Positions 1 through 64,000 of a stretch of 64,000 nt of DNA are shown here, piece after piece. This DNA is from Streptomyces zhaozhouensis (GTDB lineage Bacteria > Actinomycetota > Actinomycetes > Streptomycetales > Streptomycetaceae). The notes under the pieces were generated by a model that made no database searches, was not told the origin of the DNA, and worked only from the letters and a program-made list of their open reading frames with translations. The number at the start of each line of letters is the position of its first letter. Position 1 is the stretch's first letter. Position numbers and translations under genes: made by a program. The stretch covers positions 496,001 to 560,000 of the forward strand of contig NZ_OCNE01000002.1 of NCBI RefSeq assembly GCF_900230195.1. Direction: 5' to 3'.

Positions 1-438
1 GCCGAAGGCCGTTACCGCAACCTGGGATCGGCCAACACCGCCGTCAACTGCGCCGACTTCGCCTCACGCCCCACGTTGGAGACGGTGCGCGAGCAGCGCG
101 ACACGTTCGTCGACGCCTCCCCCGTCTTCGGCGAGCACCTGGTGTGGGGGCTGCTCTCCTGCGCCAACTGGCCGGTCAACGGGGAACGCGACCAGCCCAG
201 GGTCGCGGCCGAGGGCGCCGCGCCCATCCTGCTGCTGGCCACCACCGGCGACCCGGCGACGCCCCGGGTCGGCGCCGAGCGGATGCGCGAGGAGCTGGGT
301 CCGGGCGTCGGGGTGCTGCTGACCTACGAGGGCGAGGGGCACGGCGCCTTCAACAGCGGCGACCCCTGCGTCAGGGACGCCGTGCTCTCCCAACTCCTGG
401 ACGGCGACCCGCCGGGCGACGGTACCGTGTGCTCCTGA
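1..438 (+). CDS. Secreted alpha/beta hydrolase, TAP-like C-terminal part (5' truncated)
   Basis: The reading frame is open from the first base to the TGA at 436-438, so this is the C-terminal ~145 residues of a gene that begins before the window. It contains the C-terminal TAP-like domain of tripeptidyl aminopeptidase/proteinase (SlpD/E, SccA-type) hydrolases: LLLATTGDPATP carries the catalytic Asp and EGEGHGAF the catalytic His. The nucleophile Ser would lie upstream. Paired cysteines (NCADF, LLSCANW, DPCV, VCS) fit an exported protein. The stop overlaps the ATG of the next gene (ATGA), and that gene is a homologue with the same C-terminal motifs, so the pair looks like a tandem duplication translated together. 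Substrate unknown. Confidence 0.85.
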   Translation, partial: AEGRYRNLGSANTAVNCADFASRPTLETVREQRDTFVDASPVFGEHLVWGLLSCANWPVNGERDQPRVAAEGAAPILLLATTGDPATPRVGAERMREELGPGVGVLLTYEGEGHGAFNSGDPCVRDAVLSQLLDGDPPGDGTVCS

Positions 439-2069
439 TGAGACATTTGCCGGCACAGAGGCGGACACACATATCCCGGGCGGTGACCGCGGCCGCGTTG
501 CTCGCGCTCACCGCCGCCTGCACCTCGGGGTCCTCGGAGCGCCCCGAGGAACGCGCGCCGGAGTCCGGCGCCCCCTACGAGGGACTGCCGGACGAGCTGG
601 GCCGCCAGACCCTCGACTGGAACAGCTGCCCCGCGGCCTCGCCCAGCCAGGACCCGATGGCCACCGCGCCCCCCGACGAACTGGCCGAGGGCGCGGGGTG
701 GGAGTGCGCGGACCTGGAGGTCCCGCTGGACTACGGGCGACCCGAGGGCGACACCATCGAGTTGGCGCTGATCAGGGCGCGGGCCGGGGACGACACGGAG
801 CGGCTCGGCTCCCTGGTCTTCAACTTCGGCGGCCCCGGCGGCTCAGGCGTCGCCACCCTGCCGGCCGCCGGCGAGAGCTTCGACTCGCTGCGCGAGGGCG
901 GCTACGACCTGGTCAGCTTCGACCCGCGCGGGGTCGGCGAGAGCGAGGGCATCGTCTGCCTGAGCGACGAGGAACGGGACGCGGCGAGCCAGGAGTTGGG
1001 CTCGCTGCCCGACACCGAGGAGGAGCGGGAGATCGCGGAGCGGCAGGAACGCGAGTTCATCGCCGCCTGCGAGGAGAACTCCGGCCATCTGCTGCCCCAT
1101 GTCTCCACCGCCAACGCCGCCCGTGACCTCGACCTGATGCGCCACGTGCTCGGCGACGACGCGCTGTCCTACTTCGGCGTCTCCTACGGCACCCAACTGG
1201 GCGCCACCTATGCCAACCTCTTCCCCGACCGCGTCGGCCGCACCGTCCTGGACGCGGTCGTCGACCCGGACGACGACCCGGTCCACCAGGGACTGCTGAA
1301 CGCGATGGGCTTCCAGCGCGCCCTCGACCACTATCTGGAAGACTGCGTCCGGCAGTCGGACTGCCCGGCCGGCGACGACCCGGCCGCCGGCAGCCTCTGG
1401 ATCAGCGACCTCCTCGCCGGCCTGGAGGACGCCCCGCTCCCCACCACGGACGCCTCGGGCCGCGACCTGACGGTCACCCTCGCGTTCGCGGGCATCATCT
1501 CCACCCTCTACTCCGAGGAGTCCTGGGAGTACCTGACCATGGGCCTCCAGGAGGTGCGCGACCAGGGCACCGGCGACCTGCTGCTGCTCCTGAGCGACCT
1601 CTACAACGAACGCAACCCGGCCACCGGCGAGTACTCCACCCAGGAGCCCGCGTTCACCGCCATCCGCTGCGCCGACCAGCCCGGCGGGTTGAGCGAGGAG
1701 GAGGCCCTGTCCCACGAGGACGAGTTCGTCGAGGCGTCCGAGGTCTTCGGCCCCTACATGGTCTGGTCGCTCGGCGGCTGCGGCACCGACTGGCCGGTGA
1801 CCGAGGCGGCCGACCCGCCGGACTACGACGCCACCGACTCCGCCCAACCCCTGCTCCTCCTCGCCACCACCGGCGACCCGGCCACCCCGATCGAGGGCGC
1901 CGAGCGGATGCGCGACGCCATGGGCGGCCCCGAGACCGCGCCCCTCCTCCGCTGGGAAGGCGAGGGCCACGGCGCCTACCTCGGCGAGGACCCCTGCGTC
2001 CTCGAAGCCGTCGACGCCTGGCTCCTGGAGGGCGAGATCCCGCCCGACGACACCACCTGCCCGGCCTGA
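438..2069 (+). CDS. Secreted lipoprotein alpha/beta hydrolase of the tripeptidyl aminopeptidase (TAP) family
   Basis: A 543-residue protein with an N-terminal lipoprotein signal: basic start, hydrophobic stretch, and lipobox LTAAC with the lipidated Cys at residue 28. The alpha/beta hydrolase fold is shown by the FNFGGPGGSG oxyanion segment, the nucleophile motif FGVSYGT (GxSxG type), the Asp in LLATTGDPATP and the His in GEGHGAY, followed by DPCV. This is the domain order of Streptomyces SlpD/SlpE-type mycelium-associated proteinases, which release tripeptides from N-termini. I chose the ATG at 438 because it overlaps the stop of the preceding homologue and gives a proper signal peptide; the frame is open further upstream but codes for nothing sensible. 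A strong hairpin follows at 2131-2169. Confidence 0.9.
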   Translation: MRHLPAQRRTHISRAVTAAALLALTAACTSGSSERPEERAPESGAPYEGLPDELGRQTLDWNSCPAASPSQDPMATAPPDELAEGAGWECADLEVPLDYGRPEGDTIELALIRARAGDDTERLGSLVFNFGGPGGSGVATLPAAGESFDSLREGGYDLVSFDPRGVGESEGIVCLSDEERDAASQELGSLPDTEEEREIAERQEREFIAACEENSGHLLPHVSTANAARDLDLMRHVLGDDALSYFGVSYGTQLGATYANLFPDRVGRTVLDAVVDPDDDPVHQGLLNAMGFQRALDHYLEDCVRQSDCPAGDDPAAGSLWISDLLAGLEDAPLPTTDASGRDLTVTLAFAGIISTLYSEESWEYLTMGLQEVRDQGTGDLLLLLSDLYNERNPATGEYSTQEPAFTAIRCADQPGGLSEEEALSHEDEFVEASEVFGPYMVWSLGGCGTDWPVTEAADPPDYDATDSAQPLLLLATTGDPATPIEGAERMRDAMGGPETAPLLRWEGEGHGAYLGEDPCVLEAVDAWLLEGEIPPDDTTCPA

Positions 2070-2090
2070 CCGCCGGGTGACACACACCGC

Positions 2091-2169
2091 GGGGCCCGGG
2101 GCCGTTCGGTCCCGGGGCCCGGTGACGCGGGGAGCCCACGGGTCTCGGCGCGCGAGACGCGTGGGCTCC
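2091..2169. terminator. Bidirectional terminator hairpins between convergent genes
   Basis: Two stem-loops lie between the convergent stops at 2069 and 2212. The second is the stronger: arms 2131-2140 and 2160-2169 are perfect 10-bp complements, and after one mismatch an inner stem 2142-2147/2153-2158 closes on a 5-nt loop. The first (2092-2120) is a GGGCCC-rich stem with one bulge. There is no T-run, as is usual in high-GC actinomycetes. Confidence 0.75.
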
Positions 2170-2211
2170 ACGGTGAGAACAGCCCGGTGAGAACGGTGAG
2201 GACGGCTCCGC

Positions 2212-3390
2212 TCAGTAGACCGGCTTCTCGGGCTCGATCTGGTTGACCCAGCCGATGACGCCGCCGCCCACGTGGACCGCGTCGGCGAAGCCCGCGTCCT
2301 TCAGGACGGCCAGCACCTCGGCGGAGCGGACGCCCGTCTTGCAGTGCAGGACGATGCGGCGGTCCTGCGGCAGGTCGCCGAGGGCGTCGCCCATCAGGAA
2401 CTCGTTCTTCGGCACCAGTCGGGCGCCGGGGATCGAGACGATCTCGTACTCGTTGGGCTCCCGGACGTCGATGATGTCGATCTTCTCGTCGGCGTCGATC
2501 CACTCCTTGAGCTGCGCCGGCGTGATGGTGGACTCCCGCGCGGCGGCCTGCGCCTCGTCGGAGACCACGCCGCAGAACGCCTCGTAGTCGATCAGCTCGG
2601 TGACCGTCGGATTCTCGCCGCAGACCGCGCAGTCGGGGTCCTTGCGGATCTTGACCTGGCGGTAGTTCATCTCCAGGGCGTCGTAGACCATCAGCCGCCC
2701 CACCAGCGGGTCGCCCACGCCGGCCAGCAGCTTGATCGCCTCGTTGACCTGGATCGAGCCGATCGAGGCGCAGAGCACGCCGAGCACGCCGCCCTCGGCG
2801 CAGGAGGGGACCATGCCGGGCGGCGGGGGCTCCGGGTAGAGGCAGCGGTAGCAGGGTCCGTGCTCGGCCCAGAAGACCGAGGCCTGGCCGTCGAAGCGGT
2901 AGATCGAGCCCCAGACGTACGGCTTGCCGAGCAGCACGCAGGCGTCGTTGACCAGGTAGCGGGTGGCGAAGTTGTCCGTGCCGTCGACGATCAGGTCGTA
3001 GTCGGCGAAGACCTCCATCACGTTGGAGGAGTCCAGCCGCTCCTGGTGCAGGTTGACCCGGACGTTCGGGTTGATCCCCAGCACCGTGTCCCGCGCCGAC
3101 TCCGCCTTCGGGCGGCCGATGTCGGCCTGGCTGTGGATGACCTGCCGTTGCAGGTTCGACTCGTCGACCTCGTCGAACTCGACGATCCCCAGCGTGCCGA
3201 CGCCCGCGGCCGCCAGGTACATCAACGCGGGGGAACCGAGGCCGCCGGCGCCCACGCAGAGCACCCTGGCGTTCTTCAGCCGCTTCTGGCCCGCCATCCC
3301 CACGTCGGGGATGATCAGGTGGCGGGAGTACCTGCGGACCTCATCGACGGTTAGTTCGGCGGCCGGCTCTACCAGCGGGGGCAGCGACAC
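2212..3390 (-). CDS. moeZ: MoeZ-type adenylyltransferase/sulfurtransferase (ThiF/MoeB domain plus rhodanese)
   Basis: A 392-residue two-domain protein. The N-terminal E1-like domain has the nucleotide-binding VGAGGLGSP loop near residue 50, DNFATRY, and two CxxC zinc pairs (CYRC and CAVC). The C-terminal rhodanese domain has the active-site loop LHCKTGVRS with Cys at about residue 350. Family knowledge: MoeZ adenylates the C-terminal glycine of small sulfur-carrier proteins (CysO, MoaD/ThiS types) and transfers sulfur to make the thiocarboxylate used for cysteine, molybdopterin, thiamine or thiolated secondary metabolites. The start is a GTG with GGAG a few bases upstream. The gene stands alone between strong terminators. 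Confidence 0.93.
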   Translation of the reverse strand: MSLPPLVEPAAELTVDEVRRYSRHLIIPDVGMAGQKRLKNARVLCVGAGGLGSPALMYLAAAGVGTLGIVEFDEVDESNLQRQVIHSQADIGRPKAESARDTVLGINPNVRVNLHQERLDSSNVMEVFADYDLIVDGTDNFATRYLVNDACVLLGKPYVWGSIYRFDGQASVFWAEHGPCYRCLYPEPPPPGMVPSCAEGGVLGVLCASIGSIQVNEAIKLLAGVGDPLVGRLMVYDALEMNYRQVKIRKDPDCAVCGENPTVTELIDYEAFCGVVSDEAQAAARESTITPAQLKEWIDADEKIDIIDVREPNEYEIVSIPGARLVPKNEFLMGDALGDLPQDRRIVLHCKTGVRSAEVLAVLKDAGFADAVHVGGGVIGWVNQIEPEKPVY

Positions 3391-3507
3391 GGGGACTCCG
3401 TAGGGTCATAGGGACACGCGTTCTGTCGTTCAACACTGCCACGGGCGGTCTCATTCCAAGACCCCGGTCCCAGCACGCGAGACAGGCACGTCCGGCGTCG
3501 CCGTCCC

Positions 3508-3546
3508 GGCGGCCCGGCCGGTCGGGGAGGCACCGGCCGGGCCGCC
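3508..3546 (-). terminator. Strong intrinsic-type terminator after the epimerase gene
   Basis: A perfect 15-bp inverted repeat (3508-3522 with 3532-3546) encloses a 9-nt loop. It begins 4 nt after the minus-strand stop codon at 3550, so it is well placed to end the glycosyltransferase-membrane protein-epimerase operon and separate it from moeZ. Confidence 0.8.
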
Positions 3547-3549
3547 CGG

Positions 3550-4485
3550 TCACATCCGGCAGGCGGCCTCCATCCAGATGTCGGCCAGCGACTCCTCGAA
3601 GCCGATCCTGGCCCGCCAGCCCAGCCGGTCGCGCGCGGTGCGCACGTCGGCCTGCTGCCAGGCGCCGCACCCGTCCGGGTACGGCGCCGCCTGCGGCGCC
3701 CCCTCGCCCGTCGCCTGCCGCGGCAGCGAGGGCCCGTCCAACTCCAGCAGCGTGCCGCCGAAGCCGGAGATCCTGGCCAACGCGGCGGCGGCCTCGCGCA
3801 GCCGGACGGCGTGGCCGGTGCCGATGTTGACCACCCCCTGGGCGGCCGAGAGCGTCGCCGCGTGCACCGCCCGCGCCACGTCCCTGACGTCGACGAAGTC
3901 GCGCTGCACACCGAGCCCGCCGAGCTTCAGCTCGCTGTCCCCGTGCTGCATCGCGCGGCGCAGCGAGTCCGCCAGCCGCCCCAGCGGCGAGCCCGCGGGG
4001 GTGCCGGGGCCGGTCGGCGAGAAGACCCGCAGCACGATCGCGTCCAGCCCGGAGCCAAGCACCAGCTCCGTCGCCGCCAGCTTGCTGACGCCGTACGGCC
4101 CGCCGGGCCTGGCCACCGCGTCCTCGGCGATGGAGGAGCCGTGCTGCGAGGGACCGTACTCGGCGGCGCAGCCGACCTGCACCAGCCGGGAACGGCAGCC
4201 GCTGCGCCGCAGCGACTCGCAGAGCGTGGCGGTGGCGACCGTGTTGTGCCGGGTCAACTCGCTGGCGGTACCCCGGATGGCACCCGCGCAGTTGATCACC
4301 ACCCCGGGGTGCACCGCGTCCAGGAAGCGGGTCAACGCCCCCGGGCTGCCGGTCGACAGGTCGAAGCGGACGTCGGCGTCGTCACCGCGCCCCAGCGCGG
4401 TCAGCTGGACCGCCGGGTCGGCCAACAGCCGGTCGGCCACGAAGCGGCCCAGGTAGCCGTTGGCCCCCAGCAACAGCACTCTCAT
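3550..4485 (-). CDS. NAD-dependent sugar-nucleotide epimerase/dehydratase family (extended SDR)
   Basis: A 311-residue Rossmann protein. It begins with LLLGANGYLGR, the GxxGxxG NAD(P)-binding loop, and contains the catalytic YGVSK motif (YxxxK) with an upstream Ser/Thr-rich segment, as in extended short-chain dehydrogenases acting on nucleotide sugars. It is the third gene of a minus-strand operon after a PelF-like glycosyltransferase (5769) and a polytopic membrane protein (4489); only 3 bp separate its ATG from the previous stop. That context suggests it makes or modifies the sugar donor for a surface glycan. The exact reaction cannot be read from the sequence. Confidence 0.85.
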   Translation of the reverse strand: MRVLLLGANGYLGRFVADRLLADPAVQLTALGRGDDADVRFDLSTGSPGALTRFLDAVHPGVVINCAGAIRGTASELTRHNTVATATLCESLRRSGCRSRLVQVGCAAEYGPSQHGSSIAEDAVARPGGPYGVSKLAATELVLGSGLDAIVLRVFSPTGPGTPAGSPLGRLADSLRRAMQHGDSELKLGGLGVQRDFVDVRDVARAVHAATLSAAQGVVNIGTGHAVRLREAAAALARISGFGGTLLELDGPSLPRQATGEGAPQAAPYPDGCGAWQQADVRTARDRLGWRARIGFEESLADIWMEAACRM

Positions 4486-4488
4486 CGG

Positions 4489-5772
4489 TCAGACCTCCGG
4501 CGCTTCCGGTGACCGGCTCCGGTCGTGGCCTGCGTGACGGGTGGTGCGGTCATCGCTAGTCGTGCTCCTCGCATGTGAACGGTGCGGCCACGGCCGAGAC
4601 GGTGGCCGACGCTGGGAAACTCCGGGTGGGGGTTGAATCGACAGGTCCGACGACAGGTCCGTCGGCAGGGCCGACGACGGGTCCGACGACGCGTCCCCGG
4701 GGGCCCGCCCCGCCCGGTCGTCGGCCGGGCGGACGGGAACGGCACGGTGCGCGCTCGGCCGGGGCAGCACCACGACCGCGCCCACCAGCAGCAGGCCGCC
4801 GCCGGCCGCGCAGGCCGCCAGCGGCACGACGGCCGCGCCGTGCGCCGCGACCAGCTCGGCGACGGGCTCGGCCAGCGCCGCGCAGCCGGGCAGCCAGCCG
4901 GCGCCGGCCAGCGCCAGCGCCACCAGCTCGACGCCCCCGACCAGCGCGAGACCGGCCGCCGCCAGCCCCCGCAGGCCGTGCCGCACCAGCAGCGCGGCGA
5001 GGCCGAGCGGCCAGCCGAGCGCCGCCGCGGCCAGCGGGGCGGCGCCCTCCAGCGGCGCCCACGGCGGCGCCAGCAGCCACAGCGCCACCGGCGGCACGGC
5101 GAGCGCGCACGCCAGCAGCAGGCAGCAGCGCAGCAGCGAGACGCGGGTCCCGGCGGCGAACTCCCGCAGCCTGGGCACCGCGAGCAGCGCCGCGCGGCGG
5201 TCGGTGAACGCGTCCCGGCACCAGGCGACCGGCGCCACCGAGAACGCCAGCAGAAGTGCCGCGGCCGCGGTCGAGCCCGTCTCGTGGCGCTGGCCGACCA
5301 GCAGCTCGGCGAGCATCTCGTCGCCGACCAGCGCGTATCCGACCGGTGGCAGCGCCAGCAGCCCGGCAACACCGGGCGGCGCGTGCCTGGCCAGCACCAC
5401 AAGCACCGCGAGCAGGGTCAACACCCCGCAGGCCACGGTGAGCGCGGCCCGGCCCGGCGCCGCCTCCGGCGGCAGCCGGTCGACCAGCCACAGCCCCGCG
5501 GCGCAGAGCGCGCCGGGCAGCAGCGGCAGCGCCAGGCGCGCGCCGGCGCGGGCGGTGGGGCGAGGGGCGGGCGGGGGCGCCGGGCGCGCCGCCCTGGCGT
5601 GCAGCTCCTCGGCGAGCGAGAAGACGTCCCGGTGCCGGCAGCGCGCCGCCGTGGCCTCGTCCACCCCGCGCGCCTCCAGGCCCGCCGCGATCTCCAACGG
5701 GTCGACGGCGGCGGCGCACAGCTCCCGGTGCTCGGCCAGCAGCGACCGCACCGGGTCCGCCGAGGCGCTCAC
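4489..5772 (-). CDS. Polytopic membrane protein of a putative glycan operon
   Basis: A 427-residue protein. The first ~65 residues are soluble and charged; from about residue 75 there are roughly eight hydrophobic helices rich in Ala, Leu and Val separated by short Arg-containing loops, and the last ~85 residues form a low-complexity, Pro/Asp/Ser-rich tail. I do not recognise a named family. Its ATG overlaps the stop of the PelF-like glycosyltransferase (ATGA, 5769-5772) and it is followed after 3 bp by the epimerase, so the three are translationally coupled. A role in glycan transport or assembly (for example PelG/PelE-like) is inferred from position only. Confidence 0.75.
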   Translation of the reverse strand: MSASADPVRSLLAEHRELCAAAVDPLEIAAGLEARGVDEATAARCRHRDVFSLAEELHARAARPAPPPAPRPTARAGARLALPLLPGALCAAGLWLVDRLPPEAAPGRAALTVACGVLTLLAVLVVLARHAPPGVAGLLALPPVGYALVGDEMLAELLVGQRHETGSTAAAALLLAFSVAPVAWCRDAFTDRRAALLAVPRLREFAAGTRVSLLRCCLLLACALAVPPVALWLLAPPWAPLEGAAPLAAAALGWPLGLAALLVRHGLRGLAAAGLALVGGVELVALALAGAGWLPGCAALAEPVAELVAAHGAAVVPLAACAAGGGLLLVGAVVVLPRPSAHRAVPVRPADDRAGRAPGDASSDPSSALPTDLSSDLSIQPPPGVSQRRPPSRPWPHRSHARSTTSDDRTTRHAGHDRSRSPEAPEV

Positions 5773-7355
5773 GACAGCTCCTCAGCCGTGGCCAGCACCC
5801 CGGGCGCCGGGCGCGGGCCGGGGACCGCGCGCGCCAGGCGCCGGCACGGGCGGGCGGTGCCGGCGGCCGCCACCCGGCCGGCGGCGAGCTCGGCGTAGCC
5901 GGCGTCCAGCGTGGCGATCCCCCGCTCGTGGCTGAAGCGGTCCAGGGCCCTGGCCCTGGCGGCGGCGCCCAGCCGCGCCCCGCGGACCGGGTCGCGCAGC
6001 AGCGCGAGACAGGCGTCGGCCAGCGCGACCGGGTCGCCGGGGGGCACCAGGACGCCGGCGTCGCCCAGCACCTCGGCCGCCGCCCCGGCGTCGACCGCCA
6101 CCACCGCCCGGCCGCAGCTCATGGCCTCGACCAGCGCCGCGGGAAAACCGCCGCGCGCGTCGACCAGGACGGCCACCGTGCCGGCCGCCCACCCGGCGGC
6201 CCGCTCCGCGGCGCCGCTCGCGGGCCGGTGCTCCACCGCCCCCGGCGGGCACCAGCGCACGGCCGGCACCGCGCCCGGCTCCGGGGCCGGCCCGCCGAGC
6301 GCCAGCAGCCGGGCCGCGGGCTCGGCCGCCCGGACCCGCGCCACGGCGCGCAGCAGCCCGCCGGCGTCCGCGTCCTCGTCCAGCGGTCCCGCCGTGACCA
6401 GCGTCGGGACGGGCGGGGGCGGCACCTCGTCGGCGCACGCCGCCAGCTCGCCCGCCGCCACGCCCGGCCAGACCGGCCGCTGCCGCGCCGGATCGGCCCC
6501 GCACCGCCGCTGCCAGCGCCCGGTGCGGGGGTCGCCCGGGGTGATCAGCTGCGCGCCGCGGTAGACCGCGCGGGCCAGGCCGAGCTGGAAGCCGGCGAGC
6601 AGCGCCCGCACCGGCGCCCTGGCCGCCGAGGGCGCCACCGCGTGGCCGGCCGCGCCGGCCAGCGCCGACAGGTGGTGCTCGCGCAGCCGCATCCGGAACT
6701 CGGTGACCAGCAGCGGCGTCCCGTGGAAGTGGCGGGCGAGCAGGCCGGGCAGCGCGGCGGGGCCGCCGCCGACCGCGTGGCACACATCGGCCTTGCCGAG
6801 CCCCGGGTCGAACGGGTGGCCCGCGTACCAGTCGAGCGAGAGCGGGCGCAGCGCGCGTTCCAGCCGCTCGGCGACGGCGAGCAGGTCCCCGACGCCGGCG
6901 CCCACCGCGGCGCGCGGCGCCCCCGGGCGGCGGCAGGCCGCCTCCAGCACGGCGATCGGCTGGTCGGAGGCGAGCCAGCGGGCCAACCCGCCATGTGCCG
7001 CCGCCAGATCGGCGAGCGCGTAGAGCCCCGTGGCGAAACGGTCCGCCACCCCGCCGCCCGCCCCCGCGTCGCCGGTGAGCCCCGCCGTCAGCTCCTCGAA
7101 CGCCTCGGCGAAGTCCCGCGCCGCACGGCGGGACGGCCGGTCCCCCGGGGGCGGGCCCCAGAGCCGGGCGGTCCGCACGAGCCGCACCTGCGGGGGCAGT
7201 GGCCGGCGCGGCCCCCTGGCCTGCTGCCGCCCTCTGCTGAGCGCCCGCACCTCGAAGTCGTGCCGGGGCAGGGCGCGCACCAGCCGCTCGCACCAGGCGA
7301 CCAACTCGCCCTGGGCATACGGGTAACCACCCTCGGTGAGCAGTGCGACGCGCAC
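5769..7355 (-). CDS. PelF-like family 4 glycosyltransferase (DUF3492 domain)
   Basis: A 528-residue cytoplasmic glycosyltransferase. The N-terminus (RVALLTEGGYPYAQGELVAW) matches the DUF3492 signature of PelF-type enzymes, where the usual form is a TYPY segment followed by GGVS and WC. The C-terminal half is GT-B: it contains the donor-site stretch GGFPAALVEAMSCGRAVVAVDAG (the E-x7-E-like region of GT4) and VLVPPGDPVALADA. PelF enzymes use UDP-sugars to build exopolysaccharide. It heads a three-gene operon with a membrane protein and an epimerase. Loop residues differ from typical PelF (GELVAW rather than GGVSVW), so substrate may differ. Confidence 0.85.
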   Translation of the reverse strand: MRVALLTEGGYPYAQGELVAWCERLVRALPRHDFEVRALSRGRQQARGPRRPLPPQVRLVRTARLWGPPPGDRPSRRAARDFAEAFEELTAGLTGDAGAGGGVADRFATGLYALADLAAAHGGLARWLASDQPIAVLEAACRRPGAPRAAVGAGVGDLLAVAERLERALRPLSLDWYAGHPFDPGLGKADVCHAVGGGPAALPGLLARHFHGTPLLVTEFRMRLREHHLSALAGAAGHAVAPSAARAPVRALLAGFQLGLARAVYRGAQLITPGDPRTGRWQRRCGADPARQRPVWPGVAAGELAACADEVPPPPVPTLVTAGPLDEDADAGGLLRAVARVRAAEPAARLLALGGPAPEPGAVPAVRWCPPGAVEHRPASGAAERAAGWAAGTVAVLVDARGGFPAALVEAMSCGRAVVAVDAGAAAEVLGDAGVLVPPGDPVALADACLALLRDPVRGARLGAAARARALDRFSHERGIATLDAGYAELAAGRVAAAGTARPCRRLARAVPGPRPAPGVLATAEELS

Positions 7356-7539
7356 CGGTGCACCCCCTCACTCCGTCTCCGGGACGGGCCGTCGGGACTC
7401 AGCGAGGAGACGCTATGTCCGCGAGGGCGGGGCACGCCGGACGGTTGTCCGTCACGCCACCTGAAGGGGTGAATATTCGTGACTTCGCCACCACTCAATC
7501 GTTTGGCGGTGTCAGTGGCACGGGGGCTCGGTTACCGGC

Positions 7540-8637
7540 TCAGTTCCCTGGATGCGGCCAGGCGTTGGGCTCGCAGGTGACGCCCTCGATCGTGAGGAAC
7601 TTCGTCTGCTGCATCATCACCGGCGCCACCGCGCCCTCGCTCGGGCAGAGCGCGTGGCCGTAGCCGAGCCGGTGACCGACCTCGTGGTTGACCAGCATCC
7701 TGCGGTAGTTGGCGATGTCGTCCCCGTAGGTCTCGGAACCCTGCGCGAAACGCCAGGCGTTGATCATCACCCGCTCCGTGCTGGAGGAGTTGCAGGAGAC
7801 GTTGTCCTCGGTGGTGTCGAGGCCGGAGCGGGCGCACCAGTCGGCGGTGGTGCCCGGACTGGCCAGCGTCACCACGAAGTCGTAGTCGCCCTCGGAGACC
7901 CGCGCGAAGCCGCGCTCCCCCTGGTTGCCCCAACTGCGCTCGTCGCTGAGCGTGCGGTGCACCACCTCGGCGAAGAACGCGGCGTCGATGCCGAGATCCT
8001 CCTCCACGTCCACCCGGTACCGCAGCACCTGGGCCGCCTCCGGGTCGGCCGCCGGCTCGCTGCCGGGCACCGGGACCAGCTCACCCGAGCCGGTCAGCTC
8101 GGGGTCCAGCGGGAACGTCGAGGCCAGCAACTCGTCGAACGTCGGCTCCGGTTCCGGCTCCTCCGGGGGCTCGACGTCCTCCGGCGGCGCCGGCCTGCCG
8201 TCGCCGTCCTGGTCCGGGTCGAGCGCGACCCGGCCGTCCGCGTCCTCCGCGAGCACCGAGGGCGCCGCCTCGTCGTCCGGCCTGGCCAACTGCCCGGCGA
8301 CCAGCACCACCAGCACCGTGACCAGCGCCAGCGCCGTCACCCCCACGAGTGAACGACCCCGGCTCTCGCGGCCCGCCTTGCGACGCCGCGCCGCCCGGCC
8401 GCCGCCGCCCTTCTCGGGCTCCGGCGCGTTCACCTTCGCCGCCCTGCGGCGGCCGGCACGCGTGGACTGCTCGGGGACCCGGGGCTCGGGAGCGGCGGGC
8501 ACGGGCAGCGGCTCGACACGGTCGAACGCGTCCAGGTACTCCTGGCGCGGTCCGTCCCGGTGGAGCGGGCCGGCGGCCTGCCCAGGCCAGCCGCGCGAGC
8601 CTTCCGGCACGGGCGCGGGGGCGTCACGGCGATCCAT
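7540..8637 (-). CDS. DUF3152 membrane-anchored protein with metzincin-type zinc site
   Basis: A 365-residue protein. The cytoplasmic N-terminus is basic and Pro-rich, one transmembrane helix lies at about residues 95-120 (VGVTALALVTVLVVLVAGQL), then a ~70-residue acidic Pro-rich linker leads to the C-terminal DUF3152 domain. That domain contains NHEVGHRLGYGH, which fits the full HExxHxxGxxH zinc-binding consensus of metzincin peptidases, and 10 or so residues later PVMMQQ, which could be the Met-turn. Cys residues in SCNSS, WCARS, ALCPS and VTCEP fit an extracellular disulfide-bonded domain. It follows the alpha/beta hydrolase gene by 9 bp, with GGGAGGG overlapping that gene's stop region, so the two are probably co-transcribed. 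Confidence 0.85.
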   Translation of the reverse strand: MDRRDAPAPVPEGSRGWPGQAAGPLHRDGPRQEYLDAFDRVEPLPVPAAPEPRVPEQSTRAGRRRAAKVNAPEPEKGGGGRAARRRKAGRESRGRSLVGVTALALVTVLVVLVAGQLARPDDEAAPSVLAEDADGRVALDPDQDGDGRPAPPEDVEPPEEPEPEPTFDELLASTFPLDPELTGSGELVPVPGSEPAADPEAAQVLRYRVDVEEDLGIDAAFFAEVVHRTLSDERSWGNQGERGFARVSEGDYDFVVTLASPGTTADWCARSGLDTTEDNVSCNSSSTERVMINAWRFAQGSETYGDDIANYRRMLVNHEVGHRLGYGHALCPSEGAVAPVMMQQTKFLTIEGVTCEPNAWPHPGN

Positions 8638-8646
8638 CCGGTGCCC

Positions 8647-9606
8647 TCAGCCCTCCCGTTCGATCCCGGCTCTGAACTCGCGGAACGAGTCGGCCACCAG
8701 GTCGGGGTACTCCATCATCGCCACGTGCCCCGCCTCGGGGAGCACCACCAGGCGCGAGGTGCCGAACGCCCGGCACGCGCGCCTGGCCATCCGGTAGGAG
8801 ACCAGCCGGTCCCGCACCCCGTAGACCAACAGCGTGGGCGCCATGACACGTTCGGCCTGCCGCCACAGGGAGTGCTGGCCGCCGAGCGTGTAGGCGTTGA
8901 CCAGGCCCCGGGTGGAGCGGGTGAGGGAATCCCAGAAGTACGGCAACGACTGACGGCGTTCCAGCTCGGCCTTCGCGGCCGAGAACTCCTCTGGGGTGAT
9001 CCGCGAAGGGTCTCCGTAGCACAGCGACAGCACATCACGCGCACGCTGCTCCGGCGACGAGGCGCGCGTCACGCGTCGCAGGAGTCGGCTCATCCCCGGG
9101 CCGCCCAACAGCGCGGTGGGGAGCGCCGACCACTGCGGCGGCACCTCGGGCAGCGCGGGCGAGACCAGGGTCAGGGAACGCACCAGGTCCGGGCGGAGCG
9201 CGGCGACCCTGGTGGCCACGGCGCCGCCCATCGAGTTGCCGAAGAGGTGGACCGGGCCGCGCCCGGCGGCCTCCAGCTCGCGGAGCACGGCGCGGGCGTG
9301 ACCGGGGATCGAGTAGTCGCCGCCGACGGGCGGCGGCGAGGCGCCGAACCCGGGCAGGTCGAGCGCCTCGCACTCGACGTCGCCGGCCAACAGCTCCATC
9401 AGGGACGACCAGTTGCGCGAGGAACCACCCAGGCCGTGCACGAGGAGCGCCGGCTCCAGGCCGTCCGCGGTGGCGGCGCGGCGGCGGACGGCCAGCGTCA
9501 TCCCGGGGCGCTCGGCCGTTCTGATGGTCTCCCCCTCGCGGACCCCCGGCCAGCCCTCGGCCGCGGCGAGGGCGGCCTCCACGCGTCGCTCTTCGGTGGA
9601 TGGCAT
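8647..9606 (-). CDS. Alpha/beta hydrolase, probably leaderless
   Basis: A 319-residue cytoplasmic alpha/beta hydrolase: oxyanion motif LLVHGLGGSSRNW, nucleophile elbow LFGNSMGG (GxSxG), then VYGVRDRLV carrying the acid and PEAGHVAMME carrying the His. The frame is open far upstream, but the N-terminal sequence becomes hydrolase-like only from MPSTEERR. I chose the ATG at 9606 because a TACTAT box (9614-9619) ends 7 nt before it, the arrangement of a leaderless transcript; the alternative ATG at 9615 lies inside that box. It is followed after 9 bp by the DUF3152 gene. Substrate unknown. Confidence 0.88.
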   Translation of the reverse strand: MPSTEERRVEAALAAAEGWPGVREGETIRTAERPGMTLAVRRRAATADGLEPALLVHGLGGSSRNWSSLMELLAGDVECEALDLPGFGASPPPVGGDYSIPGHARAVLRELEAAGRGPVHLFGNSMGGAVATRVAALRPDLVRSLTLVSPALPEVPPQWSALPTALLGGPGMSRLLRRVTRASSPEQRARDVLSLCYGDPSRITPEEFSAAKAELERRQSLPYFWDSLTRSTRGLVNAYTLGGQHSLWRQAERVMAPTLLVYGVRDRLVSYRMARRACRAFGTSRLVVLPEAGHVAMMEYPDLVADSFREFRAGIEREG

Positions 9607-9613
9607 GGGGGCC

Positions 9614-9619
9614 ATAGTA
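9614..9619 (-). promoter_or_regulatory. -10 box TACTAT of a leaderless alpha/beta hydrolase gene
   Basis: TACTAT on the minus strand ends 7 nt before the ATG at 9606 and there is no purine-rich ribosome site in the interval. This puts transcription start at or next to the start codon. Confidence 0.55.
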
Positions 9620-9774
9620 CGAGCACCCGAACCCCCTGACACGCCTCCGTCGCCACCCCGTGACGGTTTCCGTACGCGGCCGTACCCCGGCCGTTTCCCG
9701 TCGTCCGTTCGCCCGCGCGGCCCGGCGCGCCTAGGCTGGCGTTCACCCGTCCGTCGTCTCGGAGGTGACGCACG

Positions 9775-10011
9775 ATGACGCAGGAGCCGACCGATCCCGA
9801 GTCCCTGTCCGAGTTGCTCCAGGAGAGCCAGGACGAGCCGTACGCGGAGGAGCTCTCCGAGGAGACCCCCCGCGAGGACGCGGCGGAGCAGCGCCTCGAT
9901 CTGCTGCGGCTGCGGGACACGCCGCTGACGGAACGCGACGCCGAGTCCGACCCGGCCGACGCCGCCGAACAGTCGCGCGTGGTCGACCCGGGGGACGACG
10001 AGTACCGCTGA
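9775..10011 (+). CDS. Small acidic hydrophilic protein
   Basis: A 78-residue protein very rich in Glu, Asp and Ser with no cysteine, no signal peptide and no membrane segment. It looks intrinsically disordered. The start is supported by an excellent ribosome-binding site, GGAGGTGA, 7-8 nt before the ATG, and by a TAGGCT box at 9732-9737 as a possible -10. I do not recognise a function. It lies divergently from the alpha/beta hydrolase and upstream of the TetR regulator. Confidence 0.75.
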   Translation: MTQEPTDPESLSELLQESQDEPYAEELSEETPREDAAEQRLDLLRLRDTPLTERDAESDPADAAEQSRVVDPGDDEYR

Positions 10012-10140
10012 GCGGGCTGTCCACAGAGTGAAATCCTGGCCCCACGATGCACGCACAGCGACGGCTCGAACGTACGATGACAGCACGGAGAACCACACGA
10101 ACGGCGCCCAGCGCGCGACGAGAGCAGTCCGGGAGGCGGC

Positions 10141-10767
10141 GTGACAGCCACTGAGCAGACCGAGGCCCGGCCGCGCGGCACCCGCCTGCCGCGGCGGGCC
10201 CGGCGGAACCAGCTGCTGGGCGCGGCGCAGGAGGTCTTCGTCGCCCAGGGCTACCACGCGGCGGCGATGGACGACATCGCCGAGCGCGCCGGCGTCAGCA
10301 AACCGGTGCTCTACCAGCACTTCCCCGGCAAGCTTGAGCTGTATCTGGCCCTGCTCGACCAGCACTGCGAGGCGCTGCTGGCCGCGGTGCGCCAGGCGCT
10401 GGCCTCGACCCAGGACAACAAGCTGCGGGTCGCGGCGACCATGGACGCCTACTTCGCCTTCGTCGAGCACGAGGGCGGCGCGTTCCGGCTGGTCTTCGAG
10501 TCGGACCTGACCAACGAGCCGACCGTGCGGGAGCGGGTCGACCAGGTCTCCTACGACTGCGCGAAGCTGGTCAGCGCGGTGATCGCGGAGGACACCGACC
10601 TCGGGCCCGAGCAGTCGATGCTGCTCGCGGTGAGCCTGTGCGGGATGGCCCAGGTGACCGCCCGCCACTGGCTGAGCAGCGGCCAGAAGGTGCCGCGTGA
10701 GGTCGCGCACGGGCTGATCGCGTCCCTGGCGTGGCGGGGCATCGCGGGGTTCCCCATCCAGCACTGA
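10141..10767 (+). CDS. TetR family transcriptional regulator
   Basis: A 208-residue repressor-type protein. The N-terminal helix-turn-helix spans roughly residues 18-64: RRNQLLGAAQEVF, then the recognition segment MDDIAERAGVSKPVLYQHFPGKLELY, which is a textbook TetR HTH. The C-terminal ligand domain is helical and begins LLDQHCEALL. The GTG start is preceded by GGGAGG with good spacing, and a TACGAT box (10073-10078) may be its -10. Neighbours do not identify an effector or target; the gene is flanked by a small acidic protein and a repeat-containing gap. Confidence 0.92.
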   Translation: MTATEQTEARPRGTRLPRRARRNQLLGAAQEVFVAQGYHAAAMDDIAERAGVSKPVLYQHFPGKLELYLALLDQHCEALLAAVRQALASTQDNKLRVAATMDAYFAFVEHEGGAFRLVFESDLTNEPTVRERVDQVSYDCAKLVSAVIAEDTDLGPEQSMLLAVSLCGMAQVTARHWLSSGQKVPREVAHGLIASLAWRGIAGFPIQH

Positions 10768-10976
10768 CGCCTTGCCGGCGGGGCGCGGGCGACCACCCAC
10801 CTGGCCGGTGCGGCACCGCGGTCGTCCCCGCCTCGCCCCGCCACGAAAGCACCGCGCCCCCGAGCAGGCCGTCACCGGCCACAGGCGAACCCGCACCCGA
10901 CCCACCACGCCAGCCCGAACCAGGGGCGCGGGAAACCGCGCGAGCAACCCACCAGCGGGCTCACGCCGGCAAGGCG
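10768..10976. repeat. Intergenic repeat element bounded by 12-bp inverted repeats
   Basis: This gap begins just after the TetR stop (10765-10767). A perfect 12-bp inverted repeat, CGCCTTGCCGGC at 10768-10779 and its complement at 10965-10976, bounds about 185 bp. The right part contains GGGGCGCGGGAAACCGCGCG followed by AGCAACCCACCAG, a degenerate copy of the repeat module seen perfectly at 19336-19354 and near 29990. The remaining gap to 11091 holds a probable promoter for DUF3107 (TAACCT at 11029-11034). No gene is visible in it. Confidence 0.6.
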
Positions 10977-11091
10977 CTGTTCGCTACGGGCGTGGCCGAT
11001 CGGGCACGGCCCCGTGGTCGGCGCGGTTAACCTGTGTCAGCAGAACGGCGCGGACCATCGCGCACGTGGATGACCAGCGGAGGGACAAGCC

Positions 11092-11319
11092 GTGGAGATC
11101 AAGATCGGCGTACAGCACACGCCGCGCGAGATCGTTCTTGACAGCGGACAGTCTGCCGAGGAGGTGGAGAGCGCCGTCGCCGCCGCGCTCTCCGGCGGCG
11201 GCAAGCTGCTCACCCTGGTCGACGTTCAGGGTCGCAAGGTCGTCGTTCCGGGCGACCGGCTGGCCTATGTGGAGATCGGCCGGCAGACCCAGCGCCGCGT
11301 CGGCTTCACCCCCGCCTGA
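11092..11319 (+). CDS. DUF3107 family protein
   Basis: A 75-residue protein matching the small actinobacterial DUF3107 family along its length: VEIKIGVQHTPREI at the start, the Gly-rich LSGGGKLLTLVD in the middle and the conserved VVVPGDRLAYVEIG near the end. Function is not established; some members are labelled ATP-binding without evidence that I can see here. The GTG start is chosen because GGAGGGAC precedes it at proper spacing. A perfect 17-bp hairpin follows 14 nt after the stop, so it is transcribed as a single gene. Confidence 0.88.
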   Translation: MEIKIGVQHTPREIVLDSGQSAEEVESAVAAALSGGGKLLTLVDVQGRKVVVPGDRLAYVEIGRQTQRRVGFTPA

Positions 11320-11333
11320 CGCACCAGGACGAG

Positions 11334-11371
11334 CGAGGGCGGCGGCCGGGAGACCCCGGCCGCCGCCCTCG
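11334..11371 (+). terminator. Terminator after the DUF3107 gene
   Basis: Perfect 17-bp inverted repeat (11334-11350 with 11355-11371) and a 4-nt loop, immediately after the DUF3107 stop at 11319. Because it covers the GTG at 11371 it also argues against that codon as the start of the next gene. Confidence 0.85.
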
Positions 11372-11415
11372 TGGCGTCAGGACCCGCGCCGCCCACCCGT
11401 GGAGTGAACACCGCC

Positions 11416-12024
11416 ATGCACACCCCCCGTCCCGTGCCCGTGCTCGACCTGGTGGCCGAGCGGCTGCGCGACACGCTCGGTGAGCCCGACGCGCGGGCCT
11501 CGGTCACCTTTCTCGGCACCGAACGGATCGAGGTACTCCGCTTCCCCGCGCCGGGGCGGGGGCTCGTGCGCTACGTCACACTCGGCATGTCGGCCGCGCC
11601 CATGGCCGACCCGACGGCGGCCGTCGCCGATCCGGAACGCGGGCCGCGCGCCGAGCTGACGCTCACGCTGCGCGCCGGTCTCGCGCCGACCGACCAGGCG
11701 CTGCGCGCGCTCGCGACGTTCGCCGCGACGCCCCAGGTGGAGGGGGTGGTGGTGGCGCCCGGCGGGTCGCTGGAGCTGGGCGAGCCGCTGTGGCCGGGGG
11801 CCGCGTTCCGGGCGGTGCTGGTCGGCGAGGGCGGCGACCCCGTTCCCGATCTGGAGCTGCCGGAGCCGCTCTCCCCGGTGCGTTTTCTGCCGCTGCTGCC
11901 GATGACGCCGGCGGAGGCGGCGTGGAAACGCGCCCGGGGTGCGCCGGCGCTCACGGAGCGGTGGACGAGCGCCGGAACAGACCTCACCAGTCCCACCCGT
12001 TCGGCGGTTTCCCTCCAGGGGTGA
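11416..12024 (+). CDS. Suppressor-of-fused (SUFU) family protein
   Basis: A ~202-residue cytoplasmic protein with the bacterial SUFU-type layout: VLDLVAERLRDTLGE at the start, VRYVTLGMSAAPM, then a central segment LRALATFAATP and a C-terminal LPLLPMTPAEAAWKRARG, which is the conserved end of these proteins. Function in bacteria is undefined; related domains occur as immunity proteins and as stand-alone core genes. The ATG at 11416 is preferred over the upstream in-frame GTG at 11371 because GGAG at 11401-11404 is well spaced for it and the upstream codon sits in a terminator stem. Confidence 0.75.
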   Translation: MHTPRPVPVLDLVAERLRDTLGEPDARASVTFLGTERIEVLRFPAPGRGLVRYVTLGMSAAPMADPTAAVADPERGPRAELTLTLRAGLAPTDQALRALATFAATPQVEGVVVAPGGSLELGEPLWPGAAFRAVLVGEGGDPVPDLELPEPLSPVRFLPLLPMTPAEAAWKRARGAPALTERWTSAGTDLTSPTRSAVSLQG

Positions 12025-12067
12025 ACAAGCTTGACGCCGGCTCACGGCGGCGCGACTGTTGATGCCC

Positions 12068-12706
12068 ATGAGGGGTGAACCGAGCTGCCCGAGATGCGGT
12101 GCCCCGGCGCGGGCCCCCGGACTCTTCGCCGACTCCTGGCAGTGCCCCGCGCACGGTGCCGTCCACCCGCTGCGGCCCGTGGTGCCGCCGAGCGTCGGCG
12201 CCCTCGCGGCGGTGGCCGACCGCGCCTCGGTGCCGCTGTGGATGCCCTGGCCGCTGCCGGTCGGCTGGCTCTTCACCGGGGTGGTCAGCGCGGGCGACGA
12301 CACCGGGGGCGCACGGGCCACGGCCCTGTCCTGCTCGGGCCCCGGGCCGCTCGGCGGCGCCTGCGAGATGCTGCTCGTCGCCGAGGAGACGGGGGTCGGG
12401 CTGGGCGCGCGGTACGCCGGCCTGCCGGGCCCCGACCCGGGTCCCGGGCTGTCGGCCGACGAGCCGCCCCGGGTCAAGGTGGTGGCGGCCGGGCGGCCCA
12501 CGCCCCTGTGGCTGGTCGGGGGCGCGCCCTCCGACCGCGCGGTCTTCGCGGGCGAGGCGGCGGGCATCTGGCTGTGGGCGGTGGTCTGGCCCGAACGGTC
12601 GGGGCCGCTGCTCCACGAGGACCTGGTCCTGGCCGACCTGCGGGAGGCCGGCTCCGAGCTGGCGCTGGTGCCCTGCGGGAGGCTCTCCGCACGACTGCTG
12701 GAGTGA
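12068..12706 (+). CDS. DUF6758-like conserved actinomycete protein with Cys-rich N-terminus
   Basis: About 212 residues. The N-terminus MRGEPSCPRCG followed ~17 residues later by WQCPAHG looks like a small zinc ribbon (CxxC ... CxxH). The remainder has hydrophobic segments such as PLWMPWPLPVGWLFTGV and GIWLWAVVW but no clear transmembrane helix or catalytic motif. I recognise it only as a conserved Streptomyces protein of the DUF6758 type. Alternative in-frame ATG at 12062 and TTG at 12059 exist; I chose 12068 because MRGEP begins the conserved part. It lies 29 bp before the PHP gene on the same strand. Confidence 0.7.
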   Translation: MRGEPSCPRCGAPARAPGLFADSWQCPAHGAVHPLRPVVPPSVGALAAVADRASVPLWMPWPLPVGWLFTGVVSAGDDTGGARATALSCSGPGPLGGACEMLLVAEETGVGLGARYAGLPGPDPGPGLSADEPPRVKVVAAGRPTPLWLVGGAPSDRAVFAGEAAGIWLWAVVWPERSGPLLHEDLVLADLREAGSELALVPCGRLSARLLE

Positions 12707-12722
12707 CCGGCGGCGGGCCGGG

Positions 12723-12728
12723 TAACCT
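12723..12728 (+). promoter_or_regulatory. -10 box TAACCT of a leaderless PHP-domain gene
   Basis: TAACCT ends 7 nt before the GTG at 12736, and no ribosome-binding site lies between. This predicts a leaderless mRNA for the PHP phosphoesterase even though an upstream gene runs in the same direction. Confidence 0.6.
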
Positions 12729-12735
12729 GACCGAC

Positions 12736-13587
12736 GTGCGCATCGACCTGCACACCCACTCGACCGCTTCCGACGGCACCGACTCCCCCGCCGAGCTGGT
12801 GCGCAACGCCGCCGCCGCGGGCCTCGACGTCGTCGCGTTGACCGACCACGACACGGTCGCCGGCCACGCGGAGGCCGCCGCCGCGCTGCCGCCGGGGCTG
12901 ACGCTGGTGCCCGGCACGGAGTACTCCTGCCGGCTGGACGGCGTCAGCCTCCACATGCTCGGCTATCTCTTCGACCCCGAGGAGCCCGCGCTCGCCAGGG
13001 AGCGCGACCTGCTCCGCGACGACCGGGTGCCCCGGGCGCGGGAGATGGTGCGGCTGCTGCGCGAACGGGGTGTGCCCGTCACCTGGGAGCGCGTCCGTGA
13101 GCTCGCCGAGGGAACGGTCGGCCGCCCGCACATCGCCGCCGCGATGGTCGAGGCCGGGGTCATCGACGACGTCTCCGCCGCGTTCACCGCCGAGTGGATC
13201 GGCGACGGCGGCCGGGCGTACGTGAGCAAGCACGAGCTGGACGCGTTCGAGGCGGTGCGCATGATCCACCGGGCCGGCGGGGTCGCGGTCTTCGCGCACC
13301 CGCTGGCCCTCAAGCGCGGGCGGTGCGTGCCGGAGAGCGCGATCGTCCGACTGGCCGAGGCGGGCCTGGACGGCGTGGAGGTCGACCACTTCGACCACGA
13401 CGCGGCCATCCGCGACCGACTGCGCGGCATCGCGGGCGACTTCGGCATGGTGGCCACCGGCTCCAGCGACTACCACGGCAGCCGCAAGCCGTGCCCGCTC
13501 GGGCTCAACACCACGGCGCCCGAGCAGTTCGAGGCCCTGACCGCGCGCGCCACCGGCGCCAAGGTGATCGGTCCCCCGGCCTCCTAG
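12736..13587 (+). CDS. PHP-domain phosphoesterase
   Basis: A 283-residue protein with the four PHP metal-binding motifs: RIDLHTHSTASDG at the N-terminus, ALTDHDTVAG near residue 35, a central FAHPLALKRG, and GSSDYHGS near the end. The trinuclear site of PHP proteins hydrolyses phosphate esters; stand-alone members of this YciV/RnaAM-like branch act on 3',5'-nucleotide bisphosphates or short RNA 5' ends, but the substrate here is not determined. The GTG start follows a TAACCT box by 7 nt. It converges with an alpha/beta hydrolase whose stop is 15 bp away. Confidence 0.9.
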   Translation: MRIDLHTHSTASDGTDSPAELVRNAAAAGLDVVALTDHDTVAGHAEAAAALPPGLTLVPGTEYSCRLDGVSLHMLGYLFDPEEPALARERDLLRDDRVPRAREMVRLLRERGVPVTWERVRELAEGTVGRPHIAAAMVEAGVIDDVSAAFTAEWIGDGGRAYVSKHELDAFEAVRMIHRAGGVAVFAHPLALKRGRCVPESAIVRLAEAGLDGVEVDHFDHDAAIRDRLRGIAGDFGMVATGSSDYHGSRKPCPLGLNTTAPEQFEALTARATGAKVIGPPAS

Positions 13588-13602
13588 GTCGCCTGGCGCC
13601 TT

Positions 13603-14460
13603 CTAGGACCGCTCGGGCAGCCCGGCCCAGAACGCGGCCAGCGCCGCCGCCGTCTCGACCGGGCGGTCCGCGTTGGGCGAGTGTTCCGCGCCCTTGATCA
13701 CCGTGCGGTGGGCGCCCAGCCTGCGGGCCATCTCGTCCAGTTCCGGCACCGGCCAGGCCGCGTCGCGTTCGCCCGAGATCACGTGCACCGGCACCCCGGT
13801 CGCCGCCAGCGCGTCGACCCGGTCCGGCTCGTAGCACAGCGTTCTTCCGGTGCGGCGGAGTTGGGCCGGCTCGTTGGCCATCCAGCGGCGGCGTTGGAAG
13901 TTCCACAACTCGCTGGTGTCCGCTTTCGGTTGGACCCACCACCACAGCCGCCGCTGCCCCAGAGTCGGCAGCCCGGCGGCCACCGCGCGGGCCCGCCAGC
14001 GCTGTCCGCGCGCGACCCGGCCCGCGCCCGAGGCCAGCAGCGTCAGGGAGGCGAACGGCTCGCGCCCCCCGGCGGCTGCCCGCAGCACCGCGCCCCTGCT
14101 GATCAGCCCGCCCAGCGAGTGCCCCAGCAGGTGCACGGGACCTTCGCCCAACTCGGCGGCCTGCGCCAGCACATCCTCGGCCAGCGCGCCCAGCCCGTAG
14201 GAGCGGTGCTCCCGGTCGCCCGCCGTCTCGTGCTGCCCGCGCCCGTCGACCGACACCGCCCGGAACCCGGCGGCGGCCAACGGTTCGAGCAGCGCGATGA
14301 AGTCCTCCTTGCTGCCGGTGAACCCCGGCACCAGCAGCGCGGTCCCCAGCGGCGGAGCGCCGGCGGGCGCGGCGTCGAGCACCGCGAACCCGCCCCTGCG
14401 GGTGGCCAACGAGTAGGCCCGCACCCCGGCGGGCGGCACCAGAAACGGCGGTCTGCTCAT
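13603..14460 (-). CDS. Alpha/beta hydrolase
   Basis: A 285-residue protein with LLVPGFTGSKEDF (oxyanion region), DGRGQHET, nucleophile elbow LLGHSLGG, VISGERDAAWP (acid) and KGAEHSPNADRP (His). The frame extends upstream to 14814, but only from the ATG at 14460 (MSRPPFLVPP) is the sequence hydrolase-like, and this start is divergent from the Tat-exported nucleotidase. No signal peptide. Substrate unknown. Confidence 0.88.
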   Translation of the reverse strand: MSRPPFLVPPAGVRAYSLATRRGGFAVLDAAPAGAPPLGTALLVPGFTGSKEDFIALLEPLAAAGFRAVSVDGRGQHETAGDREHRSYGLGALAEDVLAQAAELGEGPVHLLGHSLGGLISRGAVLRAAAGGREPFASLTLLASGAGRVARGQRWRARAVAAGLPTLGQRRLWWWVQPKADTSELWNFQRRRWMANEPAQLRRTGRTLCYEPDRVDALAATGVPVHVISGERDAAWPVPELDEMARRLGAHRTVIKGAEHSPNADRPVETAAALAAFWAGLPERS

Positions 14461-14626
14461 GCCGGAACAGTAGCCGCCGCCACCCCGCCACCCGACGGCC
14501 CGGCCCGGCGTGGCCGCACCCCGAGACCCGACCGTCACCCGCGGGTAACGCCACGGGGGTGTCGCGCGCCGGCCGAACACGCCAGAATCTACGCGCGTTA
14601 CGCACGACCACCGAGGAGCCAGCCGG

Positions 14627-16438
14627 ATGTCCCTAGACCGCAGAACGTTCGTCGGCCGCACCGCCGCCACCGGCGCGGGGGTCGCCCTCGCCGGCGGGCT
14701 CGCCGCCGCACCCGCCGCCGCCTCCGCCCCGGCACCGGCCGGCGCGGGGCGCCCGCCCCACCGCTTCGAGCTCACCGTGCTCGGCACCACCGACCTGCAC
14801 GGACACGTCCACAACTGGGACTACTTCACCGACGCCGAGTACACCGACGACGAAGGCAACGACGTCGGGCTCGCCAAGATCTCCACCCTCGTCAAGCGGC
14901 TGCGCGCCGAACGCGGCCCGGAGCGCACGCTCCTGGTGGACGCGGGCGACACCATCCAGGGCACCCAACTCGCCTACTACTACGCCAAGGTCGACCCGAT
15001 CACCGGCGACAGCGGCCCCGTGCACCCGATGGCGCTGGCCATGAACGCCGTCGGCTACGACGCGGCGGCCCTGGGCAACCACGAGTTCAACTACGGCATC
15101 CCGCTGCTGCGCGCCTTCGAGGAGCAGTGCGACTTCCCGCTGCTGGCCGCCAACGCGCTGGACGCGGCGACCGAGCGGCCCGCGTTCCGCCCCTACTGGA
15201 TGACCCGGGTGCGCGCGCCGCACGGGCCGGACGTGAAGGTGGCCGTGCTGGGCCTCACCAACCCGGGGATCGCGATCTGGGACCGGGTCCACGTCGAGGG
15301 GAGGATGGTCTTCCCCGACCTCGTCGGGCAGGCCGCCCACTGGGTGCCCCGGCTGCGTTCCCTCGGCGCCGACGTGGTGCTGGTCTCCGCCCACTCCGGC
15401 ACCAGCGGCGAGTCCTCCTACGGCGACCAGTTGCCGCACGTCGAGAACGCCGCCACCCTGGTCGCCGAGCAGGTCCCCGGCATCGACGCGATCCTGGTCG
15501 GCCACGCGCACGAGGAGATCGCCGAGCGTCGGGTGGTCAACGAGGCCACCGGCCGCGAGGTGGTGCTGGCCGAGCCGCTGAAGTGGGGCCAGCGGCTGAC
15601 CGTCTTCGACATCGCGCTCAGCAGGTGGCGCGGCGGCTGGCGGGTCGACGGGGTCTCGTCGAGCGTGCTCAACAGCAACACGGTCGAGGAGGACGAGGAG
15701 ATCACCACGCTGCTGGCCGAGCAGCACGAGCGGGTCGTCGCCTACGTGAACCAGGTGATCGGCACCGCGACCGAGGGCATGAGCGCCGCCGAGGCGGCGT
15801 GGCGGGACGTGCCGATCATCGACTTCGTCAACCACGTGCAGGCCGAGACCGTGCGGGCGGCGCTCGCCGGCGGCGAGTACGCGGAGCTGCCGGTGCTCTC
15901 CCAGGCCGCGTGCTTCTCCCGCACGGCGGCCATCCCGGCCGGCGAGGTCACCATCCGCGACGTGGCCGGGCTCTACGTCTTCGAGAACACGCTGGAAGCA
16001 CGGCTGATCACCGGCGCCCAGCTGCGGGAGTACCTGGAGTTCTCCGCCCGCTACTACGTGCGGACGGCGCCGGGCGACCCGGTCGACCCCGAGGCGCTGA
16101 CCAACGCGGACGGCATCCCCGACTACAACTACGACGTGGTGTACGGCGTCACCTACGACGTGGACATCGCCCAGCCCGTCGGCTCCCGGATCAGCGAGCT
16201 GCGGCTGGGCGGGGAGCCGTTGGCCGACGACGCCGAGCTGGTGCTCGCCGTGAACAACTACCGGGCCTCGGGTGGCGGGAACTTCCCCGGCATCCCGGAG
16301 GCCGAGCAGCTGTGGGCGGACTCCGAGGAGATCCGCAACACCCTCATCGCGTGGGTCGAGTCGACCGGCCAGATCGACCCCTCGGCCTTCGCCGGGGAGG
16401 ACTGGCGGCTGACCCGGGAGGGCGAGCCCGTCTTCTGA
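14627..16438 (+). CDS. Tat-exported bifunctional metallophosphatase / 5'-nucleotidase
   Basis: A 603-residue protein of the UshA/CpdB/YfkN family. It begins with a twin-arginine signal (DRRTFVGR, then an Ala-rich hydrophobic stretch to about residue 38). The metallophosphoesterase half shows all metal ligand motifs: TTDLHGHVHNWDYF, VDAGDTIQGT, LGNHEFNYG, SAHSGTSGE and GHAHEE. The C-terminal 5'-nucleotidase domain includes AACFSRTAAIPAGEVTIRDV and NNYRASGGGNFPG. Such enzymes hydrolyse nucleoside monophosphates and 2',3'-cyclic nucleotides outside the membrane to salvage phosphate and nucleosides. GAGGAG precedes the ATG. Confidence 0.93.
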   Translation: MSLDRRTFVGRTAATGAGVALAGGLAAAPAAASAPAPAGAGRPPHRFELTVLGTTDLHGHVHNWDYFTDAEYTDDEGNDVGLAKISTLVKRLRAERGPERTLLVDAGDTIQGTQLAYYYAKVDPITGDSGPVHPMALAMNAVGYDAAALGNHEFNYGIPLLRAFEEQCDFPLLAANALDAATERPAFRPYWMTRVRAPHGPDVKVAVLGLTNPGIAIWDRVHVEGRMVFPDLVGQAAHWVPRLRSLGADVVLVSAHSGTSGESSYGDQLPHVENAATLVAEQVPGIDAILVGHAHEEIAERRVVNEATGREVVLAEPLKWGQRLTVFDIALSRWRGGWRVDGVSSSVLNSNTVEEDEEITTLLAEQHERVVAYVNQVIGTATEGMSAAEAAWRDVPIIDFVNHVQAETVRAALAGGEYAELPVLSQAACFSRTAAIPAGEVTIRDVAGLYVFENTLEARLITGAQLREYLEFSARYYVRTAPGDPVDPEALTNADGIPDYNYDVVYGVTYDVDIAQPVGSRISELRLGGEPLADDAELVLAVNNYRASGGGNFPGIPEAEQLWADSEEIRNTLIAWVESTGQIDPSAFAGEDWRLTREGEPVF

Positions 16439-16480
16439 CACGGGCACGCCCCGACACGGCGGGCCGGCGGCAGGGCGGGC

Positions 16481-18097
16481 TCAGTCGCCGCCGGTCGCCG
16501 GGGTCGCCCCGGTGGCGTTGCCGCCCCGGGTGCGGCGCCGGCGGCGGCGCGGCGCGCGGGGCGCGGTGCCGTCGGCCTCGGCCGCCGCCTTGGCGGCCTC
16601 GGCGGGCCGCGCCTCGCCGGCCGGCTGGCCTGCGACGGGCTCGCCGGCCCGGGTGCGCCGACGCTGCCGCTTGGGCCGCGCCGGGCGCTTCGGCTCGGCC
16701 GTGGCGGTGCCGGCGGCTCCGCGCCGCCCGCCCCGCCTGGCCTGCGGCCCGCCGAGGTCCTCGACCTCCTCGGCCGCCAGGCCGGCCCTGGTGCGCTCGG
16801 CGCGCGGCAGGGTGCCCTTGGTGCCCTCGGGGATGCGCATCTCGGCGAAGAGGTGCGGCGAGGTGGAGTACGTCTCCGGCGGCTCGTGGAACGCCAGCCC
16901 CAGCGCTTTGTTGATCAACTGCCAGCGCGGGATGTCGTCCCAGTCCACCAGCGTGACGGCGATGCCCGCCGCGCCGGCCCTGCCGGTGCGGCCGATCCGG
17001 TGCAGATAGGTCTTCTCGTCCTCGGGCGTCTGGTAGTTGATCACGTGCGTGACGCCGTCCACGTCGATGCCGCGGGCGGCGACGTCCGTGCAGACCAGCA
17101 CGTCGACCTTGCCGTTGCGGAACGCCCGCAGCGCCTGCTCCCTGGCGCCCTGCCCCAGGTCGCCGTGGACGGCGCCGGAGGCGAAGCCGCGGCGGCTGAG
17201 CTGGTCGGCCACGTCGGCGGCGGTGCGCTTGGTGCGGCAGAAGAGCATGGCCAGGCCCCGGCCCTCCGCCTGGAGGATGCGGGCGACCATCTCCGCCTTG
17301 TCCATCGAGTGGGCCCGGTAGACGTGCTGGGTGATGTTGGCCACAGTGGCGCCCTCGTCGTCCGGCGCGGTGGCGCGGATGTGCGTGGGCTGGTTCATGT
17401 AACGGCGGGCGAGGCCGATGACCTGGCCCGGCATGGTGGCCGAGAAGAGCATGGTCTGCCGCCGGGTCGGCAGCAGCTCGATGATCTTCTCCACGTCGGG
17501 CAGGAAGCCGAGGTCCAGCATCTCGTCGGCCTCGTCCAGCACCAGGCAGCGCACCTGGGAGAGACGCAGCTTGCGCTGGCCCGCGAGGTCCAGCAGGCGC
17601 CCGGGGGTGCCGACGACCACGTCGACGCCCTTGGTCAACGCCTCGACCTGCGGCTCGTAGGCCCGGCCGCCGTAGATGGACAGCACCCGCACGTCGCGGG
17701 CCTTGCCGGCGGTGAGCAGGTCGTTGGTGACCTGCTGGCACAGCTCGCGGGTGGGGACGACGACCAGCGCCTGGGGCGCCTCGCTGAGCTGGTCGGCGTT
17801 CGCGCGGCCGGCCTCGACGTCGGCCGCCACGGTGACGGACTCCAGCAGCGGCAGCCCGAAGCCGAGGGTCTTACCCGTGCCGGTCTTGGCCTGCCCGATG
17901 ACGTCGGTCCCGGCGAGGGCGACCGGAAGCGTCATCTCCTGGATGGGGAACGGGGTGGTGATGCCGACGGCCTCCAGGGCCTCGGCGGTCTCGGGCAGAA
18001 TCCCGAGATCTCGGAATGTGGTGGTGGTGGACAGCGTGGTTGCCTCTTCTGTGTGACGCGGCACACGGCGGCGAGGCGGGTCTGTGAACCGCGCCAT
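16481..18097 (-). CDS. DEAD-box ATP-dependent RNA helicase
   Basis: About 538 residues with the full set of motifs: FRDLGILPETAEAL and FPIQEMTLP (Q motif), AKTGTGKT (motif I), PTRELC (Ia), TPGRLLD (Ib), VLDEADEM (II), FSATMP (III), ARGIDVDGVTHVINY (V) and HRIGRTGRAG (VI). The C-terminal ~120 residues are an Arg/Ala-rich tail typical of RhlE/CsdA-like RNA helicases that bind structured RNA. The start is uncertain. ATG 18097 gives a 30-residue basic extension and its only purine-rich site lies inside a hairpin; a CTG at about 18031 just before STTTTFRDL has AGAGG 7-8 nt upstream and could be the real start. Confidence 0.9.
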   Translation of the reverse strand: MARFTDPPRRRVPRHTEEATTLSTTTTFRDLGILPETAEALEAVGITTPFPIQEMTLPVALAGTDVIGQAKTGTGKTLGFGLPLLESVTVAADVEAGRANADQLSEAPQALVVVPTRELCQQVTNDLLTAGKARDVRVLSIYGGRAYEPQVEALTKGVDVVVGTPGRLLDLAGQRKLRLSQVRCLVLDEADEMLDLGFLPDVEKIIELLPTRRQTMLFSATMPGQVIGLARRYMNQPTHIRATAPDDEGATVANITQHVYRAHSMDKAEMVARILQAEGRGLAMLFCRTKRTAADVADQLSRRGFASGAVHGDLGQGAREQALRAFRNGKVDVLVCTDVAARGIDVDGVTHVINYQTPEDEKTYLHRIGRTGRAGAAGIAVTLVDWDDIPRWQLINKALGLAFHEPPETYSTSPHLFAEMRIPEGTKGTLPRAERTRAGLAAEEVEDLGGPQARRGGRRGAAGTATAEPKRPARPKRQRRRTRAGEPVAGQPAGEARPAEAAKAAAEADGTAPRAPRRRRRRTRGGNATGATPATGGD

Positions 18098-18459
18098 GGT
18101 CCGGCGGCCCCTTCGGGGCCGGCCGCGGCCGGCACGGGACCCGGTCGTCTCGCTCAAGCGCAAGCACCGCGCGAGCGGGTCCCTCTGGTCACGAGCCGTG
18201 CGGGGAGCACGATCCGCGTGAGGGCTGGTCACGTTCGGAGCCGATCGGGCCACCGACCGGACACCGCAGGGCCACCCGGGCTCCGCGTTCCGGGGCCCAG
18301 GAGACTCCAGCTTCGGAATCGAGACCCACCACAGCTGGGCGAGTCCTCTTAGCACTGTACCCCGGAACCGGTCACACATGGCAGGGTGCGTTCCGTCACC
18401 GGGGTCGGGAGAGCCCGAGCGGGCGTGGGGCGCGTGCCCTGGGACTATCCTGCTTGGCC
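18098..18459. other. Long divergent intergenic region upstream of the DEAD-box helicase
   Basis: No gene is visible in these 362 bp. On the helicase side a GC hairpin (stem 18105-18111 with 18115-18121) sits 7 nt upstream of ATG 18097. CTGGTCACG occurs twice as a direct repeat (18185-18193 and 18225-18233), about 40 bp apart. The long leader is in keeping with post-transcriptional control of RNA helicases. The right end carries the TATCCT box of the ferritin-like gene. Confidence 0.4.
18446..18451 (+). promoter_or_regulatory. -10 box TATCCT of a probably leaderless ferritin-like gene
   Basis: TATCCT ends 8 nt before the ATG at 18460 and there is no ribosome-binding site between them. Confidence 0.5.
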
Positions 18460-19218
18460 ATGGAGACGCCGCAGAACCCCGCCGACGAAGCCGCCGCAGA
18501 ATCCACCGCCGAGACGGCGCCCACGGGGATCGCCGCGAGCGACTGGGCCGAGGCCTCGGCCGACCCGCGCTACCGCGCCGCCGTCGTCGACCTGCTGGGC
18601 GCGCTGGCCTACGGGGAGCTCGCGGCGTTCGAGCGGCTGGCCGAGGACGCCAAGCTGGCGCCCGGGATCTCCGACAAGGCGGCGTTGGCGCGGATGGCGT
18701 CGGCCGAGTTCCAGCACTTCGAGCAGCTGACCGGGCGACTGCGGCAGATCGACGAGGACCCGACGGAGGCGATGGCCCCGTTCGCCGCGCCGCTCGACGA
18801 GTTCCACCGGCTGACGGCACCGTCCGACTGGCTGGAGGGCCTGGTCAAGGCGTACGTCGGCGACGCCATCGCGGCCGACTTCTACCGCGAGGTGGCGTCG
18901 CGGCTGGACTCCGACACCCGCGCCCTGGTGCTGCGGGCACTGGACGACTCCGGCCACGCCTCCTTCGCGGTGGAAAAGGTGCGCGCGGCGATCGAGGCGG
19001 AGCCCCGGGTCGGCGGGCGGCTCGCCCTGTGGGCCCGCCGGCTGATGGGCGAGGCGCTCTCCCAGGCCCAGCGGGTGGTGGCCGACCGCGACGCGCTCTC
19101 CACGATGCTGGTGGGCGGTGTCGCCGACGGCTTCGACCTGGCGGAGATCGGGCGCATGTTCTCCCGCATCACGGAGGCCCACACGAAGCGGATGGCCGCG
19201 CTGGGCCTCTCGGCGTAG
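18460..19218 (+). CDS. Ferritin-like fold (MiaE-like) diiron protein
   Basis: A 252-residue helical protein. Metal-ligand motifs of a ferritin-like four-helix bundle are visible: E in AYGELAAFERL, ExxH in ASAEFQHFEQL, a later DAIAADFYREV, and DxxH in ALDDSGHASFAVEKV, in the order seen in tRNA-(ms2io6A)-hydroxylase-like (MiaE-like) proteins. The first ~35 residues are acidic and probably disordered. Whether it hydroxylates tRNA is not shown; actinomycetes conserve it beside the DEAD-box helicase. ATG 18460 is preferred to the TTG at 18454 from the position of the TATCCT box. Confidence 0.8.
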   Translation: METPQNPADEAAAESTAETAPTGIAASDWAEASADPRYRAAVVDLLGALAYGELAAFERLAEDAKLAPGISDKAALARMASAEFQHFEQLTGRLRQIDEDPTEAMAPFAAPLDEFHRLTAPSDWLEGLVKAYVGDAIAADFYREVASRLDSDTRALVLRALDDSGHASFAVEKVRAAIEAEPRVGGRLALWARRLMGEALSQAQRVVADRDALSTMLVGGVADGFDLAEIGRMFSRITEAHTKRMAALGLSA

Positions 19219-19604
19219 CGGCTGGTCGCCGCGGACGACAACCATGCCGGACAACCCAGGTGGGTAGTCGACCGCAACACGGTGGACAGTTACCCGCGCA
19301 GTTCCCCGCGCCCCTACCGGACCGGCGGCGACTCGGGGGCGCGGGGAACTGCGCGAAGCATCCGTGACGAGCCGCAGACGACAACCGTCCTGGCCGGACC
19401 CGCACCGACGTCGCCCCCACACCACCGGACAGCTCCCCGCGCCCCCACCAGACCGGCGGCGACTCGGGAGCGCGGGGAACTGCGCGAAGCATCCGTGACG
19501 GGCCGCAGACGACAACCGTCCTGGCCGGACCCGCACCGACGTCGCCCCCACCCCGGCAAGGTGGGTGGTCGACTGGGGCGCGGCGCCGTCACTAAGCTCG
19601 CCGC
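19219..19604. repeat. Intergenic repeat region with a 131-bp tandem duplication
   Basis: The 386-bp gap is filled by repeats. Bases 19300-19430 are repeated with few changes at 19431-19551 (period 131 bp). The 19-mer GCGCAGTTCCCCGCGCCCC at 19296-19314 has a perfect complement at 19336-19354, able to form a 19-bp stem with a 21-nt loop. GGGTAGTCGAC at 19263-19273 and GGGTGGTCGAC at 19563-19573 flank the duplicated part. The same modules occur at 29846-30125. The right end is the promoter of the next gene (TAAGCT at 19593). Confidence 0.75.
19593..19598 (+). promoter_or_regulatory. -10 box TAAGCT of a leaderless gene
   Basis: TAAGCT is followed by exactly 6 nt and then ATG at 19605, the ideal geometry for transcription starting at the A of the start codon. 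Confidence 0.65.
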
Positions 19605-20174
19605 ATGGCGACAACCGCGGTGGAGCACGGATTCGACCGGGCCCTGATCGAGGAGGCCGCGCGGAAGTCCGCGCTGGTCTGGGTGCGGGGGCCGCAGGGG
19701 CCGGCCAGGCCCCTGTGGCACGTCTGGCACGACGGCGCCCTCTGGCTCGTCGGCGGCCCCGGCGAGCAGCCGTTGGACGGGCTCGGCCTGGTCCCCGGCG
19801 GCCGGGCCACGGTGAGCTGCCGCAGCAAGGACAAGGGCGGCCGGCTCGTCGTCTGGGCGGCCGAGGTCGCCGAGCCGGGACGCGAGGACCCGTCGTGGGC
19901 GACGGCCGTCGCCGAGCTGGCCGGCAAGCGGCTGAACGCGCCGGACACCGCGTCCCTCGCCGACCGTTGGGCGGCCGAGTGCACGGTGCTGCGGCTGGCG
20001 CCGGTGGGCGAGCCGCTCCAGCGCCCCGGCGCGATGCCGGACGACGGCGGCGCAGCCGCCCCGTTGCCCACCCCGGCGAGCACCCGGGTCGCCACCCCCA
20101 GCGGGCTGCCGACCCGCCGCCGCGCCCGACGCGGCGGCCGTCAGTCGTCCTCGGGCAGCACCTCGTCGCCGTAG
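19605..20174 (+). CDS. Small conserved actinomycete protein, possibly flavin/F420 split-barrel fold
   Basis: A 189-residue protein. DRALIEEAARKSALVWVR then PLWHVWHDGALWLVGGPGEQ and GRATVSCRSKDKGGRLVVWAAEV resemble the beta-barrel pattern of pyridoxamine-phosphate-oxidase-like proteins, but no cofactor motif is certain, so the fold is inferred. The last ~45 residues are Pro/Arg-rich and low complexity. Its 3' end overlaps the convergent lipoprotein gene by 34 bp (20141-20174). Translation probably starts from a leaderless mRNA. Confidence 0.7.
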   Translation: MATTAVEHGFDRALIEEAARKSALVWVRGPQGPARPLWHVWHDGALWLVGGPGEQPLDGLGLVPGGRATVSCRSKDKGGRLVVWAAEVAEPGREDPSWATAVAELAGKRLNAPDTASLADRWAAECTVLRLAPVGEPLQRPGAMPDDGGAAAPLPTPASTRVATPSGLPTRRRARRGGRQSSSGSTSSP

Positions 20175-20899
20175 TCGACGACCTCCTCGTCGGCCGGCGG
20201 GTGGAGGCTGAACTCCTGGTCCCAGTCGGTCAGCCGCAGGTCGCCCGCGTCGCCCCCGCGATGCAGCCGCAGCGGGTAGGGGGTGCCCTCCAAGGCGACG
20301 TCCAGGGTGCCGCCGTCGCCCTCGGCCGCGTTGAGCTGGATGGTCTGCACCCCGTCCACCTCGCTCTCCTCGCCCGTGGACCGTTCGCCGTCGAGGACCA
20401 GCAGCGACTCCAGCAGCGCGTTCTTCTCGGTGAAGCCGCTCAGCTCCGCGTAGGCCGGGTCGTCGGGCGAGACCAGCACGTACTTCCCGTCGAGCTTCTG
20501 CGTGGGGTCGCTCTCCAACTCCTCGGGGATGCCCTCGGTCTCCCAGAACGCGGCGTCCGCGCGCATGTACATGTCGTCGCCGACCCGCAGCAGTTCGAAC
20601 GTGGTGTCCTCCATGGACACCTCGCCGACCCCGCCGTCGGGGCCGATCCTCATGTCCAGCCGGAACGAGCTGCCCTCCGCGACGACGGTGCCGGAGAGCC
20701 GCACGGTGGTGGCCTCCGTGGCGGCGGTGCGGGCGCGTTCCTCGATCTCCTCGGGCGGCAGTTCGTCGACCCCGTTGGTCTCGACGGCCGGCTCGTCCGA
20801 CCCGCACGCGACGGTGCCGAACCACAGCGTCACTCCCGTCACGGCCGCCGCCGTGCCCCGACGCCAACCCCGGTGCGATGCGGGGCCACGAGCTGTCAC
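20141..20899 (-). CDS. Putative lipoprotein, LppX/LprG-like beta fold
   Basis: About 252 residues. The N-terminus has Arg residues, a hydrophobic core and TVACGS, giving a lipidated Cys at residue 32. The mature part (EIEERARTAATEATTVRLSGTVV, RLDMRIGPDGGVGEV, ELLRVGDDMYMRA, KYVLVSPDD) has the alternating strand pattern of LppX_LprAFG/LolA-like lipid- or ligand-binding lipoproteins, ending in an acidic tail. I chose GTG 20899 rather than the upstream ATG 20950 because GGAGGAAAGG precedes it and it gives a normal signal peptide. Ligand unknown. Confidence 0.8.
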   Translation of the reverse strand: MTARGPASHRGWRRGTAAAVTGVTLWFGTVACGSDEPAVETNGVDELPPEEIEERARTAATEATTVRLSGTVVAEGSSFRLDMRIGPDGGVGEVSMEDTTFELLRVGDDMYMRADAAFWETEGIPEELESDPTQKLDGKYVLVSPDDPAYAELSGFTEKNALLESLLVLDGERSTGEESEVDGVQTIQLNAAEGDGGTLDVALEGTPYPLRLHRGGDAGDLRLTDWDQEFSLHPPADEEVVDYGDEVLPEDD

Positions 20900-21000
20900 G
20901 GTGGGTGCCTTTCCTCCGTTGGAGCGCTGGTGGCGGCAGCGTACCGGCAACGTGACGGCGCCGGTGTCCGGGGCGGTCCCTCGACGGCGGTGGGGCGCCG

Positions 21001-21006
21001 TACCAT
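21001..21006 (+). promoter_or_regulatory. -10 box TACCAT of the leaderless mrp gene
   Basis: TACCAT is followed by 6 nt and then the ATG at 21013; no ribosome-binding site is present. Confidence 0.65.
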
Positions 21007-21012
21007 CGGGGC

Positions 21013-22188
21013 ATGGCTACCGACATTCCCCCTGCGACCGGCGCCACCGGCACCCTGCCCTCCGAGGACGACGTGCGGGCCGCGCTGCGGCGGGTGAACG
21101 ACCCGGAGATCCACCGTCCGATCACCGACCTCGGCATGGTGAAGTCGGTCGCCGTCGAGCCGGACGGAAAGGTCGCCGTCGGGATCTACCTGACGATCCA
21201 GGGCTGCCCCATGCGGGACAACATCACGGCGGACGTGACCGCCGCGGTCTCCGCCGTTCCCGGGGTGCGCGAGGTCGCCGTCGAGCTGGACGTGATGAGC
21301 GACGAGCAGCGCAAGGAGCTGGCCACCACGTTGCGCGGCGGGCAGGCCGAGCGCGAGGTGCCGTTCGCGAAGCCGGGGTCGCTGACCCGGGTCTACGCGG
21401 TGGCCTCCGGCAAGGGCGGGGTCGGCAAGTCGTCGGTGACGGTGAACCTGGCGGCGGCGATGGCCGCGGACGGGCTGAAGGTCGGCGTGGTCGACGCCGA
21501 CATCTACGGGCACTCGGTGCCCCGGATGCTGGGCACGGACGCCCGTCCCACCCAGGTGGAGAACATGATCATGCCGCCCAGCGCGCAGGGCGTGAAGGTG
21601 ATCTCCATCGGGATGTTCACCCCGGGCAACGCCCCGGTGGTCTGGCGCGGGCCGATGCTGCACCGGGCGCTCCAGCAGTTTCTCGCGGACGTCTACTGGG
21701 GCGACCTGGACGTGCTGCTGCTCGACCTGCCGCCCGGCACCGGGGACATCGCCATCTCGGTGGCGCAGCTGGTTCCCGGCGCGGAGATCCTGGTGGTGAC
21801 CACGCCCCAGCAGGCGGCGGCCGAGGTCGCCGAGCGGGCCGGCTCGATCGCGGTGCAGACCCACCAGAAGATCGTCGGCGTCGTGGAGAACATGGCGGGC
21901 CTGCCCTGCCCGCACTGCGGCGAGATGGTGGACGTCTTCGGCACCGGCGGCGGCCAGCGCGTCGCCGAGGGGCTGACCAGGACGACCGGCGCCGAGGTGC
22001 CGGTGCTGGGCAGCATCCCGATCGACGTGCGGCTGCGGGAGGGCGGCGACGACGGCCGTCCCGTGGTGCTCTCCGACCCGGACTCGCCCGCCGGGTCGGC
22101 GCTGCGCTCGATCGCGGCCTCGTTGGGGGCCCGGCAGCGCGGGCTGGCCGGGATGTCGCTCGGCATCACCCCGCGCGGCAAGTTCTGA
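21013..22188 (+). CDS. mrp: Mrp/NBP35-family P-loop ATPase, iron-sulfur carrier
   Basis: A 391-residue protein with an N-terminal MIP18/DUF59 domain (EDDVRAALRRVNDPEIHRPITDLGMVKSV, residues ~17-110) and a C-terminal ParA-like ATPase. The Walker A is GKGGVGKSS, followed by VDADIYGHSVPRMLG, and LLDLPPGTGD serves as the Walker B/switch region; CPHCGEM supplies the CxxC that bridges an Fe-S cluster in the dimer. ApbC/Mrp proteins carry and transfer Fe-S clusters to apoproteins. Mycobacteria also keep mrp close to sigE and tatB, as here. The start follows a TACCAT box by 6 nt. Confidence 0.93.
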   Translation: MATDIPPATGATGTLPSEDDVRAALRRVNDPEIHRPITDLGMVKSVAVEPDGKVAVGIYLTIQGCPMRDNITADVTAAVSAVPGVREVAVELDVMSDEQRKELATTLRGGQAEREVPFAKPGSLTRVYAVASGKGGVGKSSVTVNLAAAMAADGLKVGVVDADIYGHSVPRMLGTDARPTQVENMIMPPSAQGVKVISIGMFTPGNAPVVWRGPMLHRALQQFLADVYWGDLDVLLLDLPPGTGDIAISVAQLVPGAEILVVTTPQQAAAEVAERAGSIAVQTHQKIVGVVENMAGLPCPHCGEMVDVFGTGGGQRVAEGLTRTTGAEVPVLGSIPIDVRLREGGDDGRPVVLSDPDSPAGSALRSIAASLGARQRGLAGMSLGITPRGKF

Positions 22189-22230
22189 CGGCCTCGCGGG
22201 GCGCGACGGTGGTGCGCGGCGGGCGGACGC

Positions 22231-22911
22231 TCAGCCGCGCACCGAGTAGCTCTCGATGTCCTTGACGACGGCGAAGCCCAGCCCGTAGGCGCTCATCCCG
22301 CGCCCGTAAGCGCCGATGTGGGCTCCCTGCGGGGAGGCGCCGGCGAGCACCCAGCCGTACTCGGACTCGCGGTAGTGGAACGGCGTCGGCACCCCGTCGA
22401 CCGGCAGGGAGAGCGCGCTCCAGCCGTTGCCACCGAGGTCGTCCGCCAGCTCCCAGGCGAGGTTGGTCTGCTGCTCCAGCCAGTCCTGGCGCAGCGCCCG
22501 CTCCATCGAGGCGGGCCAGGTGCAGGCCAGCAGCCCCGAGCCGGCCAGCCAGGCGGCCGAGGCGGGGGATGTCGCCTCCAGCAGGCCGTTGCCGTCTGCA
22601 CTGCGGCGCACGGGGCGCTCGGCGACGGTGACCACCATGGCGAAACGCTGGTCCTCGTGTCCCAGCTCCGCCCGCAGCGTCGGCTCCTGGCCGTGGCCGG
22701 TGGAACCGTGCTCCACGGAACCGTCGGCGCCGGCGCTCACCTGGGTCAGCCAACGGGGCCCGGTGAACGCGTCGTCCAGGCCGTACCAGGGGAAGTCGGC
22801 CGCCAGGTACCCCTCCATCACCGGGCGGGAGCCCGGCACCCCCCGGACCTCTCCCCTGCCGGGATGGTCGCCTTTCGTGTCGTGCGGCTCCGCTCGACTT
22901 GTCGTCTCCAT
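22231..22911 (-). CDS. Conserved hypothetical actinomycete protein
   Basis: A 226-residue soluble protein with no signal peptide, cysteine motif or membrane helix. It has many Trp and Gly residues (PWYGLDDAFTGPRW, LACTWPASMERALRQDWLEQ, YGWVLAGASPQGAHIGAYGRG). I do not recognise a family. GAGGAGG 10 nt upstream fixes the ATG at 22911 rather than the longer frame to 23043. It converges with mrp (42-bp gap) and follows tatB on the same strand. Confidence 0.75.
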   Translation of the reverse strand: METTSRAEPHDTKGDHPGRGEVRGVPGSRPVMEGYLAADFPWYGLDDAFTGPRWLTQVSAGADGSVEHGSTGHGQEPTLRAELGHEDQRFAMVVTVAERPVRRSADGNGLLEATSPASAAWLAGSGLLACTWPASMERALRQDWLEQQTNLAWELADDLGGNGWSALSLPVDGVPTPFHYRESEYGWVLAGASPQGAHIGAYGRGMSAYGLGFAVVKDIESYSVRG

Positions 22912-23043
22912 GTGCCGACGGCCTCCTCGTTGCCCTCGTCCTGGGCACACCCCGGACATAGGGAGGATAGCCATCCGTCTCCGCCGTGTCGGGCGGGGCC
23001 GGGAACCAGAGGCCGGCATATGCCCCAAAGGGGCCGGATCCAC

Positions 23044-23601
23044 TCAGGTGGCGTCGACGTCGAACGGCGGAGGCTCAGGGGAGGCCCCGGAACCGGTCGA
23101 GGCCCCGGAAGCGGCGGCTTTCGCGGCCGCGTCACCGGACTTGCCGAGCTTCACCGAACCGCCACCGGTGCCACCGGTGGACTTCCCCGCGGAGCCGGTG
23201 CGCTGTTTGGCGAGGCTGGTGCGGGCGGCGGTGCCGGGCTTGCCCAGGTCGGGCTTGTTCCGCGCGGGCCGGGTGGGCCTGCCGTTGACCGCGTCGGCGG
23301 CCTCGGTCAGCTCCTTGCGGACATCCAGGTCGTTGGCCAGCTCCCGCAGGCCCAGGTCCTCGTTGTCCAGCAGGTGCTTCCTGGCGAACGTCTTCGGGTT
23401 GAGGTCCTCGAACTCGAAGTCCTTGAAGTCGGGTCCGAGCTCCGAGCGGATGTCCTGCTTGGCGTTGTCGGAGAAGTCGCGGACCTTGCGGATGAACTGC
23501 GTCACCTCGCGGATCATGTTCGGCAGCTTCTCCGGCCCGAAGACCATGATGGCCAGAACGATCAGCGTGATGAACTCAAGGGACCCAATATCGAAGAACA
23601 C
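23044..23601 (-). CDS. tatB: Sec-independent (twin-arginine) translocase subunit TatB
   Basis: A 185-residue protein with TatB architecture: a very short N-terminus, one membrane helix (LEFITLIVLAIMVFGPEKLP) with the conserved FGPEKLP hinge, an amphipathic helix (MIREVTQFIRKVRDFSDNAKQDI), then a long charged cytoplasmic tail with Pro/Gly/Ser/Lys low complexity. TatB binds the twin-arginine signal together with TatC. The start is GTG. It lies downstream of htrA and anti-sigma/sigE genes in the same orientation, the same order as in Mycobacterium. Confidence 0.95.
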   Translation of the reverse strand: MFFDIGSLEFITLIVLAIMVFGPEKLPNMIREVTQFIRKVRDFSDNAKQDIRSELGPDFKDFEFEDLNPKTFARKHLLDNEDLGLRELANDLDVRKELTEAADAVNGRPTRPARNKPDLGKPGTAARTSLAKQRTGSAGKSTGGTGGGSVKLGKSGDAAAKAAASGASTGSGASPEPPPFDVDAT

Positions 23602-23735
23602 CTGGCAGCTCCCTCACGCACTCGGATAGATGGCCACGGTACCCCGGTGCCACCGAGGGAGGGAGACCCCCCGAGGTTCGCATCCGGTAAAGCGCCCGGT
23701 GGACGCCGGGCCGCCGCCCGGACGTCACCCGGCCG

Positions 23736-25301
23736 TCACTGGTCGGGCGCCTCGTCCAGCACCACGGCGATGGACAGCTCCCGGCCGTCGCGCTCGACGG
23801 TCAGCGCCAGCTCGTCGCCCGGACGGTGGCTGCGGATCCTGATGATCAACTCGTCGGCGTCGGTGATCCGGTCCCCGTCGACGGCGGTGATCACGTCCCC
23901 GTCCCTGACGCCGGCCTCGTCCGCCGGACCGCCGGCGACCACCGCCGGCTGGTCGGTCGAGCTGCCGACCCGGGCGCCCTCGCCGGTGTAACGGGTGTCC
24001 AGGGTGACCCCTATCACCGGGTGGGTGGCCCGCCCGGTGTTGATCAACTGCTCGGCGACGTCCTTGGCCTGGTTGACCGGGATCGCGAAGCCGAGACCCA
24101 CGCTGCCCGCCTCGGGGCCGCCGTTGTCCACGGAGCGGATCACGCTGTTCACCCCGATCACCCGGCCCTGGCCGTCGGCCAGCGGACCGCCCGAGTTCCC
24201 CGGGTTGATCGGGGCGTCGGTCTGGAGGGCGTTCACATAGCTGATGTCGGAGCCGTCCGCCTGCTCGCCGCCGGCGGTGATCGGGCGCTCGGTGGCGCTG
24301 ATGATCCCGGAGGTGACCGTGCCGGCCAGCCCGAACGGGGAGCCGATGGCGACCACCGGGTCCCCGACGCGCACCTCGTCCGAGTCACCCAGCTCCAACG
24401 GGGTCAGCCCCGAGACACCGGAGACCTTGACCACCGCGAGGTCGTAGCCGCCGTGCGCACCGACGACCTCGCCGCTGACCGTGTCCCCGCTGCTGAAGGT
24501 GACCTCGACGGGGGTGCCGGCGCCGGCGCCGCCGCTGACCACGTGGGCGTTGGTGAGGATGTGCCCCCGGTCGTCGAGGACGAAGCCGGTGCCGGACTGA
24601 CCGCCGGGCGCGTGCAGGGTGACCACGCCGGGGAGCAGCGCGTCGGCGATGCCGGCGATGCTGCCGCTGGGCGCTGCCGACGAGCCGTTCGAGGTCTGCG
24701 GCAGCCGCACCTCGCTGAAGGCGCCCTCGCGCTCCAGCCACACGCCGACGAGCCCGCCGACCACGCCGGCGAGCAGGGCGATGACGGCCGCGCCCGCCAC
24801 CAGCCGGCGGGTGCGGGAGGGCGGCGCCTGGGCCGCCCCGACCGTCACCGGGATCGCGACCGGGGGCGAGGGCTCCGGGCTCGCCCAGGGGTCGTAACGC
24901 CGCGGGCCCGCCGCCGACGGGACGCCGCCGAGGCTCCCGCCGTCGGCGGGGGGCGGGGCCTGGCTCAGCGGGGCACCGGAACCGAGGCTTCCGCCGTCCG
25001 CCGGGGGCGGCAGCCGGGTGCCGGTCGGAGGCGTGGGGTCGGGGCGCTGCACGGGCGGCGCCGGGGCCCAGGGGCCCGGCTGGCCGTAGGGCGGGGTGCT
25101 GTACGGGTCCTCGCTGCCGGAGCCGGCGGGCGCCTCACGCTCCGCGTCCCCGGAGGGCTTGGCCAGGCGGGAGGACGGGCCGGAGCCCGGCACCCGGCCG
25201 GCGCCGGTGTCCTCGGCCGGAGCCTCGGGAGAGGCCGGGCCCTGGGCGGCCGGGCCGCGCCGCTCGACGCCGTTCCCCTTGTCCATGGCAGCCGTCCCCA
25301 T
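23736..25301 (-). CDS. htrA: HtrA/DegP-like membrane-anchored serine protease with PDZ domain
   Basis: About 521 residues. A long Pro/Gly-rich cytoplasmic N-terminus (residues 1-165) precedes one transmembrane helix (LVAGAAVIALLAGVVGGLVGVWL), a trypsin-like domain with His in LTNAHVVSG, Asp in DLAVVKVSG and Ser in NPGNSGGPL, and a C-terminal PDZ domain (AGVRDGDVITAVDGDRI). HtrA degrades or refolds damaged envelope proteins. Alternative starts exist at 25337 and 25286; I prefer ATG 25301 from the upstream GAGGG. It lies 59 bp after the anti-sigma gene and is probably part of the envelope-stress operon. Confidence 0.92.
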   Translation of the reverse strand: MGTAAMDKGNGVERRGPAAQGPASPEAPAEDTGAGRVPGSGPSSRLAKPSGDAEREAPAGSGSEDPYSTPPYGQPGPWAPAPPVQRPDPTPPTGTRLPPPADGGSLGSGAPLSQAPPPADGGSLGGVPSAAGPRRYDPWASPEPSPPVAIPVTVGAAQAPPSRTRRLVAGAAVIALLAGVVGGLVGVWLEREGAFSEVRLPQTSNGSSAAPSGSIAGIADALLPGVVTLHAPGGQSGTGFVLDDRGHILTNAHVVSGGAGAGTPVEVTFSSGDTVSGEVVGAHGGYDLAVVKVSGVSGLTPLELGDSDEVRVGDPVVAIGSPFGLAGTVTSGIISATERPITAGGEQADGSDISYVNALQTDAPINPGNSGGPLADGQGRVIGVNSVIRSVDNGGPEAGSVGLGFAIPVNQAKDVAEQLINTGRATHPVIGVTLDTRYTGEGARVGSSTDQPAVVAGGPADEAGVRDGDVITAVDGDRITDADELIIRIRSHRPGDELALTVERDGRELSIAVVLDEAPDQ

Positions 25302-25360
25302 CGTGTCCGCGCCGTCCCTCTGCCTACGGGGGTGCATTCAACCAGGTACGCCGGTGGAAC

Positions 25361-26203
25361 TCAGCGCGGACTCACGGCGCCCAGGGCGCTGGAGCCGGTG
25401 CGCTCCGGGCGGAGCGGGCCTATGACCGGGTCGGGGGTGGTCGCCGGCGGCGTCGCCCCCGGGACCGGCGACGGGCCGTGGATCACCGGAAGGCTGCTCC
25501 CCAGCAGCGGGAACCGGGCGGCGGGCGGCGGGACCGTCTCCTCCACGTCGGCGACCGGCAGCACCTGGGCCACGCCCGGCTGCCGCAGCGCCTCCTCGTC
25601 CCTGGCGCCCATCGGGCGTGGGACGGAGCCCGCCGAGGTGCCGGCGGCGACCGTGCTGGAACTGGCGGAGCCACCGGCCGGGTTGGCCACCCCCGAGACG
25701 GCGCCGCCGATGGCGAAGGCCGCGAGGGAGACCGCGCCGGCGGCGGCGAAGGCGAGGCGATGACCGCGGGGAAGCCGGGCGGCCATCGGCTCGTGTATCC
25801 GGAACCCGGACGAGCCGCCGAACGAGGGCGGCTCCAGCAGCGAGCCGCGCCCCCGGCCGCCGGGCAGCAGGTCGAGGGGGAAGCCGCGTTTGGGAGGGGT
25901 GCCGGCGGACGGCGGGCCGTCCTCGCGCGGCGGGGCCTGGCCGGGGCCGGCGGCCGGCCCGCTCTCGGCCGGGACGTTCTGCAGCCGGGCCAGCAGGCCG
26001 GCCGAGAGGGCGGGCGGCGGGCTGGCCGCGAACGCGTTCTTCAGGGCGCGCTGGGCCTCGGCCTCCGCCTTGCAGTGGGCACAGGTGGCCAGGTGGGCCA
26101 GCACGCGGTCCCTGCTGTCATGCGAAAGCTCGCCGTCCACCAGGGCGGCGAGGCTCTCTCCCAGATGCCGGTCTGCCGGGCCGGCTCCCGCGGAGGAGGT
26201 CAC
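25361..26203 (-). CDS. RseA-like zinc-binding (ZAS) anti-sigma factor
   Basis: A 280-residue membrane protein. Near residue 40 it has [11 protein letters not shown], the HxxxCxxC core of zinc anti-sigma (ZAS) domains, within a short N-terminal helical domain ([25 protein letters not shown]). A transmembrane helix follows near residue 150 ([20 protein letters not shown]), then an extracytoplasmic Pro-rich tail. The GTG start overlaps the stop of the sigma factor gene (GTGA, 26200-26203), so both proteins are made in fixed ratio. By analogy with mycobacterial RseA it should bind and silence the SigE-like sigma factor. Confidence 0.88.
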
Positions 26204-27015
26204 TCCATCGCGCCTTCCACTGATCCGGGTGCTCCCGGCGCGACGGCGAGCGCCGGCTCGGCGGGCTGGACGGCGGCGCGGGAGCCGCGCTCCTCCGGCG
26301 AGCGGTGGCGCAGGGCCTTGCGCAGATGCGAGCGCCCACGGTGGATACGGCTGCGGACCGTGCCGAGCTTCACGCCCAGGGTGGTGGCGATCTCCTCGTA
26401 GCTCAGGCCCTCGATGTCGCAGAGCACCACGGCGGCGCGGAAGTCGGGCGCCAGGGTGTCCAGGGCCTGCTGCACGTCCGCGTCGAAGTGGGTGTCGTTG
26501 AAGTGCTGCTGGGGGGTGGGCTCGCGGCTGGGCAGCCGGTCGGCCGCGTCGTCGCCGAGCGCGTCGAACCTGATGCGCTGCTTGCGGCGGACGGAGTCCA
26601 GGAAGAGGTTGGTGGTGATCCGGTGGAGCCACCCCTCGAAGGTGCCCGGGGTGTAGGTCGACAGGGAACGGAAGACCCGGACGAAGACCTCCTGGGTGAG
26701 GTCCTCGGCGTCGTGCTGGTTGCCCGTGAGGCGGTACGCCAGGCGGTAGACCCGCGCGCTGTGGGTGGAGACGATCTCCTCCCAGCTGGGCGGAGCCCAG
26801 CTCTGGCTGTCGGCGCCCGCGCTGAAGGTGGCCACGGCGGCGGTGGTGCCGTCGGCCGGCTCGGTGGTGGCCTGCGCTCGGACGCTGTCAGCGTTGTCTG
26901 TCACGGAATTCGGCCCGCCGAACGACCGTCGGATGCGCGTGAGCACCCCCCGGCCCGTGGACGCGGCCGCACCTCCCCTGTCGGCTCTGGTGGTGTCCAG
27001 TGGAGTCCCAACCAT
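26200..27015 (-). CDS. sigE: ECF RNA polymerase sigma factor, SigE family
   Basis: About 271 residues. A Ser/Thr-rich N-terminal extension of ~75 residues precedes region 2 ([38 protein letters not shown], with the [12 protein letters not shown] end of 2.4) and region 4 ([32 protein letters not shown]). This matches the SigE branch that works with RseA, HtrA and TatB, all of which are present downstream. I use ATG 27015 because GAGGTGG precedes it; an in-frame start at 27054 would add 13 residues. A well-formed ECF-type promoter lies upstream (27091-27118). This is not the unrelated cell-wall sigma factor that Streptomyces workers call SigE. Confidence 0.9.
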
Positions 27016-27090
27016 AGCCACCTCGCCCGTTAGCTCCGGATAAGCATTTCTCACCGCTCACGGCGTCCTTCGGACACCGCGCCTTAGGGA

Positions 27091-27118
27091 CCAACGTCCA
27101 CGCCGGGCATCCGGTTCC
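27091..27118 (-). promoter_or_regulatory. Candidate ECF (SigE-type) promoter upstream of sigE
   Basis: On the minus strand GGAACC (27118-27113) is followed by 16 nt and CGTTGG (27096-27091). GGAAC plus CGTT at this spacing is the known consensus for mycobacterial SigE and related ECF factors. It lies 75 nt upstream of the sigE ATG, so it would make the gene autoregulated. Confidence 0.6.
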
Positions 27119-27131
27119 CGCGCGAAGTCGA

Positions 27132-27137
27132 TACAGT
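27132..27137 (+). promoter_or_regulatory. Candidate -10 box TACAGT of the O-methyltransferase gene
   Basis: TACAGT lies 34 nt before the proposed ATT start at 27172; the -35 position is not convincing. The resulting ~28-nt leader contains AGGAGAGGG at 27161-27169. Confidence 0.4.
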
Positions 27138-27171
27138 CAAGGCGCGTGACAGACGGGGACAGGAGAGGGCC

Positions 27172-27822
27172 ATTACGGGCAACCGGCTGACGAGCTGGGC
27201 GTTCGCCGAGGCGTATGGCGCACCGGACGCCGAGAGCCCCGAGGGGACGGCGCTGGACTGGGCCCGCGAGCGGGCGCGCGAGGCCGGGGTGCGCGCCGTC
27301 TCCCCCGGAACGGGCGACGCGCTGCGCCTGCTGGCCGCCGTCTCGGGCGCCAGGGCCGTGGTGGAGATCGGCACCGGCACCGGCGTCTCCGGCATCCACC
27401 TGCTGACCGGGATGCGGCCCGACGCGGTGCTGACCACCGTCGACATCGAGCCGGAGCGGCAGCAGTTCGCCCGGCAGGCGTTCCGGCTGGCCGGCTTCGC
27501 CGCCAACCGCACCCGGATCATCCCGGGGCACGCGCTGGACGTGCTGACCCGCCTCACCGACGGCGGCTACGACCTGGTCTTCTGCGACGGGGACCGGCTG
27601 GAGTACCTGGAGTGCCTCGCAGAATCGTTGCGGCTGCTGCGTCCCGGCGGGCTGGTCTGCTTCGCCGGGGTCTTCGCCGGCGGCCGGACGGTCGACTCGG
27701 CGGCCGCGCCGACCGAGGTGCGCCGGCTGCGCGAACTGCTGCGCGCGGTGCGGGAGAGCCACCAGTTGGCCCCCGCCCTGCTGCCGGTCGGCGACGGGCT
27801 GCTGTGCGCGGCGCGGGTCTAG
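27172..27822 (+). CDS. SAM-dependent O-methyltransferase with apparent ATT start
   Basis: A ~216-residue class I methyltransferase: AVVEIGTGTGVSGIHLL (motif I), TTVDIEPERQQFARQAF (acidic end of strand 2), DLVFCDGDRLEYLECLAESLRLLRPGGLVCF (motifs IV-V). It resembles the catechol O-methyltransferase-like proteins found divergently from sigE in mycobacteria. The conserved N-terminus appears to begin ITGNRLTSWAFAEA; ATT at 27172 is preceded by AGGAGAGGG, and no ATG, GTG, TTG or CTG occurs in frame between the upstream TAG at 27085 and CTG 27187. The next canonical start, GTG 27289, would delete ~39 conserved residues. Substrate unknown. Confidence 0.8.
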   Translation: MTGNRLTSWAFAEAYGAPDAESPEGTALDWARERAREAGVRAVSPGTGDALRLLAAVSGARAVVEIGTGTGVSGIHLLTGMRPDAVLTTVDIEPERQQFARQAFRLAGFAANRTRIIPGHALDVLTRLTDGGYDLVFCDGDRLEYLECLAESLRLLRPGGLVCFAGVFAGGRTVDSAAAPTEVRRLRELLRAVRESHQLAPALLPVGDGLLCAARV

Positions 27823-27833
27823 CCGGAACGCGG

Positions 27834-27872
27834 ACGGCGCCGCCCCGGAGACATGCTCCGGGGCGGCGCCGT
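27834..27872. terminator. Bidirectional terminator between methyltransferase and DUF3117 genes
   Basis: A perfect 17-bp inverted repeat (27834-27850 with 27856-27872) with a 5-nt loop sits between the convergent stops at 27822 and 27896. Confidence 0.88.
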
Positions 27873-27895
27873 GGTCAACGCGGAACGCGGCGACG

Positions 27896-28063
27896 TCAGC
27901 CGGTCACCTTCTTCAGCTCCTCGTCGAGTGCGACCGCCTCGTCCGGGGTCAGCTCGACAACGAGTCGGCCACCGCCTTCGAGCGGAACGCGCATGATGAT
28001 GCCCCGCCCCTCCTTGGTCACCTCAAGCGGACCATCGCCCGTCCGCGGCTTCATGGCCGCCAT
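27896..28063 (-). CDS. DUF3117 family small protein
   Basis: A 55-residue protein that matches actinobacterial DUF3117 over its whole length: MAAMKPRTGDGPLEVTKEGR at the start, then RGIIMRVPLEGGGRLVVEL and a charged C-terminus (ALDEELKKVTG). It is one of the most conserved small proteins of the phylum (Rv1211 in M. tuberculosis), with no established function. GGGGAA precedes the ATG. The divergent upstream region is relatively AT-rich and contains GATAAT at about 28143-28148 on the minus strand as a possible -10. Confidence 0.9.
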   Translation of the reverse strand: MAAMKPRTGDGPLEVTKEGRGIIMRVPLEGGGRLVVELTPDEAVALDEELKKVTG

Positions 28064-28433
28064 GCTCGTTCCCCTTCCTGAACCAGCTCGTCGCAGCCGA
28101 TGACGCGAGCGTCGTCGGCGTCGAACACATTGCTTGCCTTCATTATCCCGCATGAATGGGTCCCGTGACCAACATTGGCCGGTCTCCCTTCGGCAACGCA
28201 CACACGCAAAACCACTCAATTCGGGGAGTGTCCGCGTTACCCGCGTTCTTCTGGGAGGTATCCGGGACGCGCGGGTCACGGGCGGTTCGGCGGGCCGTGC
28301 GGGGGCAGCGCCCGCGGAAGCCGAACGCCGGAAGCGGGGGCACGACGGCGGGGACTTCCCGAATCCCGCAGGTCCGAACGGGGAATCCGATTCCGTCCCC
28401 GCCGGGCGGGTCGGGCGCCGATCGGCCGGCGCG
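28064..28433. other. Intergenic region where other actinomycetes carry extra genes
   Basis: I see no gene in these 370 bp. The first ~150 bp is less GC-rich than the rest of the window and probably holds the DUF3117 promoter (minus-strand GATAAT). In mycobacteria a DNA-3-methyladenine glycosylase gene (tagA) lies between DUF3117 and the DivIVA-domain gene; it is absent here and no remnant is recognisable. Confidence 0.35.
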
Positions 28434-28781
28434 TCAGTCGCGTTCGCCGGTCTCTTCCGCGCGCTCGTTCCTGGCCCTCTCCAGCAGCGCCCCGAGGTCG
28501 GCGATCCGTGCGTCGCGCTCGGCGAGTTCGGCGGCGACGCGGTCCAGCACGTCGTCCACCTCGGTCATCCGGTAGCCGCGCGGCGCCACCGGCAGGCGGA
28601 CCCGGATCAGGTCGGCGGGCGTCAGGGGGCGGTGCAACGGCAGCGGGTCCGCCGCCCGCTCGGGCTCGGCGTCGCGCAACCCGCCCGTCGCCGGCGCGCC
28701 GGAGCCGTCGCCGCTGCTGAGCACCGCGAGCGTGACCGCGGCGATCACGACCACCATCGCGACCATCAAGAACCAGAACAC
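28434..28781 (-). CDS. DivIVA-domain membrane-anchored protein
   Basis: A 115-residue protein. An N-terminal transmembrane helix (FWFLMVAMVVVIAAVTLAVLSS) is followed by a short linker and a DivIVA N-terminal motif, LTPADLIRVRLPVAPRGYRMTEVDDVLDRVAAEL, where RGYRMTEVDDVLD matches the GY-x2-xEVDxFL pattern of DivIVA/Wag31 proteins. The rest is a short coiled coil. The GTG start has AGAGG 7 nt upstream. Similar small proteins sit next to folP in many actinobacteria. It is likely to localise to curved membrane, but this is inference. Confidence 0.85.
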   Translation of the reverse strand: MFWFLMVAMVVVIAAVTLAVLSSGDGSGAPATGGLRDAEPERAADPLPLHRPLTPADLIRVRLPVAPRGYRMTEVDDVLDRVAAELAERDARIADLGALLERARNERAEETGERD

Positions 28782-28973
28782 CGAAGCCTCTCCCCTGTGA
28801 GTCCTGCCCTGGAGTCTCGCACGGGGGATGGCACCGTGGGCCGGGTAGGTTCGAGGGGCGGGAGAACCCGGGCGCACGCCCTGGTGGGGCCCCGGCGAAA
28901 CGCCGGGCCCGCGGGCCGCGCCCCGAGCGGGACGGCTTCTCCGCCGAGAGAACCCGAGAGAGGGCTGAACGTG

Positions 28974-29834
28974 ATGTTGCGCCTGGGCAAGCGGGAGTTC
29001 GCCGCCCACCAGCCGGTGATCATGGCGATCGTCAACCGAACCCCGGACTCCTTCTACGACCAGGGCGCCACCTTCGGCGAACGCGCCGCGCTGGAACGGG
29101 TCGCGCGGGCGGTCGACGAGGGCGCGGACATCATCGATGTCGGCGGGGTCAAGGCGGGCCCCGGCGAGGAGGTGGACGCGGCCGAGGAGATCCGCCGCAC
29201 CGCGGGCTTCGTCGCGGAGGTCCGCCGCCGGCACCCGGACGTCGTGATCAGCGTCGACACCTGGCGGCACGAGGTGGGCGAGGCGGCCTGCGCGGCCGGC
29301 GCCGACCTGCTCAACGACGCCTGGGGCGGCGTCGACCCCCTGCTGGCCGAGGTCGCCGCCCGCTACCGCGTGGGCCTGGTCTGCACCCACGCCGGCGGCG
29401 CCGAGCCGCGCACCAGGCCGCACCGGGTGCGGTACGAGGACGTGATGGCCGACATCCTCCGCGTCACGGTGGGGCTGGCGGAACGGGCGGTGGCGCTGGG
29501 GGTGCCGCGCGAGGGCGTGTTGATCGACCCGGGTCACGACTTCGGCAAGTCGACGCGCCACTCGCTGGAGGCGACCAGGAGGCTGCCGGAGATGACCGGG
29601 ACCGGCTGGCCGGTGCTGGTCTCGCTCTCCAACAAGGACTTCGTCGGCGAGACGTTGGACCTGCCCGTGCGGGAGCGGCTGCTGGGGACGTTGGCGACCA
29701 CGGCGGTCTCGGCCTGGCTCGGCGCGCGGGTCTACCGGGTGCACGAGGTCGCGGAGACGCGGCAGGTGCTGCGGATGGTCGCGGCGATCGCCGGCCACGA
29801 GGAACCCGCGGTGGCCAGGCGGGGTCTGGCCTGA
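28974..29834 (+). CDS. folP: Dihydropteroate synthase family protein (FolP2-like)
   Basis: A 286-residue TIM-barrel protein with the pterin-binding signatures VIMAIVNRTPDSFYDQG and ADIIDVGGVKAGPG, later ISVDTWRHEV, LLNDAWGG, and DPGHDFGK. DHPS joins p-aminobenzoate to dihydropterin pyrophosphate in folate synthesis. It differs from canonical FolP at the second motif (DVGGVKAGPG rather than DIGGESTRPG), so like mycobacterial FolP2 it may lack DHPS activity and have another role. GAGAGAGGG lies 9 nt before the ATG; a GTG 3 nt upstream is an alternative. Confidence 0.87.
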   Translation: MLRLGKREFAAHQPVIMAIVNRTPDSFYDQGATFGERAALERVARAVDEGADIIDVGGVKAGPGEEVDAAEEIRRTAGFVAEVRRRHPDVVISVDTWRHEVGEAACAAGADLLNDAWGGVDPLLAEVAARYRVGLVCTHAGGAEPRTRPHRVRYEDVMADILRVTVGLAERAVALGVPREGVLIDPGHDFGKSTRHSLEATRRLPEMTGTGWPVLVSLSNKDFVGETLDLPVRERLLGTLATTAVSAWLGARVYRVHEVAETRQVLRMVAAIAGHEEPAVARRGLA

Positions 29835-30202
29835 CCGTCCGCCTGGGCGCACCCGACAACCCACCCAGCCACGAAGCTCCGTAGTCGACTGCACCCCGCC
29901 ACCCAGCAATCGCGCAGTTCCCCGCGCCCCCAAACCGCCCACCGGCCCTGTATGAACCCGCACCTGAGCGCGAACGCCCACCACGACCAGGGGCGCGGGG
30001 AACTGCGCGAGCAACCCACCACCGAGGCGCACCCGACAACCCACCCAGCCACGAAGCTCCGTAGTCGACTGCGACCCGCCACACAGCAATCGCGCAGTTC
30101 CCCGCGCCCCCAAAACCGCCCACCGACCTGGAAGGGGCGCGGGGAACGGCGCGAGCAACCCACCACCGGGGCGAGGACGACCATCCGCACAGGCCCGGAC
30201 GG
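29835..30202. repeat. Intergenic repeat region, two copies at 180-bp spacing
   Basis: The gap carries two near-identical ~100-bp blocks (29846-29945 and 30026-30125, period 180). Each runs CCCGACAACCCACCCAGCCA, then CCGTAGTCGACTGC, then GCGCAGTTCCCCGCGCCCC; after each comes GGGGCGCGGGGAA(C) followed by the complementary end, so each can fold into a long hairpin. Near-inverted ends (CCGTCCGCCTG at 29835 and CAGGCCCGGACGG at 30190-30202) bound the region. The same modules occur at 19219-19604. Confidence 0.7.
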
Positions 30203-30982
30203 CTAGTCCTTCGTGACGAGGCGGATCGCCTCCTCCACGTCGTCCGTGATCCGGAAGAGGTCCTCGTCGCGGGGCGATGCCTTGCCCTGGGCGATGACCG
30301 TGTCGCGCAGCCAGTCGGCGAGGCCGCCCCAGTACGAGGAGCCGAAGAGCACGATCGGGAACCTGGTCACCTTCCGCGTCTGGACCAGCGTCAACGCCTC
30401 GAACAACTCGTCCATGGTGCCGAGTCCGCCGGGGAGGACCAGGAAGCCCTGGGCGTACTTCACGAACATCGTCTTGCGGACGAAGAAGTAGCGGAAGTTG
30501 ATCCCCACGTCCACGTGCGCGTTGAGCCCCTGCTCGAAGGGCAGCTCGATGCCGAGGCCGACGGAGACGCCGCCGCTCTCGCTGGCCCCCAGGTTGGCCG
30601 CCTCCATGGCGCCGGGGCCGCCGCCGGTGATCACCGCGAACCCGGCGTCGGCCAGGCCCCGGCCGATGCGGCGGGCGTCCTCGTACTCGGGGCTGCCGGG
30701 CGGCGTGCGGGCCGAGCCGAAGACACAGACGGCGGGGCCCAGTTCGGCCAGGGCGCCGAAGCCCTCGACGAACTCGGACTGGATGCGCAGCACCCGCCAC
30801 GGGTCCTGGTGGACCCAGTCGGACGGCCCCCTGGAGTCCAGCAGCCGCTGGTCCGAGGTGCTGGTCATCACCTGCTGCCGCCGCCGCACCACCGGGCCGA
30901 GCCGCTGCTCGCGCGGCTGGTCGCCGCCGCCGGTCCGCTCGTTCCCCGGTGCCTCGTCGGGCACCTGTGCGCTCCCGCTCAT
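30203..30982 (-). CDS. LOG/TIGR00730 family Rossmann-fold protein
   Basis: A 259-residue protein with both LOG signatures: VITGGGPGAMEAANLGA (GGGxGxM) and LVLPGGLGTMDELFEAL (PGGxGTxxE), plus VCVFGSART. LOG proteins hydrolyse nucleoside 5'-monophosphates to base and ribose 5-phosphate, releasing cytokinins in plants and some bacteria. The ATG at 30982 has GGAG and is preceded 92 bp upstream by the end of dapE on the same strand. The N-terminal ~45 residues are charged and probably flexible. Confidence 0.92.
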   Translation of the reverse strand: MSGSAQVPDEAPGNERTGGGDQPREQRLGPVVRRRQQVMTSTSDQRLLDSRGPSDWVHQDPWRVLRIQSEFVEGFGALAELGPAVCVFGSARTPPGSPEYEDARRIGRGLADAGFAVITGGGPGAMEAANLGASESGGVSVGLGIELPFEQGLNAHVDVGINFRYFFVRKTMFVKYAQGFLVLPGGLGTMDELFEALTLVQTRKVTRFPIVLFGSSYWGGLADWLRDTVIAQGKASPRDEDLFRITDDVEEAIRLVTKD

Positions 30983-31074
30983 CGCGCGCTCCTCACCTGT
31001 GATCGTTTCACGTCCTCGTCCTCCGGCCGGGATCTCCGGCCGGGTTCCGTCCCCCTCGCCGGCCGGGCGGCCGG

Positions 31075-32181
31075 TCAGCCGCCCAGCCAGGCGCGCAGCC
31101 GGCGCTCGCAGGCGAGCACGGACTCCGTCGAGACCCGCTCGTCCTGGCGGTGGGCCAGGCTGGGGTCGCCCGGCCCGTAGTTGACCGCCGGCACGCCAAG
31201 CGCACTGAACCGGGAGACGTCCGTCCAGCCAAACTTGGGGCAAGGTTGGCCACCGACCGCCTCCAGGAACGCCCGCGCCGCCGGGTGCGAAAGTCCGGGC
31301 AGCGCGCCGGGCGAGTGGTCGTCGACCACGAACTCGGCCACCCCGCAGTCCGCGAAGACCTCGTGGACGTGCGCCAGCGCCCGCTCCTGGTCCAGGTCGG
31401 GCGCGTAACGGTAGTTGACGGTGACCTGGCAGGCGTCGGGGATGACGTTGCCGGCGACCCCGCCGGTGATGCCCACCGCGTTCAGGCCCTCGCGGTACTC
31501 CAGGCCGTCGATCTCCACCCGGCGCGGGCGGTAGTCGGCGAGCCGTTCCAGCACGGGGGCGGCCGCGTGGATCGCGTTGACCCCCATCCAGCTCCTGGCC
31601 GAGTGCGCCCGCTGGCCCGCCATCCGCAGCAGCACCCGGAGGGTGCCCTGGCAGCCGCCCTCCACCTGGCCGTCGGACGGTTCGAGCAGCACCGCGAAGT
31701 CCGCCTCCAGCCAGTCGGGGTGGGCGGCGGCCAGCCAGCCGAGGCCGTTGCGCTCGGCCTCGACCTCCTCGTTGTCGTAGAAGACGAACGTCAGGTCGCG
31801 GTTGGGCCGGGGGACGGTGGCCGCGATCCGCAGCTGCACCGCGACCCCGGACTTCATGTCGCAGGTGCCGAGCCCCCACAGCACGCCCTCGTCGTCCAGC
31901 CGGGAGGGCAGGTTGTCGGCGACCGGCACGGTGTCGAGGTGGCCGGCGAGCACCACCCGCTGGTCCAGGCCGAGTTCGGTGCGGGCCACCACGTTGTTCC
32001 CGAACCGGTCCACCCGCAGCCAGTCGAGGCCGGCGAGCGCCTCGGCGACGGCGTCGGCGAGCGGCTCCTCGGTGCCGCTGACCGAGGGGATGTCCACCAA
32101 CCGGGCGGTCAGCGCCGCCGCGTCGAGGCCGAGGTCGAGTCGCTGGCGGGGGGCGGCGGTGCCGGATGCGGGTCGTTCCAT
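31075..32181 (-). CDS. dapE: Succinyl-diaminopimelate desuccinylase DapE
   Basis: A 368-residue M20 peptidase-family enzyme. Metal ligands are visible in LAGHLDTVPVADNLP (HxD), GLGTCDMKSG, YDNEEVEAERNG (EE) and ILLEPSDGQVEGGCQG; CPKFGWTDVSRF near the end fits the family. It converts N-succinyl-LL-2,6-diaminopimelate to LL-diaminopimelate plus succinate for peptidoglycan and lysine. dapC, the preceding step, lies nearby (33889). The ATG at 32181 follows a TACCGT box by 6 nt, so the mRNA is predicted to be leaderless and divergent from the next gene. Confidence 0.94.
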   Translation of the reverse strand: MERPASGTAAPRQRLDLGLDAAALTARLVDIPSVSGTEEPLADAVAEALAGLDWLRVDRFGNNVVARTELGLDQRVVLAGHLDTVPVADNLPSRLDDEGVLWGLGTCDMKSGVAVQLRIAATVPRPNRDLTFVFYDNEEVEAERNGLGWLAAAHPDWLEADFAVLLEPSDGQVEGGCQGTLRVLLRMAGQRAHSARSWMGVNAIHAAAPVLERLADYRPRRVEIDGLEYREGLNAVGITGGVAGNVIPDACQVTVNYRYAPDLDQERALAHVHEVFADCGVAEFVVDDHSPGALPGLSHPAARAFLEAVGGQPCPKFGWTDVSRFSALGVPAVNYGPGDPSLAHRQDERVSTESVLACERRLRAWLGG

Positions 32182-32187
32182 GCGGTC

Positions 32188-32193
32188 ACGGTA
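32188..32193 (-). promoter_or_regulatory. -10 box TACCGT of the leaderless dapE gene
   Basis: On the minus strand TACCGT is followed by 6 nt and then the dapE ATG (32181-32179). Confidence 0.62.
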
Positions 32194-32225
32194 CCCGCGC
32201 CGAACGGTCACCGAGGGACAGCCGT

Positions 32226-32231
32226 TACTCT
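32226..32231 (+). promoter_or_regulatory. -10 box TACTCT of a leaderless gene
   Basis: TACTCT is followed by 6 nt and then GTG at 32238. It is back-to-back with the dapE box, leaving only 32 bp between the two hexamers. Confidence 0.62.
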
Positions 32232-32237
32232 CATCGC

Positions 32238-33185
32238 GTGCCCGAACGGACGACCACTTCACGACGCCGGCGCCGTCTGCTGCGCGGCGCCTCCGCGATC
32301 CTGGCGCTGGCCGGCATCGCCGCCTACGCCGTCGTCCAGTACGAGTCGGGCAGTCGCGCCAGGCCGCACTGCGAGGCGCGGGGCGCGGATCCTGAGGACG
32401 GACCGCACTCCCTCACCCCGGCGCAGGCGGCCAACGCGGCCACCATCGCCGCCGTCGGGAACTCGCGCGGGCTGCCGGAACGGGCGGTGACGATAGCCCT
32501 GGCGACCGCGATGCAGGAGTCCAGCCTGCGCAATCTCGACCACGGCCACCTCGACTCGCTGGGTCTCTTCCAGCAGCGCCCCTCGATGGGCTGGGGCGAC
32601 GAACAGCAGGTGCGGGACCCGGTGTACGCCGCCAACGCCTTCTACACGAAGCTGTTGGAGATCCCCGCGTACGAGGAGCTGGAGTTGACCGTGGCGGCGC
32701 AGGAGGTGCAGCGCAGCGCCTTCCCCGACGAGTACGCCAAGCACGAGGGCAACGCCACGCTGCTCTCGGGTCCGTTGACCGGTCGGGCACCCGCGGCGTT
32801 CACCTGTGTCACCGACAACGACCCGACGCCCGCCGACCCCGAGCTGTTGCGGGAGCGGCTGGAGGAGGAGTTCAACGGCCGCGCCTCCGTGGAACCGCGG
32901 GACGGCGACGGCTTCGAGTTGACCGTGACGCTGGAGCCGGCGGGGGGCGAGGCGGACGGCTCCCCCGGGTGGGAGCTGTCGCACTGGCTGGTCGCCCAGG
33001 CGGGGACGCTGGGGGTCGCCGAGGTCGTCCACGACGGGCGGCGCTGGCTCTCGGCACGCTCGGACGAGGGCTGGCGGACGGCCGAGGGGAACGCGGCCGA
33101 TTCCGGGGCATCCGGGGATTCCGGTGACTCCGGGGGGAATTCACTCGAAACCGTGCGGATTTCGCTGATCCCCAGCACGGAGTGA
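32238..33185 (+). CDS. Membrane-anchored lysozyme-fold (transglycosylase-like) protein
   Basis: A 315-residue protein. After an Arg-rich start, one hydrophobic helix (LRGASAILALAGIAAYAVVQY) anchors it. The exported part has AVTIALATAMQESSLRNLDHG and SLGLFQQRPSMGWG, which is the E(S)-x-(N)-x ... GLFQ pattern of SLT/goose-type lysozyme folds; the Glu in QESS is the candidate acid. The last ~130 residues end in a Ser/Gly/Asp-rich tail. Such proteins are often misnamed heavy-metal transporters in Streptomyces genomes. GTG 32238 is chosen because it sits 6 nt after the TACTCT box. Confidence 0.8.
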   Translation: MPERTTTSRRRRRLLRGASAILALAGIAAYAVVQYESGSRARPHCEARGADPEDGPHSLTPAQAANAATIAAVGNSRGLPERAVTIALATAMQESSLRNLDHGHLDSLGLFQQRPSMGWGDEQQVRDPVYAANAFYTKLLEIPAYEELELTVAAQEVQRSAFPDEYAKHEGNATLLSGPLTGRAPAAFTCVTDNDPTPADPELLRERLEEEFNGRASVEPRDGDGFELTVTLEPAGGEADGSPGWELSHWLVAQAGTLGVAEVVHDGRRWLSARSDEGWRTAEGNAADSGASGDSGDSGGNSLETVRISLIPSTE

Positions 33186-33546
33186 CCGGTCGAATACGTT
33201 CGCCACACCTTCGCGGAAAGCGCCGGCGGCCGCGCCGACTTTCGCGCCGGAAGACCTCGCGAGAGCAACTCCCTTACCCTTCAAGGCTTTTGCCCGCGCG
33301 GTCGGCGCACACGTTTCCCGTTTCCCCCGAATTCCTTCGCGAACAGCACCCGAGATCTCCGCGAAACACCTTCCCCTCGTCCAACGGGACGCCACCCCGG
33401 TGTGGTTGGGGAACGCCAGGCGGGACGTCGGCCGGCCGGCGTATTACCGATTCTTTACCCGGGCGGGCCGCAACCCGAGGCGGCCGGTGGCCGATAGGCA
33501 CGGGGGACACACCGTGCTCCCGACGTCCACCACGAGGAGAGAAGCC
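33186..33546. other. Intergenic region upstream of small secreted protein gene
   Basis: 361 bp with no recognisable gene. It is slightly less GC-rich than its surroundings and has several short TTTCGCG/CGCGAAA motifs (around 33214, 33238, 33348-33365) that may be operator half-sites. A promoter for the downstream gene probably lies in 33430-33500 but I cannot fix it. Confidence 0.3.
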
Positions 33547-33822
33547 ATGTCGCACCCCGTTCGCAAGACCCTGGTCCGGGCCGCCCTCTGCGGAGCCGCC
33601 GGCGCCGCCGGCCTGTTGGGCACCGCGGCGGTGGCCCAGGCCGCGCCGCTGGCCAACCTCTCGTCCGACACCGAGCAGGCCGACATGGTCGGGGACACGG
33701 TCAACGGCCTGGGCCGGTCGGCCGTGGGCGTGGTGAACGAGGCCGGCGCGGATGTCGCGCCGCACCTCCAGGAGGGCGCGAGGGCCGGCGGCGCGCTGCT
33801 CGGCGGGGTGACCGCTCGCTGA
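33547..33822 (+). CDS. Small secreted protein
   Basis: A 91-residue protein with a clear Sec signal peptide (KTLVRAALCGAAGAAGLLGTAAVAQA, predicted cleavage after AQA at about residue 32). The mature ~59 residues lack cysteine (PLANLSSDTEQADMVGDTVNGLGRSAVGVV), are Gly/Ala-rich and have no motif I know; it is not a chaplin. The ATG has GAGGAGAG 5-6 nt upstream. A strong terminator follows directly. Confidence 0.8.
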   Translation: MSHPVRKTLVRAALCGAAGAAGLLGTAAVAQAAPLANLSSDTEQADMVGDTVNGLGRSAVGVVNEAGADVAPHLQEGARAGGALLGGVTAR

Positions 33823-33839
33823 GCGGACTCGACAGCGGA

Positions 33840-33880
33840 ACGCGGGAGGGGGTCGCCGGCGCGGCGGCCCCCTCCCGCGT
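33840..33880. terminator. Bidirectional terminator between secreted-protein and dapC genes
   Basis: An 18-bp inverted repeat (33840-33857 with 33863-33880) with one T-G wobble and a 5-nt loop separates the convergent stops at 33822 and 33889. Confidence 0.88.
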
Positions 33881-33888
33881 GCGCGTGG

Positions 33889-34989
33889 TCAGGACAGGCG
33901 GGCCACGGCGCTGGCGACGCGCTCGTCGGTGGCGGTGAAGGCGACCCGCACGAAGCGGTCGCCGGCGGCGCCGTAGAAGTCGCCGGGCGCCACCAGGATG
34001 CCCAGCTTGCTCAGCTCGGCGACGGTGTCCCAGCAGGGCTCGTCGCGGGTGGCCCACAGGTAGAGCGACGCCTCGCTGTGCGCGATGGTGAAGCCGCGCG
34101 CGGTCAGCGCCGAGCGGAGCGCCGCGCGGCGGGCGGCGTAACGGGCGCGCTGCTCGGTCACGTGCTCCCGGTCGCCGAGCGCGACGGCCATCGCGGCCTG
34201 CACGGGAGCGGGGAGCATCATGCCGGAGTGCTTGCGGACGCCGAGCAGCTCCCCGATGACCGCCGGGTCGCCGGCCAGGAAGGCCGCGCGGTAGCCGGCG
34301 AGGTTGGAGCGCTTGGAGAGGGAGTGCACCGCGACCAGGCCCTCGTGGCTGTCGCCGCACACGTCCGGGTGGAGCACGGAGACCGGCTCGGCCTCCCAGC
34401 CCAGCTCCAGGTAGCACTCGTCGCTGAGGACCAGCACGCCGTGCTCGCGCGCCCAGGCGACGATCGCGCGCAGCTCGGCGACGTCGAGCACCCGACCCGT
34501 CGGGTTGGCCGGGGAGTTGAGCCAGAGCAGCCGCAGGCCGGCCGGGTCGAGCTCGGTGGGTGAGCCGCGGTAGGGCACGGGCTCGGCGCGGGCGAGGCGG
34601 GCGCCGACCTCGTAGGTCGGGTAGGCCGGCTCGGGGTAGGCGACCCGGTCACCGGGGCCGAGGCCCAGCTGGCCGGGCACGGCGGCGACCAGCTCCTTGG
34701 AGCCGATCACCGGGAGCACGCCCCGGTGTTCGAGACCGACGGCGCCGGTGCGGCCGGTCACCCACGCGACGAGGGCGTCCCGCAGCGCCGGGGTGCCCCA
34801 GACCGTCGGGTACCCGGGGCTGTCCGCGGCCTCGGCGAGGGCGCGTTGGACCAGCTCGGGAACGGGGTCGACCGGGGTGCCGACGGAGAGGTCCACGATG
34901 CCGTCCGGGTGCGCCGAGGCGGTGGCCTTGTAGGGCTCCAGCCGGTCCCAGGGAAAGACCGGCAGTCGGGCGGAGACGGCGGACGGCAC
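33889..34989 (-). CDS. dapC: Succinyldiaminopimelate transaminase DapC
   Basis: A 366-residue fold-type I aminotransferase: LSVGTPVDPVPELV, PGYPTVWGTPALRDAL, LNSPANPTGRVLD (Asn ligand), LVLSDECYLELGWE (Asp/Tyr ligands), HSLSKRSNLAGYRAAF with the PLP Lys, and RVAFTATDERV (substrate Arg). It makes N-succinyl-L,L-diaminopimelate, the substrate of DapE. The GTG at 34989 is preferred to the in-frame GTG 9 bp upstream, which lies within the ribosome-binding site GAGGAGTG. fdxA lies upstream on the same strand, as in mycobacteria. Confidence 0.93.
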   Translation of the reverse strand: MPSAVSARLPVFPWDRLEPYKATASAHPDGIVDLSVGTPVDPVPELVQRALAEAADSPGYPTVWGTPALRDALVAWVTGRTGAVGLEHRGVLPVIGSKELVAAVPGQLGLGPGDRVAYPEPAYPTYEVGARLARAEPVPYRGSPTELDPAGLRLLWLNSPANPTGRVLDVAELRAIVAWAREHGVLVLSDECYLELGWEAEPVSVLHPDVCGDSHEGLVAVHSLSKRSNLAGYRAAFLAGDPAVIGELLGVRKHSGMMLPAPVQAAMAVALGDREHVTEQRARYAARRAALRSALTARGFTIAHSEASLYLWATRDEPCWDTVAELSKLGILVAPGDFYGAAGDRFVRVAFTATDERVASAVARLS

Positions 34990-35083
34990 GGGTGGCACTC
35001 CTCGGTGACGTGACTGCGGTTGCTGCTACGGCTGCCGCCGGTACCGCGGCTGCCACGGGCGTCGCGGCCGCTGCCGGCGGAGG

Positions 35084-35114
35084 GGAACGGCCCCGGACCC
35101 GCCGAGGCCGTTCC
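35084..35114 (-). terminator. Short hairpin after fdxA
   Basis: A 9-bp inverted repeat (35084-35092 with 35106-35114) with a 13-nt loop starts 2 nt after the fdxA stop codon. It could partly stop transcription before dapC. Confidence 0.45.
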
Positions 35115-35116
35115 GC

Positions 35117-35443
35117 TCACTCGTCGTGGCTCTGCGGCGGCAGGGCGGCGACCAGCGGGTGGTCGCGCTCGATCAGGCCGAGCTTGCTGGCACCGCCGGG
35201 GGAGCCGAGCTCCTCGAAGAACTCGACGTTGGCCTTGTAGTAGTCCTTCCACTCCTCCGGGGTGTCATCCTCGTAGAAGATGGCCTCGACCGGGCAGACG
35301 GGCTCACAGGCTCCGCAGTCCACGCACTCGTCGGGGTGGATGTAGAGAGCGCGCTGCCCCTCGTAGATGCAGTCGACGGGGCACTCCTCGATACATGCCT
35401 TGTCCTTGAGATCCACACAGGGCTCGGCGATCACGTAGGTCAC
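35117..35443 (-). CDS. fdxA: 7Fe ferredoxin FdxA (FdxC-like)
   Basis: A 108-residue ferredoxin with Cys at residues 9, 17, 21 and 25 and a second set CVDCGACEPVCP at 40, 43, 46 and 50, the layout of [3Fe-4S][4Fe-4S] seven-iron ferredoxins. The C-terminal ~50 residues (EWKDYYKANVEFFEELGSPGGASKLG) are the usual extension of actinobacterial FdxA. It carries electrons in the cytoplasm; the partner is unknown. GTG start with GAGGAGG upstream. It is next to dapC, as in M. tuberculosis. Confidence 0.95.
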   Translation of the reverse strand: MTYVIAEPCVDLKDKACIEECPVDCIYEGQRALYIHPDECVDCGACEPVCPVEAIFYEDDTPEEWKDYYKANVEFFEELGSPGGASKLGLIERDHPLVAALPPQSHDE

Positions 35444-35566
35444 GCTGTCAGTCCTCCTCGTCGTGGCGGTGGCTCCGCCGGCGCACGTGGGCGCGGTGTC
35501 GCTGATGCTCCGACCTAGTATCGCCGTTGCGGAGCCATGCGCACACCTGAGGGGTTGGCTAGCGGG

Positions 35567-36559
35567 ATGGAATTCACTGCCGGGGCCCGACTTGAGGTTC
35601 GGATCACCCCTGATGACGTGGGCAAACGCGTCTCGGTACGCACGGAGACGGGTGCCGGCGAGGGCGCGGCGCGGTTCACCGACACCCTGGGGATTCTCAC
35701 TTCGTGGACGGACGGGGTGCTGACGTTGACCCGACGGTCCGGGGAGACGGCGAGCCTGGCGGAGTCGGCGCTGGTCGCGGGGAAGGTGGTGCCGCCCGCG
35801 CCGGCGCGCAGGCGGGGCGTGCCGGCGGCCTCCGTCGCGGAGTTGACGCGGGTCTCGACGCGCGCCTGGCCGGCGCCCGAGACGGAACGGGTCGGCGACT
35901 GGCTGCTGCGGGCCGCCGGCGGTTGGACGCGGCGGGCCAACTCGGCGGTCCGCCTCGGCCCCGCCGACCCCGAACTCGACCGCGTGGTGGCCTGGTACGC
36001 GGCGCGCGGGCTGCCGCCGCTGGTGCAGGTGGCGACGGGCGGCGGCGACGGGGACGAGCGGCTGGTGGCCGCGTTGGACGCGCGGGGCTGGCGCCCCGTG
36101 GGGTTCGCGGTCCTGCGGGTGGGGGCGTTGGCGCCGCTGGCCGACCGGGAGCCGGACGGCCGGGTGACGGTCGGCCGGGAGCTGACCGGGCGCTGGCTCG
36201 CCGGCAGCCCGTCGGCGGGGCGCGATCCGGCGGTGGCGCGGCGGGTGTTGGCCGCGGGTCCCTCGGTGCTGCTCGCGGAGGTCGCGGGCGGGGCGGGCGA
36301 GCCGCCCCTCGCCGTGGGGCGCTGCGTGGTGGACGGGCGGTGGGCCGGCTTCGGCGCGATCGACGTGGCGCCGGCGCACCGGCGGCGGGGGCTGGGGACG
36401 GCGCTGATGGCGGAGTTGGCCAGGGCGGCGCTGGCCGAGGGCGCCTCGGCCGGCTGGCTCCAGGTGACGCCGGAGAACACGGCGGCCGGCGCGCTCTACG
36501 AGCGGCTCGGCTTCGCCGAACACCACCGCTACCACTACCGGGCGGCGCCCTCCGACTGA
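35567..36559 (+). CDS. GNAT family N-acetyltransferase
   Basis: A ~330-residue protein. The N-terminal ~80 residues form a small beta domain (RLEVRITPDDVGKRVSVR, LGILTSWTDGVLTL); the C-terminal GNAT domain has IDVAPAHRRRGLGTALMAELARAALAEGA (acetyl-CoA loop R/QxxGxG/A) and LQVTPENTAAGALYERLGFAEH. Similar large GNAT proteins lie next to fdxA in many actinomycetes. ATG 35537 is possible as well: it is close to GGAG and a TAGTAT box (35516-35521); I prefer 35567 because the conserved beta domain starts there. Confidence 0.87.
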   Translation: MEFTAGARLEVRITPDDVGKRVSVRTETGAGEGAARFTDTLGILTSWTDGVLTLTRRSGETASLAESALVAGKVVPPAPARRRGVPAASVAELTRVSTRAWPAPETERVGDWLLRAAGGWTRRANSAVRLGPADPELDRVVAWYAARGLPPLVQVATGGGDGDERLVAALDARGWRPVGFAVLRVGALAPLADREPDGRVTVGRELTGRWLAGSPSAGRDPAVARRVLAAGPSVLLAEVAGGAGEPPLAVGRCVVDGRWAGFGAIDVAPAHRRRGLGTALMAELARAALAEGASAGWLQVTPENTAAGALYERLGFAEHHRYHYRAAPSD

Positions 36560-36578
36560 GCGGGGGGCGCCGCCCGGT
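36537..36578. terminator. Terminator overlapping the GNAT stop codon
   Basis: A perfect 14-bp inverted repeat (36537-36550 with 36565-36578) with a 14-nt loop spans the stop at 36557-36559 and lies between convergent genes. GGTGC pentamers follow at 36576-36600. Confidence 0.75.
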
Positions 36579-36600
36579 GCGGCGGTGCGGTGCGGTGCGG

Positions 36601-38556
36601 TCAGCCGAGGGTGGCGCCCTCGACCTCGGCGACCCTGCGTCCCGGCCCCTCGTCGACGGTGGCGGTCTCCCGCAGCGCCGGGATCAGCGCGGCGGCCGCG
36701 TGCTCCGGGGTCATCTCGACGAGGCCGCTGCCGGCGTCGATCATCACCCCGTCGAACGTGGTGCCGTACAGCTCGGCGAGGCCGTCGGGGTCGAGCACCG
36801 GCTGGAGGTTGCCCTGGTCGCTCGGCTCCATGGTGAGGATCCCGCTGAGCGTCTGCTGGCTGATCGGGAGCTCGCGGTCGGCGGCCACCAGCCACACCCA
36901 GCCGGACATCGCCGGCTCGCCGAACTCCTCCAGCGCCTGCTGGACCTGCTCCTCGCCGACCAGCGGGTCCCGTTCGGCGACGGGGAGTTCGACCGGCGCG
37001 TTCTCCCCGCCCGCGGCGCGCTCGCGGAACGCGGCCTCGACGGCGTCGCCGGCGGCGACCGGGTCGATGGCGGCGCCGGGCTGGCCGGCGCGGCCGATCG
37101 CCTGGCCGTTCTCGAAGACGACGGTACCGTCCACGGGGCCCGCGCCGCCGGCCTCGGCGGTGCGCTCCTGGAGGGCGACGGTGAGCTTCTCGCGGTCGAC
37201 GGAGAAGACCGCGTCGGCCTCCCTGGTGCCGCCGAAGAGCGAACCGATCACGGCGACCGGGCTGTAGTCGGTGCCGGACGCCTCCCGGGCGGTGGCCTCG
37301 GCGTCGACGGCGAGGCCGGCGACGCTGGGCTTGAGCTCGATCTCCTGCCCGTCGACGACCAGGATCAGCGGCTCGTTGTTGGCCGCGTCAAGCCGCTCGT
37401 CGAGTGCGGCGTGCGCCTCCTCGGTCGACATCCCGCCGATGTCGACGCCCAGCGTCTCGGTGCCCTTGGGCACGTCGTCCTGGTTGAGGAAGAGGCCGGC
37501 GCCGTAGGCGACGACGCCGAGGCCGACCAGCGCGACGACCAGCAGCTTGAGCTTGGAACGGCCGCGCGGCGCCGGCTTGGCCGCGGCGGGCGCCGCGGGC
37601 GGCGGCGGCTCCTCGTCCGCCGGTGGGCGCGGGCCCGGCGGCGGCACGGCGGGGACGGCGCCGGTGTCGTCGTCGAAGTCGGGGCGCGGCATCGGGCCGG
37701 TGGCGGCGGGGTCGCCGTCGTGGACGCCGGGCGGCGGGGCCGGCGGGAAGGGACCGCCGAGGTCCATGGTGGTGCCGCTCGGGTCGTCCTCGGGCGGCCT
37801 GCCGCCAGGACGCGGCGCGGGACCGCCGGAGTCCAGGGTCGGGATCGGGCCCTGGGGGGTGGGCGCCGGGCCCTGCGGCGGGATGGTGGGCGGACGGTCG
37901 TCGCCCATCGGCGTGGGCGCCGGCGGCACGCTCATCGGTCCCGTGGCCGGTCCCGTGGTGGGCCCGGTGGGACGGACCGGCAGCGGACCCTGGGGGCTGA
38001 CGGGCGGCGGCTCGTCGCGTCCGCCGGGGAACCAGTCGGAGGCGGCGGCCCGTTCACCGCCCACACCCGGCATCCCGTCGGGCGGGGTGTCGGCCAGCGG
38101 CGGGTGGCCGCCGGCGCGGGGGGCGTCGTGGCCGGCCGGCTCGTGGGGCGGCTCGCCCCGGCCCGGCTCCTCGGCGCCGACCTGCGGCATCGCGCCGGTC
38201 TTCGGCGGCGACTTGCGCGGCTCGAACCAGGAGCTGGTCTTCTTGCCGGAGTCCCCGCCCGTGGCGTCGCCCTGGCTCTTGCCCTCGGTGCGGGCGCCCG
38301 GCGGCGGCTTGGGGGTCCGGGTCGGCAGCGGCGGGGGCGCGGAGCGCGCGGCCTCCTCGTCGACGGTCTCGCGCACCACGATCGGCGGAATGGGCCGGGA
38401 GCCAGGGATGTTGATCCGCGCACGGGTCGTCATCGTGGTCTCGGTCTTCTTCTCCTCCGCCGACGGAGGACCCGGACGGGCCGCTGCTTCCCCCTCGTTC
38501 CGCTGGGGGTCACCCCAACCCCGGTTGTTGGGGGAATTGTCAGTTTCTCGACTCAA
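36601..38556 (-). CDS. Large Pro-rich membrane protein with PG_binding_4-type extracellular repeats
   Basis: About 651 residues. The N-terminal ~320 residues are cytoplasmic, low-complexity and rich in Pro, Gly, Asp and Arg. One transmembrane helix (LKLLVVALVGLGVVAYGAGLFL) precedes an external region beginning KGTETLGVDIGGMSTEEAHAALDERL, which matches the repeated PG_binding_4 (PF12229) domain seen before VanW or YkuD domains; a second copy is near EAFRERAAGG and later repeats follow. No VanW or YkuD catalytic part is present. The start is TTG 38556 (SRETD...), supported by GGGAG; an internal start exists near MTTRARINIPGSRP. Confidence 0.75.
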   Translation of the reverse strand: MSRETDNSPNNRGWGDPQRNEGEAAARPGPPSAEEKKTETTMTTRARINIPGSRPIPPIVVRETVDEEAARSAPPPLPTRTPKPPPGARTEGKSQGDATGGDSGKKTSSWFEPRKSPPKTGAMPQVGAEEPGRGEPPHEPAGHDAPRAGGHPPLADTPPDGMPGVGGERAAASDWFPGGRDEPPPVSPQGPLPVRPTGPTTGPATGPMSVPPAPTPMGDDRPPTIPPQGPAPTPQGPIPTLDSGGPAPRPGGRPPEDDPSGTTMDLGGPFPPAPPPGVHDGDPAATGPMPRPDFDDDTGAVPAVPPPGPRPPADEEPPPPAAPAAAKPAPRGRSKLKLLVVALVGLGVVAYGAGLFLNQDDVPKGTETLGVDIGGMSTEEAHAALDERLDAANNEPLILVVDGQEIELKPSVAGLAVDAEATAREASGTDYSPVAVIGSLFGGTREADAVFSVDREKLTVALQERTAEAGGAGPVDGTVVFENGQAIGRAGQPGAAIDPVAAGDAVEAAFRERAAGGENAPVELPVAERDPLVGEEQVQQALEEFGEPAMSGWVWLVAADRELPISQQTLSGILTMEPSDQGNLQPVLDPDGLAELYGTTFDGVMIDAGSGLVEMTPEHAAAALIPALRETATVDEGPGRRVAEVEGATLG

Positions 38557-38581
38557 GGCAGGATCTCCCGGTTGGGCTTCA

Positions 38582-38619
38582 CCAGCCGCCCCGGAACGCG
38601 TCCGGGCAGCGGCGGCTGG
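38582..38619 (-). terminator. Hairpin between DUF6113 and PG-binding protein genes
   Basis: CCAGCCGCC at 38582-38590 pairs perfectly with 38611-38619, and CCGG at 38591-38594 with CCGG at 38602-38605 extends it. It lies 25 nt upstream of the TTG start at 38556 and ~90 nt after the DUF6113 stop, so it could act as terminator or leader element. Confidence 0.45.
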
Positions 38620-38711
38620 CCCCACGATACTGGGGTCGGCGAGGCGGGATGCCGCCCGCACAGGATCAGCACATCAGTGCCCCACCCCGACACCCGCTCT
38701 CAGCAGGGGCG

Positions 38712-39077
38712 TTACCGGCCGGTTCCGCCCTGTGGCACGGCGAAGAGCGGGCGTTCGCCGGGGGCGAGAGTGGCGCACACCACGGCGACCGTCATCCCAC
38801 CGAGGAGGTACACATAGCTTCCGGCGCCCGCCGCGTAGACGAAGTCGCCCTGCGGCCTGGTCACGGTGAGCACCAGCACGGACAGCACCCAGCCGCCGGC
38901 CGGCGAGGCCGCGCCGATCCGGCTGCGGGTGAGCAGCGCGCCGCCCCAGAAGAGGCCGGCGCAGCCGGCGAGCGCCAGCAGCACGCCGAACGGGAACCAG
39001 CCGCCCTGCACCAGCGAGCCGGCGACTCCCGCGACGAAGCCCAGCACGCCGAGACCGGCGTGGGCGGCGATCCTCAC
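38712..39077 (-). CDS. DUF6113-like small membrane protein
   Basis: A 121-residue protein with four hydrophobic helices ([69 protein letters not shown]). I recognise it as the DUF6113-type protein that follows mshB in actinomycetes (position of Rv1171). The GTG overlaps the mshB stop (GTGA, 39074-39077) with GGAGG upstream, so it is translationally coupled to mshB. Function unknown. Confidence 0.8.
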
Positions 39078-39943
39078 GGCGCCTCCTCGGCGGGGAGGCC
39101 GGCGAAGACGTCGTCCACCGCGCCCGGCGGCGGGGGCTGTCCGTGGCCGAGGGTGAAGTACTCGGTACGCCACAGCGGTTGGGCCAGCCCGTTGGAGAGC
39201 GCGAAGGTCTCCCCCTCGACCTCGATCTGGGTGGCGTGGGCGGCCATCGCGGCGCGCTTGGCGGCGTACCCCGCCTCGCTGCCGCGGACGGCGAGCACCG
39301 CCTCGGCGTCCGGGACCACGCCCGGCAGGTCGGCGGCGGTGGCGACGGCGGGGAAACGGCCGGGGCCCTCGCGGCGCAGCCGGTCCAGCCCGCGCTCCAC
39401 CTCGCCGTGCGGGAGGCAGTGCCACAGCACGCGTTCCACCCGGTGGCGGGGGGCGGCCAGCTCGACGGCGCGCATGGCGACGCGGTGGGCCTGGATGTGG
39501 TCGGGGTGGCCGTAGCCGCCCTCGGGGTCGTAGGTGAGCACCACCCGGGGTCGGGTCTCGACGATGATCTCGACGAGCGCCCCGGCGGCCTCGTCCAGGT
39601 CGGCGCGGCAGAAGGCGTTCGGCCTGTCGTTGCTCGGCAGCCCGCTCATCCCGGAGTCGCGGTAGCGTCCCTCGCCGCCGAGCAGCCGGTGGTCGGTGAC
39701 GCCGAGGGCGGCGGCGGCCGAGGCCAGCTCCCGGGCGCGGTACGGGCCGAGCGCGTCGTCCCGGTCGGCGGCCAGGTGGCGCAGGGCGGCGCCGATGACC
39801 TCGCCCTCCTCGCCCAGCGTGCAGGTGACCAGCGTGACCCTGGCCCCCGCCTCGACGCAGGCGGCCATGGTCACGCCGTTGGTGATCGATTCGTCGTCGG
39901 GGTGCGCGTGCACCAGCAGCACCCCGGGGCGGCCGGAACTCAT
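39074..39943 (-). CDS. mshB: N-acetyl-1-D-myo-inositol-2-amino-2-deoxy-alpha-D-glucopyranoside deacetylase MshB
   Basis: A 289-residue LmbE/PIG-L-family zinc deacetylase. Metal motifs [11 protein letters not shown] (AHPDDE) and [11 protein letters not shown] (GHPDH) are intact, with the MshB-type LGEEGEVIG and [13 protein letters not shown]. It removes acetate from GlcNAc-Ins, the second committed step of mycothiol synthesis, giving the substrate of MshC. The enzyme marks the organism as an actinomycete. The upstream gene is a small membrane protein (40022) with a different promoter. Confidence 0.95.
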
Positions 39944-39978
39944 GGGGGCAGCCTACGTCGCCCCCCGGGCGGCCATCG

Positions 39979-40029
39979 CGGTCACGGTCAGAAGCCGGTC
40001 ACGGTCAGAAGCCGGTCACGGTCAGAAGC
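39979..40029. repeat. Three perfect 17-bp tandem repeats
   Basis: CGGTCACGGTCAGAAGC occurs three times without a mismatch or gap (39979-39995, 39996-40012, 40013-40029). The third copy contains the stop codon of the small membrane protein gene, so the other two lie in its 3' non-coding end. Confidence 0.9.
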
Positions 40030-40255
40030 TCAGGGAGTTGATCATCTCCCCGATGCTGTTGCTGAAGTTGTCGATGGTGGGGGCCATGTTCGAACTGGCG
40101 AGATAGAAGCCGAGAAGCACGCAGACGATCGCGTGCAGGACCTTGAGCCCTGCCTTTCTGACCAGCAGAAAGACGATGATCAGCAACAGCAGGGAAGCTG
40201 AGATGGTGAGGCCCACCAGGATCACCCTCCAGTGACTCGTGCCTTGTACAGACAC
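40022..40255 (-). CDS. Small membrane protein upstream of mshB
   Basis: A 77-residue protein with two hydrophobic helices (ILVGLTISASLLLLIIVFLLVRKAGLK, then VLHAIVCVLLGFYLA) and a C-terminus ending in TIDNFSNSIGEMINSLSF. I do not recognise a function. The frame is open to GTG 40303, but a TATGAT -10 box at 40306-40311 puts transcription start at about 40299, after that codon; GTG 40255 or one further in is therefore more likely. Confidence 0.65.
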   Translation of the reverse strand: MSVQGTSHWRVILVGLTISASLLLLIIVFLLVRKAGLKVLHAIVCVLLGFYLASSNMAPTIDNFSNSIGEMINSLSF

Positions 40256-40305
40256 GGTGGGAGGACCACCCGGCGAGGGGCCCGGCTTCCCGCCGTGCGC
40301 CACGG

Positions 40306-40311
40306 ATCATA
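40306..40311 (-). promoter_or_regulatory. -10 box TATGAT upstream of small membrane protein gene
   Basis: TATGAT on the minus strand would start transcription near 40299, giving a ~45-nt leader to GTG 40255 and excluding GTG 40303. Confidence 0.5.
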
Positions 40312-40373
40312 ACGGCCCGTCAGAGCCGCACGGCGCGGTGCACGGGAGCAGACCAGGGGCGCACGCCCCCGGC

Positions 40374-41498
40374 TCATTCGAGCAGAACGGTACCTGCCTC
40401 CGGAAAATGACAGGCGGTCATGTGCCCCTCCGCGTTGCCCTCGATGCGCACCAGCGGCGGCTCCTCGGTGGCGCAGCGGTCCTGCGCCTTCCAGCAGCGG
40501 GTGCGGAAGCGGCATCCGGAGGGCGGGTCGCTCGGCGAGGGGACGTCCCCCTCCAGGCGGATGCGCTCACGGCGCGCGGTTCGCTCCTTCGGGGCGTCCG
40601 CGCCGGCCTCCGGGTCCTCGGCCTCGGCCAGCTCCAGCTCGGCCTCGGGGACGGCGGACAGCAGCGCGTGGGTGTAGGGGTGGCGCGGCCGCTCGTAGAT
40701 CGCCCGGCGGTCGCCGACCTCGACGATCTTGCCTAGGTACATCACCGCGATCCGCTGCGAGAAGTGCCGCACCACGGCGAGGTCGTGGGCGATGAAGAGG
40801 AACGCGATGCCGTGCTCCCGCTGCACCCGGCGGAGCAGGTTGATCACCTGCGCCTGGATGGAGACGTCGAGGGCCGAGACCGGCTCGTCGGCGATGATCA
40901 GCCGGGGTTCGAGTGCCAGCGCCCTGGCGACGCCTATGCGTTGGCGCTGGCCGCCGGAGAACTCGTGCGGGAAGCGGTTGTAGTGCTCCGGGTTGAGGCC
41001 GACGGTGTCCATCAGCTCGCGGACCCTGGCCTCCCGGCCGCCGGGCGGGTTGACGCGGTTGATCTCCAGGGGGGCGCCCACGATGCTGCCCACGGTCTGA
41101 CGCGGGTTGAGCGAGGAGTAGGGGTCCTGGAAGATCATCTGGATCTCGGACCTGATGGGCGCCAGCTCCTTGCGGCCGGCGTGGCTGATGTCCTGGTCGC
41201 GGTAGGTGATGGTGCCGGCCGTCGGCTCCAGCAGCCGGGCCAGCAGCCGCCCGGTGGTGGACTTGCCGCAGCCCGACTCGCCCACCAGGCCGAAGCTCTC
41301 GCCCTCGCGGACGACGAGGTCGAGCCCGTCCACCGCCTTGACCGCGCCGACCGTCCGCTTGAACGGGAAGCCGCCCTTGATCGGGAAGTACTTGGTCAGC
41401 CCCTCCGCGGTCATCAGCGCGGGCGGGGTCTCCCCGGCCGCCCCGGTCCCCTCCTCCGGCCCGGCCGGCCCCTCGTGTGCTGTGCTGGCAGTGGTCAT
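40374..41498 (-). CDS. Oligopeptide ABC importer ATPase OppF-type (cluster 1, BldKE-like)
   Basis: A 374-residue cytoplasmic ATPase: Walker [10 protein letters not shown], signature [15 protein letters not shown], Walker [13 protein letters not shown], and a C-terminal oligo_HPY domain with [11 protein letters not shown], the Cys-containing end typical of OppD/F and DppD/F. It is the fifth and last gene of a minus-strand operon ordered permease, binding protein, permease, ATPase, ATPase. That order is the one known for the Streptomyces BldK oligopeptide permease, which is needed for aerial growth in S. coelicolor; orthology is inferred, not proved. A small GC hairpin (40356-40369) follows. 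Confidence 0.9.
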   Translation of the reverse strand: MTTASTAHEGPAGPEEGTGAAGETPPALMTAEGLTKYFPIKGGFPFKRTVGAVKAVDGLDLVVREGESFGLVGESGCGKSTTGRLLARLLEPTAGTITYRDQDISHAGRKELAPIRSEIQMIFQDPYSSLNPRQTVGSIVGAPLEINRVNPPGGREARVRELMDTVGLNPEHYNRFPHEFSGGQRQRIGVARALALEPRLIIADEPVSALDVSIQAQVINLLRRVQREHGIAFLFIAHDLAVVRHFSQRIAVMYLGKIVEVGDRRAIYERPRHPYTHALLSAVPEAELELAEAEDPEAGADAPKERTARRERIRLEGDVPSPSDPPSGCRFRTRCWKAQDRCATEEPPLVRIEGNAEGHMTACHFPEAGTVLLE

Positions 41499-41568
41499 CC
41501 TGCTGTCCTTACCTCACGTGTCTCACGGGCGTCACGGTGCCGCGTCGCGTCCCGGCGGGACCCGCGCG

Positions 41569-42594
41569 CTACGCGAGCCGGGGCCTGATCCGCTCGCCGT
41601 AGAACGTCCGCTGCTGCTCCTCGGTGAGGTGGCAGGCGGCGCCGCGCCCCTCGGGCAGCGCCGGCCGTTCCGCGGCGCAGCGTCCGTCGCCGACCTCGTC
41701 GACGAAGGCGCAGCGCGGCGCGAACGGGCAGCCGGGCGGCGGGGTGAGCAGGCTGGGCGGGGAGCCGGCGATGGGCACCAGCTCCTTGTCGACGTCGGCG
41801 GTCAGCCGGGGCATGGAGGTCAACAGCCCCCAGGTGTAGGGGTGTCGGGGCGCGGCCAGCACCTCGCGCACGGTGCCGCGCTCCACGGCCCGACCGCCGT
41901 ACATCACCAGCACGTCGTCGGCGACGCCGGCGATCACCCCCAGGTCGTGGGTGATCATGATGATCGCCGAGCCGAACTCCTCCTGGAGCTCCATCAGCAG
42001 GTCCAGGATCTGGGCCTGCACGGTGACGTCGAGCGCGGTGGTCGGCTCGTCGGCGATCAGCAGGTCGGGGTCGCAGACCAGGGCCATGGCGATCATGACC
42101 CGCTGCCGCATCCCGCCGGAGAACTGGTGGGGGTAGTCGTCCACGCGTCGCGCCGGGTTCGGGATGCCGACCTTGGCCAGCATCTCGATCGCCCGCTCCC
42201 GCGCCGCGCGGCGGGAGGCGCCGCGGTGCTTGCGGTAGGGCTCGGCGATCTGCCGGCCCACGGTGTAGTAGGGGGAGAGCGCGGTGAGCGGGTCCTGGAA
42301 GACCATGGCGGCGGTGTTGCCGCGCAGCCGTTCCAGGACGCGCTCGGGCGCCCCGGTCAACTCGGCGCCGTCCAGGGTGATCCGGCCGGAGACGGCGGCC
42401 GTCTCGCGGCTGTGCAGGCCGAGGATGGCCTGGGTGGCGACGGACTTGCCCGACCCCGACTCCCCGACGATGCCCAGGGTCCGGCCGCGGGCCACCTCGA
42501 AGGAGAGGCCGTCGACGGCCTTGACGGTGCCGTCCTCGGTGGAGAAGTGGACCCGCAGATCGTCCACGGTCAGGAAGGGGCTGTTGGTGGTCAT
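41569..42594 (-). CDS. Oligopeptide ABC importer ATPase OppD-type (cluster 1, BldKD-like)
   Basis: A 341-residue ATPase: Walker [12 protein letters not shown], signature [15 protein letters not shown], Walker [13 protein letters not shown], and the C-terminal [29 protein letters not shown] segment of the oligo_HPY domain, whose three or four Cys in OppD-type proteins can hold an Fe-S cluster. It drives uptake together with the OppF-type partner encoded 70 bp downstream. It is less similar to the cluster 2 and 3 ATPases than these are to each other. Confidence 0.9.
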
Positions 42595-42609
42595 GAGTGG
42601 TCAGCGCTC

Positions 42610-43587
42610 CTAGGCAAGCCGCACCCGCGGGTCGATCAAGGCGTAACAGGCGTCCACGAGGATGTTGAACAGCACGATCATCGTCGCGGCGAAGAGCATC
42701 ACGCCCATGAGCATCGGCAGGTTGGACTTGGTGACCGAGTCCACGGCGAGCCGTCCCAGGCCCGGCAGGTTGAAGGTGAACTCGGTGATCATCGCCCCGC
42801 CGAAGAGCGAGCCGAGGTCGATGCCGAAGATGGTGACGATCGGGATCAGCGAGCCGCGCCAGGCGTAGCGGAAGAAGACGGTCGACCGCGACATGCCCTT
42901 GGCCTTCGCGGTGCGCACGTGGTCCTCGCGCAGCTGCTCGATCAGCGTGGCCCTGGACATCCTGGTGTAGTTGGCCGTGAAGATGGTCGCCAGCACCAGC
43001 CAGGGCAGCAGCAGCCCGCCGAACCAGGCCGTCGGGTCCTCGGTGAACGGCTCGTACTTCGGCTGGCTGAAGACCTGGTTGTTGTGGACCAGCAGCGCCA
43101 GGGCGAGCGGGCCGAGGAAGTAGATCTGCATCGAGCCGAGCACCAGCGAGGCGGAGCTGAGCGACTTGTCCAGCAGCGTGCCGCGCCGCCAGGCGGCGAG
43201 CATCCCCATCGCGAGGCCGACCACCAGGAAGACCACCGCGCCGCCGACGGCGAGCGAGAGGGTGGTGGGCAGCCGGTCCAGGATGGTCTCCAGCACCGGG
43301 CGGTTGTCGGTGAACGAGTAGCCCAGGCACGGCGCGGGGCAGTGGCCGATCGGGTAGTCACGGCCGGTGAAGATGCCGACCATGTACTCCCAGTACTGCA
43401 CCGGCACCGGCTTGTCGATGCCCAGGTTCGCCTCGACGATGGCCAGCTGGTCGGGCGTGCAGGTCTTGCCGCAGGCCAGCAGGGCCGGGTTGCGCGGGAT
43501 CGCGTAGAAGAGAAAGAACGTGACCGCGCTGATGATCAGCAGGATGACGATCGCGCCCAGCGATCGCCGCAGCAGGAATCGGAGCAT
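42610..43587 (-). CDS. Oligopeptide ABC importer permease OppB-type (cluster 1, BldKC-like)
   Basis: A 325-residue permease. The N-terminal helix MLRFLLRRSLGAIVILLIISAVTFFLFY and the EAA loop segment (RGSLIPIVTIFGIDLGSLFGGAMITE) are OppB-type, with about six membrane helices. One extended external loop has CGKTCTP and CPAPCLGY, two Cys pairs not usual in this family, which may form disulfides. The stop is 15 bp before the OppD-type ATPase. Confidence 0.9.
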   Translation of the reverse strand: MLRFLLRRSLGAIVILLIISAVTFFLFYAIPRNPALLACGKTCTPDQLAIVEANLGIDKPVPVQYWEYMVGIFTGRDYPIGHCPAPCLGYSFTDNRPVLETILDRLPTTLSLAVGGAVVFLVVGLAMGMLAAWRRGTLLDKSLSSASLVLGSMQIYFLGPLALALLVHNNQVFSQPKYEPFTEDPTAWFGGLLLPWLVLATIFTANYTRMSRATLIEQLREDHVRTAKAKGMSRSTVFFRYAWRGSLIPIVTIFGIDLGSLFGGAMITEFTFNLPGLGRLAVDSVTKSNLPMLMGVMLFAATMIVLFNILVDACYALIDPRVRLA

Positions 43588-43627
43588 CGGGTAGCAGCCC
43601 TTTGGGTTCGGTCGGCCGGGGTCCGGA

Positions 43628-43656
43628 GGGGGCGCCCGCGCGCGGCGGACGCCCCC
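43628..43656 (-). promoter_or_regulatory. Stem-loop between binding-protein and permease genes, cluster 1
   Basis: GGGGGCG at 43628-43634 pairs with CGCCCCC at 43650-43656, enclosing a partly complementary 15-nt interior. It lies in the 82-bp gap after the binding-protein stop and may raise its expression relative to the permease. Confidence 0.45.
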
Positions 43657-43669
43657 GTCCTGACGACCG

Positions 43670-45490
43670 TCAGCCCTCGTCCTGGATGACGTAGATCCGA
43701 TGCATGTCCACGGTTCCGAGGTCGTCGTTGAAGTCGGCGCCGCCGATCAACGAACCATGCAGGACGTTCATCTTGTAGTAGTAGAGCGGGACCTGGGTCA
43801 GCACGTCCTCGACGATGTACTCGTTCAGCCCGAACCACTCGGTCGCGGCCTCGGCCGGGTCGGTGATCTGCCGGATCCGGTCGATCTCCGAGTTGATCCG
43901 CTCGTCGTCGACGTGGCTGTAGTTGTTGGCCCCGTCCTGGATCTGCCGGCCGTCGAACTGCGGCGGGATCACCGTGGCGCTGGAGAGCCAGTCGTGGCCC
44001 CAGTTGCTGCGGTAGATGTCGTAGCCGTTGTCGACGACCCCGATGGTGTCGTAGTAGGAGGTCTGCGGCACCTCGCTGCGGTTGACCACGAAGCCGGCCT
44101 GCTCCAGCGCGTCCTCGACGGCCACGGCGGCCCGCGCGTCCTCGGTGGCGGTGTGGTGGACGTAGTTCAGCTCGTAGCCGACCGCGTCCGCCTCCTCCAG
44201 CAGCTCCCTGGCGCGCTCGGGGTCGCCCTGTGGGTTGGCCAGCTTGCCGTAGGGGTCGTAGCCCTCCTCGTAGCCCGGCAGCAGCGGACTGATCAGGCCG
44301 CCGGCGTACTCGCCGCCGAACGCGCCGCCGTAGGCGTTGAGCACGCCGTTGAGCGGCAGCGCGTGGGCGATGGCCTGGCGCACCTTGAGGTCGGTGACCC
44401 GCTCGGCGTTGATCGCCATGGTGGCGACGAACGGCTGGTAGCCCTGGACCAGCCGCTCCTGGTACTCGGCGTTGGACGACACCTCGGGCGCGTTGCCCGG
44501 GTCCACGCCGTTGTTGAACGTGATGGCCTGGCGGTCGTCGCCGTTGTCCGCCATCAGCCGCTGGGTGGAGTCGTCCGTGGTGTGCCCGAAGGTGATCTCG
44601 AACCGGTCCGGGTAGGCGTTGCGCGCCGGGTCGGTGGCCGGGTCCCAGTGCTCGTTGCGCACCAGGGTCATCGAACGGTCGGGGCGGAACTCCTCGATCA
44701 CGTACGGGCCGGTGGCCAGCGGCTCCTGGTCGTACGCCTCGCGGGTGTCGCCCTCCTCGGAGACCAGCCCGTAGCCGACCATCGCCAGCGCGTAGGGCAG
44801 GTCGGCCTGCGGCTCCTCGAAGTGGAAGACGACCGTCCTGTCGTCCGGCGTCTCCAGCACGCTGTCCGGCAGGTGGTCGCCCTCGTAGGGCCCCTCGGGC
44901 AGCAGCTCGCGGTACTCGGCGCCGCCCGTGTTGGCCAGCCACTGCTGGAGGAACGTCGGCCCGTAGGTGAGGAACGGCGCGAAGGTGCGCTCGACGCTGT
45001 GCCGCACGTCCGCCGAGGTGATCGGCGAGCCGTCGCTGAAGTAGATGTCGTCCTTCAGCGTGTACGTCCAGGTGCGGCCGTCGTCGGACGGGGTGCCCGA
45101 GTCGGTCGCCAGGTCGCCGACGACCGAGTACTCGCCCTCGTTGTCCATGCGCACGGCGGTCAGGCCGCGGTGCATCAGCTTGGCTATGTTCGACTCGGCC
45201 GCGGAGTAGATCTGCGCCGGGTCGAGATGGGCGGGCGAGGTCTCCTGGAGCACGTAGACCGTGCCGCCCGGGGTGGCGTCCGGCACCTCCTCGGCCGGCC
45301 CGGTGGACGCCTCGGCGTCCGCGAAGGTCACCGCCTCCAGCGTCTCGGCGCCCTCCGTCCCGCCACCGCCCGAGCCCTCGCCCTCGGGGCCGCCGCCGCC
45401 ACCGCTGCTGCAGGCGCTGAGCAGCAGCGCCCCGGTCAGCGCGACGGCCGCCCCCGTCAGGCGCGCTCGCCGCTGTGGTCGTTCGCTCAT
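43670..45490 (-). CDS. Oligopeptide-binding lipoprotein (cluster 1, BldKB-like)
   Basis: A 606-residue solute-binding protein (SBP_bac_5). The signal peptide ends in LLSACSS with the lipid-modified Cys at residue 27; a Gly/Glu-rich linker follows. The mature part shows the family pattern: VYVLQETSPAHLDPAQIYS, WTYTLKDDIYFSDGSPITSADVRHSVERTF, YVIEEFRPDRSMTLVRNEHWDP and GPYVI. It binds peptides outside the membrane and delivers them to the two permeases. Unusually it is encoded between the two permease genes, as in bldK, not before them as in clusters 2 and 3. Confidence 0.9.
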   Translation of the reverse strand: MSERPQRRARLTGAAVALTGALLLSACSSGGGGGPEGEGSGGGGTEGAETLEAVTFADAEASTGPAEEVPDATPGGTVYVLQETSPAHLDPAQIYSAAESNIAKLMHRGLTAVRMDNEGEYSVVGDLATDSGTPSDDGRTWTYTLKDDIYFSDGSPITSADVRHSVERTFAPFLTYGPTFLQQWLANTGGAEYRELLPEGPYEGDHLPDSVLETPDDRTVVFHFEEPQADLPYALAMVGYGLVSEEGDTREAYDQEPLATGPYVIEEFRPDRSMTLVRNEHWDPATDPARNAYPDRFEITFGHTTDDSTQRLMADNGDDRQAITFNNGVDPGNAPEVSSNAEYQERLVQGYQPFVATMAINAERVTDLKVRQAIAHALPLNGVLNAYGGAFGGEYAGGLISPLLPGYEEGYDPYGKLANPQGDPERARELLEEADAVGYELNYVHHTATEDARAAVAVEDALEQAGFVVNRSEVPQTSYYDTIGVVDNGYDIYRSNWGHDWLSSATVIPPQFDGRQIQDGANNYSHVDDERINSEIDRIRQITDPAEAATEWFGLNEYIVEDVLTQVPLYYYKMNVLHGSLIGGADFNDDLGTVDMHRIYVIQDEG

Positions 45491-45514
45491 TGGTGCACCT
45501 GCCCGTTCGTAGTG

Positions 45515-46483
45515 TCAGCGGTTGGTCTTGGGGTCGAACGCGTCGCGCACCGAGTCCCCCAGCAGGTTGAAGGCGACCACGAAGACCACCATCGCCACGC
45601 CGGGGAAGAACATGTAGGTGAGGTCGGCGCGGTAGACCTCGGCGCCGATCGCGAACATCCGCCCCCAGTCGGGGGTCGGTTCCACCAGCCCGACGCCGAG
45701 GAAGGACAGCGCGGCGGCCGTGGTCACGAAGTTGGGCAACATGTAGGTGGCCTGCACCAGCATCGGCGAGACCACGTTGGGCAGCAGCTCCTTGCGGATG
45801 ATCCGCCAGGGCGAGGCGCCGCTCACCTTGGCCGCCTCGACGAACTCCCGTTCGCGCAGCGCCAGCGTGGCGCCGCGCAGGATGCGTCCGAGGGTCATCC
45901 AGCCGAGCACCCAGAGCACCACGATGATGGAGACCACCCGCACATAGGTCGGTGTCTCCTCGCGTGGGTCGACGAACAGGGTCGCCACGATGGGCAGGAA
46001 CGCCACGAAGAACAGCTGGTTGGGGAAGGCCATCAGCAGGTCGATGAACCGGCTGATCAGGAAGTCCGCCTTGCCGCCGAGGTAGCCGGCGGTGATGCCG
46101 AGGACGATCGCGGTCAACGTGGCGAGCACCGTGACGGCCAGCGCGATGAACAGCGAGGTGCGGATGCCGTAGACCAGCTGCGTGAGGACGTCGCGGCCCA
46201 TGAAGGGTTCGAGCCCGAACCAGAACTCGCCGTCGATCCCGCCGTTGGGCTTGACCGGATAGCCGAACTCGTTGAGCAGCCCCGGCTCGATCTGGCCGTA
46301 GCGGGTTTGCGGGTCCTTTCCGTACAGCCAGGAGATCACCGGCGCGAGCAGTCCGACGGCGAAGAAGAAGAGCACGACGCAGCCGGACACGACGCCCACC
46401 CGGTCACGACGGAAACGGCGCCACATCAGCTGCCCAGGGGAACGGCCCACCAGTTCGGCGGCGACCTGGGTATCGCTGGACAT
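45515..46483 (-). CDS. Oligopeptide ABC importer permease OppC-type (cluster 1, BldKA-like)
   Basis: A 322-residue permease of the OppC branch: N-terminal WRRFRRDRVGVVSGCVVLFFFAVGLLAPVISW, then ALAVTVLATLTAIVLGITAG and EAA loop VSGASPWRIIRKELLPNVVSP. It is the first gene of the cluster 1 operon. The ATG at 46483 follows GGGGGG by 7 nt; an in-frame codon at 46579 would add 32 residues that do not resemble a permease. Confidence 0.9.
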   Translation of the reverse strand: MSSDTQVAAELVGRSPGQLMWRRFRRDRVGVVSGCVVLFFFAVGLLAPVISWLYGKDPQTRYGQIEPGLLNEFGYPVKPNGGIDGEFWFGLEPFMGRDVLTQLVYGIRTSLFIALAVTVLATLTAIVLGITAGYLGGKADFLISRFIDLLMAFPNQLFFVAFLPIVATLFVDPREETPTYVRVVSIIVVLWVLGWMTLGRILRGATLALREREFVEAAKVSGASPWRIIRKELLPNVVSPMLVQATYMLPNFVTTAAALSFLGVGLVEPTPDWGRMFAIGAEVYRADLTYMFFPGVAMVVFVVAFNLLGDSVRDAFDPKTNR

Positions 46484-46845
46484 CAGATGGCCCCCCGATG
46501 GCGCTCTCGCGTGCGATGCGTGTAGATCGCGACTTTGGCAAGGGCGCGAGTTACCCGTCAAGGGATAACAGAGGTACACACCTTTGAAAGGCGATTAGTA
46601 AGCGAAGTGCCGAAGAACTGACACCGCTTCGCGCTTGACGTGATCTCGGGGGACCAGAAATGTACGGACAAGGGGGGCGCGCCCTGGAGGGTTCCCGTTA
46701 ACAAGGCGGCAACGCCCCCGACCCTACAGGGATATCCGCGCCTCCCAGACTGAGGCGGTACGGCCGTGCGGGTGCCGTGACCGGGGCGGCGCGGCCTGCG
46801 CCACGCCGCCCCGGTTCCCGCTCGCGGCGCCGGAGGAGGACCGGC
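46484..46845. other. Intergenic region: end of cluster 2 and promoter region of cluster 1
   Basis: 362 bp with no gene. The left ~200 bp upstream of the cluster 1 operon is less GC-rich and contains minus-strand CCCTTGACGGG (46542-46555), a candidate -35 with no convincing -10. AAGCGAAGTG (46601-46610) and CGCTTCGCGCTT (46626-46637) form an imperfect inverted repeat and may be an operator. The right part holds the cluster 2 terminator. Confidence 0.35.
46780..46815 (-). terminator. Terminator of oligopeptide importer cluster 2
   Basis: A perfect 12-bp inverted repeat (46780-46791 with 46804-46815) with a 12-nt loop lies 30 nt after the stop of the cluster 2 OppF-type gene. Confidence 0.75.
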
Positions 46846-47883
46846 CTAACCGGCCGTCACCTCCGGCTTCTGCCCGGCGAAGTGGCAGGCCGACGGATGG
46901 GCGACCGGCAGCCCCGCCTCCCGCAGATGGCCGGGAACGACCAACTCCGGGTCGACCTCGGCACACAGCGGCTGAGCCTTCCAGCAACGGGTCCGAAAAT
47001 GGCACCCGGAGGGGGGATTGGCCGGGGAAGGCACATCTCCGGCCAGAATGATGCGTTCCCTTCGTTCGCTGGCGACCGGATCGGGCACCGGAACCGCGGA
47101 GAGCAGCGCCTGCGTGTAGGGATGCGTCGGATACCGGTAGATTTCCTCCTCGGTTCCGATCTCCACCACACGCCCCAGATACATCACGCCCACACGGTCG
47201 GAGATATGGCGAACAATCGAGAGATCGTGTGCGATGAACATGTAGGAGAGGTTGAACTCGTTCTGGAGCCTTTCCATCAGGTTGATCACCTGCGCCTGCA
47301 CCGAGACGTCCAGTGCGGAGACCGGCTCGTCGGCCACGATGATCTCCGGGTTGAGCGCCAGCCCGCGCGCGATGCCGATGCGCTGCCGCTGACCGCCGGA
47401 GAACTGGTGCGGATAGCGGTTGATGTACTCGGGGTTGAGCCCCACCACGTCCAGCAGCTCCCGCACCCGCTTCCTGCGCTCCCCCTTCGGCGCCACCTCG
47501 GGATGGATCAGAAACGGCTCCCCGATGATGTCGCCCACGGTCATCCGGGGGTTGAGCGAGGTGTACGGGTCCTGGAAGACCATCTGGATGTTCCGCCGCA
47601 CCGCGCGCAGCGCCCGCCCGGAGAGCTTCGAGATGTCCTCGCCCTTGTACATGATGGCGCCCGAGGTCGGCCGCTCCAGGTTCATCAGCAGCTTGGCCAC
47701 CGTCGACTTGCCGCAGCCCGACTCCCCCACGACGCCGAGCGTCTCCCCGGGGTACAGGCGCAGGCTGACCCCGTCCACGGCCTTGACCGCGCCGATCTGC
47801 CGCCGGAAGAGGATGCCCTGGGTCAACGGGAAGTGCTTGACCAGGTCGCGCACTTCGAGGATGGGCTCACGCGGGTCACTCAC
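46846..47883 (-). CDS. Oligopeptide/dipeptide ABC importer ATPase, DppF-type (cluster 2)
   Basis: A 345-residue ATPase: [26 protein letters not shown], Walker [38 protein letters not shown]-terminal [11 protein letters not shown]. By eye it shares about 80-85% of residues with the cluster 3 counterpart at 53830, including long identical runs such as [20 protein letters not shown]. Its start overlaps the preceding ATPase gene by 8 bp. Last gene of the operon. Confidence 0.9.
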
Positions 47884-48853
47884 CCATCGTCTCCTTCCAG
47901 AAGTGACAGGCGCTGGCGCGCCCCGGGCCCACCTCGTACAGCGGCGGCACCGGGTCCTCGCGGCAGACGTCCCTGGCCAGCGGGCAGCGCGGGTGGTAGG
48001 GGCAACCGGACGGGATGCGCGCGAGGTTGGGCGGCAGGCCGCGGATCGCCCGCAGCTCGCCGCCCTTGTGGTCCAGGCGCGGGATCGACTCCAGCAGGCC
48101 CTTGGTGTACGGGTGCGCCGGACGCTTGTACAACTCGCGCACGGGGGCCGTCTCGATGATCCGGCCCGCGTACATCACGGCGATCTCGTCGGCGACCCCG
48201 GCGACCACGCCGAGATCGTGGGTGATCAGGATCAGTCCCATCTGATACTCACGCTGCAACTCGTCGAGCAGATCCATCACCTGGGCCTGCACGGTCACGT
48301 CCAGCGCGGTCGTCGGCTCGTCGGCGATGATCAGCTCGGGTTCGAGCGCCAGCGCCATGGCGATCATGATCCGCTGGCGCATCCCGCCGGAGAACTGGTG
48401 CGGGTAGTCGTCGACCCGCTCCTTGGCCGCCGGGATGCGCACCCGGTCCATCAGCTCGACGGCCCTGGCCCTGGCCTCCGCCCGGCTCGCGCCCCGGTGC
48501 ACCCGGAACATCTCGCCGAGCTGGTAGCCGACCGTCAGCACCGGGTTGAGCGCGGAGAGGGCGTCCTGGAAGATCATCGCGATCTTGTCGCCCCTGATCC
48601 GCCGCCGCTCCTCGGGGCGCATGGTCAGCAGGTCGCGGCCCTGGAAGAGGACCTCGCCGCCGGCGATCCGGCCCGGCGGGGAGTCGATGATCCCCATCAC
48701 CGCCTGCGCGGTCACGGACTTGCCGGAGCCCGACTCGCCCAGCACCGCGAGCGTCCGGCCGGCCTCGACGGTGTAGCTCACCCCGTTGACCGCCCGCACC
48801 AGGCCGTCCCTGGTCTCGAACTCCACGCGCAGGTCGCGCACTTCGAGCAGCAT
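47876..48853 (-). CDS. Oligopeptide/dipeptide ABC importer ATPase, DppD-type (cluster 2)
   Basis: A 325-residue ATPase with [39 protein letters not shown] and a Cys-rich C-terminus ([15 protein letters not shown]). By eye about 80% identical to the cluster 3 DppD-type protein. The ATG at 48853 ([12 protein letters not shown]) follows AAGGGAA; the frame extends to 48901 without a better start. The first 8 bp of dppF-type gene overlap its end. Confidence 0.9.
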
Positions 48854-48875
48854 CGCGTTCCCTTCCCTTCGTCCC

Positions 48876-49835
48876 TCAGCGGAGCCTGGGATCGAGGGCA
48901 TCGCGGACCGCGTCGCCCAGCATGATGAAGGCCAGCACCGCGACGCTCAGCGCGGCGGCCGGGTAGAGCAGGATGTGCGGCGCGTTGCGGAACTGCATCC
49001 CGTCCGAGGCCGCCGAGATGTCCACGCCCCAGGAGACCGTGGGCGGCCGCAGCCCGACGCCGAGGAAGCTCAGGGTGGCCTCCAGCGCGATGAAGGTGCC
49101 GAGCACGATGGTGGCCATCACGATGACCGGGGCGATCGCGTTGGGCATGATGTGCCGCAGCAGCAGCCGGGTGTTGCCGGCGCCCAGCGCGCGGGCCGCC
49201 TGGACGTAGTCGTTCTGCTTGGCGGTGATCACCGCGCCGCGCGCGATGCGGGCGATCGGCGGCCAGCCGAGCGCGGTGATCACCAGCACCACCGGCCAGA
49301 TCCCGCGCAGCGTGATCATGCTCAGGAAGACGATGGCCCCCAGCACCATCGGGATCCCGAAGAACACGTCGGTGACCCGGGAGAGCAGGGTGTCCCAGAA
49401 GCCGCCGAAGAAGCCGGCGAGGCCGCCGACCACCGCGCCCAGCAGCGCGACCCCGAGCGTGGCGCAGACACCGACCGCGATCGAGGCGCGCGCCCCGTAG
49501 ACCGTGCGGGTGTAGACGTCGCAGCCCTGGGTGTCGAAGCCGAACCAGTGCCCGGCGCTCGGCCCTTCGAGGGAACGCCCCAGCTCGCAGTGGACGGGGC
49601 TGCGTGAGGCGATCAGCGAGGGCCACAGCGAGATCAGCACCAGGAAGAGGATCAGCAGCGCGGAGACCACGAAGATCGGGTTTCGCCGCAGGTCGTGCCA
49701 GGCGTCCGACCACAGCCCGCGCGGCGCGCCCTCCACCTCCTCGGCGGTGCCGACGGTCAGCGCGTCGGCGCTCGCCCTCTGCTGGGCCCCCAGCGGGTCC
49801 GAACGGTCGGAACGGTCGGAACGGCGGTCAGGCAT
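48876..49835 (-). CDS. Oligopeptide ABC importer permease, DppC-type (cluster 2)
   Basis: A 319-residue permease: an Arg/Asp/Ser-rich N-terminus (DRRSDRSDRSD, from a 9-bp repeat in the DNA), then LWSDAWHDLRRNPIFVVSALLILFLVLISLW, and the EAA loop RALGAGNTRLLLRHIMPNAIAPVIVM. The segment GLWSDAWHDLRR(N/K)P is shared with the cluster 3 counterpart. Its ATG lies inside the end of the DppB-type gene (8-bp overlap). Confidence 0.9.
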   Translation of the reverse strand: MPDRRSDRSDRSDPLGAQQRASADALTVGTAEEVEGAPRGLWSDAWHDLRRNPIFVVSALLILFLVLISLWPSLIASRSPVHCELGRSLEGPSAGHWFGFDTQGCDVYTRTVYGARASIAVGVCATLGVALLGAVVGGLAGFFGGFWDTLLSRVTDVFFGIPMVLGAIVFLSMITLRGIWPVVLVITALGWPPIARIARGAVITAKQNDYVQAARALGAGNTRLLLRHIMPNAIAPVIVMATIVLGTFIALEATLSFLGVGLRPPTVSWGVDISAASDGMQFRNAPHILLYPAAALSVAVLAFIMLGDAVRDALDPRLR

Positions 49836-50751
49836 AGCGAATCCTCGGGTCGAGCACGGCGTAGAGCAGGTCAACCAGCAGGTTGGCGAGGAGGAAGATC
49901 AGCACCAGCACCACCACGAAGCCGACCACCGTGGGCGAGTTCTGCCGCAGGATGCCCTGGAAGAGCTGGTAGCCGACGCCCTGGATGTTGAAGATCCGCT
50001 CGGTCACGATGGCGCCGGCCATCAGGTTGCCGATGTCGGCGCCGAGGTAGGTGACCACCGGGATCAGCGAGTTGCGCAGCAGGTGCCGCACGGTCACCCG
50101 CCGCCTCGGCAGGCCCTTGGCGACGGCGGTGCGCACGTAGTCGGCGCGGACGTTCTCCGCCACCGAGGTCCTGGTCAGCCGGGTGACGTAGGCGAGCGAG
50201 ACCAGCGAGAGGATCAGCCCCGGCACGATCAGCTCGTCCAGCCGCCCCTCGGGGCTGACGGCCGGGTCGATCCAGCCGAACTCGACGCCCAGGAAGAACT
50301 GGAGCGTGGTGCCGAGCACGAAGGTGGGGATGGCGATCACCACCAGCGTCAGGACCAGCACCGAGGTGTCCAGCGACCGGCCGCGGCGCAGCCCGGTGAT
50401 CACACCGAGGGTGATGCCGAACAGGATCTCGAAGAACAGGGCCACCAGCATCAGCCGCGCGCTGATCGGGAAGGCCCGGCCCATCAGGTCGGTCACCGGC
50501 TCCCCGTTGAACGCCGTCCCGAAGTCGCCGGTGAAGATCTTCCCCATGTACAGCAGGTACTGCTGCCAGACGGGCTTGTCGAGGTTGAACTGCTCGCGCA
50601 GCGCGGCGGCGGTCGCCGGGTCGGGGCCCCGTTCGCCGAAGAGCGCGGTGACGGGGTCGCCGAGGGCGTAGACCATCAGGAAGATCAGGAAGGTGGCGCC
50701 GACGAAGACCGGGATCATCTGGAGCAGGCGCCGGATGACGTAACGTCCCAT
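49828..50751 (-). CDS. Oligopeptide ABC importer permease, DppB-type (cluster 2)
   Basis: A 307-residue permease starting MGRYVIRRLLQMIPVFVGATFLIFLMVYALGDP, with EAA loop LPRRRVTVRHLLRNSLIPVVTYLGADIGNLMAGAI. The start MGRYV(I/V)RRLLQMIPVF is nearly identical in cluster 3 (57815). The final residues overlap the next gene. Confidence 0.9.
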   Translation of the reverse strand: MGRYVIRRLLQMIPVFVGATFLIFLMVYALGDPVTALFGERGPDPATAAALREQFNLDKPVWQQYLLYMGKIFTGDFGTAFNGEPVTDLMGRAFPISARLMLVALFFEILFGITLGVITGLRRGRSLDTSVLVLTLVVIAIPTFVLGTTLQFFLGVEFGWIDPAVSPEGRLDELIVPGLILSLVSLAYVTRLTRTSVAENVRADYVRTAVAKGLPRRRVTVRHLLRNSLIPVVTYLGADIGNLMAGAIVTERIFNIQGVGYQLFQGILRQNSPTVVGFVVVLVLIFLLANLLVDLLYAVLDPRIRYA

Positions 50752-50795
50752 GGGTCCTCCGGTGGGGAGCGGCGCGGCGGGCTTGGGTCAGCCGG

Positions 50796-52433
50796 TCAGG
50801 AGACGGTGATCTCGGTGAAGACCGGGACGGAGAACGGGTTGAGCCGCACGTCGCTCACCCGCTCGGAGAAGCCGGCGGTGCCGTTCTGGTACCAGAGGGG
50901 GATCGCGGGCATGTCGTCGACGAGGACCTGCTCGGCCTCCTTGAAGAGGCGTACGGAGTCCTCCTCGTTGTCCGCCGAGTTGGCCTGGTCGACCAGGTCG
51001 TCGAACTCCTCGCTGCTGTAGCCGCCGTCGTTGGACGAGGCGTCGGTGTAGTACAGCGGCTGGAGGAAGTTCTGGATCAGCGGGTAGTCCATCTGCCAGC
51101 CGGCGCGGAACATGCCGGTCATCTCCCGGCCGGTGATCTGGTTGCGGAAGTCGGCGAAGGTGGGCACCGGGTTGACGGTGCAGGCGTTCTCCTGCTCCAG
51201 CGCGTTGTTGACGCTGTTGCAGACCGCGTCCAGCCACTGGCGGTGGGAGCCGGTGTCCACGTTGGAGGAGAGCGTCACCCGGCCGCCGGGGAGGCCGCCG
51301 GCCTCCTCGATCAGCTGGCGGGCGCGCTCGGGGTCGTACTCGCAGACCTCGCCGCACAGCCCTTCCTGGAAGCCGCCGTCCTCGCCGAGCACGGGCGAGG
51401 TGAAGTCGCTGGCGGGGGTGCGGGTGCCGGAGAAGATCCGCTCGGTGATCTGCTCGCGGTTGATCGCCATGGAGATGCCCTGGCGGAGCTTGACGCCGTC
51501 CTCGCCCGACCAGGCGTCGTCGTAGAGCGGGAAGACGACCGTCTGGATGATGCCGGCCGGCTGGTTGATGTAGCGGTCGCCGAGGTCGGACTCGGCGTTC
51601 TTGAGCTGGGAGGCGGGCACGTCGTCGATGACGTCGAGGTTGCCGGCCTGGAGGTCGGTGTAGGCCGTGTTGTTGTCGGTGTAGACGCGCAGGTCGACGC
51701 CGTCGTTCTTCGCCTTGTCCGGGCCGGCGTAGTCCTCGTTGCGCACCAGTCGCATGGACTGGCTGCGCTGGTAGGAGTCGATCTGGTACGGGCCGTTGCC
51801 GATCGGCTTGGCCAGCCAGCCCTCGTGGTCGTCGAAGAACGCCTGCGGCAGCGGGGCGTAGGCGGCGTAGCCCAGGGTCTCCGGCCACAGCGCGAACGGC
51901 TCGGTGAGCCGGACGGTGAAGGTGTGCGTGCCGGTGACCTCCAGGCCGCTGAGGGTGTCCGCGGTGGCCTGGGCGCCCTCCTCCTCGGGGTGGACCTCGT
52001 CGTAGCCCTCGATGAACTGGAAGAAGTAGCTGGCGATCTGGGCGTTGTCCAGGTGGGCGCCGTAGTTCCAGGCGTCGACGTAGGAGTCGGCGGTGACCTC
52101 GGTGCCGTCCTGGAAGGTCCAGCCCTCCTTGAGGGTGACCGTGAAGTTCTGCTGGTCGTCCGTCTCGATCGACTCGGCCATCATGTCCTCGGCCTCGCCG
52201 GTCTCCGGGTTGTAGCGCTTGAGGCCCCGGAAGATCATGTCGAGCACCTTGCCGCCCTGCACCTCGTTGGTGTTGGCCGGCTCCAACGGGTGCTGCGGGT
52301 CGCCCCACGAGGCGCGGACCATCCCGGAGCCGCCGCCGCTGCCACCCGAGCCGCCTCCGCCGCAGCCGGAGGCGAGCAGCGCCAGTGCGGTGACGCCGAC
52401 CAGGGTCGGGGCCAGTCGGGTGCCGGCGATCAT
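50796..52433 (-). CDS. Oligopeptide-binding lipoprotein (cluster 2)
   Basis: A 545-residue SBP_bac_5 protein. Lipobox LLASGC puts the lipidated Cys at residue 24, followed by a Gly/Ser-rich linker. The ligand domain has RASWGDPQHPLEPANTNEVQGGKVLD, FTVTLKEGWTFQDGTEVTADSYVDAWNYGA, NGPYQIDSYQRSQSMRLVRNEDY and DMPAIPLWYQNGTAGFSERVSDV. Cys at DAVCNSVNN, ENACTV and LCGEVCEY may form disulfides. The ATG has AGGAGG upstream. The gap to the permease is only 44 bp and has no hairpin. Confidence 0.9.
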   Translation of the reverse strand: MIAGTRLAPTLVGVTALALLASGCGGGGSGGSGGGSGMVRASWGDPQHPLEPANTNEVQGGKVLDMIFRGLKRYNPETGEAEDMMAESIETDDQQNFTVTLKEGWTFQDGTEVTADSYVDAWNYGAHLDNAQIASYFFQFIEGYDEVHPEEEGAQATADTLSGLEVTGTHTFTVRLTEPFALWPETLGYAAYAPLPQAFFDDHEGWLAKPIGNGPYQIDSYQRSQSMRLVRNEDYAGPDKAKNDGVDLRVYTDNNTAYTDLQAGNLDVIDDVPASQLKNAESDLGDRYINQPAGIIQTVVFPLYDDAWSGEDGVKLRQGISMAINREQITERIFSGTRTPASDFTSPVLGEDGGFQEGLCGEVCEYDPERARQLIEEAGGLPGGRVTLSSNVDTGSHRQWLDAVCNSVNNALEQENACTVNPVPTFADFRNQITGREMTGMFRAGWQMDYPLIQNFLQPLYYTDASSNDGGYSSEEFDDLVDQANSADNEEDSVRLFKEAEQVLVDDMPAIPLWYQNGTAGFSERVSDVRLNPFSVPVFTEITVS

Positions 52434-52504
52434 GGGCGCCTCCTGGGCGGGGGACGTCTGCCGGTGGAGGGGACCACTGGCAGGGAGCGGCCTGTGCATC
52501 CCTT

Positions 52505-52535
52505 ATATCCCTATTTACAGGAAATCGGACACTTG
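52505..52535 (-). promoter_or_regulatory. AT-rich promoter region of oligopeptide importer cluster 2
   Basis: On the minus strand GATTTCCTGTAAATAGGG then ATATAAGGG forms one of the most AT-rich stretches in the window, about 70-100 nt upstream of the binding-protein ATG. Several -10-like hexamers overlap (TAAATA, TATAAG), so the exact start point is not fixed. It is divergent from the leaderless lipoprotein gene. Confidence 0.4.
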
Positions 52536-52588
52536 TCGCTCCGGAGTGTTGCCCGAAAACCCCCATATGCCGGACCGGCCCGCTGCGT

Positions 52589-52594
52589 TATGGT
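52589..52594 (+). promoter_or_regulatory. -10 box TATGGT of a leaderless lipoprotein gene
   Basis: TATGGT is followed by 6 nt and then the ATG at 52601, with no ribosome-binding site. Confidence 0.65.
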
Positions 52595-52600
52595 CTGGCC

Positions 52601-53815
52601 ATGCCTCGCAGGTCTCCTCTCCCGCAGGTCCTCGTCCTCACCGCACTGACGCTGCTGAGCTGCACCTCCGCCGAACAGGCGACCGACGACCCGGCCGCCT
52701 CCGGCACGCCCGGCGCCACCCCCGCGCCCGAGCCCTCGGCAGACCCCCCGCCGATCCCTTCCGAAACGCAACTTTCCGGCCAGGTCGCGCAGCTGAGCTT
52801 CGCCGGGCCCGACCACGCGGCGGCGCTGCTCGTCGAGTGCCTCCACGCCGCCACCCGGCACGAGGGCAACTGCTCCTACCGAGTGGCGGTGCTCGACGAG
52901 GACGGGTGGGTCACCCGCGACACCCCGCTGCCCACCACGCCCGCCGCCAACAGCCTCTTCACCGTGGAGGCCGTCGGCGAGCGCGGGGTGCGGGTCTCCT
53001 CGGGGCAGGAGGACTGGCTCTCCACCGACGGCGGCGCGCGCTGGCGGTCCGACAGCCCCAGCGCCGGCCCCGACGGGCGGACCGCCCGCGCGATCCCCGA
53101 GGGCGCGGTGCCGCGCCCGGCCGGGCAGGACCCCGACGAGCGCGCGCTGGAGGTGCTCTCCCCCGACGACGCCCGGCCCCGCCGGCTCGCCGGCCAGCCG
53201 CCGCTCACCGAGCTCGGCCGCCCGGGGCGGCTGCCCGAGGGCGGCTGGTGGGTGGCCGGGCTCGACCCGGAGACCGGGCAGCCCGACATCGCGATCACAC
53301 TGGACGCCGGCCGCGAGTGGGAGCGGCTGCGGCTTCTGGAGCGGGCGCCGGAGGCCGACCGGCGCTCGGTCAACTCGCTGGTCCTCGCCGCCGGGCCCGA
53401 GGACTGGTACGTACTGGCCAGCGGCAGCGCCACGTTGGAGCCCGGCAGCAGCTCCGCGCTGGCGACCACCCTGCTGGCGATCTACCGGGGCTCCGACGAC
53501 GGCACGGGCTGGGAGCGGGTCTGGTCACCCTCGGCGGGACCGGGACCGCACTCGCTGGTCGGCACGCCCATCGCGGCGGACGACGGCAGTCTCACCGTCT
53601 ACTCGTTCGACGCCATCTACCGCAGCGACGACCGGGGGCACACCTTCGAGGTGACCCGTCCCGGCGCGCCGCCGGAGCTGCCCGAGCTGACCCCGGCCGG
53701 CTATCTGCTGACCGACCTGAGCCAGCCGGGCCACTACCGGATCTCGACCGACGGCTTCACCTGGCGCACCGTGGTGCTGGGCCGGCCCGACGCGACGGTG
53801 CCGACCCAGCCCTGA
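52601..53815 (+). CDS. Secreted lipoprotein, probable beta-propeller (sialidase-like repeats)
   Basis: A 404-residue protein with lipobox TLLSC (Cys at residue 21) and a Pro/Ala/Ser-rich linker. The rest has repeated motifs such as STDGGARWRSDSP, LDAGREWERL, GSDDGTGWERV, RSDDRGHTFEV and STDGFTWRTVV, which match Asp-box/BNR-like blades (S/D-x-D-x-G-x-x-W). No catalytic sialidase residues are evident. It is the only plus-strand gene between 40 and 64 kb and separates two importer clusters; whether it serves them is unknown. Confidence 0.82.
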   Translation: MPRRSPLPQVLVLTALTLLSCTSAEQATDDPAASGTPGATPAPEPSADPPPIPSETQLSGQVAQLSFAGPDHAAALLVECLHAATRHEGNCSYRVAVLDEDGWVTRDTPLPTTPAANSLFTVEAVGERGVRVSSGQEDWLSTDGGARWRSDSPSAGPDGRTARAIPEGAVPRPAGQDPDERALEVLSPDDARPRRLAGQPPLTELGRPGRLPEGGWWVAGLDPETGQPDIAITLDAGREWERLRLLERAPEADRRSVNSLVLAAGPEDWYVLASGSATLEPGSSSALATTLLAIYRGSDDGTGWERVWSPSAGPGPHSLVGTPIAADDGSLTVYSFDAIYRSDDRGHTFEVTRPGAPPELPELTPAGYLLTDLSQPGHYRISTDGFTWRTVVLGRPDATVPTQP

Positions 53816-53829
53816 CCGGGGGACGCCCG

Positions 53830-54861
53830 TCAGGCGTGGACGACGTCCCGCTCCTCGGCGAAGTGGCACGCCGAGGGGTGGGCGACCCCGCCCTTGTCCT
53901 TGGCGAACCGCTCGGGAATCGCCAGCACCGGCACCTCCTGCGCGCACCGGTCCTCCGCCTTCCAGCAGCGGGTCCGGAAGCGGCAGCCCGACGGCGGGTT
54001 GGCCGGCGAGGGGACGTCCCCGGTGAGGATGATCCGCTCGCGGCTCTCCCGCACCTCCGGGTCCGGCTGCGGGACCGCCGACAGCAGCGCCTGGGTGTAC
54101 GGGTGCGTCGGGTGGTCGTAGATCTCCCCGTCGGTGCCCAGCTCGGCCAGCTTGCCGAGGTACATCACGCCGACCCGGTCGGAGATGTGACGCACGATCG
54201 ACAGGTCGTGGGCGATGAACACGTAGGAGAGGTCGAACTCGTCCTGGAGGCGCTCCATCAGGTTGATCACCTGGGCCTGCACCGAGACGTCCAGCGCGGA
54301 GACCGGCTCGTCGCAGATGATGATCTCGGGGTTGAGCGCCAGCCCGCGCGCGATGCCGATGCGCTGCCGCTGACCGCCGGAGAACTGGTGCGGATAGCGG
54401 TTGATGTACTCGGGGTTCAGCCCGACCACGTCCAGCAGCTCGCGCACCTTCTTGCGACGGTCGCCCTTGGGCGCCACGTCCGGGTGGATCTCGAACGGCT
54501 CCCCGATGATGTCGCCGACCGTCATCCTCGGGTTGAGCGAGGTGTAGGGGTCCTGGAAGACCATCTGGATGTTCCGCCGCACGGCCCGCAGGGCACGCCC
54601 GGAGAGCTTCGAGATGTCCTCGCCCTTGTACTTGATCGTGCCCGAGGTCGGCTGCTCCAGGTTCATCAGCAGCTTGGCCACGGTCGACTTGCCGCAGCCC
54701 GACTCGCCCACGATGCCCAGGGTCTCGCCCTGGTACAGCTCGAACGAGACGTCGTCCACGGCCTTGACCGCGCCGATCTGCCGCTTGAAGAGGATGCCCT
54801 GGGTCAACGGGAAGTGCTTGACCAGGTTGGCCACTTCGAGAATGGGTTCACGGTCAGCCAT
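53830..54861 (-). CDS. Oligopeptide/dipeptide ABC importer ATPase, DppF-type (cluster 3)
   Basis: A 343-residue ATPase: [26 protein letters not shown], Walker [38 protein letters not shown]-terminal [11 protein letters not shown]. It is nearly a copy of the cluster 2 protein; the Walker B neighbour is ICDEP rather than VADEP. It overlaps the upstream DppD-type gene by 8 bp. The stop is 14 bp from the convergent lipoprotein gene. Confidence 0.9.
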
Positions 54862-55888
54862 GGATCGTCTCCTTCCAGAAGTGGCAGGCGCTCGCCCGGC
54901 CGCCGATCGGGCCGCCGTCCTGCTCCAGCACCTCGGCCAGCGGCGGGGTGTCGGTGAAGCACACGTCCTGGGCCATCGGGCAGCGCGGGTTGAACGCGCA
55001 GCCCTGCGGGATGGCGGTGAGGCTGGGCGGCAGCCCCTGGATCGCGTACAGTTCCTTGCCCTTGTGGTCCAGGCGCGGGATCGACTCCAGCAGACCCTTG
55101 GTGTACGGGTGCGCCGGACGCTTGTACAGCTCGTGCACCGGGGCGTTCTCCACGATCCGGCCCGCGTACATCACCGCGATCTTGTCGGCGACGTCCGCGA
55201 CCACACCCAGGTCGTGGGTGATCAGGATCAGTCCCATCTCGAAGTCGCGCTGCAACTCCGCGAGCAGGTCCATCACCTGGGCCTGGACGGTCACGTCCAG
55301 CGCCGTGGTCGGCTCGTCCGCGATGATCACGTCCGGCTCCAGGGCCAGCGCCATCGCGATCATGATCCGCTGGCGCATACCGCCGGAGAACTGGTGCGGG
55401 TAGTCGTTGACCCGCTCCTTCGCCGCCGGGATGCGCACCCGGTCCATCAGCTCGACGGCCTTGGCCTTGGCGTCCTTGCGGCTCATGCCCCGGTGCACCC
55501 GGAACATCTCGCCGAGCTGGTAGCCGACCGACAGCACGGGGTTGAGCGCGGAGAGGGCGTCCTGGAAGATCATCGCGATCTTGTCGCCCCTGATCCGCTG
55601 CCGCTCCTCCTCGGACATCTTGAGCATGTCCTCGCCGCGGAACAGGATCTCGCCGCCGGTGATGCGGCCGGGGGGCATGTCCAGAATGCCCATGATGGTC
55701 TGCGCCGTCACGGACTTGCCGGAGCCGGACTCACCCAGGACCGCCAGGGTCTCCCCCGCGTCCACCGTGTAGCTGACCCCGTTGACCGCCTTGGCCGCAC
55801 CGTCCCGGGTGTGGAACTCGACGTGCAGGTCCCGGACTTCGAGCAGCGGAACGCCGGGGACCTCCGCCTTGGTCATCTCTATCGACAC
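54854..55888 (-). CDS. Oligopeptide/dipeptide ABC importer ATPase, DppD-type (cluster 3)
   Basis: About 344 residues: [43 protein letters not shown], and [15 protein letters not shown] at the C-terminus. The start GTG 55888 has GGGAG 8-9 nt upstream; another GTG at 55903 sits directly after the stop of the previous gene and has no ribosome site. Strong similarity to the cluster 2 DppD-type gene continues over the whole length. Confidence 0.9.
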
Positions 55889-55903
55889 GCGCGTATCTCC
55901 CAC

Positions 55904-56893
55904 TCAGCGCAGCTTGGGGTCGAGGGCGTCACGCACGGCGTCACCCAGCATCAGGAAGGACAGGATGGTGATGCTCAGCAGGATCGACGGGTAGAGCAGC
56001 ACGTGCGGCGCCACCCGGATCTGGTCCTGCGCCCTGTTGATGTCGCCACCCCAGGAGATCGCCGGGTCCGAGAGGCCGATGCCCAGGAAGGAGAGCACCG
56101 CCTCGGCCGTGATGTAGCCGCCGAGCGCGATCATCGCCACCACGATGACGGGGGCCGCCGCGTTGGGCAGCACATGGCGCAGCAGGATGCGCCCCGTGCC
56201 GGCGCCCAGCGAGCGCGCCGCCATCACGTAGTCCGACTGCTTGATCGCGATCACCGAGCCGCGCATCACCCTGGCGATCGTGGTCCAGCCGAGGAAGGCC
56301 AGGGCCATCGTCACCGTCCAGGTGGTCCTGGTGTCGAACGAGACCAGCACCACCATGGCGCCCAGCATGAAGGGGATGCCCATGAAGGTGTCGGTGATCC
56401 GGGAGAGCAGCGCGTCCAGCCAGCCGCCGAAGTAGCCGGCGAGCATCCCGACGATGCTGCCCAGCACCAGCACCAGCGCGGTCACCGAGACGCCGATGAC
56501 GATCGAGGCGCGGGTGCCGTAGATCATCCGGGCGTAGATGCTCTGGCCCTGCTGGTTGTACCCCAGCCACTCGGGCTGGAAGAAGTGCGTCAGCTCCGGC
56601 TTCTGGAGGTAGCTGGTGGTCAGGTCGCCGCTGCGCGGGCTGACGCTGGTGAAGAGACCCGGCCAGGCCGCCATGACCAGCAGCACCAGGATGATGCCGG
56701 CCGATATCAGGAACGACGGCTTGCGGCGCAGGTCGTGCCAGGCGTCCGACCAGAGGCTGCGCGGCTTGCCGGGGACCGGCCCCGACGCCGCCATCTCCGC
56801 CGGCTGCCCGCCCTCGGTCACCGCGACATCGGACTCGGGTGCCCCGGTGGCGCGCACGGCCTTGTTGACGTTGGTGGCTTCGGCTTCAGGCAT
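55904..56893 (-). CDS. Oligopeptide ABC importer permease, DppC-type (cluster 3)
   Basis: A 329-residue permease with a ~45-residue cytoplasmic N-terminus, then LWSDAWHDLRRKPSFLISAGIILVLLVMAAW and EAA loop SLGAGTGRILLRHVLPNAAAPVIVVA. The beginning overlaps the end of the DppB-type gene by 8 bp, exactly as in cluster 2. Confidence 0.9.
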   Translation of the reverse strand: MPEAEATNVNKAVRATGAPESDVAVTEGGQPAEMAASGPVPGKPRSLWSDAWHDLRRKPSFLISAGIILVLLVMAAWPGLFTSVSPRSGDLTTSYLQKPELTHFFQPEWLGYNQQGQSIYARMIYGTRASIVIGVSVTALVLVLGSIVGMLAGYFGGWLDALLSRITDTFMGIPFMLGAMVVLVSFDTRTTWTVTMALAFLGWTTIARVMRGSVIAIKQSDYVMAARSLGAGTGRILLRHVLPNAAAPVIVVAMIALGGYITAEAVLSFLGIGLSDPAISWGGDINRAQDQIRVAPHVLLYPSILLSITILSFLMLGDAVRDALDPKLR

Positions 56894-57815
56894 AGCGAAT
56901 CCTTGGGTCGAGGACCGCGTACAGCAGGTCGACGATCAACGTGACGACGAGATAGATCAGGATGATGAAGGAGACGATCCCCACCACCGTCGCGCCCTCG
57001 CGGGAGTTGAGCGCCGTGTAGACGGCCCGGCCGATACCGTGGATGTTGAAGATCCCCTCGGTGACGATGGCGCCCGCGAAGAGGTTGCCGAGGTCGACGC
57101 CGAGGAAGGTGATCACGGGGATCATCGAGTTCCGCAGCAGGTGCACCCGGACCGCGCGGGACGGGGAGAGTCCCTTGGCGCGCGCCGTCCGCATGTAGTC
57201 GGAGCGCCGGTTCTCCGCGACGGAGGTCCGCGTCAGCCGCGCCACGTAGGCCAGCGACAGCGAGGCCAACACGATGGCGGGAAGCAGCAGTTGGCCCCAG
57301 TTCTCGGAGTCCTGCACGTTGGGGCTGACCCATCCCCAGCGGACGCCGAAGTAGGTCTGGTAGAGGTAGCCGATCACGAAGACCGGGACCGAGGTCAGCA
57401 GCAGGGTGATGAACAGGATGACCCGGTCGGTCTTGCCCCCGGCGCGCAGACCGGCGGCGAGACCCATCGCGATGCCGATGCACGCGGTGAACAGGAACGC
57501 AAGCAGCGTGAGTCTGACGGTCGCGGGCAGCGCGTCCGTGATCACGTCGATGACTTCGCGTCTGCTGGCGATCTGGGTGCCGAAGTCCCCCTGGACCAGC
57601 CCGGTGAGGTAGTCCCAGTACTGCTTGAGGATCGGCTGGTCGAGCCCGAGATCCGCCTTCATGGCGGCCATCTGGGCCTCGTCGGGGGCGCGTTCGCCCC
57701 ACAGGGCTCTGATCGGGTCGCCGGGCAGGGCGTACATCATCATGAAGATGATGAACGTCGCCCCGATGAACACCGGAATCATCTGGAGCAGTCGCCGCAC
57801 GACATAGCGCCCCAT
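56886..57815 (-). CDS. Oligopeptide ABC importer permease, DppB-type (cluster 3)
   Basis: A 309-residue permease beginning MGRYVVRRLLQMIPVFIGATFIIFMMMYALPGDP, with EAA loop LSPSRAVRVHLLRNSMIPVITFLGVDLGNLFAGAI and about six membrane helices. It follows the binding-protein gene by 93 bp, in which a 17-bp stem-loop lies. Confidence 0.9.
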   Translation of the reverse strand: MGRYVVRRLLQMIPVFIGATFIIFMMMYALPGDPIRALWGERAPDEAQMAAMKADLGLDQPILKQYWDYLTGLVQGDFGTQIASRREVIDVITDALPATVRLTLLAFLFTACIGIAMGLAAGLRAGGKTDRVILFITLLLTSVPVFVIGYLYQTYFGVRWGWVSPNVQDSENWGQLLLPAIVLASLSLAYVARLTRTSVAENRRSDYMRTARAKGLSPSRAVRVHLLRNSMIPVITFLGVDLGNLFAGAIVTEGIFNIHGIGRAVYTALNSREGATVVGIVSFIILIYLVVTLIVDLLYAVLDPRIRYA

Positions 57816-57840
57816 GGTTCCTCCATCTAAGTCGGCGGGA

Positions 57841-57878
57841 CCGACGGGCCGCTCCGTGGTGACGGAGTGGCCCGTCGG
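57841..57878 (-). promoter_or_regulatory. 17-bp stem-loop between binding-protein and permease genes, cluster 3
   Basis: 57841-57857 pairs with 57862-57878 (17 bp, one G-U wobble; 4-nt loop GGTG). It lies 31 nt after the stop of the binding-protein gene and before the permease genes. Stem-loops at this point are known to stabilise the upstream mRNA or stop part of the transcripts so that binding protein exceeds transporter. Confidence 0.65.
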
Positions 57879-57908
57879 CCCCCTTGCGCTGCTGGTGCCG
57901 TGCTGGCC

Positions 57909-59531
57909 TTACTTGACCGTGATCTCGGTCAGCAACGGCTGGCCGGAGGTGTCGAAGGACACGTTCTCCACGTTGTTGGAGTAACCGGCGTTGATGTTCT
58001 GGAACCAGAGCGGGATGGCCGGCATGGTCTCCCAGAGGACCTGCTCGGCCTCCTGGTAGGCGGCGACGGTCTCCTCCAGGGAGGCGGCCTGGTTGCCCTC
58101 GTCGAACAGCTGGTCAACCTCTTCGTTGTCGAAGCGGCCGTAGTTGGTCGACGCGCGCGAGTGGTAGAGCTCGCTCATGAAGTTGACGTTCAGCGGGTAG
58201 TCGGCGAGCCAGCCACCGCGGTAGAAGCCCTCGACCTCGTTGGCGTCACGCGCCTCCAGGTCGGTGTCGAAGTCCGGCTTCACGTCCGAACGGCACTCGA
58301 TGTCGAGGTTCGCGATCAGGTTGTTGCAGACCGCGTCCACCCACTCCTGGTGGCCACCGTCGGCGTTGAACTGCACGACGACCTCGTTGTTCGGGACGCC
58401 GCCACCCTCCTCGACCAGCTCGCGCGCGCGCTCGGGGTCGTAGGTGGTGATGTCGCCGGAGGCGCCCTCCTGGTAGCCCAGCACGCCGGGAGGCGCGAAG
58501 CTGTCGGCCGGGGTGCGCGAGCCGTTCAGCACCGTGGAGGTGATGGTCTCCCGGTCGATGGCCATCGAGAGGCCCTGGAGCACCTTCGGGTCGACGTCGC
58601 CCCAGTCGCCGTACTTGACCGGCACGATGGTCTGGATGCCGTTGTACGGCTGGGTGACGGCGCGGTCGCCGAGGTCGGTCTCGTAGACCGGCAGGTCCTT
58701 CGGGTCGACCTGGCGGATGACGTCCAGGTTGTCCGAGAGGAGGTCCTGGTAGGCCGCGTCGAGACCGGTGTAGGCGATGATGTCGACGCCGCCGTTGACC
58801 GGCTTGTTCTCGCCCGCGTAGTCCTCGTAGGTCCGCAGCTTGATGGACTCGTTGTGGTTCCACTCCTCGAACGCGTACGGACCCTGGCCGATCGGCGCCT
58901 GGCTGAAGGCCTCGGGGTCGTCGTAGAAGCTGTCCGGGAGCGGGGTGAACGGCGTGTAGCCGAGCTTGTAGTCGAAGTACGAGACCGGGTTGGTCAGCTC
59001 GATCTCGAAGGTCAGGTCGTCCACGACGCTCAGACCGGACATCTCCTCGGCGGTGGGCTCCTCGCCCTCCTCCGGGTGGACGTCGGCGTAGCCGGCGATG
59101 TCGGCGAACCAGAAGCTGGTCGACTGGTTGTTGTCGATGTGGGCGGCCCAGTTCCACGCGTTCACGTAGTGCTGGGCGGTCACGTCGGTGCCGTCGTGGA
59201 AGGTCCAGCCCTCCTTGAGCTTCACCGTCCAGACGGAAGCGTCCTCGTTCGGCTCGACCGACTCGGCGGCGACCATGTAGATCTCGCCCTCGTCGTCGAA
59301 GTCGAGGAGCTTCGAGAACACGTTGTCCATCACCAGGGCGCCGTACTGCTCCGTGGTGTCCGACGGGATCAGCGGGTTCTGCGGCTCACCGCCGTCGACC
59401 CGGACTATGCCGGCCGAGTCCCCACCGGAGGCGTCGCCGCCCGAGTCGTCGCCGTCACTGCCGCAGGCGGTCGCGGCGAAGGCCACGACAATCGCACTGG
59501 CGACCCATTTGGCGCTACGCGCACCACGCAT
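57909..59531 (-). CDS. Oligopeptide-binding lipoprotein (cluster 3)
   Basis: A 540-residue SBP_bac_5 protein: lipobox AATAC with Cys at residue 23, Asp/Ser/Gly-rich linker, then VRVDGGEPQNPLIPSDTTEQYGALVMDNVF, WTVKLKEGWTFHDGTDVTAQHYVNAWNWAA, GPYAFEEWNHNESIKLRTYEDYAG, and WVDAVCNNLIANLDIECRSD with paired Cys. The segments LKEGWTF(Q/H)DGT and MPAIPLW(Y/F)QN are shared with cluster 2. AAGGAGG precedes the ATG. It is the first gene of its operon. Confidence 0.92.
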   Translation of the reverse strand: MRGARSAKWVASAIVVAFAATACGSDGDDSGGDASGGDSAGIVRVDGGEPQNPLIPSDTTEQYGALVMDNVFSKLLDFDDEGEIYMVAAESVEPNEDASVWTVKLKEGWTFHDGTDVTAQHYVNAWNWAAHIDNNQSTSFWFADIAGYADVHPEEGEEPTAEEMSGLSVVDDLTFEIELTNPVSYFDYKLGYTPFTPLPDSFYDDPEAFSQAPIGQGPYAFEEWNHNESIKLRTYEDYAGENKPVNGGVDIIAYTGLDAAYQDLLSDNLDVIRQVDPKDLPVYETDLGDRAVTQPYNGIQTIVPVKYGDWGDVDPKVLQGLSMAIDRETITSTVLNGSRTPADSFAPPGVLGYQEGASGDITTYDPERARELVEEGGGVPNNEVVVQFNADGGHQEWVDAVCNNLIANLDIECRSDVKPDFDTDLEARDANEVEGFYRGGWLADYPLNVNFMSELYHSRASTNYGRFDNEEVDQLFDEGNQAASLEETVAAYQEAEQVLWETMPAIPLWFQNINAGYSNNVENVSFDTSGQPLLTEITVK

Positions 59532-59740
59532 GGGCTTTGCCTCCTTGGGAGTCCACTGTCACTGCAAGAGAGAACCCCGGAGCGAGGACAAGGTCATCTA
59601 CCCGCGTCACACGCGTCCGGATCGCAATGCCCACAACTATTGGGCATAAAACCCGCGCTAACCACCGCTTCGCTATTTCATTTTGATGAAGATGAGGGGG
59701 AGCAAAGCCCCCAAAGCGGACATTCAGCCGATGCGGGCTC

Positions 59741-59794
59741 TCCGTTATCCGGACCGATGTGACGCAGGTCGCGCACCACACTCCGGATAACGGA
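59741..59794. repeat. Perfect 13-bp inverted repeat with 28-bp spacer
   Basis: TCCGTTATCCGGA at 59741-59753 and its exact complement TCCGGATAACGGA at 59782-59794. It lies ~210-260 bp upstream of the importer cluster 3 start codon. The arms could be two operator half-sites or an RNA stem. Confidence 0.7.
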
Positions 59795-59827
59795 CGAGCC
59801 ACCGCATAGCCCCCCACAAACGGGCTT

Positions 59828-59857
59828 GACATGACCAACGTAAAAGTTGGTCATGTC
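59828..59857 (-). terminator. Perfect 12-bp hairpin after typA
   Basis: GACATGACCAAC at 59828-59839 pairs perfectly with 59846-59857 around a 6-nt loop, 20 nt after the typA stop codon (minus strand). It has low GC for this genome and no T-run, so besides being the typA terminator it could be a protein-binding site. Confidence 0.6.
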
Positions 59858-59877
59858 GTCGAACGCCGCAGCTCAGC

Positions 59878-61746
59878 TCAGTTGCGCTTGGCCCTGGCGG
59901 TGGCGCGGGCGCGATCCCGCTGGTCCAGCACGACCTTGCGAATGCGCACCTCGCTCGGCGTGACCTCCACGCACTCGTCCTCGCGGCAGAACTCCAGCGA
60001 CTGCTCAAGCGACAGCCTGCGCGGCGGCACCAGGTTCTCCGTGGTGTCGGCCGCGGCCGCGCGCATATTGGTGAGCTTCTTCTCCTTCGTGATGTTCACG
60101 TCCATGTCGTCGGAACGGGAATTCTCACCGACGATCATGCCCTCGTACACTTCGGTACCCGGCTCGATGAAGATCACGCCGCGTTCCTGGAGATTCAACA
60201 TCGCGTAAGGGGTCGCCACTCCCGGACGGTCGGCCACCAGCGACCCGCTCTTGCGGGTGCGCAGCTCACCGGCCCACGGCTCGTGCCGCTCGAAGATGCT
60301 GTGCGCGATGCCGGTGCCCCGGGTCTCGGTCAGGAACTCCGTCCGGAACCCGATCAGTCCGCGCGACGGGACCAGGAACTCCATCCGCACCCAGCCGGAA
60401 CCGTGGTTGGTCATCGTCTCCATGCGGCCCCTGCGGCTGGCCATCAGCTGGGTGATGGCGCCCAGGTGCTCCTCGGGGGCGTCGACGGTCATCCGCTCCA
60501 CCGGCTCGTGCACCCGGCCGTCGATCTCCCTGGTGACCACCTCGGGCTTGCCGATGGTCAGCTCGAAGCCCTCGCGGCGCATCTGCTCCACCAGGATGGC
60601 CAGCGCCAACTCGCCTCGGCCCTGCACCTCCCAGGCGTCGGGGCGCTCGGTCGGCAGGACCCGGAGCGAGACGTTGCCGACCAGCTCGCGGTCGAGCCGG
60701 TCCTTGACCAGCCGGGCGGTGACCTTGTGGCCCTTGCCGCCCTTGCCCACCAGCGGGGAGTTGTTGGTGCCGATGGTCATGGAGATCGCCGGTTCGTCCA
60801 CGGTGATCAGCGGCAGCGGCTCGGGGTGCTCCGGGTCGGCCAGGGTCTCGCCGATCATGATGTCCGGGATGCCGGCCACCGCGCAGATGTCGCCCGGCCC
60901 GGCGACCTCGGCCGGCTTGCGGGTCAGCGCGTCGGTCATCAGCAGCTCGGTGATCCGCACGGTGGCCGCGCTGCCGTCCCGCTTCAGCCAGGCGACGGAC
61001 TGGCCCTTGCGCAGCTCGCCCTGCTTCACGCGGCAGAGCGCGATCCGGCCGAGGAAGTTGTCCGCGTCCAGGTTGGTGACGTGCGCCTGGAGCGGGGCGT
61101 CCTCCTCGAAGACCGGCGCCGGAACGGCCTGGAGCAGGGTGGTGAAGAACGGCTCCAGGCTGTCGCTGTCGGACGGCACCGTCCCGTCGGCCGGCTGGGT
61201 CAGCGAGGCGACGCCGTCCCTGGCGCAGGCGTAGACGATGGGGAACTCGATCTGCTCCTCGTCGGCGTCCAGGTCGAGGAAGAGGTCGTAGGTCTCGTTC
61301 AGCACCTCGGAGATCCGGGCGTCGGAACGGTCGGTCTTGTTGACGCAGAGCACCACGGGCAGCCGGGCCTGGAGCGCCTTGCGCAGCACGAAGCGGGTCT
61401 GCGGCAGCGGCCCCTCGGAGGCGTCCACCAGCAGCACCACGCCGTCCACCATGGACAGGCCGCGTTCCACCTCGCCGCCGAAGTCGGCGTGGCCCGGGGT
61501 GTCGATGATGTTGATCACCACCGGGTCGCCGCCGCCCTTGGGGTGGTAACGGACGGCGGTGTTCTTGGCGAGGATGGTGATGCCCTTCTCGCGCTCCAGG
61601 TCACCGGTGTCCATCACCCGGTCGTCCACCTGCTGGTGGGCGGCGAACGCCCCCGCCTGCCGGAGCATGGCATCCACCAGGGTGGTCTTGCCGTGGTCGA
61701 CGTGGGCGACGATGGCGACATTGCGAATGTCGTGACGCGTAGGCAT
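59878..61746 (-). CDS. typA: Translational GTPase TypA/BipA
   Basis: A 622-residue GTPase: [12 protein letters not shown] (G1), EREKGITI (G2), [15 protein letters not shown] (G3), VNKTDR (G4), then EF-G-like domains and the TypA-specific C-terminal domain ([47 protein letters not shown]). It binds ribosomes and assists large-subunit assembly and stress adaptation. ATG 61746 ([12 protein letters not shown]) is the usual start. The neighbour is an LpqW-like gene, as in mycobacteria. Confidence 0.96.
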
Positions 61747-62138
61747 GGCTGGGCAGTTCTCCCGGGTTCGTGGCTGGGGCGGCGCGGCAGACTGCGCCCC
61801 ACCCGGGTGTGTCCGCTGGGCCCCCAGACCCGCGCGCCGGGCAGACCGTGGCACCGGCCTCGGGTGCCATGGTACGGGGCGCGCGACGGGCCACGCGGCT
61901 CGCGGGGTGCCGGGGGGCGTGCGCGGGCGGCGCCGCGCCGCCGGTCATGGCCGGTTCCCGCAGGTCGGCGCGGGGCACGACGTGCGGGAACCGGAGTCGG
62001 GGGGCGCGGGGGCGGTCGGGGCTCGGCGCGGGGAGGTGGCGGAGGGGTTCGGCCCGATTTCGGCCGGGGTTGGGGCGGGGTTGGGGCGGGGTTCGGCTCG
62101 GGTCGGGGCGGCGGGGCGGGCTCAGCGACCGCGGGGGC
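61747..62138. other. Intergenic region upstream of typA
   Basis: 392 bp without a gene. It is extremely GC-rich with few AT positions. A minus-strand TACCAT at 61867-61872 is a possible -10 box for typA. A five-run G4 motif occupies 62066-62091 and the direct repeat GGTTGGGGCGGGG is part of it. Confidence 0.4.
62066..62091 (+). other. Five-run G-quadruplex motif
   Basis: Plus-strand runs of GGGG at 62066-62069, 62072-62075, 62077-62080, 62083-62086 and 62088-62091 are separated by loops of only 1-2 nt. This fits a very stable parallel G-quadruplex, on the strand opposite to the transcripts of typA and the LpqW-like gene. Confidence 0.7.
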
Positions 62139-64000
62139 TCAGCGGCGGAAGCCGATGTCCTGGAAGCGCGGGGTGGCGAGGCCGAAGGCGCCGACACCCG
62201 CCAGGTCCCGGTGGACGGCGACGAGTTGGGGCCGCTGGAAGAGGGGGAGCGAGCCGGCGGCGGCCCAGATCCTGGCGTCCGCGTCGTCGAGCAGCCGCCG
62301 GTACTCCTCCTCGTCGAGCGCGCCGGCCGCCCGGTCCAGCAGCTGGTCGATGTGGTCGGTGCCGACCCTCGCGTAGTTCTGCTCGACCAGCAGCTGGCCG
62401 CCGGGGAGCGAGACCGGCTTGGTGAACAGCGGTCTGGCGTCGACGGCGGGGTAGGCGGTCGCCGGCCAGGAGTGGAGGGCGAGGTCGAAGCGGCCGGAGG
62501 CGACGTGGCGTTCGAAGTACTCGTCGGCGGGCACCTCGCTGATCTCCGTGCCGATGCCGACGGTGGCCAGCATGGCCGCGATCCGGTGGCCGACCTGGCG
62601 CAGCGGCTCGGCGTCGGCGCCGTCGGGCATCACGAAGCGGAGGCTCAGCGGCTCGCCGTCCCTGGTGCGGACGGGCGCCCTGGCGGCCTCGCTCAGCGAT
62701 CCGGCCTCCCGGGCCGCCTCGTCGGCGACCCGCCGGGCCTCGGCGACGGCGTCGCTCTCCCCCGCCTCGCCGGCCTCCTCCGCCTCGCCGGCCTCGCCGG
62801 CCTCGTCGGCGGTGGGGAGCGGGGCGGTCATGGGGAGCGGGCCGGCGCCGGCGGGGGCCGGCGCGCCGTTGGCGCCGTCGGTCCCCTCCGCTTCCCCTTC
62901 TCCCCCCTCTTCCTCTTCCTCTTCCTCTTCCTCTTCCTCTTCCTCTTCCTCCGCGGCCGGCTCCGCGGCCGGCTCGGCCGGGGGCTCCGCGGCGGGCTCG
63001 GCGAGGACGCCGGCCGCCTGGGCCAGCAGGCCCGCGCGCTGGTGCGCGGCGGGAAGGCCGGGGCTCAACGGGGCGAGCGCGGCGGCGCGTGCGCCGGTCG
63101 CCTTGTCGTCGCTGGTCGCGTCGTCGGCCGGCAGCCGCCAGCCGGCCTCCTCCAGCAGCTCGGCCGCCCGCTCGGCGCCGGTCGCGCCGAGCGCGTCGCT
63201 GGTGTCCTCGTACCCGTGCTGGCCGACGACCCGCAGATGGCTGCCGAGCGGCGCGGTCGGCAGCCCGGCCGGCTCGTGGACCTGGCTGGCCAGTTTCTCG
63301 CGGTCGAGAGCGCGGGCGATGGCCCACCGCACCTGTTCGTCCTCCAGCGCCTCGGAGCTTCCGTTGAGGGTGAGCTGGGTGTAGCTCGGGTGGTAGGCAC
63401 GGTGCACGGTGAAGTCGCGCAACTGTTCGCGCAGGGCCTCCTCGCGGGTGGCGAAGGCGCGTTCCCTGGTCCGGTCGGCGCCGGCCACGGCCGCCGCGTA
63501 GCGCCGGGTGGCGTCCGCGCTCTCCCCGGTCCCGCCGAGCCGCGCGAGGGCGAGGTCGTGGAGGGCGTCCAGGGCGGGTGACGGGCCGGCGGGCGCGTTG
63601 AGCTCGCCCTCCCCGAGCCCCTCCCCCTTGCCGTCGTCCGCCCCCTCGCCGTCGTCCGCGCCCTCGACGGCGTCGGCCGCCTCGATGCGGGCCGCCTCCG
63701 CCGGGGCGACCTCCGCGATGTCGACCGAGCCCTCGCGCAGCGCGGCGGCACGTTCGTCCCGGTCGACGGCCCGCAGCACCAGCTCGTCGAGGAGGGCGCT
63801 CTCTCCCCACCACTCGGGGTTGCGCGCGAGGGTGACCGAACGTTCCTCCTGGTCCACCGACTGAACCGCGAAGGGGCCGGCGAAGAGCGGGAGTTCGGTC
63901 CGCGAGCCCTCGTTGAAGACCGCGGGGTCGCCGGTGACCTCGGCCGGGTAGAGCGGGCTGAAGAGCGCCCGCCACTCCGCGGTCGGGCGGGTGAAGACCA
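62139..64000 (-). CDS. LpqW-like SBP_bac_5 family protein (5' end outside window)
   Basis: The frame is open to the end of the window, giving ~620 C-terminal residues of a family 5 solute-binding protein: LARNPEWWGESALLDELVLRAVDRDERAAALREGSVDIAEV is the standard SBP_bac_5 centre, and the C-terminus has HIDQLLDRAAGALDEEEYRRLLDDADARIWAAAGSLPLFQRP. Beside typA this is the position of mycobacterial LpqW, which influences lipomannan/PIM synthesis and is not a transporter partner. No ABC genes are adjacent. A ~150-residue Ala/Glu insertion lies inside the domain, with ~15 consecutive Glu encoded by a hexanucleotide microsatellite at 62906-62951. Confidence 0.85.
   Translation of the reverse strand, partial: VFTRPTAEWRALFSPLYPAEVTGDPAVFNEGSRTELPLFAGPFAVQSVDQEERSVTLARNPEWWGESALLDELVLRAVDRDERAAALREGSVDIAEVAPAEAARIEAADAVEGADDGEGADDGKGEGLGEGELNAPAGPSPALDALHDLALARLGGTGESADATRRYAAAVAGADRTRERAFATREEALREQLRDFTVHRAYHPSYTQLTLNGSSEALEDEQVRWAIARALDREKLASQVHEPAGLPTAPLGSHLRVVGQHGYEDTSDALGATGAERAAELLEEAGWRLPADDATSDDKATGARAAALAPLSPGLPAAHQRAGLLAQAAGVLAEPAAEPPAEPAAEPAAEEEEEEEEEEEEEEEGGEGEAEGTDGANGAPAPAGAGPLPMTAPLPTADEAGEAGEAEEAGEAGESDAVAEARRVADEAAREAGSLSEAARAPVRTRDGEPLSLRFVMPDGADAEPLRQVGHRIAAMLATVGIGTEISEVPADEYFERHVASGRFDLALHSWPATAYPAVDARPLFTKPVSLPGGQLLVEQNYARVGTDHIDQLLDRAAGALDEEEYRRLLDDADARIWAAAGSLPLFQRPQLVAVHRDLAGVGAFGLATPRFQDIGFRR
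62906..62951 (-). repeat. Hexanucleotide microsatellite coding poly-Glu
   Basis: CCTCTT occurs seven times in perfect tandem from 62906 to 62947, followed by a partial copy to 62951. In the gene it reads GAA-GAG, giving a run of about 15 Glu. Confidence 0.9.

Follow-up and report, generated by a model that had tools for sequence, protein, structure and literature searches.

The gap between typA and a peptide ABC-importer operon in this DNA (the window, meaning the whole stretch of 64,000 nucleotides analyzed) carries two perfect inverted repeats, and the question that it raises is what each of them is. The sequence-only reading had suggested paired operator sites for the first, which it considered no simple terminator, and had left the second as either a typA terminator or an operator. 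Its description of the ground was accurate, as both repeats were recovered where it had placed them, each fully complementary, and the gap is indeed AT-richer than its surroundings. The elements concerned are these:

59532-59877: gap between typA and the importer binding-protein gene, 346 bp, G+C 58% (window 73%)
59741-59753 and 59782-59794: repeat 1, arms of 13 nt, 100% complementary, 28 nt apart
59828-59857, minus strand: repeat 2, a 12-bp hairpin with arms at 59828-59839 and 59846-59857, 100% complementary, 6 nt apart
57909-59531, minus strand: first gene of the importer operon, a family-5 (peptide-type) solute-binding protein (Pfam SBP_bac_5)
53830-57815, minus strand: remainder of the importer operon, two permeases and two ATPases of oligopeptide/dipeptide type (Pfam BPD_transp_1, OppC_N, ABC_tran, oligo_HPY)
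59878-61854, minus strand: typA/bipA, the upstream neighbor of the operon (Pfam BipA_C, GTP_EFTU)

The window genome is that of a Streptomyces near S. sedi, its binding protein being 99% identical to the S. sedi record, and SCO5476-5480 is presumably the ortholog of the operon. Three peptide-type importer clusters stand in tandem beside typA (42610-59531), and upstream of typA (62139-63857) another gene resembles those of family-5 binding proteins and encodes an unusual stretch of 15 glutamates.

Under a first-order Markov model both repeats are beyond chance. A perfect repeat of at least 12 (spacer 3-60) arises in 0.11% of 20,000 such copies of the gap, and two perfect repeats in one gap arise in none of the 20,000. 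Across the whole window, however, 13 such repeats are observed against 1.65 expected from 60 Markov copies, and because strong repeats are over-represented window-wide, conservation was taken as the real test. This was also a check that the sequence-only reading had named, and its outcome divides the two repeats: repeat 1 is conserved in relatives, while repeat 2, of the clade loci tested, persists in S. sedi alone. A second check, for other copies in the 6.53-Mb genome, found both exact words only as these arms; a mobile palindromic repeat, considered for repeat 1, was rejected on the ground that the paired sequence has a single copy in the genome. Repeat 1 and repeat 2 are two different things.

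Repeat 1 is best described through its arms. Each is a 13-mer partial palindrome, TCCG-N5-CGGA, and because each arm is nearly its own reverse complement, two copies of the arm resemble one inverted repeat. Together with a third, weaker site they form an array:

59782-59794, minus strand: site 1, the upstream arm of repeat 1, TCCG-TTATC-CGGA
59741-59753, minus strand: site 2, the second arm, TCCG-GATAA-CGGA
59708-59720, minus strand: site 3, weaker and degenerate in the window (TCCGCTTTGGGGG)

The spacing of the array is fixed, with 41 bp between sites 1 and 2 and 33-34 bp between sites 2 and 3 (33 in the window). Most other Streptomyces have the same three places at 41 + 34 bp, filled by words such as TCCGGATATCGG, TCCGTTTCG and TTTGTCCGGATTTCGG. 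The clade's arms are unchanged in S. sedi (L003) and in two further loci (L004 and L005). Outside the clade, the outer part of site 1 is self-complementary at 3-4 of 4 pairs in 36 of 39 sequences, and site 2, a full or near-full dyad in the window's clade, is mostly a GTCCGTTT half-site in other aligned Streptomyces; site 3 reads TTTGTCCGGATTT[CT]GG in most aligned relatives. Positions 3 and 13 within site 1 show no covariation, the combination TA occurring in 2 of 103 sequences where about one is expected.

Tracing such an array across genomes requires more than a similarity search. Whole-gap BLASTN gave matches in only two of 61 genomes, the window's own included, and since the array consists of short words at fixed spacing, synteny was used in its place. 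The search with the binding protein covered 295 genus genomes plus named contigs; the upstream regions were extracted, and 106 of 151 loci passed a synteny script (typA, then the binding-protein gene). These 106 gaps include the window, represent two species twice (L003/L045 and L004/L046) and contain many related loci, so that the counts are not independent. Among them, 103 score above the best of 318 mononucleotide shuffles (maximum 19.0). At a spacing of 41 + 34 bp, 96 of the 106 gaps score at least 21.5, against 0-8 for nine other spacings tried; 41 + 33 bp, the clade's own spacing, is found at that score in eight gaps. A model of the array built from the alignment by sequence alone, and searched in genomes of the genus, of the family and from outside it, points the same way. 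Within the genus, the window's own genome included, it gives a single strong match in 32 of 37 genomes and no strong match in the other five, the remaining matches having E values of 0.018 or weaker, save one to a coding repeat in another family (L235), which was rejected as an array. In the family, matches at E 0.01 or better occur in 97 of 121 genomes and in 12 of 17 genera, ten of the 97 being weaker than 1e-4, and second matches in two genomes of genus g27 are partial and weak (8.6e-4 and 3.7e-3). Nothing convincing was found by the model in 24 genomes outside the family.

Variation in the spacing itself is informative. In ten sister genera, sites 1 and 2 lie 40-42 bp apart in 39 of 57 loci and 51-52 bp apart in seven, the 11 others having been mis-scored by the script and left uncounted, and two of the loci (L217 and L236) belonging to one genome. 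Both classes occur within a single sister genus, g20, where seven of 26 loci have 51-52 bp and ten have 41-42 bp (nine unscored). The longer spacing adds about one helical turn, a shift that fits proteins bound on one face of the DNA. As would be expected of a multi-site bacterial operator, the putative sites are thus conserved before orthologous genes beyond chance, with a spacing held modulo the helical turn. The comparison supports the suggestion of paired operator sites for repeat 1, which is probably a pair of operator sites for a putative regulator, and extends it, as each arm is a dyad of its own, a third site accompanies them and most of the family genomes searched retain the array. 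The doubt about a simple terminator was also justified, given the 28-nt spacer, a terminator scan that missed the repeat and the lack of the short-loop, GC-rich hairpin with a T run behind it that marks an intrinsic terminator.

Another way to account for a long inverted repeat is that it works as RNA, forming a stable hairpin either in a long leader or in RNA read through from typA. The minus strand folds at -44.4 kcal/mol (z -6.8), the arms are complementary at 10, 11 or 13 of 13 positions in six clade sequences, the window among them, and in an alignment of 45 sequences the paired cells (66.7%), double changes and covariation score exceed all 500 shuffles. These shuffles ignore relatedness, however, and the structure slid by one column scores equally on covariation (0.098 versus 0.096). 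Although the totals exceed the shuffles, pairing of the arms is not kept across relatives: complementarity falls to 5-8 of 13 positions in the 39 non-clade sequences, and each of the five inner pairs is missing from 15-39 of the 45. Our reading of the pairing signal in the alignment is kinship together with shared dyads. Moreover, repeat 1 lies upstream of a conserved -10-like hexamer, and the best Rfam match, obtained at a loose threshold, is a weak chance match of 14 bits where the threshold is 100. An RNA role is on this evidence very unlikely; the poor pairing of the arms outside the clade and the shift in spacing by one turn argue instead for protein-bound DNA.

The question of which gene the array serves is addressed by loci in which gene order differs. 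In all 15 further array loci read, an ABC-importer gene comes first among the recognized genes that follow the array (two loci with weak model matches and no importer genes, L235 and L245, were left out of the 15). The rule also holds where the operon encodes the binding-protein type of the second cluster or begins with a permease (L230, L232 and L233). In L239 (genus g18) the array is followed by an importer, and typA is found some 7 kb off, beyond another importer. As an importer follows the array in all loci read, and typA is distant in L239, the array belongs to importers and not to typA. In at least two genomes, G035 (L246) and G111 (L244), the operon is kept and the array match is weak or absent. 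No regulator gene was recognized near the array among crudely called genes, a minority of which was scanned against protein families. In L230, L232 and L233 the array lies directly before a cluster-1-type operon (proteins 45-67% identical), as if the intervening importer clusters had been lost. The region upstream of the second importer cluster was compared between the window and 15 other loci; a site-like word at 52518-52530 recurs only in the two closest (L183 and L184), the regions of L193 and L197 carry a different dyad-like word, GTCCGATATTCGG, and a dyad is absent, by the pattern applied, from the other 13 of the 15.

Between the array and the importer gene lie two further elements that bear on how the array might act:

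59636-59641, minus strand: AATAGT, candidate -10 hexamer of a putative promoter for the importer operon
59675-59690, minus strand: GlnR-box-like stretch, TTCAT-N6-GAAAT (GTNAC-N6-GANAC-like in relatives)

Of 103 loci, 87 have NATAGT 79-80 bp 3' of site 3, one has it at 20 bp and 15 lack it, in raw counts taken without a shuffled control. If AATAGT is the -10 element, sites 3, 2 and 1 would be centered near -85, -118 and -159. The GlnR-like (or GlnR/MtrA-like) box separates the array from the putative promoter, at a distance of 17-18 nt 3' of site 3, and is kept in relatives. All 103 loci show a best match of 6-9 of its 9 positions, the window having 6, compared with 20 of 103 shuffles. The GlnR box was considered as the motif of the array itself and rejected, as the aligned sites read GTCCG-N5-CGG-like and not gTnAc-n6-GaAAc. 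Whether the array would activate or repress is not given by sequence. Three dyads at near-helical spacing would suit a looping repressor, and operators for a repressor that loops the DNA or obstructs an upstream promoter are a possibility, if a rather doubtful one, with the array lying some 85-160 bp upstream of the predicted start and the poor -35 match (judged by eye) fitting a promoter that depends on an activator. From the same two features, an upstream activating or modulating region is what we infer to be more likely than a simple blocking operator.

Hairpins of another kind occur in the importer leader of many Streptomyces gaps outside the window's clade (L066, L068, L055 and others), where a conserved stem such as GGGGCACTG/CAGTGCCCC lies about 39 nt before the start codon, with arms that differ yet still pair in other species. 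This stem is possibly a regulatory element.

Repeat 2 presents a quite different picture, with position rather than sequence conserved. The typA stop codon lies 20 nt before it, and in the first 130 nt after typA a hairpin scoring at least 10 is present in 85 of 106 gaps, of varied sequence, compared with 14 of 530 shuffles. The stem keeps all 12 pairs in S. sedi, one as G-U, whereas scores stay below 10 in all but one of the six other clade loci tested. A terminator hairpin in Streptomyces often lacks a following T run, and none follows repeat 2 either in the sequence or in the terminator scan; its placement soon after the stop, at a position kept in many relatives, resembles the factor-independent terminators without T tracts of that genus. 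Its G+C content of 43% is lower than that of the GC-rich stems of most relatives. A perfect 12-bp repeat with no T run after it, not kept in L004, L005 and L047-L049, might alternatively be an operator, but its location right after typA, where most gaps carry a strong hairpin of one sequence or another, and the finding of its exact word nowhere else in the genome make this unlikely. The choice that had been left between terminator and operator thus tips toward the former, the low-scoring clade loci notwithstanding, and repeat 2 is most likely a typA terminator.

How far the array motif extends beyond this gap is the remaining question, and one with physiological interest. Streptomyces obtain nutrients by releasing proteases and taking up the resulting peptides, and their peptide uptake is tied to development. 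In ten genomes the full dyad, GTCCG-NWWWN-CGGAC, occurs at 20 places, 11 of them in the array. All eight places in five g20 genomes lie in the array, compared with three of 12 in the other five, one of the three (G249) recognized by sequence and confirmed by the model. In G249 and G013 the full dyad also stands before the same secreted serine protease (Pfam Pro_Al_protease, Trypsin), the two proteins being 99% identical, and in G294 a further full dyad precedes another family-5 binding protein. Among 30 protease loci, GTYCG-N5-CGRA is present in 20, about 80-103 bp before the start of the matched protein; two of the remainder have a partial form and eight neither, and the central bases vary across sites. 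The protease sites had already been seen when the GTYCG pattern was widened. In six clade genomes only seven of 28 TCCGNWWWNCGGA places lie in the array, and the five in the window genome comprise the two arms, two places in genes and one about 70 bp before a tRNA-Leu gene.

The stricter form GTYCG-N5-CGRAC occurs at 57 places in 41 genus genomes, compared with four for a reversed control, and is absent from ten of the 41, the window's own among them. Neighbors were read for 30 of the 57 places with a home-made codon-bias gene caller; in L374, L390 and L397 it called no flanking gene at all. By this crude gene call, 28 of the 30 are intergenic. Sixteen adjoin protease or peptide/amino-acid import genes, a raw count without a background rate: five the same protease (the fifth, L374, assigned by coordinates), one a subtilase, two family-5 binding proteins (one of these, L383, being the array itself), four amino-acid permeases, two Peripla_BP_6 proteins, one NIL-domain ATPase and one family-3 binding protein. 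For L383 and L379 the assignment rests on similarity to scanned proteins. The other 14 comprise four before ribosomal protein L2 and ten with other or no clear neighbors.

Placement of the same motif before functionally related genes is again what a multi-site bacterial operator would be expected to show, and the dyad's repeated occurrence in front of protease and uptake genes suggests an undescribed regulon. It also bears on a structural explanation, in which the array would be a once-per-chromosome nucleoid or segregation site found here by chance. The full array does occur once per genome, apart from the weak partial second match in two g27 genomes, and in the five g20 genomes every full dyad is inside it. 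A site of that kind would not account for the fixed distance to the -10-like hexamer, the importer downstream in all 15 loci read or the single dyads before protease and uptake genes, and we regard it as exceedingly improbable.

The explanation that we consider quite probable is that repeat 1 supplies two of three operators, located upstream of the peptide ABC importer's promoter and recognized by one dimeric transcription factor. The factor would bind all three GTYCG-N5-CGRAC sites from roughly one side of the double helix, and the bound array, upstream of that putative promoter, would activate or modulate the importer operon. Further probable targets of this factor in Streptomyces would be secreted proteases and additional uptake genes for peptides and amino acids, while repeat 2 would terminate typA transcription. 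The sequence comparison itself shows the repeats, the conservation of the array, its fixed spacing with the shift of about one turn and the return of the dyad before protease and uptake genes; the protein and its single identity across sites, the promoter, the sign of control and the activity of the terminator are what we infer from it. A broader proposal, in which GTYCG-N5-CGRAC is the operator of an uncharacterized global regulator coupling secreted proteases to peptide and amino-acid uptake in the Streptomycetaceae, with the array as its most elaborate and most conserved target, is tentative, our confidence in it falling a little short of even.

Known regulators offer partial parallels. The site consensus of DasR is ACTGGTCTAGACCAnT, which looks unlike the array dyad. 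The kinds of targets are similar: according to PMC4398421, SCO2008-SCO2012 (a branched-chain amino-acid transporter) and some of the SCO5476-SCO5480 genes (an oligopeptide transporter) are strongly up in an S. coelicolor dasR mutant. SCO5476-SCO5480 are reported in PMC13011467 to be partly down-regulated under salt. GlnR boxes, with the Streptomyces consensus gTnAc-n6-GaAAc in Table 2 of PMC10704036, provide a likeness in multi-site control upstream of nutrient uptake genes, but the array motif is a different sequence and an inverted repeat. In the open-licence literature searched, no shared operator or regulator for protease and peptide-uptake genes is described, and a search for the motif there gives only papers that seem unrelated by their titles and the opening of their abstracts. 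The regulon idea is the part of this analysis worth pursuing. The motif, its candidate targets and the three-site array provide direct bait for finding the regulator and allow one to ask whether protein degradation and peptide import form one circuit.

Two other settings of the strict dyad may be noted. In L388 and L391 (positions 1501-1515), dyads with differing centers lie 411 and 410 bp, respectively, from a Peripla_BP_6 gene of branched-chain amino-acid type. In L370, L385, L387 and L392 (also 1501-1515) the dyad is the identical word GTCCGAATATCGGAC, 13 bp before rplB (assigned by Pfam in L370 and by similarity in the others), where it may be either functional or a by-product of other constraints.
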